A stretch of DNA of 30,613 nucleotides. It comes from a virus. Positions within the stretch are counted from its first letter, which is position 1, and every line of letters begins with the position of its first letter. The stretch is taken from IMG/VR virus record IMGVR_UViG_3300010885_003666, positions 1 through 30,613 of that record. One strand, 5' to 3'. This document shows, one piece after another, positions 1-30,613 of this stretch. Below the pieces are notes generated by a model that saw only the letters and a program-made list of their open reading frames with translations, was not told the origin of the DNA and made no database searches. A program made the position numbers and the translations under genes.

Positions 1-1218
1 AGCAATCGCAGTTGCGGTAACAGTAATTGTACCAGAAGTAGAACCAGAGAAGTTAGCACCAGCAGAACCAATAGTTGGTGTAGTAAGTGCTGCGCTAGTT
101 AAAGTCTTATTAGTTAAAGTATCGGTTGTTGCACGACCAACTAAAGTATCAGTTGCAGCTGGTAGAGTTAATGTACCAGAAGCAGCGGCAGTTGCAACAA
201 GAGTTGTAGTGCCTGAAGAAGAACCAGCAACAGTAAAACCAGCAGAACCAATGGCTGGAGTTGTAAGAGTTGCGCTAGTGATTGTTGGGCTAGTTCCAAG
301 AACTAATGCACCAGAACCAGTAACAGTTGTTGCACCATCAAATTCAGTTACCCATGTTTCTGCGCCAGTTGAAGCAGCAGTAAACACAGCACCAGCACCA
401 GCTGGAATTGTAGTAATTGAACCAGAAGCAGAAGTCTGGATTGTTAATGCACCAGTACTTTGGTTAGTAATGTAATATTCTTGACCAACAGTCAGAGTTG
501 CAGTACTTGGTAATTTAACTGTTTGAGTAGTTGAACCAGTGAAGAACTGGTTAGCAGTGCTAGAAGATGTTAAAGTAGTAGTTGTTCCACCAGTTGCAGT
601 AGAAGTATAACCACCAGCACCAATAGAAGAAATTGTTACTGTTGCACCACTGACTGAAGTGGTAATACCATTACCACCAGTAAAGGTTAACGTGCTACCA
701 GTAGAAACAGTACCAGTTGTTCCACCACCAGCAGCAAGAGCAATACTAGAAGATGCTTGTGCAGTCCAAGTAGCAGTGTTACTTCCATTGGTAGTTAATA
801 CGTATCCATTTGTACCAGCGTCTCTTGGTAGTGTCCAAGTGCCAGCAATTTGCACCATGCCAGTGCCGTTAGGATTAAGTACTAAATTACCATTACTGTT
901 GGTTGTACTTAATGTGTTTCCTGTTAATTGGGTATTGCCAACTTTCCAAGTATCAATTGTACCAGTTGACGAAAGAACTGGAATTGAAGATTGGTTTGTT
1001 GTTAATGTACCAGCAGTTGAGGCATCAATTAAACCAGTATAGTATGTACCACCAATAACAAAGTGATTTGCTGCGTTGCCACTGGTTTCTGCGCCCATAC
1101 CGATGTATAATCGGTTACCACCCGCACCATTTAATGCTGAGTATGCTAATTCGCCTGCGCCAAGAGTAGCAGGATTTCCCGCAGTACTGGAACGCTTAAT
1201 TCTGATAATAGATGCCAT
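1..1218 (-). CDS. Tail fibre protein, partial (C-terminus beyond left edge)
   Basis: The minus-strand frame from ATG at 1218 stays open for 406 codons to the window edge, so the gene is cut at its 3' end. A good ribosome binding site, GGAGAAATAAAAG, precedes the start. The N-terminus (MASIIRIKRSSTAGNPATLG, residues 1-20) followed by GELAYS and NRLYIGMG resembles the opening of long tail fibres in aquatic T4-like phages. The rest is rich in Thr, Ser, Gly and Ala, with phage-fibre phrases such as NGNLVLNPNGTG, SGTLTLPAATDTLVGRATTD and TLTNKTLTSA. Near the window edge an imperfect repeat of about 58 residues begins a second copy ('TTPAIGSAG' and 'TTPTIGSAG'). It is probably a trimeric beta-structured fibre that contacts the host. 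The receptor-binding tip is not visible. Confidence 0.85.
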   Translation of the reverse strand, partial: MASIIRIKRSSTAGNPATLGAGELAYSALNGAGGNRLYIGMGAETSGNAANHFVIGGTYYTGLIDASTAGTLTTNQSSIPVLSSTGTIDTWKVGNTQLTGNTLSTTNSNGNLVLNPNGTGMVQIAGTWTLPRDAGTNGYVLTTNGSNTATWTAQASSSIALAAGGGTTGTVSTGSTLTFTGGNGITTSVSGATVTISSIGAGGYTSTATGGTTTTLTSSSTANQFFTGSTTQTVKLPSTATLTVGQEYYITNQSTGALTIQTSASGSITTIPAGAGAVFTAASTGAETWVTEFDGATTVTGSGALVLGTSPTITSATLTTPAIGSAGFTVAGSSSGTTTLVATAAASGTLTLPAATDTLVGRATTDTLTNKTLTSAALTTPTIGSAGANFSGSTSGTITVTATAIA

Positions 1219-1232
1219 CTTTTATTTCTCCG

Positions 1233-1457
1233 TTAAAATTCTCCACCTTCCATGTTCTGCGCATCGAGGGTAGTTGTGGATGTCCACTTGTTTGTTGTTG
1301 TTTTATAGACTAGAATTGACCCATTCACTTTGCCATTCGTTGATGTATCTACATCGCCAACAGAACCTAGAGACTCTAGATATACTGGATTATCCAAATT
1401 AGACGACACTGTTACAAGATTTTCTTGTTGTAGTGTTACGATTAGCTCATTAGACAT
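1233..1457 (-). CDS. Small conserved fibre-associated protein (74 aa)
   Basis: This short acidic protein has no signal peptide or membrane segment. The C-terminal half, with VGDVDTS, KVNGSILVYK and NKWTSTTTLDAQNMEGGEF, is a phrase I recognise from fibre-linked proteins of marine phages, where it often precedes or sits inside fibre subunits. The stop lies 14 bp before the start of the downstream fibre gene. The start follows the upstream stop by 10 bp, with only a weak ribosome binding site, so translational coupling is likely. A structural or fibre-attachment role is inferred from context and not shown by a domain. Confidence 0.7.
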   Translation of the reverse strand: MSNELIVTLQQENLVTVSSNLDNPVYLESLGSVGDVDTSTNGKVNGSILVYKTTTNKWTSTTTLDAQNMEGGEF

Positions 1458-1467
1458 ATTTGCTTAC

Positions 1468-1803
1468 TTAAATTTGTGTTATTTGAGGTGTTATTGTTAC
1501 AATACCTTCAACTACTCTAGTTTTAACCCCAGCACTAGAGGAAATTTCCAAATCATACAAATATCTTCCTGGGGGAATAACTTCTGATTGTGCAGCTGAT
1601 AATTCAATTCTGACTTTGCCAGTTGCCGCACTATAAATCGAGGAAGTAAAAGCATATGCTGTTGAAGATGTATATGACTTTCTCATCTGAGATTTAACTG
1701 TATAATTGGTTAGGTTTAATGCCTCGCCAGTAGATGCCCCAACAGTGATTATATTGCTATAATCACTGCCTTGATCTATAAAGATGTTCGCTACAGTTGC
1801 CAT
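1468..1803 (-). CDS. Small beta-sandwich structural protein, tail-fibre associated (111 aa)
   Basis: The protein begins MATVANIFIDQGSDYSNIIT. It continues with alternating hydrophobic/polar strands, the pattern 'LNLTNYTVKSQMRKSY', and 'GKVRIELSAAQSEVIPPGRY' followed by 'YDLEISSSAGVKTRVVEG'. This layout matches a family common in phage fibre and baseplate regions that has an immunoglobulin-like or BppU N-terminal-like fold. It is the first gene after a terminator (1856-1877) and a perfect T4-type late promoter core (1828-1835). The ribosome binding site CGGAG lies just before the ATG. It may therefore start a separate transcription unit with the two genes downstream. Its exact function is unknown. 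Confidence 0.75.
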   Translation of the reverse strand: MATVANIFIDQGSDYSNIITVGASTGEALNLTNYTVKSQMRKSYTSSTAYAFTSSIYSAATGKVRIELSAAQSEVIPPGRYLYDLEISSSAGVKTRVVEGIVTITPQITQI

Positions 1804-1827
1804 TCATAACTCCGTGTTTTACTTCTT

Positions 1828-1835
1828 TATTTATA
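1828..1835 (-). promoter_or_regulatory. T4-type late promoter core TATAAATA
   Basis: The minus strand reads TATAAATA exactly, the core recognised in T4 by the gp55 late sigma factor. It lies about 18 bp before the CGGAG ribosome binding site and 25 bp before the ATG at 1803. It follows a terminator hairpin directly. The position makes it the best promoter candidate in the window. Confidence 0.75.
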
Positions 1836-1855
1836 ATTCTATAGAATGCAAACAA

Positions 1856-1877
1856 AAATCCCACCGAAGTGGGATTT
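1856..1877 (-). terminator. Rho-independent terminator with UUCG loop
   Basis: On the minus strand a perfect 9-bp stem (AAATCCCAC / GTGGGATTT) closes a TTCG tetraloop on a C-G pair, an unusually stable RNA loop. The 3' arm runs into TTTTTGTTTG, giving the U tract. It lies 30 bp after the stop of the 112-aa gene. The plus-strand flank lacks a clean T run, so termination is mainly of minus-strand transcripts. Confidence 0.85.
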
Positions 1878-1906
1878 AATATAATTATAATTTTCTTTTG
1901 GTTATA

Positions 1907-2245
1907 TTAAATTCCACCGAGAGCATTAAAACGATCCCAAACCCAATCAGTAGCAGCACTTGCGTCAAATGGAAGTAAATTGCCTGTAACAGATGAAGGA
2001 TCTCGCATTTCCAAATCCGTTCCAACTGATGTCAAATAAGCCAACAAATCAGCTTTTGTGGGAATAACTTCAAAATCTCCCGTAGCGTTATCATTTGTAA
2101 TACCAATTATTACCAAATCACGTGGCCAAGTTGCAGTAGGATCAGAAACTGCAAAAGCACCATTCACTTCATTATCACCAAAGTAAATAAAATCAGGAAT
2201 TGTTCCTTCCGCAGTTAAACGATATTTAATTACATTACGTGCCAT
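1907..2245 (-). CDS. Hypothetical protein, fibre-region (112 aa)
   Basis: I do not recognise a named family. The protein starts MARNVIKYRLTAEGTIPDFI, then has strands and acidic loops (FGDNEVNG, NDNATGDFEVIPT), and ends with DWVWDRFNALGGI. There is no signal peptide or membrane segment. The start codon follows the stop of the 271-aa gene with no gap (TAAATG), and GGAG lies seven bases before it inside the end of that gene, so the two are probably translationally coupled. The terminator at 1856-1877 closes the unit. A virion or fibre-accessory role is inferred from location only. Confidence 0.7.
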   Translation of the reverse strand: MARNVIKYRLTAEGTIPDFIYFGDNEVNGAFAVSDPTATWPRDLVIIGITNDNATGDFEVIPTKADLLAYLTSVGTDLEMRDPSSVTGNLLPFDASAATDWVWDRFNALGGI

Positions 2246-3061
2246 TTAATTCTCCAATTGAGGTGTATTTGTCAATGACTGACGATCAAGAACTTGAAAA
2301 CCACGATTTGCGGCAAACTTGGCGGCACAGTCTTGGAACTTATCAGCACAGGCTTCTAGCCATTGTACAGTCATCTCATGCGTAGGTGCTATACCTTTAG
2401 ACATCATTTCGTTTTCCATACTTAAGTAGGCAAATACCTCAGCTTGGGCTTGCGCAGCATTAATACCCAAGTCAAATAGATAAATCATATTACCCTCATC
2501 AATTATACCATTACGAGTACGAGCAGCATTTAAACCCTGTTTCATACAAGTCATAACATGGTAACGCTTTTCTTCTAATTCGTAGTCTTCTTCTGTTATC
2601 TCAGTTTTACCTATTTTTGCTAAGATATTATCATATTGATTAATGAAAAAGTTCAGTTTACGAACTGCGCCTTCCATGTAATTTTGTGTGCTAAAAGCAC
2701 TTGCTTTGGCTTCTGTGATTTCTAATTCCAATAACTCACGATCAAATGGATCGGTAGTTTCATTCAACTTAGACTCTTTGCGACGCCACTCAATCTCTGA
2801 TTTTTTTAACTTAAAGTGAGTTTCTTGCAACGCTGCTCTCGTCTGTTCAATTTCAGCCAATGATTGGTAGATTGAACGCAAGGGAGTAAGTGTTGTTATA
2901 TCAAGAGTAACATTCATAAACTGTGAATGCCCCTTAAAGAAATTGGTGGTAGATTTCATTACTGCAGGCAATTTTTTGTCGATGTTACTCAGCATAACGT
3001 CATACTCAGGCTTGGCAGTTGTAAGCGCAGTCGAAATATTTTTAATAGTCAGATCGTTCAA
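2246..3061 (-). CDS. Helical hypothetical protein with TTG start (271 aa)
   Basis: The protein is largely alpha-helical and charged. Residues of about 75-130 (AEIEQTRAALQETHFKLKKS and what follows) look like a coiled coil, and the C-terminal half has helices with FDLGINAAQAQAEVFAYLSM and WLEACADKFQDCAAKFAAN. The frame has no ATG before residue 23, but a TTG at 3061 is preceded by AGGA with 7-base spacing, and a TAG stop lies just upstream, so TTG is the likely start. It differs strongly in composition from the Thr/Gly-rich fibre proteins around it. Possible roles are an assembly factor or a non-fibre virion component. No domain allows a firm function. Confidence 0.7.
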   Translation of the reverse strand: MNDLTIKNISTALTTAKPEYDVMLSNIDKKLPAVMKSTTNFFKGHSQFMNVTLDITTLTPLRSIYQSLAEIEQTRAALQETHFKLKKSEIEWRRKESKLNETTDPFDRELLELEITEAKASAFSTQNYMEGAVRKLNFFINQYDNILAKIGKTEITEEDYELEEKRYHVMTCMKQGLNAARTRNGIIDEGNMIYLFDLGINAAQAQAEVFAYLSMENEMMSKGIAPTHEMTVQWLEACADKFQDCAAKFAANRGFQVLDRQSLTNTPQLEN

Positions 3062-3068
3062 GTTTTTA

Positions 3069-3072
3069 TCCT
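3069..3072 (-). promoter_or_regulatory. Ribosome binding site supporting a TTG start
   Basis: AGGA on the minus strand lies 7 bases before TTG at 3061. An in-frame TAG sits four codons upstream of that TTG and overlaps the AGGA. This decides the start of the 271-aa protein over an internal ATG 22 codons later. Confidence 0.65.
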
Positions 3073-3106
3073 ATATGTTAAAGTTCAAATTATTATAAAT
3101 CAAATA

Positions 3107-4153
3107 TTAAGTAAGTCCACCTTGGGCACCACAACACCCCATTAACATACCGCCAGCTGCATGAAGTGTAAGGCTGCCAAATGAAGTTCCATTTCCAGTC
3201 GTGGCGATTGTTATATAATCGGTATTCTGACCACCAGAATAACCAACACACCCACGTATTCCATTGTTTACTGCAGAAGCATCACCAGCATTAAATGTTA
3301 ATGTTCCAAAAGATGTAGCATTACCTGTTGATGCCATTGTTACATAATCAATTGTGGTAGTTGAAGAGCCTCCTGCCCATACCGCACGGGTATTGTTGCT
3401 CATGCCACCAGGAATAAAACGTCCAGTTGTTAAATTTCCAAAAGATGTAGCATTACCAGTGGAGGCAATTGTGATATATTCAATACGAGCAGATGTACCA
3501 GTTGAATTACCATATCCGCCAGCAACCATCCCTCGTGTACCACTAGAACCACCTGCGTTAAGGTTATCTACCTGTTGAGATAAACTACCAAAAGATGTTG
3601 TATTACCTGTAGTAGCTGTCGTTATATACGACATTACATCAGTTCTGCCGCTTTGGGTGGCGCTGGCACCTCCCATGATCACCCCACGAGTTGGACTTGA
3701 TACACCACCAACACCATTGCTCGAGCCAGTGGCAGCACTGAGAGTACCGAAAGATACAGCATTACCAGAAGTGCCGAAGGTAACATAGCCTATTTGTGTC
3801 ATATAAGAATCAACACCGTAACCACCAGCAAATATACCACGAGTAGTTGAAGCCAAGCCTACACCACCATATATACGTGCAACTTCAAGATTACCCCAAA
3901 ACGTCCAATTTCCAGTTGTAGTTAAGTTGGCAGATGAAATTGCCAAATTCGATGTGCCACCAGAATTTGTTCCACGGGCAGCCCAAAGAGCTGGAGTGGG
4001 CGCGACATTACCAGCAATTGGCCAAAGACCTTGTTTAAGCCAAAATTGCGCCTGATCTAATGTCCAAATCCCAGAAGCCGCACCATTGTCGTATGGACCA
4101 GCTGGTGTTATTGGATTTGCAGTAATTAATCCACCTGGATAATTTAAACTCAT
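3107..4153 (-). CDS. Tail adhesin with about six propeller-like repeats (348 aa)
   Basis: The N-terminus (MSLNYPGGLITANPITPAG) followed by GIWTLDQAQFWLKQGLWP is an attachment-like segment also echoed in two neighbouring genes. From about residue 70 on, a 45-50 residue unit repeats about six times: a 'YITIASTGNATSFGNL' strand pair followed by 'TRGIFAGGYG'. Variants include YVTFGTSGNAVSFGTL, YITTATTGNTTSFGSL and YVTMASTGNATSFGTL. This resembles Kelch-type beta-propeller blades and is common in aquatic phage fibre proteins. The last unit ends LMGCCGAQGGLT with paired cysteines. The ATG overlaps the previous stop (ATGA), so it is coupled to the 157-aa gene. It is probably a receptor-binding protein. 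The propeller fold is inferred from the repeats. Confidence 0.8.
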   Translation of the reverse strand: MSLNYPGGLITANPITPAGPYDNGAASGIWTLDQAQFWLKQGLWPIAGNVAPTPALWAARGTNSGGTSNLAISSANLTTTGNWTFWGNLEVARIYGGVGLASTTRGIFAGGYGVDSYMTQIGYVTFGTSGNAVSFGTLSAATGSSNGVGGVSSPTRGVIMGGASATQSGRTDVMSYITTATTGNTTSFGSLSQQVDNLNAGGSSGTRGMVAGGYGNSTGTSARIEYITIASTGNATSFGNLTTGRFIPGGMSNNTRAVWAGGSSTTTIDYVTMASTGNATSFGTLTFNAGDASAVNNGIRGCVGYSGGQNTDYITIATTGNGTSFGSLTLHAAGGMLMGCCGAQGGLT

Positions 4154-4623
4154 ACTTTAACCCATAATCCTGTTTCAATATTGAAATTCCAACCTTCACC
4201 ATTCGGACGAGTGGGCACAATAACCCAAGATAAATCAGACTCACGCCATTGATAAATGTTGCCATCTTCAGGTTTAGCTACGGGTGCTTCATACGAACAA
4301 GTAGTCTCATTAAAAGACCAAGAAGAATAAAACATCGGTGACAGTGGCCAAAGTGTTTTAACTCTTTCTTGTTTTGCTAAGATTTCTTCAGCAGTCATTT
4401 GTTCGCAAGTATATACATCAGTGTATTTACCATCAACTAACTGATAAGATAAAGTTTGATTTTTTTCATATGGTCCAAGAACGTGGTTTTCAACTCGAAC
4501 AAATTCAGCAAAATTGTCTGGTAAATTATCTATGTCTACATTAGGAAATGCCTGACGGAAATTTTCTTCTACAATTGGATGCTCAAATGGCATACCATCT
4601 TTAATTCTAATAAAAAGTTTCAT
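4150..4623 (-). CDS. Conserved phage protein, possible tail-fibre assembly factor (157 aa)
   Basis: The protein starts MKLFIRIKDGMPFEHPIVEE and contains LGPYEKNQTLSYQLVDGKY, a helix with CEQMTAEEILAKQERVK, and a Trp-rich C-terminus (YQWRESDLSWVIVPTRP, GEGWNFNIETGLWVKV). Proteins of this pattern sit beside fibre genes in T4-like marine phages. The short size, charged central helix and Trp-rich end are compatible with a fibre-folding chaperone. The 4-bp overlap with the downstream adhesin suggests stoichiometric co-translation with it. Chaperone function is inference. A small virion protein is the alternative. Confidence 0.7.
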   Translation of the reverse strand: MKLFIRIKDGMPFEHPIVEENFRQAFPNVDIDNLPDNFAEFVRVENHVLGPYEKNQTLSYQLVDGKYTDVYTCEQMTAEEILAKQERVKTLWPLSPMFYSSWSFNETTCSYEAPVAKPEDGNIYQWRESDLSWVIVPTRPNGEGWNFNIETGLWVKV

Positions 4624-4639
4624 TTTTATAAATTTCCTG

Positions 4640-4647
4640 TATTTATT
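4640..4647 (-). promoter_or_regulatory. Candidate late promoter core AATAAATA
   Basis: The minus strand reads AATAAATA, one base from TATAAATA, in the 56-bp gap before the 157-aa gene. The AGGAAA ribosome binding site follows within a few bases. Its placement in one of the few true gaps supports a late promoter, but AT-rich DNA makes chance matches possible. Confidence 0.45.
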
Positions 4648-4679
4648 GAAGGGAATAATTTAATCATGTTGTGTTCTAT

Positions 4680-4982
4680 CTATGATACCAGTTGCCAGTT
4701 ACCACCAGTTTTGTCGATTGATGAAAACTCAGTTTTTGTTCCATTCCAGAATAAAACTTGATTTCCAGTTCCAATAGTAAATGTATTAGTTGCCTGTGAA
4801 AAGAACCCAGTCAAATAACCAACAATACCATCTGGTAACACATAGCCATTAGTTGTAACCCAAAGGAGATTAAATGATGTTTCAGATAATTGTAGAGAAG
4901 ATGACTCTATTCCATTTGCAAATGTAATAACATTACATTCAGAAATATTTGTAGACAGAGAAAAAGATGTTGGAGTTGTCAT
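4680..4982 (-). CDS. Small hypothetical beta protein in fibre cassette (100 aa)
   Basis: The protein starts MTTPTSFSLSTNISECNVIT and ends GTKTEFSSIDKTGGNWQLVS. It is rich in Thr, Ser, Asn and aromatic residues, with predicted strands and no membrane segment. The C-terminal phrase 'VLFWNGTKTEFSSIDKTGGNW' resembles short fibre-tip or collar segments that end in Trp. It lies between two adhesin-like genes and follows the 383-aa gene after an 18-bp gap. It may be a small fibre or capsid decoration protein. I cannot assign a family. Confidence 0.65.
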   Translation of the reverse strand: MTTPTSFSLSTNISECNVITFANGIESSSLQLSETSFNLLWVTTNGYVLPDGIVGYLTGFFSQATNTFTIGTGNQVLFWNGTKTEFSSIDKTGGNWQLVS

Positions 4983-5000
4983 TTATGTCACCGATTTATA

Positions 5001-6152
5001 TCAAGTTATTATAATTTGAGCATCGCCACGGGTTTGGGCGACTCTATAAGGATTTATAAAAATGTTACCATTCAACTTCGCTATTGATGATCCACTTCCA
5101 GTATAGGTAAGACCTCCAGCTGGTGTCACTGTTAAATAAAGTTCAGATGCAGACAAAGTCGTTCCAGATCTAGATAGAACATAAGCACCACCTTGTACGC
5201 CAGTAGTACCAAGCACAAAAATAGCTTTGCTATCGGATATTGGAGCCATTGATTGATTTGCTGATGCCCCCGCATCTGAATTAGTACCAAGAGTTATTAC
5301 TGTCCCGAATGTAGGTGTTGTTCCAGAAATTGTCATGGCTACTGCTTTTGGATAAGTTCCTGTCGCAGCAGACTTCCATACAGCTATGGCGCTAGTGCTA
5401 CTTGTTGCAGCAATTCCAACATATCCACTACTAGCACTAACCCCACCAGTATCAATTACAGCGTTTGATCCCATCGTTATAGAAGTTCCTGAAATTGTCA
5501 TTACATTAACAGTTGGATTATTACTGTTTGCATTATCATCTCGAATCATTACTACAGCTGTAGATGATAGTGCATAAACTGATACTGAAGAATTAGCCCC
5601 ACCAGCGGCATCAGCAATCGAGCCAAAACTTGGAGTTGTTCCACTAACAGAAATAACAACTGCCTTTCCACCAGAATAACCACATAGTGCAGTTGTTGAT
5701 GTAAGAGGTGCGAGAGAAGGATATTGAGAAACCTCGCTGTTTGCTACAGCAGAACCAACCGTAATAGTAGTACCAGAAATTGATAAAACTCTTGCGTCTA
5801 AGTAATTATTAGCATTATTTTCATAAACAATTAATGCTGTAGCTGCATCTAAAGCAACCACTGCTGATCCATATGGACTAAATGTAGATTTAATTAAAGC
5901 TGGAGTTCCATATGTTATGGTAGTGCCACTTATTGATGCAATAACTGCGTAAAGACCATCGTTTGTATAATCATGAAACGAAATAATTGCTTTTGTGGTC
6001 GTTAATGGCCAAACATTTGTTTTTATTATATGAGTAGTTGCAGATCTGAAAGAAGCAGCCGCACCAATTGTAGGTGGCGCTGAAGCCCACAGATTTGCGT
6101 TCTGTGCTTGCATTTGCTGGGTAGATGTCCAAAGACCAGAATAATTAGGCAT
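5001..6152 (-). CDS. Tail adhesin with six 'ISGTT' repeats, likely beta-propeller (383 aa)
   Basis: The N-terminus, MPNYSGLWTSTQQMQAQNAN followed by LWASAPPTIG, resembles the 'GIWTLDQAQ...LWP' attachment segment of the 348-aa gene. From residue 35 on, a unit of about 50 residues occurs six times: a hydrophobic strand with 'TTKAIISFHDYTN', a variable loop, then 'ISGTTITYGT'. The ISGTT element varies as SISGTTITVGS, SVSGTTPSFGS, TISGTSITMGS, TISGTTPTFGT and SRSGTTLSASE. Six such four-strand units fit a six-bladed beta-propeller, a fold often used for sugar binding. The start overlaps the upstream glycine-rich adhesin (TAATG), so the two are co-translated. It is a probable receptor-binding protein. 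Confidence 0.8.
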   Translation of the reverse strand: MPNYSGLWTSTQQMQAQNANLWASAPPTIGAAASFRSATTHIIKTNVWPLTTTKAIISFHDYTNDGLYAVIASISGTTITYGTPALIKSTFSPYGSAVVALDAATALIVYENNANNYLDARVLSISGTTITVGSAVANSEVSQYPSLAPLTSTTALCGYSGGKAVVISVSGTTPSFGSIADAAGGANSSVSVYALSSTAVVMIRDDNANSNNPTVNVMTISGTSITMGSNAVIDTGGVSASSGYVGIAATSSTSAIAVWKSAATGTYPKAVAMTISGTTPTFGTVITLGTNSDAGASANQSMAPISDSKAIFVLGTTGVQGGAYVLSRSGTTLSASELYLTVTPAGGLTYTGSGSSIAKLNGNIFINPYRVAQTRGDAQIIIT

Positions 6153-7336
6153 TATGCATCTCCTGTATTTGTTGATGGGAATGAACGTGTAGCACCTGGC
6201 CAGATAATACGAACTGCGCCTCTGGCTCCTGCACTGTTACTAACTAGGTCACCGCCAACTCCACCACCGCCATAAAAGCCACCACCTCCGATAATACCGC
6301 TAAAGACCGTTCCATTACCTCCGCCAGAGCCACCACCACCACCATTTGCGCTTGTACTTGTCGCTGATCCTGATCCTGTGCCAGCTGCTCCACTTGCACC
6401 CTGTCCGAGGAGACCAACTCCGCCACCGCCTGCACCGCCTGCGCTTCCAGCGCTGTTCCATCCACTCGCACCGCCACCACCGCCACCACCAGAGCCAGCA
6501 GTGCCAGAAACCGATGAACTTGTTTGATTTCCGCCATTACCACCATTACCCGCATAGCCACCAGCGCCACCACCGCCACCAGTTCGGTCATATCCTGTTC
6601 CGCTGCTACCACCACCACTACCACCATTACCACCATTACCACCGCCATCACCTGTATAAGTACCACCTGTACCACCTGCACCGAAACTGCTATAGTGTCC
6701 ACTACCACCGCCACCGCCACCGCCTTTTACAGTCCTAGTGCTTACAAAATAACTATTACCACCATTTACTAAGTCGCTATTTGCATTGGAACCCGTGCCC
6801 GAGTTTCCAACAACTACAGTATAAGAACTGTTTGGAGTTACTGAGTAATTATTTATGTAACCCAAGCCACCACCGCCACCACCGCTAGCGTAGTATTGTC
6901 CACCGCCACCACCACCAACAGCAACAACAGAAACTGAAGTAACACCAGTTGGTGCTATCCATGAATATGTACCTGCAGTAGTATATGCAAACTGATCAGA
7001 ACCTGAAGGTGTTACACTATTAGAAACACCACTCTGTGGACCTTCTCCATACGTATTTATTGCAGAAACTCTAGCTGTATGAGCCTGATCATTAGTCAAG
7101 CCAGTCACAACGATTGGTGATGATGCTCCAGTATTTGTAGTAATTGCACCAGTAGAAGTGTTTGTCACATAAACTCGATAAGAAGTAATGGCTCCACCGC
7201 CAGTATTTGCAGGTGCTGTAAACGGAACTGAAACTTGTGTAGTTCCTCTAGTAATTGTACCAACAGTAGGTGCATTTGGAGTTTTAAGAGGCTGGTAGGT
7301 AGCAGTTAATATCCCTGCATCGTATCGCAATGACAT
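6152..7336 (-). CDS. Fibronectin-III and glycine-rich tail adhesin (394 aa)
   Basis: Residues 1-18 (MSLRYDAGILTATYQPLK) share the 'MSLxYxxGxxT' start of the 348-aa adhesin. Residues of about 20-110 form a fibronectin type III domain, with 'PTVGTITRGTTQVSVPFTAP', 'ITSYRVYVTN' and 'VSAINTYGEGPQSGVSN'. After 'YTTAGTYSWIAPTGVTSVSV', residues of about 140-375 are mostly glycine runs broken by Ser, Asn, Tyr and Ala, the pattern of the Gly_rich domain found in phage and bacterial surface proteins. T4-like phages such as S16 use stacked poly-glycine helices in the gp38 adhesin, so a similar receptor-binding role is plausible. AAGGGGATC gives a strong ribosome binding site. The GC-richer glycine codons stand out in this AT-rich DNA. 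Confidence 0.85.
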   Translation of the reverse strand: MSLRYDAGILTATYQPLKTPNAPTVGTITRGTTQVSVPFTAPANTGGGAITSYRVYVTNTSTGAITTNTGASSPIVVTGLTNDQAHTARVSAINTYGEGPQSGVSNSVTPSGSDQFAYTTAGTYSWIAPTGVTSVSVVAVGGGGGGQYYASGGGGGGLGYINNYSVTPNSSYTVVVGNSGTGSNANSDLVNGGNSYFVSTRTVKGGGGGGGSGHYSSFGAGGTGGTYTGDGGGNGGNGGSGGGSSGTGYDRTGGGGGAGGYAGNGGNGGNQTSSSVSGTAGSGGGGGGGASGWNSAGSAGGAGGGGVGLLGQGASGAAGTGSGSATSTSANGGGGGSGGGNGTVFSGIIGGGGFYGGGGVGGDLVSNSAGARGAVRIIWPGATRSFPSTNTGDA

Positions 7337-7353
7337 AGTCAGATCCCCTTAAA

Positions 7354-7725
7354 TTAAGTCAATACTTCGTAGCCAGCAGTAAGTTCAAGTGCACTTCCCG
7401 TGCCAACAGTAACAACAACAGATTGCGATTCACCAACATAAAAAGATGTTGTTTTATCAACAATAATTAAAGATGCATTTGCTGGAACGCTGACTTGATA
7501 AGCAATACGATATGCTGTACCACCACCAGATGCTGCACTATTGACTGAAACAGTAACTGCAACTGCAGAAGCTGTTACATTAGAAGCAACAATATTGTTA
7601 ACTTTAGTAACGCTATTAGAAGCTGGAGTTAATGCAGTCCATGTAGTAACTGATGTATTAGAAGGTATTAAGTATGAGGTGTTACCGTAAATTGATGTTA
7701 CGCCAACGATGTTTGGGTTTGCCAT
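7354..7725 (-). CDS. Small virion structural protein (123 aa)
   Basis: This is an all-beta Val/Ser/Thr-rich protein that starts MANPNIVGVTSIYGNTSYLI. It contains 'VNNIVASNVTASAVAVTVSV', 'YRIAYQVSVPANASLIIVDK' and an end with 'ELTAGYEVLT'. The pattern matches a small structural protein often seen beside fibre genes of cyanophages and pelagiphages, thought to be a beta-sandwich like head or tail decoration proteins. A good AGGAGC ribosome binding site precedes it. Its precise place in the virion is unknown. Confidence 0.75.
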   Translation of the reverse strand: MANPNIVGVTSIYGNTSYLIPSNTSVTTWTALTPASNSVTKVNNIVASNVTASAVAVTVSVNSAASGGGTAYRIAYQVSVPANASLIIVDKTTSFYVGESQSVVVTVGTGSALELTAGYEVLT

Positions 7726-7738
7726 TTTTTATTGCTCC

Positions 7739-8455
7739 TTAGAATCCGAAAATCATAGCCATTGCAATGGCTTTGCCTGTTGAGATACCACTTGCGGCTG
7801 GCGCTGTGGATTGCCATGTTGTACCGTTTGATGTTAGTACATTACCAGAAGTACTAGGCGCAACGAAGCTAACTCCAGATGTACCATTACCAAGAATTAC
7901 GTTATTTGCTGTGAGAGATGTTTGACCAGTACCACCACTAGCTACCACTAAAGTAGTTGATAGTCCAGCAGCTGTTCCGCTAGTATTTTGATTACCAGAT
8001 GTATTTACACCAGGTAAGTTAATAGCTGCAGTACCATCAAACGAAACACCACCGATAGTTCTGGCTGTTGCCAAAGCAGTAGCTGTTGCAGCGTTTCCTG
8101 TTGTAGAACCAGAAGTGCCACTTACGTTACCAGTGACGTTACCAGTGACATTACCAGTGACATTACCTGTAAGGGTAGCCGTAATAGTACCAGCTGCAAA
8201 GTTACCAGAAGCATCACGTGCAACGATGGTAGATACAGTGTTTGCCGTGGCAGAGTTTAAACCATCTAAAGTATCAGCATCTAAACCAGAGCCAGTACCA
8301 TCAACAGTTAATAACTTTGAAAGTACATCAGCAGCAGTATAGCTACTAGAATTTAACTTGGTGCCAACTTCTGTGTTAATATTGGTGAAGTTGGTATCAA
8401 CTTCAGTATTTGTAAGGGGACTCCCCTTGGTTGCTCTTAGCGTTATGGTCGCCAT
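7739..8455 (-). CDS. Tail fibre protein with TGNV repeats (238 aa)
   Basis: The N-terminus (MATITLRATKGSPLTNTEVD) followed by TNFTNINTEVGTKLN is a common start of short phage fibres. The middle has 'SIVARDASGNFAAGTITATL', four TGNV units at about residues 94-110, and 'ATALATARTIGGVSFDGTAA', a classical tail-fibre repeat phrase. The protein ends 'GKAIAMAMIFGF', a hydrophobic C-terminus seen in fibres of marine T4-like phages. It lies directly after the 78-aa coiled-coil gene with a 12-bp gap and AAGGAAAAA as ribosome binding site. It is most likely a trimeric side or short fibre, or the attachment part of a fibre whose tip is one of the following adhesins. Confidence 0.85.
   Translation of the reverse strand: MATITLRATKGSPLTNTEVDTNFTNINTEVGTKLNSSSYTAADVLSKLLTVDGTGSGLDADTLDGLNSATANTVSTIVARDASGNFAAGTITATLTGNVTGNVTGNVTGNVSGTSGSTTGNAATATALATARTIGGVSFDGTAAINLPGVNTSGNQNTSGTAAGLSTTLVVASGGTGQTSLTANNVILGNGTSGVSFVAPSTSGNVLTSNGTTWQSTAPAASGISTGKAIAMAMIFGF
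8126..8173 (-). repeat. 12-bp tandem repeat encoding TGNV
   Basis: Four consecutive 12-bp units, based on gttaccagtgac on the plus strand, encode TGNV repeats in the fibre. The first two units are identical, the third differs by one base and the last is degenerate. The short repeat could change copy number by slippage and alter fibre length. Confidence 0.85.
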
Positions 8456-8467
8456 TGTAGTTTTTCC

Positions 8468-8704
8468 TTACTTTTGAGAACTTTTGTTTATTAGCATCAG
8501 AAGCATCTGTTTGATCTCAGAAAGTTCTGTCTTTATGTTATTTATATCTTCTGAATGTTCTTCTATCTGTTTCTGTTTGGTAACAGCTGCATCTCTGCGG
8601 TTGATATAATTCTGATACTCAGATCTATTAGTATTTATAATGGCGCTAGTGCTCATATCTCGCACCAGCCCATCTTTACCTTCAATTTTAACTATTCTAG
8701 TCAT
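8468..8704 (-). CDS. Small coiled-coil protein preceding the fibre genes (78 aa)
   Basis: The N-terminal part (MTRIVKIEGKDGLVRDMSTS, then AIINTNRSEYQNYI) is a compact motif that I recognise from small proteins next to fibre genes in aquatic T4-like phages. Residues 38-74 have a heptad-like pattern (IEEHSEDINNIKTELSEIKQ) typical of a coiled coil. The ATG at 8704 overlaps the stop of the giant tail gene (TAATG). An in-frame ATG three codons upstream is less likely because it lies inside that gene's end and breaks the usual start motif. Possible roles are fibre trimerisation or attachment. Both are inference. Confidence 0.75.
   Translation of the reverse strand: MTRIVKIEGKDGLVRDMSTSAIINTNRSEYQNYINRRDAAVTKQKQIEEHSEDINNIKTELSEIKQMLLMLINKSSQK
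8539..8546 (-). promoter_or_regulatory. Candidate intragenic late promoter core TATAAATA
   Basis: This is an exact TATAAATA on the coding strand within the 78-aa gene, 84 bp before the fibre start at 8455. It could give the fibre cassette its own late transcript. It also encodes part of a 'DINN' coiled-coil segment, so it may be coincidental. Confidence 0.4.
8632..8639 (-). promoter_or_regulatory. Candidate intragenic late promoter core TATAAATA
   Basis: This is a second exact TATAAATA, 93 bp upstream of the first and in the same orientation, inside the 78-aa gene. It encodes part of the conserved 'AIINTN' stretch, so protein constraint may explain it. Two perfect octamers in one short gene before the fibre cassette make it worth noting. 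Confidence 0.35.
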
Positions 8705-11700
8705 TATGCACAAGCGATAACACGCAGATCTTTAATTCTTGGAACTGCCGCAGAGTTTGTAGATTTCATAACTAATTTAATTTGAAGCGAATCAAAGGCA
8801 CTAATATCTTTGGCAGTAAATGACATATCAATAAATTGATCACTTCCAACCTGAGCATATACAATTTGACTATCTGGAGCAATACGAATCCAATTAATAG
8901 TATCAAAAGAATCATTGGAACCAAGCTCACCAGTTTTATAGTAAACATCCACAGAAGCATCTGCAGGAATACTTGCCGCAAACTGTGCACGGATTAAATG
9001 TGATGTATTAGCCAAGTTGATTTTCTTAGTTACATACTTACTGTATGCAGAACTTCCAATAGGTGCAATTTCATCTACAAAGAAGTCTTTCTGAGAAAGA
9101 GTAATTGCAGGTGTAGCTGACTGAGTAGTAAATGCTCTATCTAATGTTACAGTAGCAGTAGTACCATTATCAGTAACTTTAGTCACTAAGAAAGTACCAT
9201 CATTTAATCCACTGGTAGAACCAGAAACAGTTAGGTATTTACCAACAGCGATAGTTTGTAAAACTCCACGAGCAGTAGCATTTACAGAAGTAATAGTGCT
9301 TCCACTGAAAGCAATGGTAGTATTGGCAGACAATAAAGTCTTATCATCAATACCACCAATATTCATATTGGCAGAAGTTGGAGCATTAATCTTATTGCTA
9401 AATCCAATCAAGCTAATACGATGTGTGTCTAAGATAGGAGACAACGAATCATTAGTTGTGCTCATTGTAACATTAAATGCCACAGATTTATTTCCACTTA
9501 AACTATTATTTTCATTAATTTCAGAAGCCACCATTCTTGGAGTTACGAAATAATTATTTTCGTTGGCAAGAACATCACTAAATTCTGAGTCACGAGTATA
9601 AGCAGTTTGAGTAGAACTATCAACTGACTTACCAGTCGTAGACTTGATACCAAACGTAGTCATAGTTTCAGAGAAAGTCTGAATCTGTAGGGTTGGTTGT
9701 ACTCCATCATACTGTAAGTTTCTAGTGGTACGAACAGTAGTGCCACCAGTATATCCGCTAGATGTTGGTGTTGTAGTAACAGTTATACAATAAGAATCTA
9801 AATCAACATCGCTAATGATTTGAGTTGTATAAATCTCAGCAGCAGGAACACCAAAGATTGGAGCAACATACTTGAATGCAGATCCAGAACTTAATGTAGC
9901 AGTAGCATTAGCTGCAAAAGTCGCAGAAGTATTACTTACAATAGTAGCAACCTTGCCGATGAAAGAACCAGTAGAATTGTAAATTGCAGAACCAACAGCG
10001 AGTTGCGTAGTGAATGCAGTTCCAACACCAGTCAATGTAGTATTGGCAGTGCTGGTTGCAATAGTTCCAGTACCTGTAACTCCAGTTAATTGAGTTTGAT
10101 CAGAACTGGTAACAATAGTGCGTGAACCAGAAGGCATGCCATGGTTAGTTTGATATACACGAATTTTAGTTACACCACTCTTAATTTCAAACGGATCATT
10201 TGCTAGATTTTGATATGGTAGAACATCATTGACAAACTCTACGTTGGCAATTACATCAGTATCAAATTTAGCACGATAGATGGTAAACTTCAAATCTTGA
10301 TTCTGGTCAGCAGTCCAAGTAGATGCGTTCTGAGATTTAAAGAATACACCCATATAAGGCTGTTCAGAAATAGTGCGACTAGATCCTGGAATCAAATCAC
10401 CAATCTGAGAAATCCAAACTTGATAATTGTTCGAATCTGAAGAAAGAATAATAGCATACTCCCCATTATCCTGAACATAAACAGGAGATGGGAATTCAAA
10501 CGTAGTTGCAGTATCATACTTCGGAGTTGGTACACCACCAACTGAAACTACATTGGTAGAAATATTAACATCAGCTGATTTTACAGACACTTTAGAGAAT
10601 GGTAAAACTAATTTCCCTGGATATCCATTAACAACTTCACGAATTTCTAGATTTACAGGAATATTGTCATCTTTGGAAGCGAAGAAAATATCAATCTTAG
10701 TTAAGAATGCACCACCCTTTTGTTGCACTAAGAATGTTTGTGCAAGTGGATCCCACCAACCAGTATCAGAAACGATACGATCAGCAGATTGTACAATAAC
10801 TTGATTTTCTACTAATTGCTCTTCAGCAAGTTGAGCATTACGCACAGCATTAACAGTTGACTGACGTGTTTCCAAAATACCTTCAGCACGATATAAAGCA
10901 CGACCACGAGAAGTAAAATCACCCTGCGCTGCTACGTTATCAACCAGTTTAAACTCACGAGTACCAGTACGGAAACGAACAGATTCATTATTTGGGATAT
11001 TAAAGATTAAGTTCAAATCACCAGAGAAGTTAGAAACTAATACATCTCCACTAGCAGTAGTGGTTAATGATGAGAATGTCCCAGTTGCGGCAGAGATAGA
11101 ACCAGTCAATTGTTCAGAAGCAGAGAATGTACCCTTAACATTCTGCACGAACATAGAGTAAATTCCAGTAGCTGCATTATATTCTTGGCCAACAACAATA
11201 GCAGTTGCACCAGAAGTAGCACCAGTAATAACATCACCACGATTTAAACAAACTTGCGAGTCGCCATTAATACGTCTAGCAGTCTCAGAAGAAAGACCAC
11301 CTACATTAGAGGAATCGTCAAATTGTCCGCTAACTGGCAAATATGTTAACTTGGACGCAGGAGTACAGAATTGAGAAACTGTAACATCATCGAAATAAGG
11401 ATAGAAACGAGTATTAGGTTTTAATCCTTTAACTTGTACAAGAATGTTTCTTGAACGAATATATGGAATAACTGCAGTAGAAAGGATACGATCAGAAATA
11501 ACTTCACGATCAATACGTGAGACTAAAGTTGTTTTAACACCAGTACGTGTCTGACCAATTTGTGTGGCAACTGTTTCTGCCACAACTTGACGAGCATTAA
11601 CGTGTCCAGCATCTCTTCTACCGAAACGTGCATTAAATGCATCAACATCTAAGAAAACATCACCCTGACGTGCTGCCCAATTTACACCAGTTGTAAAAAT

Positions 11701-14700
11701 TGTTCTAGCTGATACTGGTGCACCAGTCCACTGATTCTGCCATGCGTTCCAAATAGTTCCTAAAACACCAGCACGTTCAGCGATAGCTTTAACTGCATTG
11801 AAGTTACCTTCAACTTGATTAACAATATCTGGACGACGATCAACTTCAAACCAATCATCAGAGGATGGTGTTAAAGTTACTTGACCCAAGAATGTAAAGA
11901 TAGCAAAGGGATTAATATTTTCTAAACGAGATGCATACTCTTGATTGATAAGTGGTACATGCTCAACGATAGGCAATGTAATAACATCACCATATAGTTT
12001 GTAGTTTGCATCGATACGATCTGCATCACTAGAATTCTTCTCGATCAGATTAATGTTTTGCATTGAATAGAATGGGCGAAGTTCACCCTTCTCCATATCA
12101 ATAGAACACAAATAGTCAGGAGAAGTTACATCTCCAATATTTTGTCCCGCAAAACTGTCTACGATAAAGCCATTTTTAAATCTATCAAGACCAGCAGTAT
12201 CAACAATGTTTAGTGATTCTGTTTGCTGCTCTAGTAGTGATAATGATGTATAGTATTCAAGGTTATCAATACGTTTTTCTAACTTACCGATATCACGCAT
12301 AGTATAGCGTTTGTTATCTACTGAACCCACTACAACAGAAGATGATGTAGTTGAGAACGTATATGGCTCTAAAGTTAAATCATAAAGAACCATACCCAAT
12401 GATGGATCAAGTGGCTCTCCTGGAGTTAAAGAAGATACGCCATCGATAGGGAAGAAGTTACCATTAAAGTCAACAGCAATCTTAGTTTTACGTGCTAGGT
12501 AATATGTAAAATCTGCACGAATATCAATACCACGCTTTGGCACTAAAGCACCAGAAGAACCTGAACCAGTAAATGTAGTACCAGCATCATCAATGCGTGG
12601 ACGGAAGTCAATAGAATCACGTAATGAACTTCCATTAAAGATTGGAATAGTTTCATATGCTACGTTGGCTGGATATGAATTTACTGTGAAGTAATCACCA
12701 GTAGAATGTGTAAAGTATTCAAACTCAACGCTGATTGGAGCAGTTGGTGCAACGTATGATGCTTTTAATAATAGACGTGCTACATCATAATGAGTATTTC
12801 TCTGTCCATCATCAAATTCATATCGATCTGTAATATCGATAGTATATGAACCAGTTGCAGAAGCAAATGTTCCAGTGTCCATTTTAACTGAAACTAAACG
12901 AAATGCATCAGCTTTACCAAGTAATAACTCTGTCTTAGTTGCAGTTGCCGCAGTAGTAAATGTAGTGGTCGTAGAAGCTAATGTTTTAGCTTTCTCAGTT
13001 AGAGTTGCACCAGATTTATTTACTGTGCCAATAACAATAAAGTTTTGTGAAGCAAACGTATCAGATATTGTAAACTGAACTGTTGAATCAGAAACCAAAA
13101 TTGCAGAAGGAAGAACTATAGCACCACCGCTACCAGAATCATTACACATTAACAAATAGTTATCAGTTTCTGCAGCAGAAGCAAATGTTCCACTAGAAGT
13201 GGTGACAGTTAATGTACAATTACCACCAGATGCTGAAGAAGTCGTCCCTGTGAAACGCTCCATAACTGTATAAGTCGTATCATTACTTCCAGCAGAAGAA
13301 CGAACTGATTTAATAGCATAGTATGGAAGTTTAAAGATTAAACTTGTATTTTCTGGTTCTTTTAATTCTGAAGTAATCCAATCAACTGTGACACCAATCA
13401 CATTCACAGCAGTAGCAACTTCAATTCTAGTCTGAGAAACGATAGATGTTACACGAACACGATTAGTTCCTAGGTAAACCCAATCTCCAACTGTAAGATC
13501 AGTTTGGAATGATGTACCTAAACCTTGGATAAATGTACCTGAACCTTGGGTACCATACGTATTGGAAGTATATGAAGTAACTGAACCAATTAAACGTGTA
13601 TTATCTCCAACGATATCTGCAGTGAAACTTAAATTAGCATCACTTGATACATTGAAGTAGAAAGACTTAGCTTTTTCATGGAAAGTATATCCAGCAGTGA
13701 TATTAACATCAAATAAGAATACTTTATATTGCTCAGTACCTGATGCAATTGTTCCATTGTGCCACTCAATACCACGAATACGTGCTGTACCGATTGCATT
13801 TGCGCTTGTTGGAACTGCACCATCGGAAGTTACGAATCTGTCGTAGATAGTAACTGGAGCGAATGAATGGACTGGAGGTAAGTTATTGACGTTATCAACA
13901 ATAATATAATTACCAACAGTGGCTGGAATAATAGCATTATCAACCTGAACAAATTCACGTGCTTTATTAACTGCAACATATTGAGTTGCAACTTTTTCAA
14001 TTTCATAACCTTGTACGTATGCTTTTCCTGGTTCTAATCCAACAGCTAATTTAGCAGAATCTCCACCATTTGCTGGTGTGTATACCCCACGATTATAGTA
14101 TGGAGAAATATTATATTCCCACTGAACACCAGTAGATCCTGGACCATCATACGCCAATCCACTAGTATGCGTAGGTGCAGTATTAATAGAAGTAGATGAA
14201 GTTTTAGCAACGTATGTAGTTCCGTTACTTGTTACTATGTCACCAATCAAATATGCTCTATTTGATACCCAAGCATCTCGATTGTTATTTCTGTGCTCAC
14301 GAACATCGATTTTAAATGGACGCACAGCATAATTTCCTGACTCATCATACGTGCGACGAGCAAGAGTTTTTTCTAAAATATTATATTCAGTTGTAGTTGT
14401 ATGGCGAATAATTGCGCCAGCATCTACACGAAGAAGTTCAATAAAGTCTACATCTTCTACAGAAGTAGTTAACTTCTTATCTAACACCAAGTCAATGTAG
14501 TAACGATGTGCTCCTGGAGCAGCATAGTTATAGCTATTTTGAGCATTGTCTAGAAGTGATTCATATCCAGTATCTTCTGGAGTAATTAACTGCTCATCAA
14601 CAGTTAAGCCAACACGATACGTTGGTGTATTTGTGTATTTGTCTAGAATGATAGTTTGTGTATCACATAAAACAAAATATCCATTAACATAATACACACC

Positions 14701-15219
14701 ACGTTCAACTGTAGCTGTAGAACCAATTCCAGTGGCAGATGACGCATTGGCTTGAACTCTGTATGCAGTTAATGCAACAGCATCTGGAGTTAAAATCTCA
14801 TTTGCTGCAAAAACTTGAGTAGTATTATCATTGCCAGAGTTTTTGTATTTAACGTATATAGTCGCTGGGTCAGCCCCAGTAGCAGCAACAACTTTCAAAA
14901 CTTTAGCTTTAAGACCATTTTGACCAGTGATGTCTTGACCTTCTAAACGTGTCAGGTATGTATCAATTGCAGCACCCGCATATAGAGGTTGCAATTTAAT
15001 AAATGCTACATTACAGTCGATCGATATCTGTCCTGGAATGACCATGGCACCCTGCTTAAACAGGTGATCACCGCCACGCTTTATTTGATTTTGTAGGATT
15101 GACTGGAGTTGGGTTAACTCACGTGCCTGAACCGCAAAACTTGGACGAAACAAAATTCTATGGAATTTATTGTCTTCATCGAAATCATCATTATATGGTT
15201 CTGTGTTGAAATCTAGCAT
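8704..15219 (-). CDS. Giant tail/baseplate protein with DUF4815-type N-terminus (2171 aa)
   Basis: Residues 1-60, including EPYNDDFDEDNKFHRILF and FAVQARELTQLQSILQNQIK, match the start of DUF4815-type large structural proteins of cyanophages and other aquatic T4-like phages. A binding-like module with Trp317 (AWVSNRAYLIGD) lies at about 317-372. Two similar beta modules ('GTFIQGLGTSFQTDLTVGDW' and 'TTLTGVGTAFTTQLAVGS') lie near 556 and 1720. A helical hairpin, 'MRDIGKLEKRIDNLEYYTSL', lies near 975. The C-terminal third is beta-rich with no enzyme motif visible. Its place after the gp8-like gene suggests that it replaces the T4 gp9-gp12 peripheral and fibre network. The start follows a weak AAGAGAAA site. 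Confidence 0.8.
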   Translation of the reverse strand: MLDFNTEPYNDDFDEDNKFHRILFRPSFAVQARELTQLQSILQNQIKRGGDHLFKQGAMVIPGQISIDCNVAFIKLQPLYAGAAIDTYLTRLEGQDITGQNGLKAKVLKVVAATGADPATIYVKYKNSGNDNTTQVFAANEILTPDAVALTAYRVQANASSATGIGSTATVERGVYYVNGYFVLCDTQTIILDKYTNTPTYRVGLTVDEQLITPEDTGYESLLDNAQNSYNYAAPGAHRYYIDLVLDKKLTTSVEDVDFIELLRVDAGAIIRHTTTTEYNILEKTLARRTYDESGNYAVRPFKIDVREHRNNNRDAWVSNRAYLIGDIVTSNGTTYVAKTSSTSINTAPTHTSGLAYDGPGSTGVQWEYNISPYYNRGVYTPANGGDSAKLAVGLEPGKAYVQGYEIEKVATQYVAVNKAREFVQVDNAIIPATVGNYIIVDNVNNLPPVHSFAPVTIYDRFVTSDGAVPTSANAIGTARIRGIEWHNGTIASGTEQYKVFLFDVNITAGYTFHEKAKSFYFNVSSDANLSFTADIVGDNTRLIGSVTSYTSNTYGTQGSGTFIQGLGTSFQTDLTVGDWVYLGTNRVRVTSIVSQTRIEVATAVNVIGVTVDWITSELKEPENTSLIFKLPYYAIKSVRSSAGSNDTTYTVMERFTGTTSSASGGNCTLTVTTSSGTFASAAETDNYLLMCNDSGSGGAIVLPSAILVSDSTVQFTISDTFASQNFIVIGTVNKSGATLTEKAKTLASTTTTFTTAATATKTELLLGKADAFRLVSVKMDTGTFASATGSYTIDITDRYEFDDGQRNTHYDVARLLLKASYVAPTAPISVEFEYFTHSTGDYFTVNSYPANVAYETIPIFNGSSLRDSIDFRPRIDDAGTTFTGSGSSGALVPKRGIDIRADFTYYLARKTKIAVDFNGNFFPIDGVSSLTPGEPLDPSLGMVLYDLTLEPYTFSTTSSSVVVGSVDNKRYTMRDIGKLEKRIDNLEYYTSLSLLEQQTESLNIVDTAGLDRFKNGFIVDSFAGQNIGDVTSPDYLCSIDMEKGELRPFYSMQNINLIEKNSSDADRIDANYKLYGDVITLPIVEHVPLINQEYASRLENINPFAIFTFLGQVTLTPSSDDWFEVDRRPDIVNQVEGNFNAVKAIAERAGVLGTIWNAWQNQWTGAPVSARTIFTTGVNWAARQGDVFLDVDAFNARFGRRDAGHVNARQVVAETVATQIGQTRTGVKTTLVSRIDREVISDRILSTAVIPYIRSRNILVQVKGLKPNTRFYPYFDDVTVSQFCTPASKLTYLPVSGQFDDSSNVGGLSSETARRINGDSQVCLNRGDVITGATSGATAIVVGQEYNAATGIYSMFVQNVKGTFSASEQLTGSISAATGTFSSLTTTASGDVLVSNFSGDLNLIFNIPNNESVRFRTGTREFKLVDNVAAQGDFTSRGRALYRAEGILETRQSTVNAVRNAQLAEEQLVENQVIVQSADRIVSDTGWWDPLAQTFLVQQKGGAFLTKIDIFFASKDDNIPVNLEIREVVNGYPGKLVLPFSKVSVKSADVNISTNVVSVGGVPTPKYDTATTFEFPSPVYVQDNGEYAIILSSDSNNYQVWISQIGDLIPGSSRTISEQPYMGVFFKSQNASTWTADQNQDLKFTIYRAKFDTDVIANVEFVNDVLPYQNLANDPFEIKSGVTKIRVYQTNHGMPSGSRTIVTSSDQTQLTGVTGTGTIATSTANTTLTGVGTAFTTQLAVGSAIYNSTGSFIGKVATIVSNTSATFAANATATLSSGSAFKYVAPIFGVPAAEIYTTQIISDVDLDSYCITVTTTPTSSGYTGGTTVRTTRNLQYDGVQPTLQIQTFSETMTTFGIKSTTGKSVDSSTQTAYTRDSEFSDVLANENNYFVTPRMVASEINENNSLSGNKSVAFNVTMSTTNDSLSPILDTHRISLIGFSNKINAPTSANMNIGGIDDKTLLSANTTIAFSGSTITSVNATARGVLQTIAVGKYLTVSGSTSGLNDGTFLVTKVTDNGTTATVTLDRAFTTQSATPAITLSQKDFFVDEIAPIGSSAYSKYVTKKINLANTSHLIRAQFAASIPADASVDVYYKTGELGSNDSFDTINWIRIAPDSQIVYAQVGSDQFIDMSFTAKDISAFDSLQIKLVMKSTNSAAVPRIKDLRVIACA

Positions 15220-15233
15220 TTGTTATTTTCTCT

Positions 15234-15249
15234 TACTTTATGTAAAGTA
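15234..15249. repeat. AT-rich inverted repeat before the giant tail gene
   Basis: A perfect 7-bp inverted repeat (tacttta / taaagta) with a 2-bp centre lies between the candidate late promoter and the ATG at 15219. It could form a weak leader hairpin or an operator. No T tract follows, so it is a poor terminator. Confidence 0.5.
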
Positions 15250-15257
15250 TATTTATT
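15250..15257 (-). promoter_or_regulatory. Candidate late promoter core AATAAATA
   Basis: AATAAATA on the minus strand lies in the 39-bp gap before the 2171-aa gene, 31 bp before its ATG. It matches the T4-like late pattern NATAAATA. The position is good for starting a transcript of the giant gene. Confidence 0.5.
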
Positions 15258-15258
15258 C

Positions 15259-18200
15259 TTAGAATCTGATAATGGTTCTAAGCGTCACTGACTGATCTGC
15301 CGTTGGAGTAAACCCAGACTTGTTATCAATAAAAAGTAGGTCACCCGAATATTTATCTCCTGTTGGAGGAGTTACTGCACTGGCAGTAAAAGTATTTCCA
15401 CCAGTACCCACAAACGTAGTTCCAATTGCTGGAACGTAGTTATCCAAAGATTGAGCTAAAATAGCAACACCAGTGTTACTAACAATTCTAAATCGTTTAG
15501 TTGTACTGGCTACTGTAATAATTGAATCTGCTGGGAAAAATGTAGTGCTGATAGTCCCACCAATAGCCCAACAGCCAGAAGCAAGAATATTAGTGAGAGC
15601 ATACGTATTGTTATATTGTCTTGGATTTTTAAGAATTCCAGCTTGACGGTAATCGTTATTTACATCGAATCCCTGATTTTTATCTGCTGAAATATTACTG
15701 TAAAACATAAGAGTTCTAGCATATAAGTTGGTCAACGCATTTTTGCCATGACCACCATAAGGACTAATAATTGGACGAACTCTAGCACCGTATCCATTAC
15801 CAGTGATAGTAGCAGTTGCGTAACGATATCCACTTCCATAATTAGTCATGGTAATTTTTGTAATAACACCATTTACAATAACAGCAGTAGCTGTTGCTCC
15901 TGTTCCATCACCAACAATAGTAACAGTGGCAGAAGCATAACCGTAGCCTCCAGAAATCACTTCTATAGCCATAAGTCTAGCATCAACAGTTAACAACTCA
16001 ATATTTGCTTGAAGTGTATTAATATCACCTGGAGATAAGTCTGCAGAAATTTGAGCACTTGTACCATCACCAGTAACAGTTAATGTAGCATAAGAATAAC
16101 CAACACCACCATCATCTACAATAACAGAAGAAAGTTGTCCGTTCTCAAAAAACGGAACAAGTTTAGCCTCAGATTTAATTCCTTGGAATGTAATACTAGC
16201 ACCTGATCCAGTTAATGATCCAATGGTAACACCAGGATTAGCAAGAGAATAACCAGATCCATACTTCAATGATGCAGTGGCAGTTATTTTTTCCCCTGCA
16301 TACAGCAAAGTGGCAGTTCCATCAGTGGCAGATCCTGTAATATGCACTGGTGCCGTAGAACCAGTAGTTCCTGCAGCTGTTACAGTGTATAAACGATTTG
16401 AGAAAAAAACTTGTTGATTTAATGTAAGAGCAGTACTTGCTGTCCACTGAGTACCAAATGTAACAGTTGGTGCAGACATATACCCATATCCAGCATCTGT
16501 GTGGACAATTTTAGATAATCTACCACCTTGCATAACTGCAACGGCAGTAGCCCGACCTGCATTATATGTAAATGTTTGCGTTCCTGTGCCAGCTGATGTC
16601 AGATTTATTGCAGTTCCTGCCACGGCATTACTATATGAAGTGGCTAATTTAATTGTATTTTGTGAATTGCGGATAATATAATAAGTCTGTCCAGTAGAAA
16701 GACCACCAATAGCAGCAGTTCCTTCAGTATAAACAATAGCATCACCAGTTTGTAATGGATGCAAATCAGATAGTGTTATAACTTCAGTAGAAGTATTTAC
16801 AGAGGATGCTGACGTATAAAATGGAGCAGAAATAGTAATAGGTGGAACCGATCTATATCCACTACCGAAAGATGAAATTTCAATCTCTCTAACCATGGCA
16901 TACATTTTTACAGCTGTAATAACACCACTTGCTACAGTTACATCGCCAGTAGCTGTTGTTCCAAGATATTTAAGCCCTGCAGTACCATTTGATGCCTCAC
17001 CTGTTTTGTGAACTGGACCAGAACCTCCTGTAGTGCCAGAAACTGTAACTTCATAAATGTTATTTCTGTGCTGTATGCGTTGTCCATTTAACAATAATGT
17101 TGATGCTAGCCAAGCAGATGAATTTGGAAATGGTGCTTCAACAATAACTTCAGCATTGCTTTGATAAGATGTTCCACCAGCAGCCAATGAATAATTATTC
17201 AAATAAAATGGATCAGATTCTAAGTATCCATCACCCTGAACTAAAATAGAACCAGCAGTATATCCAGTTCCTGCCTGAGCGATACGAACTGTTTGAATAT
17301 TTCCATTTGAATAAAATTGATTACGAAGAGCAGTTACAATAGGAATATAATCATCTGTTAGAAATTTATTGCGCAAAGCAACTGGTACATTAAACATAAA
17401 TTTCCACATATAGCCATCTGGGAATGTTATTGGATCAACTGTAGTTCCAATTGGCTTATATGTTGAAGGAGATGCATTATTGTTGTCAAGACATTTATAT
17501 ACGTTAAACTCATCAGTCATGACATAGAAAACAGAATCTTCTAGTTTTTGAGCACCAGATGGAGCAATATTTACAACGGCTGTGCCAGCCGCAGAAATAC
17601 CTGCATTACTAACAGCAGCAATATGCACAGATGGTATGGCAGTATATCCAGTACCACGTGATGTGACTTCAATGTCAATAACTTGACCATCAAGAATTGA
17701 TGCTGTTGCCGCTGCACCAGTACCACCACCATCACTAACAACTACATGCTTAAGTGAAGAAGAACCATTAGCTACTGTAGAACCATTAACATGAACAGGT
17801 GCTGTGGAACCAGTAGTTCCTGCAGTTGTTACAATATAATATCTGTTGGATATTTTTAAGAATGCGCCAGCCAAAACAGCAGTACTTGCAGTCCACGTAA
17901 CAGAACCAATAGAACCAATATAAACAGTTGGGGCTAATCCATATCCCAATCCACCACTGGTTAGATTGATACCTTGCACTTCTTTACTGTATTCATCATC
18001 ATATGAATCATAAACAGTGCCAGAAACCCAATCATACCTTTCAACTACATAAGATACATCAGTTGGTTTAATTTCTTTTAGAGTTATAATTTCATTGCGT
18101 GTATTTTGCTCATAATCAAAACTATCAATCGGCAATGGTGGAGTGAACTCATCTTCCCACGCAAGAGTTTTTCCTAAGAAATAGTAATATCTTGAATTTC

Positions 18201-18279
18201 TATTTACAATTTCATTGTAAATACCTTCTGCAACAGACTTATGCAGAACAGTTTTGATCAGGGAAGATTGAGTCGCCAT
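15259..18279 (-). CDS. 8: Baseplate wedge protein, enlarged gp8-like (1006 aa)
   Basis: The N-terminus (KSVAEGIYNEIVNRNSRYYY, then LAWEDEFTPPLPIDS) parallels the gp8 start with its 'W..e..pP.P.ds' segment. The middle 'VYKCLDNNNASPSTYKPIGT' and 'FPDGYMWKFMFNVPVALRNK' at about 255-310 match the gp8 'YRCLD...GDGYVWEYLFEIP' region. 'GGHGKNALTNLYARTLMFYS' near 840 matches the gp8 C-terminal part. T4 gp8 has 334 residues and this protein has 1006. The extra length is made of inserted beta modules: three W...Y modules (Trp at 129, 390 and 612) and several 'GxGY...P.v.i' units. gp8 links wedge proteins in the T4 baseplate. Orthology is well supported, but the function of the inserts is inferred. Confidence 0.8.
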   Translation of the reverse strand: MATQSSLIKTVLHKSVAEGIYNEIVNRNSRYYYFLGKTLAWEDEFTPPLPIDSFDYEQNTRNEIITLKEIKPTDVSYVVERYDWVSGTVYDSYDDEYSKEVQGINLTSGGLGYGLAPTVYIGSIGSVTWTASTAVLAGAFLKISNRYYIVTTAGTTGSTAPVHVNGSTVANGSSSLKHVVVSDGGGTGAAATASILDGQVIDIEVTSRGTGYTAIPSVHIAAVSNAGISAAGTAVVNIAPSGAQKLEDSVFYVMTDEFNVYKCLDNNNASPSTYKPIGTTVDPITFPDGYMWKFMFNVPVALRNKFLTDDYIPIVTALRNQFYSNGNIQTVRIAQAGTGYTAGSILVQGDGYLESDPFYLNNYSLAAGGTSYQSNAEVIVEAPFPNSSAWLASTLLLNGQRIQHRNNIYEVTVSGTTGGSGPVHKTGEASNGTAGLKYLGTTATGDVTVASGVITAVKMYAMVREIEISSFGSGYRSVPPITISAPFYTSASSVNTSTEVITLSDLHPLQTGDAIVYTEGTAAIGGLSTGQTYYIIRNSQNTIKLATSYSNAVAGTAINLTSAGTGTQTFTYNAGRATAVAVMQGGRLSKIVHTDAGYGYMSAPTVTFGTQWTASTALTLNQQVFFSNRLYTVTAAGTTGSTAPVHITGSATDGTATLLYAGEKITATASLKYGSGYSLANPGVTIGSLTGSGASITFQGIKSEAKLVPFFENGQLSSVIVDDGGVGYSYATLTVTGDGTSAQISADLSPGDINTLQANIELLTVDARLMAIEVISGGYGYASATVTIVGDGTGATATAVIVNGVITKITMTNYGSGYRYATATITGNGYGARVRPIISPYGGHGKNALTNLYARTLMFYSNISADKNQGFDVNNDYRQAGILKNPRQYNNTYALTNILASGCWAIGGTISTTFFPADSIITVASTTKRFRIVSNTGVAILAQSLDNYVPAIGTTFVGTGGNTFTASAVTPPTGDKYSGDLLFIDNKSGFTPTADQSVTLRTIIRF
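16294..16446 (-). repeat. W...Y module, third copy in gp8-like protein
   Basis: This encodes about 50 residues starting at Trp612, 'WTASTALTLNQQVFFSNRLY' then 'GTTGSTAPVH'. It closely matches the copy at 17740-17895, including a nearly identical DNA stretch around 'gaaccagtagttcctgca', which suggests recent duplication or recombination. Confidence 0.75.
16965..17112 (-). repeat. W...Y module, second copy in gp8-like protein
   Basis: This is a divergent copy starting at Trp390, 'WLASTLLLNGQRIQHRNNIY' followed by 'SGTTGGSGPVHKTG'. The Trp, Tyr, GTTG and PVH positions are kept while the DNA has diverged. Confidence 0.7.
17740..17895 (-). repeat. W...Y module, first copy in gp8-like protein
   Basis: This encodes 'WTASTAVLAGAFLKISNRYY' starting at Trp129, then 'GTTGSTAPVHVNG'. 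It is the closest relative of the third copy at both protein and DNA level. Confidence 0.75.
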
Positions 18280-18293
18280 TTATATGCTTCTAA

Positions 18294-18737
18294 TTAACTT
18301 ACAGTGATAACCCAAGTGATAGCAATAGAATCACCTGAGGCTTTGTTAACAACAGGGAATGTTGTTCTGCACAACATAGTACCACTGGAAGAAGCATTTA
18401 AAATAGCAGCTTCAGTAATAGCACCAGTTCCTGTACCTGCTGGGAAAGTAGCGGTTGCTGTTACCGTATTTGTGCTAGCAGAGAAAGAAGAAACTCCAAC
18501 ACGTCCAGCTTCTGTTCCAAGAGTAGTATCACCAGCAGCAGGTGAACCTGTACCAGTACCAATAGCCATGTGACTCATTATAGTAGCAGAGTTACTAGCC
18601 ATGCGAGATGCAATGTAGTTTTTACCCACAGTAACAACTAAGTTAGGTACATCAAACTTCTGTTTAACATTGCCTTGATAGTCTTTGACTGTTACTGTTA
18701 GTGCACCTTTTGCATTAAGTGTTTCATTTAAATCCAT
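18294..18737 (-). CDS. Small tail structural protein (147 aa)
   Basis: The protein starts MDLNETLNAKGALTVTVKDY, then 'VPNLVVTVGKNYIASRMA', 'MSHMAIGTGTGSPAAGDTTL' and 'EAGRVGVSSFSASTNTVTAT'. It ends with strands of TFPVVNKASGDSIAITWVIT. This pattern (N-terminal strand, 'VVTVGKNYIA', 'HMAIGTG', 'ITEAAILNA') is widespread in phage tail regions as a small virion protein, but no biochemical role is known to me. It lies between the gp7-position gene and the gp8-like gene, so it may decorate the wedge. AAGGAG is a strong ribosome binding site, and a candidate late promoter lies in the preceding gap. Confidence 0.75.
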   Translation of the reverse strand: MDLNETLNAKGALTVTVKDYQGNVKQKFDVPNLVVTVGKNYIASRMASNSATIMSHMAIGTGTGSPAAGDTTLGTEAGRVGVSSFSASTNTVTATATFPAGTGTGAITEAAILNASSSGTMLCRTTFPVVNKASGDSIAITWVITVS

Positions 18738-18771
18738 ATATTTCTCCTTGATTTGGCGTTGTCTGAATTAT

Positions 18772-18779
18772 TATTTATC
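18772..18779 (-). promoter_or_regulatory. Candidate late promoter core GATAAATA
   Basis: GATAAATA on the minus strand overlaps the stop of the 756-aa gene and lies 35 bp before the ATG at 18737. It fits NATAAATA in one of the few intergenic gaps. The strong AAGGAG site follows at good spacing for a short leader. Confidence 0.5.
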
Positions 18780-21048
18780 ACACCAACGAAACTGTGATAG
18801 TAGGTGTGCGTTCAACATAATCGGAATCAAAGTACTCTAGATTTTCATTACCTAAACCAAAGTACTCGGTATATGTTGTAAAGTCAAGTGCTTGTTGAAC
18901 GTCTGCGATAGATTTCACCATCGCTATTGACAGTGATTCTTGTATAGAAATATTCTCTAGTAGTTCCTTACTATTATTTATGTTGATGGAATCAGTGAAG
19001 CTGATAGAGTCTTCGTATTTATTCCATGCAGTTACATCATAAATTGGTATTGTAAAGTTTTGAGTAGCCCCACTAAAAGAATCTATGTGTGTCCAGAAAA
19101 GATTTCCTGTATTAGATGCTACTACACTTTCTAGGAAATTACCCTTAGTTATAAGTTTAGTCTGTGTATCAGGTACAGTTACGCTGGTAGATTCTGTATT
19201 TCCATCATAATCTAACTGAGAACCAAGACCTTTGCTAACATCCTTAATCGAAGAGTCATCAGTTTGCACTTGATCTTGTTCGAATAGTGAGAATATCTTC
19301 ATCAAGAATTCTAAAGATGAACTTATATCAAAGTCATTTCTGATATCATACTCTCCAAACAATGCCATACCAGAAGGGTGAATCAAAGTCTTGACGGCAG
19401 ACTTATATGTTTCTAGCTTCTCATTGATCTTTAAAACGTATGAAAACGCTTGATAGTATTTACTATCTTGAATAAAAATAGCATCATCTAAGAAACCATC
19501 ATTATTTTGATAGTATCCTGGATATTTGGTTAATGGACCGAGATCAATCTTAACAATACACACTGTATCTGGGTCAGTGTTTTCTTGTGTAGTTTGAACA
19601 TAGAATTGACGAACAATTTCACCAGAATAAGAACCATCAATAGCAGGACCAAATACTCTTGTATATTCTAAAGTGGCAGTTCCATTGCTTGCAGTGCCAG
19701 ATAGATGAGATGGTGGTGTAGAAGAAGTTGTACCAGCGACAGTTACTGTATAGAGTCTATCATTATAGAAGTATGTTTGCCCAACTGTAACTGGCAGTAA
19801 AGGTAACCACAAATCACCAACGTCTACTGAATAATCTGAAAGGTTAATATAACCTTGCTCATCAATAGTATTAAGTGTTTCTGAAATAGAATAGTTATAT
19901 CTAGTGCCTACAATGGCAGTTGCAGTTGCGCCAGAACCACCACCTCCAGAAATACTAACTGTTGGAACGCTAGTATAACCAGTACCACCATTACTAATAT
20001 TAATCTTAGTAATAACCCCAGCAGTTCGCTCAACAGAAAGAACTGTAGCACGTGTGGTATATCCACCATCATTAAATTGTACAGTGGGAGTGCTGGTGTA
20101 ACCAGTACCGCCATTAGTGATAGTTACACCAGTAACTGCATTTTGATAAGTGCTAATATTTAAAGAAGATAAAGGTGCGGTATTAGTAGATGTTGAGTCG
20201 TTAATAGAAACTAAACTTGTTGTGAAATCTGTGTCATAACCAACACCATACTTAACAAATTCAGCAGAAACAATACCACCATTGATATCAACAGTTTTAA
20301 CCTTTAAAACAGAACCAGTGCCATTACCATTCCTAATATTAAAAAGCTGTCCAGGTCTGAAGTTTTCACCAGCCTGTAGAATAGAAATTTTAGAAGTTGT
20401 TGAAACGATTGTGGCATCAAAAATACCTTCGTAACGAATTCTATCATTTATATTAATATCACCAAAGAATCTACGATCAATATAAAACTCATATGTATCT
20501 GGTGAAATTTGAACATAACGATCTATTTCAATCTCAACGTCTTGTCTACGATCAACAAGAACTCGAATAATTTTATTCGGTGTTACGACATCAATTAAAC
20601 GTCCAACAACATCATCTGGATTACCTACGTTAACTCTGGCGAAAATTGAAACGTCTTGAATCCATTTACCATCAGAAGCACGAAGAACCTGAGTTCCAGG
20701 ATATTGAACAGATACATTTTTATTGAACAATAAACGAAACAAAAATTTATAAGATAATTCAGAACCTTTAGATAAATGGTGGTCTTTAATTCTTGATAAA
20801 TTAAATCTTTCTCTATCTTGCCCAAATGCATAAATTGGGGAATTTGGAGCAACTTCATCTTTAAAGAATTCGATAAAACTATCAAGGGTTTTATCGATAT
20901 CTCTAATTGTAAATAAATCTGCTTGAGTAGTTTCTAGGTATTCATAATATGCTTGTAAAAAAGCAACGAATGTAGGATAATCCTCCCTGATAAATTCAGG
21001 GAGTTGACTAGCTACTAAACTAGAGATCTTTGGTTTTGTGATAGCCAT
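18778..21048 (-). CDS. Baseplate wedge/tail protein in T4 gp7 position (756 aa)
   Basis: Residues 1-40 (SSLVASQLPEFIREDYPTFV, then AFLQAYYEYLETT) are a helical N-terminus found in large structural proteins of aquatic T4-like phages. It is followed by 'KGSELSYKFLFRLLFNKNVS' and beta segments. Two 'GGTGYTSxPTVxxxxGG' units lie at about 303-380, and a W...Y module starts at Trp414 (WLPLLPVTVGQTYFYNDRLY). The C-terminus 'YFDSDYVERTPTITVSLV' is a recurrent ending in this family. It sits directly after gp6 (TAATG overlap), as gp7 does in T4, but I see no clear residue match to T4 gp7, so the equivalence rests on gene order. Confidence 0.7.
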   Translation of the reverse strand: MAITKPKISSLVASQLPEFIREDYPTFVAFLQAYYEYLETTQADLFTIRDIDKTLDSFIEFFKDEVAPNSPIYAFGQDRERFNLSRIKDHHLSKGSELSYKFLFRLLFNKNVSVQYPGTQVLRASDGKWIQDVSIFARVNVGNPDDVVGRLIDVVTPNKIIRVLVDRRQDVEIEIDRYVQISPDTYEFYIDRRFFGDININDRIRYEGIFDATIVSTTSKISILQAGENFRPGQLFNIRNGNGTGSVLKVKTVDINGGIVSAEFVKYGVGYDTDFTTSLVSINDSTSTNTAPLSSLNISTYQNAVTGVTITNGGTGYTSTPTVQFNDGGYTTRATVLSVERTAGVITKINISNGGTGYTSVPTVSISGGGGSGATATAIVGTRYNYSISETLNTIDEQGYINLSDYSVDVGDLWLPLLPVTVGQTYFYNDRLYTVTVAGTTSSTPPSHLSGTASNGTATLEYTRVFGPAIDGSYSGEIVRQFYVQTTQENTDPDTVCIVKIDLGPLTKYPGYYQNNDGFLDDAIFIQDSKYYQAFSYVLKINEKLETYKSAVKTLIHPSGMALFGEYDIRNDFDISSSLEFLMKIFSLFEQDQVQTDDSSIKDVSKGLGSQLDYDGNTESTSVTVPDTQTKLITKGNFLESVVASNTGNLFWTHIDSFSGATQNFTIPIYDVTAWNKYEDSISFTDSININNSKELLENISIQESLSIAMVKSIADVQQALDFTTYTEYFGLGNENLEYFDSDYVERTPTITVSLV
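19660..19809 (-). repeat. W...Y module in the gp7-position protein
   Basis: This segment of about 50 residues starts at Trp414 with 'VGQTYFYNDRLYTVTVAGTT' and 'SSTPPSHLSGTASNGTATLE'. It matches the modules in the gp8-like protein, so a domain is shared between neighbouring wedge genes. Confidence 0.7.
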
Positions 21049-22880
21049 TATGAGCGACTTGTAGTGAATGCGTAGTTCTTACCTGCACGTAGATCACCAT
21101 TGATTGTTTCATCGGCAATAGCAGTAATTGTTAAATGGTCACGTGCAATTTCAGCAATTTGATCATAAGCTGATACCACATCATATGATGATGGACGAAT
21201 TGAAATTTCAAAATCAATATCAGCAATGGCAGTAATATGTAAATTGCTGATATTGATTAAGCCAGCTGCGTAATCAACAGTGCCAATTTGTGGGTTTACA
21301 ATAATTTTATCAGCAGATGAGCCAATATAATATAAACGAATATAACCAGCACCATCATCATCTAGGTAGTGAATAGTATCGCTACCGTAAATAAAGAATC
21401 CAGTAGAGTAAATATTATTTTGAGCTAAACCAGTTGTGTAAATTGGATTGATAATATCAATAATGTATTGTGCACTTACGTTATAACGTGGAGCCACTTT
21501 ACGACGAATCAATACTGTCGTATTATTATTGATGATACCCTTTTCACAAGTATCAATCAATCGACTTAATTTAGAGTGACGGAATATGCCGTCAAATCTT
21601 TGCAGGTCGTCATCGTCATATTTAATTACAGCATTGTTTACAATTGTCTGAATCTCTTTGGCACTACGAGTAGTTTCACGTGGGTTGTAATATACAGTAA
21701 TGTTTAAAGCAATATTTAAATAATCTGGATCGATAATTTCTGGAGTTACAGAAACCACATTTTTGTTAGCAAGAATAGTATTTACAATATCAGATTTTTG
21801 CTGTGTTGTTAGTTTTGTTGCACTTTTAGGTTTAACACAAATAAATGTTTTACCATAAACAGGAGGATTATTATCCTCACCACCCCACACACCAACTGAT
21901 TTTGCCTCAGCAAAATTAGCATAGATAAGTGCTTTGTAATCTTCTGTAGTAACTGCACGATTTTGAGCAGCATAAATTTTTGGAGCATTAAAACGAATAG
22001 AATCGATACCTTCTGGACCAGAACCACCCGAAGCAATACTGGTAATTACTACGGAAACTACAGAACCTGAATATGGTGGGTCACCAGCAAAAGTAAAAGA
22101 ACGTGCGCCATTGGCTGCATCCAAATTTGAAACAATATAATTAACTTCAACTACGTTACCATTAGTTAATGCAGCACTAAGAACCCCATCACCAAAAACT
22201 AATTCGTATAAACCATCATCTATTTCTTTAATAAAATATGCTCTAATTGTTGGATCAAGACCCACCAATGAAGATGCATTAGTGAATGTTTTAAAATCTG
22301 AACTTGTTGAATTTTCTTGAACACGTACGGAAACTGTATCTAAATCTACATTAGCATTCGGAATAATGTATCTTGTTCCAGTAGATACATTAAATCTAAA
22401 TGATAGTTGTGTTCCTTCAATTAATGTTACACCTGTTGCAGTATAAACATTAGATGCTCCAGAAATACTTATAGCTTCTTTGTTGTAAAAATTATATGGT
22501 TGTCCATTAACAACTGTATTGAATGGACTATATTGTGGAATAGATACTAAACTTGGACCAGTTGAGGCTGAGGTGATTGTTAAATTAGCAACTGCCTCTG
22601 CACATTTGGCGGATCGTGGAGTATATCCAAGAGTTTTAGCAAGTGAAACTACGCTATTTCTTTTAATAGCAGAATCAAGAAACATCTCATTAACCGCTAA
22701 GTTATTATACAAAGCATTGTAATGAGTATTGTAAGCCAGAATATCTAAAATTACAGAAAGACCAGAACCTTCAAAGTCATAGTCTTGAAACTCTGTTTGT
22801 GCCTGTAAGAATGTTTTTAAGTTAGCTTTGATAGCATCAAAGTCTAATTCTGTTACGTTGATTTTCTTATTGTTAGCCAT
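21048..22880 (-). CDS. 6: Baseplate wedge protein gp6
   Basis: The N-terminus (INVTELDFDAIKANLKTFLQ, then FEGSGLSVILDILAYNTHYN and ALYNNLAVNEMFLDSAIKRN) is the characteristic start of T4 gp6 and the BaseplateJ superfamily. The central part has 'LVFGDGVLSAALTNGNVVEV' and 'RAVTTEDYKALIYANFAEAK'. The latter is the helical segment that in gp6 forms wedge contacts. The length of 610 residues is close to T4 gp6 (660). gp6 dimers make the inner baseplate ring. It follows gp25 with no gap (TAAATG), which matches the order in many contractile systems. Confidence 0.93.
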   Translation of the reverse strand: MANNKKINVTELDFDAIKANLKTFLQAQTEFQDYDFEGSGLSVILDILAYNTHYNALYNNLAVNEMFLDSAIKRNSVVSLAKTLGYTPRSAKCAEAVANLTITSASTGPSLVSIPQYSPFNTVVNGQPYNFYNKEAISISGASNVYTATGVTLIEGTQLSFRFNVSTGTRYIIPNANVDLDTVSVRVQENSTSSDFKTFTNASSLVGLDPTIRAYFIKEIDDGLYELVFGDGVLSAALTNGNVVEVNYIVSNLDAANGARSFTFAGDPPYSGSVVSVVITSIASGGSGPEGIDSIRFNAPKIYAAQNRAVTTEDYKALIYANFAEAKSVGVWGGEDNNPPVYGKTFICVKPKSATKLTTQQKSDIVNTILANKNVVSVTPEIIDPDYLNIALNITVYYNPRETTRSAKEIQTIVNNAVIKYDDDDLQRFDGIFRHSKLSRLIDTCEKGIINNNTTVLIRRKVAPRYNVSAQYIIDIINPIYTTGLAQNNIYSTGFFIYGSDTIHYLDDDGAGYIRLYYIGSSADKIIVNPQIGTVDYAAGLINISNLHITAIADIDFEISIRPSSYDVVSAYDQIAEIARDHLTITAIADETINGDLRAGKNYAFTTSRS

Positions 22881-23273
22881 TTATCGTGTTCTTTCCAGTA
22901 CCAAATCCACACTTAATGGTCGTTCGGTATTAATTATTTTAAAATCTATTTTTACGGAAACCGCATTATCATCTGGATTATATGAAACAGCAACTTCAGT
23001 CACTGTAACTCTCGGTTCAAAACTTTGAATCATATCAAAAATAGCACGTCGAATAGAAGCTGATGTTAATGGAGACTGTGGTTCGAACAACATCGCACGA
23101 ATAGGAGAACCGATTTCACTATGAAATGGTCTCTCATAGTTAGATGTTAAAATTAGGTTTTTAAGTGCAGTCTTTACTGCATTCTCATCATATCTACGTG
23201 TTATGTCCTTCGTCACTGGGTGAGCAGTAAAGTTCAAGTCGATATCTGAGAAGATTCTTGTATTTCGTGTCAT
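22881..23273 (-). CDS. 25: Baseplate wedge protein gp25
   Basis: This is a 130-residue protein (T4 gp25 has 132) with the family core 'AVKTALKNLILTSNYERPFH' and 'EIGSPIRAMLFEPQSPLTSA'. It then has 'RRAIFDMIQSFEPRVTVTEV' and the final strands 'DNAVSVKIDFKIINTERPLS'. The ERPF...G..IR..LFE motif is diagnostic of gp25/GpW-type baseplate proteins, which lock gp6 and gp53 in the wedge and contact the sheath. The candidate late core CATAAATA lies only 5 bp upstream of the ATG, and no strong ribosome binding site is visible. Confidence 0.95.
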   Translation of the reverse strand: MTRNTRIFSDIDLNFTAHPVTKDITRRYDENAVKTALKNLILTSNYERPFHSEIGSPIRAMLFEPQSPLTSASIRRAIFDMIQSFEPRVTVTEVAVSYNPDDNAVSVKIDFKIINTERPLSVDLVLERTR

Positions 23274-23278
23274 CTTAT

Positions 23279-23286
23279 TATTTATG
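23279..23286 (-). promoter_or_regulatory. Candidate late promoter core CATAAATA
   Basis: The octamer fits NATAAATA in the 15-bp gap before gp25. It lies so near the start codon that a transcript would be almost leaderless. Chance is a real alternative. Confidence 0.3.
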
Positions 23287-23288
23287 CC

Positions 23289-23597
23289 TTATGCTGCAAA
23301 AACATTCTGAGATCCTTGAGTTAATGTGTTATCTCCAGCAGAATCTCCAATTCTAGCAACTGGTTGCCCACCAATAAAAACTTTACCAGATCCACTAGAA
23401 ACTGATGATACATCTGGGGTACATCCTGACTTTGGATGTACTGATATTGCTGAACCGATAACTGCAATAAGAATTCCATTGGCGAAAACGCTACTGCCAT
23501 TAGCACCAGCGATAGAAGTCTTCATTGGCATACGACATTTATAACCAGTTCCGTCTGGAGATAAAACACTATCGCCCTGTCTTGATACTGATGGCAT
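23289..23597 (-). CDS. PAAR-domain spike tip protein
   Basis: This is a 102-residue PAAR protein. It begins MPSVSRQGDSVLSPDGTGYK and contains 'HPKSGCTPDVSSVSSGSGKV', then 'FIGGQPVARIGDSAGDNTLT' with the PAAR-like 'GQPVARIGD' core. PAAR proteins form a sharp cone on the trimeric spike of contractile tails. In T4 the comparable tip is gp5.4. The gene lies two genes after the gp5-like spike, in the hub group, and overlaps the 198-aa gene by TAATG. Cys and His residues near the C-terminal half could bind a metal at the tip, as in other PAAR proteins. Confidence 0.92.
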   Translation of the reverse strand: MPSVSRQGDSVLSPDGTGYKCRMPMKTSIAGANGSSVFANGILIAVIGSAISVHPKSGCTPDVSSVSSGSGKVFIGGQPVARIGDSAGDNTLTQGSQNVFAA

Positions 23598-24193
23598 TAT
23601 TTAAGTCCCTGAGTTTTTAAGTAAAGAATATTATTAATTGCAGTTTGATATCTCCAAACAACCCATTGGTGTAGATCAACTTGTTCGACTGTGTTGTTAA
23701 CAGAAGGAATGAGAGCATTAGGATCTGGTGGGATAGTAACAGTTAATGGATATAAAAATTCAGTTAATACTGGATTTGGTTTCTCATATCTATTTAAAGA
23801 CCAAAATGGAGTAGTAGTATCAAATGGTAAAATTTGACTACTATAATCAGTCAAAGAAAATTCATAGTACTGATCTTGAAAAACATTAGTTACTGGTCCT
23901 TCAAGTTTCATCGTATAACCATTTATTTTAGTATAAGTTAATCCATGATTAGCCCAAACAAAAGATGTAGTATGATTAACTGCATTCTGATAAGTAAACT
24001 CACCAGTCATGGGGTCAGTATATTTACCCTGAATCGTTATGGTAGTGGTAAAGTAAGTATACTCATATACAGACTTGATATAATTACTTGGAACTCCACC
24101 TGTACCTTCCACTGGATCTACCATTTGATCTAAAGGATCTCCTGGGATCGTTTCGAACCCACTCTCAGCTGAGTATGTAAATTTAATAGCCAT
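23597..24193 (-). CDS. Unknown hub-region protein (198 aa)
   Basis: I do not recognise a family. The protein starts MAIKFTYSAESGFETIPGDP and is rich in Tyr, Thr and Phe with many beta strands: 'YEYTYFTTTITIQGKYTDPM', 'FQDQYYEFSLTDYSSQILPF'. The end is helical, 'HQWVVWRYQTAINNILYLKT'. It is placed between the spike gene and the PAAR tip gene with 1-bp overlaps on both sides. A role in the hub or spike, for example spike-tip adaptor or hub-wedge connector, is inferred from this position. There is no enzyme motif. Confidence 0.75.
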   Translation of the reverse strand: MAIKFTYSAESGFETIPGDPLDQMVDPVEGTGGVPSNYIKSVYEYTYFTTTITIQGKYTDPMTGEFTYQNAVNHTTSFVWANHGLTYTKINGYTMKLEGPVTNVFQDQYYEFSLTDYSSQILPFDTTTPFWSLNRYEKPNPVLTEFLYPLTVTIPPDPNALIPSVNNTVEQVDLHQWVVWRYQTAINNILYLKTQGLK

Positions 24194-27100
24194 TATACCA
24201 ACACAAACCCACCTGTTGGGAATGTTCCTGCATAGGTAGCATGATGATTCATTGTAAACATATGTCCTTTGTTTCCAGCTGGTCTACATGAAACGTGAAT
24301 CCAATATTGAGATCCATTATACTCCATAATAACTTGATTCCATGAAGGTAGTAGTTTAACAATCTCGTTACATATTTTATATGTTTCTGCCTTACCACCT
24401 GGGAACACAATATCAGCTGCACAACCAATTGGGTGATCACCACCTTCTTTCTGCGTACCTCCTAAATCTCCTGGAGCACCACCGAATGGTGGACGACGGA
24501 AAGCAGAAGTAATAGTGAATGCTCCAAATTTATCACGGATCGGATCAAGAACTTTCTCAGCCAACACTCTCATGTTACAAACAATTTCTTGCGGTGTAAT
24601 ATTTCCACCATTAACATTATAAGTTACACGTGGAATGCGCACACCACCTTTGGTTAAATCACCAAGAGTAAAGTGTTTAGATAATTTCATTCCAGCAGTG
24701 TATTGATCTGCTGGCATATTTCTAATTGCATCTAAACCAGCAACAGATCCTGGAGAAGTAGCAGAGTTTGCTGCTGGCTTTTCTTTCTGTGTTGAATATT
24801 TACTACCCTCAATATCAGATTTACTAACTTCGTTATTTTCAATCTTTCTATTCGCATACGCAGTAGAATTGCCAGTATCTGGGGAGTCAAAACCAGTTTC
24901 TGAACCACGAGTTGCTAATCCTGGTTTTGGTAAATTAGAAACACCACTGGTACCACGTGTTTCAATTGGTAACTCTAAGTCAGCCTGTCCAGATTTTTTA
25001 GCTTCTAAGGCGGCAGTACCTTCTCCTGCAGTACCAGCTTCACCTGCACTACCAGCACTAGCAGAAGAACCATTTGCAATATCAACAATGCCACCATCGA
25101 TATATGTATTACTTCCCTGTAAACTCAAGTCTCCACCAGCTTCAACATTAGTGACATCACTAGATTTAATATTTAATTCACTATCAGCTTCTGCATTCAA
25201 GTTTGCACCTGACTTTAAGTTAAGGTCATCAGTAGATTCTGTATTTAAGTTCGCACCTGACTTTAAGTTAAGGTCATCAGTAGATTCTATATTTACCATT
25301 TTTTCTGACAGTAAGTTAATATCTTCTGCAGCTTGAATATTGACTTTCTTACTATCTGACACGAGATTAATACTATTTTCCGCACCAATGAATACACCAG
25401 ATCCTGTACCTTTAATATTAATATCAGCTTCTGCTTCCAAGAACATACCAGCTTCTGATTTGATATTCATGTCTTTGGTAGACATTATATTTAATCCAGT
25501 GGCTGCTTTTAAGTTAAGTTGGCCAGCAGATTCAATATTTACCTTATTGGCTTTTAGGTTAAATTCACCACCAACAGCTAAGTTTGAATTTCCACTGATG
25601 TTAATGTTAGCGTCATTATAGATGTTAATCTTAGCAGCACCAGAAACTTCTAAGTTAAAGATGTTATCTGTACGAACATTCAACGCACCATCAACAGTTA
25701 CATTCATGGCACCTACAACATAAACATGTCCATTACGTTCAATGATTTCATATCCATCACCAACAATACGATTTACTTGAGTGCCGTTTGCATCCCATTC
25801 AATAAATGATCCTGTTTTATGATAGAAGTGAATACGTTCAGATCCAGGAGTGTCATCAAACTCCATTACGTGACCCGATTCAGTTTCTGTAACTTTGTTA
25901 TATGGGTAAGTTGCGTTGTATGGAACAGGAGATTGATCCCATGTTCCACCATTGGCAATCTTAATACCCATTTTCATGGCTGCTTCTTTTTTAACAACGT
26001 ATGTTCTACCTAAATTATTTCCAGCAGCGAGACGATTAGTATCAGGTTCATTTTTATATTTTGGATATACGCCATTTGGATCTTGGAATCCAAGATTTGG
26101 ATCAACTGGGAGACCAGTACTAATAGTACCATCAGCATTTGGCATACCTACTGCTTCAACAGTAGTTGTAGTTGGTTCACCCTCAGCTTCTAATTTAGTA
26201 AGAAGACTTTTAGCTTGACCAACAGGAGAGTTTGCTATTTTAACCAACTCATTTAGAATAGAATCTTTAGTTGGATTTGCAATTCCTAGTTTAGAAACCA
26301 ATTCAGTAACAGATCCAGAAACATTACTAATACCAAGATTTGAAGCAATGTCTGTTATGGACCCACCAAAACTAGACAGAGAATTTAATTTTGCAGCAAA
26401 CAATGATTCTACATTACTTGCTTGGTTAATTGCACCACTTATCTGATTGGTAATAGCTGTAAAGGGATTGGCGATACCACCGCCTCCAAGATTTGAAATC
26501 TGAGCATTTAAACTATTTGCAATATTGGGTGGTAATATGTTACCACTAGCGTCAAGGATATTAGTTTTAAGACCACCAAGATTATCATTGGCAAAACTTG
26601 TAACAGTTGCAGATAAATCGCCAAATTGTGAAGTAAGCTGATCTGTTAATCCACCACTTAAATCAGATAGCGAAGCACCAATATCAAAAGTGTTTACTAG
26701 ATCTGTATACTGAGAAATTTGATCAGTAATATTACCCACCAAATCTGTAGGTAATGATCCAAGGATACCATCTAAACCAAATCCTGATAGCCCTTCTAAA
26801 CCACCAATTGAATCTAATCCTGCAATACTGCCTAAATCAAACCCACCAAGATCGAGTCCACCAATATCAAGACCACCAAGTCCACCATCAGTAGCACTCT
26901 CAGCTTCTCTTGGAGTTGACTCTGCTGAATCGTCTTTTGGCGTTGCTTTAACTACACCATAGTAGTCAGTACCCATTTCAATCTTATCACCACCACCAAT
27001 TGATGCAGTAGCTGCAGCTTTCTTGGAAGTGTTTCTAAAAGTCCATTCTTGTTGCAGAGTCGACTTTACAAGACTCCATGGAGTTTTTACTTTATTACCA

Positions 27101-28029
27101 GATTTTGCATATCTTCCGTTTTCACCACCATATGGGAATCCTGGATAATCTGGATCTTCAAGTGAAGCAAATTCAGCAGCCAAAGATCTGCCAGCTTCCT
27201 TTATCAATTGTTCATTACTTTGATTTGGATTGCGATAGTAAGCAACTAACTTTGGTCGTTTGCGTGCAATCAAATATTCTTGACAGATTAAATCTTGAAC
27301 ACGTTCATTGAATGTTGTTTCAACATCAATGTTAAGTGACGTACATGCTTCTCTTAAAGTTGTAGGAATACATTGATATTTACCTACCGCAAATAATCTA
27401 TCTGGAGAATTTGGACTTAGTGCTTGAGCTGCCATAATATCTTTGATGGGCATCTTCGTCAAAGATAGTTTTTGTCCACCAACAGTGCCAGTTCCAGGTT
27501 TTGCTCCACTGCCACGATTAAATGCATCATAACCTGCAGAACCAGACTCACCTTTAGAAATAAGTTCTGCAAGTGGACCAGTGATACTATCTTCTGATTC
27601 TCCAACATTGGCTGGAGTATTATTGTCTACACGAGCAGCTGCATCACGTTCTGGTTGAGTATAATTATCATTATTAGAAAGATCAACATTACCAGAAGCA
27701 TCAACTGAATTAACTGAAACATTACCAGCTTCTAAGGCTTCTGGTGTTTGGAATGCTCCACCCAGTGTTCCCAACATCATAGGTTGTTGGTTTTCTGAAT
27801 CCATAAAGGTAATTAATACCCATGAACCCTCAACTGGACCAATTGGTGCTGCGCCAATACCAGAAGTACCAGCTGATGTAATAGGTGTTACTGGATATGC
27901 CCAAGGTAAATCAGTTGTTGGCAAATGAACTTTATTTTCAGTATGCAAACCAACAATTCGTACTTGACATCTTCCAAGTTTTAGGGGGTCGAATCTATTC
28001 TCAACACACCCTGTGTATAATTTCATCAT
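24193..28029 (-). CDS. 5: Baseplate hub spike gp5-like with lysozyme-like and M15-type peptidase domains (1278 aa)
   Basis: Residues 1-95 form an OB-fold as in gp5 ('CVENRFDPLKLGRCQVRIVG', 'GPVEGSWVLITFMDSENQQP'). Residues of about 145-335 look like a lysozyme or transglycosylase domain, with 'ELISKGESGSAGYDAFNRG' (candidate catalytic Glu161) and 'LFAVGKYQCIPTTL', the A.GrYQ motif of lambda-endolysin-type enzymes. A Gly/Leu-rich helical stretch lies near 370-640. Residues of about 780-985 hold short repeats (INI, LNLKS) of the triple beta-helix needle. Residues 1113-1278 resemble M15 peptidases: SAFRR at 1175, His1199 and Asp1206 in 'GDHPIGCAAD', and His1245 in 'YWIHVS'. T4 gp5 has 575 residues and no peptidase. 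The spike would pierce the outer membrane and digest peptidoglycan. Confidence 0.88.
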   Translation of the reverse strand: MMKLYTGCVENRFDPLKLGRCQVRIVGLHTENKVHLPTTDLPWAYPVTPITSAGTSGIGAAPIGPVEGSWVLITFMDSENQQPMMLGTLGGAFQTPEALEAGNVSVNSVDASGNVDLSNNDNYTQPERDAAARVDNNTPANVGESEDSITGPLAELISKGESGSAGYDAFNRGSGAKPGTGTVGGQKLSLTKMPIKDIMAAQALSPNSPDRLFAVGKYQCIPTTLREACTSLNIDVETTFNERVQDLICQEYLIARKRPKLVAYYRNPNQSNEQLIKEAGRSLAAEFASLEDPDYPGFPYGGENGRYAKSGNKVKTPWSLVKSTLQQEWTFRNTSKKAAATASIGGGDKIEMGTDYYGVVKATPKDDSAESTPREAESATDGGLGGLDIGGLDLGGFDLGSIAGLDSIGGLEGLSGFGLDGILGSLPTDLVGNITDQISQYTDLVNTFDIGASLSDLSGGLTDQLTSQFGDLSATVTSFANDNLGGLKTNILDASGNILPPNIANSLNAQISNLGGGGIANPFTAITNQISGAINQASNVESLFAAKLNSLSSFGGSITDIASNLGISNVSGSVTELVSKLGIANPTKDSILNELVKIANSPVGQAKSLLTKLEAEGEPTTTTVEAVGMPNADGTISTGLPVDPNLGFQDPNGVYPKYKNEPDTNRLAAGNNLGRTYVVKKEAAMKMGIKIANGGTWDQSPVPYNATYPYNKVTETESGHVMEFDDTPGSERIHFYHKTGSFIEWDANGTQVNRIVGDGYEIIERNGHVYVVGAMNVTVDGALNVRTDNIFNLEVSGAAKINIYNDANINISGNSNLAVGGEFNLKANKVNIESAGQLNLKAATGLNIMSTKDMNIKSEAGMFLEAEADINIKGTGSGVFIGAENSINLVSDSKKVNIQAAEDINLLSEKMVNIESTDDLNLKSGANLNTESTDDLNLKSGANLNAEADSELNIKSSDVTNVEAGGDLSLQGSNTYIDGGIVDIANGSSASAGSAGEAGTAGEGTAALEAKKSGQADLELPIETRGTSGVSNLPKPGLATRGSETGFDSPDTGNSTAYANRKIENNEVSKSDIEGSKYSTQKEKPAANSATSPGSVAGLDAIRNMPADQYTAGMKLSKHFTLGDLTKGGVRIPRVTYNVNGGNITPQEIVCNMRVLAEKVLDPIRDKFGAFTITSAFRRPPFGGAPGDLGGTQKEGGDHPIGCAADIVFPGGKAETYKICNEIVKLLPSWNQVIMEYNGSQYWIHVSCRPAGNKGHMFTMNHHATYAGTFPTGGFVLV
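25205..25300 (-). repeat. 48-bp direct tandem repeat in the spike beta-helix
   Basis: Two adjacent 48-bp units share an identical 36-bp stretch and encode two 16-residue beta-helix turns (STDDLNLKSGANLN). The low divergence points to a recent duplication that would lengthen the needle by about two turns of repeat. Confidence 0.9.
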
Positions 28030-29315
28030 TTGGATCTTCCATTCATATTCTTCAGCATAGATTCTTTAAATAGTTCCATGACACATTCGTGTTTTTCTCT
28101 ATCGATATAATGATTTATGGCGCCAATAATATAAGCACCAGATATAACTTCGTCTCGTGTATTTGTTTCACCTTTTTTCATAGGCTCTATTCTATCTACA
28201 TTAATAATAACTTTCTGCCCAACTGTATAATCTGTTCTTCCTGGAACTGTGATTTCAATTTTATTGGCATCTGCCTGTCTCATTACAGAAATTCGTTTCT
28301 GTAAAAAACTGGCATTAGTCACATCTTTCTCATTAGTGAAACTGCCATAATAAGTTGGCTTGTTAATAATCATCGCACTTGGGCGATAAATTGCATTGGC
28401 AGAAATTGATGAATGCGGGTTCAGGTGTTTCTGTTTCTCAAACTCAGTTTTAATGTCATAGTTATTTACAAAAACAGTTTTAGTTGTGATATCAAATGAG
28501 TATTGTTTTGATGCATACATACCTTCTTGGGTATTTTTCATATAATCATACACAGTTGGAATTCTCAATTCTTTAATACGCTTGTATTGTTCTGATGGAT
28601 TATTAATAGTTTGTCCACCTGTAAGTTCATCACGCTTGTAATTATCATACACAAACTCTTGAACTACATCATTGTTAGTATAAAGAGTCTCAAGTGAAAC
28701 AAAGTTAAATCCTGCTCTATTTTCATAAAATACAAATGTTGGTGAATCATTAGTATTCAGCGAATGATCAGACAAATAATTCAAACACTTAACTGGATTC
28801 CAATAATTAGAAATAAACTTAGTTGAGTTTTTAGTCTCTTCAATAAAAATCTTACGTTTGATTTGAAGACCAAAGTCTTTATCTTCCATAAGAGTTTTAG
28901 CAATCTCTGAACATCTACCTGAGTATGCTTTACTAATTCTTTTATTTAAATCAATAACAGCTTCTTGAGTGATAAAGTGTAATTCATAAACAACACTACG
29001 ATCACCAACAATTTCACGATCTGCCATTTTAAAGATATAAAAATTACCATCAATCTTAGATCCTTTAAGTGTTGGAGTTGATACTCGTAATTGAAGAAAT
29101 TCTTCTCCAGAAAAAGGAAATAAGTTTAACAAATCTAGAGAATCTTTAATAACTAAAGAACCAGTAATGAATGGTGAGAATAAATCTTCAAATATCTGAA
29201 GACCAACAACTTGGTTAGTAATTTCCTGTGTGAATCCTGATGATGTGGTAATACTGACTTTCTCAATATTAACATCACCAGCAAAGCGCAGGTATTCTGA
29301 AGATCTTTGTACCAT
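28026..29315 (-). CDS. 27: Baseplate hub protein, gp27-like (429 aa)
   Basis: The protein has the layout of hub proteins: 'VVGLQIFEDLFSPFITGSLV', then 'FYIFKMADREIVGDRSVVYE' and 'LHFITQEAVIDLNKRISKAY' in the first half. 'FVFYENRAGFNFVSLETLYT' follows, and late beta segments with 'ITVPGRTDYTVGQKVIINVD'. T4 gp27 has 391 residues. The trimeric hub holds the gp5 spike and adapts the baseplate to the tail tube. The stop overlaps the spike start (ATGA), which matches equal amounts of the two partners. Sequence identity to T4 is low, so the assignment rests on pattern and on its position beside gp5 and gp53. Confidence 0.8.
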   Translation of the reverse strand: MVQRSSEYLRFAGDVNIEKVSITTSSGFTQEITNQVVGLQIFEDLFSPFITGSLVIKDSLDLLNLFPFSGEEFLQLRVSTPTLKGSKIDGNFYIFKMADREIVGDRSVVYELHFITQEAVIDLNKRISKAYSGRCSEIAKTLMEDKDFGLQIKRKIFIEETKNSTKFISNYWNPVKCLNYLSDHSLNTNDSPTFVFYENRAGFNFVSLETLYTNNDVVQEFVYDNYKRDELTGGQTINNPSEQYKRIKELRIPTVYDYMKNTQEGMYASKQYSFDITTKTVFVNNYDIKTEFEKQKHLNPHSSISANAIYRPSAMIINKPTYYGSFTNEKDVTNASFLQKRISVMRQADANKIEITVPGRTDYTVGQKVIINVDRIEPMKKGETNTRDEVISGAYIIGAINHYIDREKHECVMELFKESMLKNMNGRSK

Positions 29316-29809
29316 TATAATACGTCGCTAAATTGTTGAACTATCTTATCTAATAATTGTGAAGAAATAACTTTAATTCTACGTTTAGATTCATTAAGAA
29401 GTTCTTCGTATGCAGTATTTGATACTGGCTGTGCATCTGGATCAGTAGAATTAACAGTATACCCCATTGAATTTTCGTAGTGATGTGCATTTAATGCATT
29501 ACCTATACCATACTTATCTGTAATATATTGAGTCAATGCTGTATAAGTTAATGGGAAATCTTTAACATAATCGTAGCGACCATTCACGAGCATAATGATC
29601 CAGTGATACTGAGAATTGCCGTAAAGTTTCTCAGCAACAATTTCTGGAGTTTCACCTTCTTTTATATCATACTCATCATATAAAGTTACGTTAGAAAGAA
29701 TTTCTTTTCTGAATCTTACATTGCGAGTAATATCAGAAACGATAAGAACCTTTCGTTCTCCATTTATATCAAAGTCATAAGCGAATTTTGGAAAGTTTTC
29801 GAAGTACAT
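29315..29809 (-). CDS. 53: Baseplate wedge protein gp53
   Basis: The protein starts MYFENFPKFAYDFDINGERK, with 'VLIVSDITRNVRFRKEILSN', 'YDIKEGETPEIVAEKLYGNS' and 'QYHWIIMLVNGRYDYVKDFP', the known core of gp53 (a LysM-like segment followed by the WIIML strand). Length is 164 residues against 196 in T4. gp53 joins neighbouring wedges into the ring. It overlaps both flanking genes by one base (TAATG), so the hub and wedge genes here are translated as a coupled block. Confidence 0.92.
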   Translation of the reverse strand: MYFENFPKFAYDFDINGERKVLIVSDITRNVRFRKEILSNVTLYDEYDIKEGETPEIVAEKLYGNSQYHWIIMLVNGRYDYVKDFPLTYTALTQYITDKYGIGNALNAHHYENSMGYTVNSTDPDAQPVSNTAYEELLNESKRRIKVISSQLLDKIVQQFSDVL

Positions 29810-30613
29810 TACATACCTGCCTTAATCTTATCTTTGTCCATAAGAGAAAGTTCTCTAAATGTCATTTGGACGTTAATTTGCGTAGGTGAACCATCAGCAA
29901 ACGTATTGAATGCCGCATTTGGCGTGTAGTTAATTGCCATCTCTGTCAATACACAACTCGTGTGTCGATGGATATTTGTATTCTCTACACCATTTGAATA
30001 ATATGAAATGTCAAATTCTGATGGGTATACATATAAGAATTTATTAGTATCTTTAAATTCTGGGTGCATGTGAAGTTTGAACGTATTAATAATATTTTGT
30101 ACGTTCTGAGATTCAGAAGAATCACGTGGAAAGAATTGATACTCAAATTGGAATGTTCGGAAATCAACACCTTTGAATACTTGTTCTTTTCGAGGATTGG
30201 CTGCTAAACCAGTAGCCGCAGAAACTGTACCCGCATTTGGACCAAATGCCAAACCTAATGCTGCTGCACCAGTTTTTGCTTCATCAACTAACTGTCCACC
30301 ACTAAAATTACCAATAGCTTTTAATGCTGCTTCACCAAGTAATGGAGCCATAACAGCAGTGGCAGTTTCTTCTTCAGAGTATTGAACTCCATATCGAATG
30401 TTAAGTTGATTGGGAACATGTAAAGCAATAGCAGTTCTTAGTCGTTTCTGAGCACGTGAAGCAGTTCCAGCAATTGATGCGGCAGCACCCAATCCAATAG
30501 CACCTGGAGCGGCAGCTACAGCTGCGCCAGCAACTGCTTTACCGAAAGCGAAACCACCAGCAATGGCACCCTTTAGCGCAGTACCAGCCACTGCACCTAC
30601 AACTAATCCTCCC
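29809..30613 (-). CDS. 48: Baseplate tail-tube cap gp48-like, partial (N-terminus beyond right edge)
   Basis: The frame is open to the window edge with 267 codons visible. A GTG at 30591 is a possible but unlikely start, because seven codons before it (GLVVGAV) continue the same Gly/Ala-rich stretch and no ribosome binding site fits. Residues after that show 'FRTFQFEYQFFPRDSSESQN' and 'VQNIINTFKLHMHPEF', then 'TEMAINYTPNAAFNTFADGS' and 'INVQMTFRELSLMDKDKIKA'. These match T4 gp48 'FTWDLTPRS..DLMAIINIY', 'DKTPNGNFNGLA' and 'LEITMREIITLNR'. gp48 caps the baseplate and starts the tail tube. The N-terminal hydrophobic Gly/Ala region is not typical of T4 gp48 and may be a lineage-specific extension. 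Confidence 0.85.
   Translation of the reverse strand, partial: GGLVVGAVAGTALKGAIAGGFAFGKAVAGAAVAAAPGAIGLGAAASIAGTASRAQKRLRTAIALHVPNQLNIRYGVQYSEEETATAVMAPLLGEAALKAIGNFSGGQLVDEAKTGAAALGLAFGPNAGTVSAATGLAANPRKEQVFKGVDFRTFQFEYQFFPRDSSESQNVQNIINTFKLHMHPEFKDTNKFLYVYPSEFDISYYSNGVENTNIHRHTSCVLTEMAINYTPNAAFNTFADGSPTQINVQMTFRELSLMDKDKIKAGM

Follow-up and report, generated by a model that had tools for sequence, protein, structure and literature searches.

Two unrelated beta-propellers encoded at the end of a T4-like tail region are probably interchangeable tips of an adhesin cassette with three slots

Results

Gene content of the tail region

The window (the whole stretch of DNA that was analysed, a 30.6-kb virus record of 30,613 nt) carries a T4-like tail region encoded by minus-strand genes, among them genes for a tube cap, wedge subunits including the gp25 and gp6 types, a PAAR protein and a Gp5_OB hub protein. 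The gp6-type protein shares 42% identity with its counterpart in Methylophilales phage Melnitz, and identity to those of pelagiphages is about 41%. At the distal end of this region lie the genes of two repeat proteins of 348 and 383 aa, hereafter A348 and B383, and since T4-like baseplate genes occupy the remainder of the window, both sit in a tail module, as expected of modular receptor-binding proteins (RBPs). They form part of a cassette, given in gene order in Table 1, in which several genes overlap or almost abut.

Table 1. Features of the cassette in the window, in gene order.
Feature	Position	Strand	Evidence
238-aa fibre-type protein, head of the cassette	7739..8455	-	PHROG tail fiber matches; homologous group upstream of slot 1 in 77/92 complete cassettes
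123-aa beta protein, candidate docking adaptor	7354..7725	-	Homologue upstream of slot 1 in 88/92 complete cassettes, whether the phage is T4-like or not
Slot-1 protein: tag MSLRYDAGILTATYQPLKTPNAPT, fn3 and Gly-rich tip ending in FPSTNTGDA	6152..7336	-	Pfam fn3, Gly_rich_2; tag consensus over loci
Slot-2 protein B383 (383 aa): tag MPNYSGLWTSTQQMQAQNANLW and seven-bladed ISGTT propeller	5001..6152	-	Tag alignment, AlphaFold2, fold comparison, repeat count
Orphan 100-aa gene adjoining B383	4680..4982	-	Without relatives in fetched loci or IMG/VR scan
Scar MIKLFPSINTGNL*: probable remnant of a Gly-rich tip C-terminus, with ribosome-binding site of the 157-aa gene	4626..4667	-	DNA alignment; IMG/VR pattern matches
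157-aa partner gene of Gly-rich tips, PHROG 7759 type	4150..4623	-	Homologues directly after Gly-rich tip gene in 19/21 other non-redundant cases
Slot-3 protein A348 (348 aa): 49-aa tag MSLNYPGGLITANPITPAGPYDNGAASGIWTLDQAQFWLKQGLWPIAGN and six-bladed kelch-like propeller	3107..4153	-	Tag alignment, AlphaFold2, fold comparison
phrog_1409 helical 271-aa protein after slot 3	2246..3061	-	PHROG match; downstream in 64/92 complete cassettes
112-aa protein, end of the conserved unit	1907..2245	-	Downstream in 45/92 complete cassettes

Folds and blade numbers of the two propellers

A348 contains six 'TGN..FG' units, and a blade profile seeded with it and iterated over the fetched IMG/VR loci returned chains of exactly 6 blades (n=178) or exactly 12 (n=26), with very few other counts, so that a closed six-bladed unit rather than chance accounts for the repeat number. 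The AlphaFold2 model of A348 (built, like that of B383, on an alignment of fetched relatives, the two models resting on 25 and 41 sequences; pLDDT 83.5, pTM 0.81) has six four-stranded blades that close a propeller, and among the fold matches listed its residues 53-342 agree best with kelch structures, including Keap1 and the designed SAKe6, at Z 32-34 (best 33.7) with an rmsd of about 2.3-2.4 A. A348 is therefore predicted to fold like a kelch propeller, yet it falls outside Pfam Kelch membership, no Kelch family being recovered in a Pfam scan at E up to 1. Pfam and PHROG offered no useful family for either protein. Direct searching with A348 yielded one IMG/VR relative, and the alignment search at least hundreds. 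In the blades of the kelch tips, whose strands A-D were assigned here by comparison with kelch repeats, variability is highest in two segments (entropy 3.2-3.9 bits) that correspond to the B-C and D-A loops, which together make up one face of the kelch propeller (PMC6650413); variability concentrated on one face is what would be expected if that face meets changing receptors.

B383 has six SGT(T/S) units, at residues 75, 126, 170, 221, 276 and 329 (spacing 44-55 aa). Many of the relatives found with a profile seeded on it have seven units, the last usually partial, and a seventh blade is likewise present in B383 at about residues 353-383; it lacks the SGTT strand, which is presumably supplied by an N-terminal strand. 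The AlphaFold2 model (pLDDT 80.7, pTM 0.85) compares, among the fold matches listed, over residues 20-383 with seven-bladed WD40 proteins at Z 27-29 over 283-310 residues (Z 29.0 over 306 residues), and this fold comparison, together with the six full units and one partial unit, predicts a closed seven-bladed propeller of the WD40 type; a WD40 sequence signature was not found by Pfam or PHROG matching. A Foldseek search with the model also gave matches to the lectins PHL and FleA/AFL and to sialidases. Searched directly, B383 had no relative among named phages, in PDB sequences or, with its own peptides, in IMG/VR; only a pattern built on the ISGTT repeat led to its relatives. Blades could not be counted from simple self-similarity spectra, in which the signal was too weak.

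The original prediction had described the two repeat reading frames as they are found here and had seen in them closed propellers of two different blade families, and the models and fold comparisons bear this out (kelch-like A348 and WD40-like B383), a beta-helix or a disordered fibre being rejected for both on the AlphaFold2 models. Its count of six blades in each is correct for A348 and one too few for B383, where the blade without the ISGTT strand had been missed. Unlike most phage fibres, which are homotrimers, the propellers may act as monomers.

N-terminal tags and slot order

The relatives of A348 begin with one of three kinds of N-terminus, here called tags. The slot-1 tag, 'M(S/P)LR.PAGFISA.YDPLK.PNAPTIGTAT', is followed by an fn3 domain; the slot-2 tag is of the 'MPxYSGVWTL' type and about 25 aa long in the alignment; the slot-3 tag, 'MS..WPGGLI..GVWTLDQ..KQGLWPxAGN', extends over about 49 aa and has the GVWTL core in common with slot 2. 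The GxW attachment-like N-terminus that was noted earlier in both A348 and B383 is real, and the tag alignments place it in a conserved tag family. Model confidence within the tags was low or mixed (pLDDT below 50 for slot 2), with no docking mode visible. An exact peptide pattern scan of bacterial genomes did not find the slot-3 tag.

Tag-based scans of IMG/VR gave 212 and 94 confirmed relatives, of which the best 80 of each were analysed. In 99 non-redundant complete cassettes the tagged genes follow the order 1-2-3, partial sets have the same order and none is reversed, the slot-1 calls being the least specific of the three as they rest on a query containing fn3. Six loci read 1-1-3, which would be accounted for by the fn3-like stretch that follows the slot-2 tag in some other loci. 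One locus (L346) contains an inverted stretch.

Exchange of tips between tags

The domains found behind the tags belong to kelch-like, WD40-like, RCC1, Gly-rich, Lcl_C, LamG, DUF7483 and KYTYSG-repeat families, RCC1, Lcl_C, LamG, DUF7483 and fn3 being the names assigned by Pfam to post-tag domains. Kelch-like, KYTYSG-repeat, WD40-like, RCC1 and Lcl_C tips each occur behind all three tags, Gly-rich tips behind those of slots 1 and 2, and LamG and DUF7483 mostly behind that of slot 3. Near-identical tags carry unrelated tips (157-208 tags compared per slot): a slot-3 tag that is 100% identical in two loci (L212 and L232) precedes a KYTYSG-repeat tip in one and a WD40-like tip in the other, and a slot-3 tag is 94% identical between a kelch-tip and a LamG-tip protein. 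The kelch tips form no slot-specific lineage, median identity being 0.50 for tips of one locus and, for tips of separate loci, 0.49 when the slots differ and 0.48-0.49 when they agree. Together these two observations indicate that slot identity is kept by the tags and not by the tips, and the combination of a conserved N-terminal anchor with an exchangeable C-terminal domain is that of a modular RBP.

One tip family nevertheless tends to fill all slots of a cassette. This was the case in 70 of 87 complete cassettes compared to 32 expected by shuffling, mixed cassettes being the minority (17/87), and in 13 of 22 against 1.6 expected in the subset from the slot-3-tag scan; these proportions are biased and indicative only, as the loci were gathered by capped scans with tip and tag queries, several of them tip-seeded. 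The contigs are partial. That tips were recently duplicated from one slot to another was rejected, since identity within a locus is no higher than between loci.

Phages carrying the cassette and the candidate adaptor

Among 20 longer contigs with the cassette, two encode homologues of T4 Gp23, sheath and gp6, and 13 others a portal protein related to that of Phage DSL-LC04, a phage proposed as a new family, 'Dishuiviridae' (PMC10611076). The DSL-LC04 record includes an adaptor of the Pam1 type but has no sheath entry, and from this the phage is probably short-tailed. A search for the head-tail connector PF12236 gave no match in any genome, controls included, and is hence uninformative. The phrog_1409 protein of the window is up to 89% identical (aa) to those of other loci, and two loci of the DSL-LC04-portal group (L044 in G007 and L020 in G002) fall there despite 83-85% identity to it. 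The presence of the cassette in both T4-like and DSL-LC04-portal phages indicates that it moves between virion types.

The gene most often shared by the cassettes, that of the 123-aa protein, is the best candidate for a socket. With such different virions involved, either the adaptor must travel with the cassette or the tags do something else. They could be assembly or chaperone signals, or the slot proteins could join each other, 1 to 2 to 3, with no common adaptor. The tags do share motifs, slots 2 and 3 both having the GVWTL core, with cross-matches between them, and contact between the three proteins would lead one to expect the correlation of tip families within a cassette; the fact that no tag type changes slot in any of the ordered loci, and the common upstream gene in 88 of 92 cassettes, argue in the other direction, and we regard this explanation as unlikely, while giving it more weight than the other alternatives considered below.

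History of slot 2 in the window

No other cassette in the sample has the window's tip combination of Gly-rich, ISGTT propeller and kelch, and among the sampled loci an ISGTT tip stands behind a slot tag in this window only. The closest cassettes, as judged by the 271-aa phrog_1409 protein (L041, 87%; L044, 85%; L020, 83%), carry kelch tips in each of slots 1-3 for which a tip family could be assigned. Between B383 and A348 the window has a 13-codon frame upstream of the 157-aa gene, the last 30 nt of which align with the 3' ends of Gly-rich tip genes. A pattern scan of IMG/VR with this motif returned 26 matches, all of them (26/26) C-termini of Gly-rich proteins and 14 with a 157-aa gene homologue coming next, and every other occurrence of the peptide FPSxNTG(N/D)L among the fetched loci is also a Gly-rich C-terminus. 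The fetched loci provide 21 other non-redundant cases of a homologue of the 157-aa gene, and in 19 of them it comes immediately after the gene of a Gly-rich tip. The scar and the partner gene left behind it suggest that a Gly-rich tip was replaced, and the ISGTT propeller, alone or together with the orphan 100-aa gene, has probably taken its place in slot 2, the direction of the exchange being inferred; the orphan had no relative in the fetched loci and an IMG/VR scan found no donor for it.

An AGGA within the scar lies at ribosome-binding distance from the 157-aa gene. Supplying this site may be the reason that the scar survived, and its conservation need not be historical, so the frame could instead be a leader peptide kept for the ribosome-binding site and no remnant at all. 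We consider this improbable, because the similarity spans 30 nt and encodes a peptide that is elsewhere confined to Gly-rich C-termini. Least probable is a designed two-receptor tail tip, in which both propellers would be needed for two receptors or a broad host range, for although two different propeller families do adjoin here, mixed cassettes are the minority, single-family cassettes exceed expectation in both comparisons and the scar suggests that the mixture arose through replacement. A swap of one interchangeable tip accounts better for the mixed pair.

Discussion

Proposed mechanism and significance

The folds, blade numbers, tags, gene order, tip exchange, scar homology and presence in two phage types computed here lead us to conclude, with a probability of roughly 0.75, that A348 and B383 are interchangeable tips belonging to an adhesin cassette with three slots, for which we infer docking and receptor binding as follows. 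Each tag would most likely dock its slot protein at one fixed place on a tail adaptor, the candidate being the 123-aa protein encoded just upstream of slot 1, and the C-terminal tip domain would meet the host surface and bind the receptor. Recombination at the border of tag and tip would exchange tips while tags and gene order persist, and in this phage the ISGTT propeller most likely took the place of the Gly-rich tip of slot 2 and left the scar. A more far-reaching possibility, which we put forward tentatively, is that of a portable platform, in which a small adaptor would have three non-equivalent ports, each with its own short tag and each open to any compact tip; the whole platform would move between T4-like and unrelated phages, and host specificity would evolve by tip swaps with the virion untouched.

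Phages whose heads and tails differ carry the same cassette. If the proposed docking is true, uncultured freshwater phages have a common standard adhesin socket, tips could be recognized automatically in metagenomes, and the cassettes would provide test cases for an adaptor that accepts unrelated domains. The tendency towards one tip family per cassette, in the absence of recent duplication, poses a testable question.

Comparison with known systems

The likeness of A348 to the kelch domains of Keap1 and KLHL12 and to SAKe6 is one of modelled structure (Z 33.7, rmsd 2.3 A, 271 residues aligned), whereas identity is about 11% and A348 has no Pfam Kelch match. Kelch-type six-bladed propellers are also known from another tailed phage, the jumbo phage vB_PcaM_CBB, in which the kelch-domain protein CBB_552 was shown to be present in the virion; the CBB proteins, however, were annotated through Kelch sequence signatures that A348 does not match, and tag or tip exchange is not described for them (PMC5259590).

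Modular RBPs with a conserved N-terminal anchor and an exchangeable C-terminus have been described for Klebsiella phages (PMC8262889, PMC6872550) and E. coli tailspikes (PMC10408124). The cassette resembles them in its conserved N-terminal attachment segments and horizontally exchanged specificity domains, but it has three tags whose genes keep a fixed order, its anchors are very short and its tips are small single domains, and whereas those RBPs are beta-helix depolymerases, the tips here are mostly beta-propellers of unrelated blade families. The distantly related Alteromonas phages A5, V22 and P24 have a common host recognition module (PMC10579305), which is similarly a gene block common to phages with different tail types; that module comprises trimeric fibres and chaperones, and no propellers are described in it. 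The tail fibres of extracellular contractile injection systems (eCIS) attach to the baseplate through five N-terminal anchors and end in a variety of C-terminal domains, beta-propellers among them (PMC12923769), and thus also combine few conserved anchors with many tip folds; eCIS are cellular injection systems, however, and the sections of that report on which we draw describe no ordered three-slot cassette. Adhesins made of an anchor and an exchangeable tip are therefore already known, and the strict order of three tags with slot-independent exchange of tips is a new variation on them.

Exchange of adhesin tips beyond the three slots

Among the IMG/VR loci that were fetched as relatives of the cassette or its tips, L002 and L137 carry an additional N-terminal tag, of approximately the form 'MSLTINHQTNDISN.TGTV..NGTAVGG', which bears a kelch-like tip three times in tandem in L002 and an ISGTT tip in L137; tip exchange thus extends beyond the three slots. 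Across all slots of the fetched loci, cassettes show a strong preference for the same tip family in all three positions, and yet, despite this preference, the tips of one cassette are not recent duplicates of one another.

One further relative, L346 (IMGVR_UViG_3300020044_000879), has a stretch of about 800 bp inverted between 12-bp perfect inverted repeats. The inverted stretch runs from the last part of slot 2 into the first part of slot 3 and breaks both proteins. L346 was alone among the fetched loci in having an inversion of this kind, which represents either an amplification chimera or a real inversion.

Neighbouring genes and baseplate proteins

The phrog_1574 gene follows the cassette in half of the complete cassette loci (46/92) and is absent from the window; its product looks like a glycosyltransferase. 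The gene for the 2171-aa phrog_358-type protein adjoins the cassette in the window, and this protein could be a mount for it. In each of the two baseplate proteins listed below, segments of the form 'GGTGYTSTPTVSI..GGTGATATA' and 'LYTVTAAGTTGSTAPVHxSG' recur. Inspection of the hub protein sequence by eye points to a putative muramidase-like internal stretch and to a C-terminal stretch that appears to resemble D,D-carboxypeptidases (GGDHPIGCAADIVFPGG).

Positions of features in the window and in related loci
Feature	Locus	Position	Remarks
Hub protein, 1278 aa	window	24193-28029	Gp5 OB domain and DUF2345 region
2171-aa protein	window	8704-15219	phrog_358 match over about 1680 residues; DUF4815; weak CBM_5_12 match
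Baseplate proteins	window	15259-18279, 18778-21048	
240-aa protein ('MHLVIGTPMYGGMCCSEYTQS...FIDADQKF', phrog_1574)	L042, L010, L020, L346		downstream of phrog_1409 (helical protein)
Additional tag with tips	L002	4491-7387	
Inverted stretch	L346	about 596-1394	
Flanking repeats	L346	585-596 / 1394-1405
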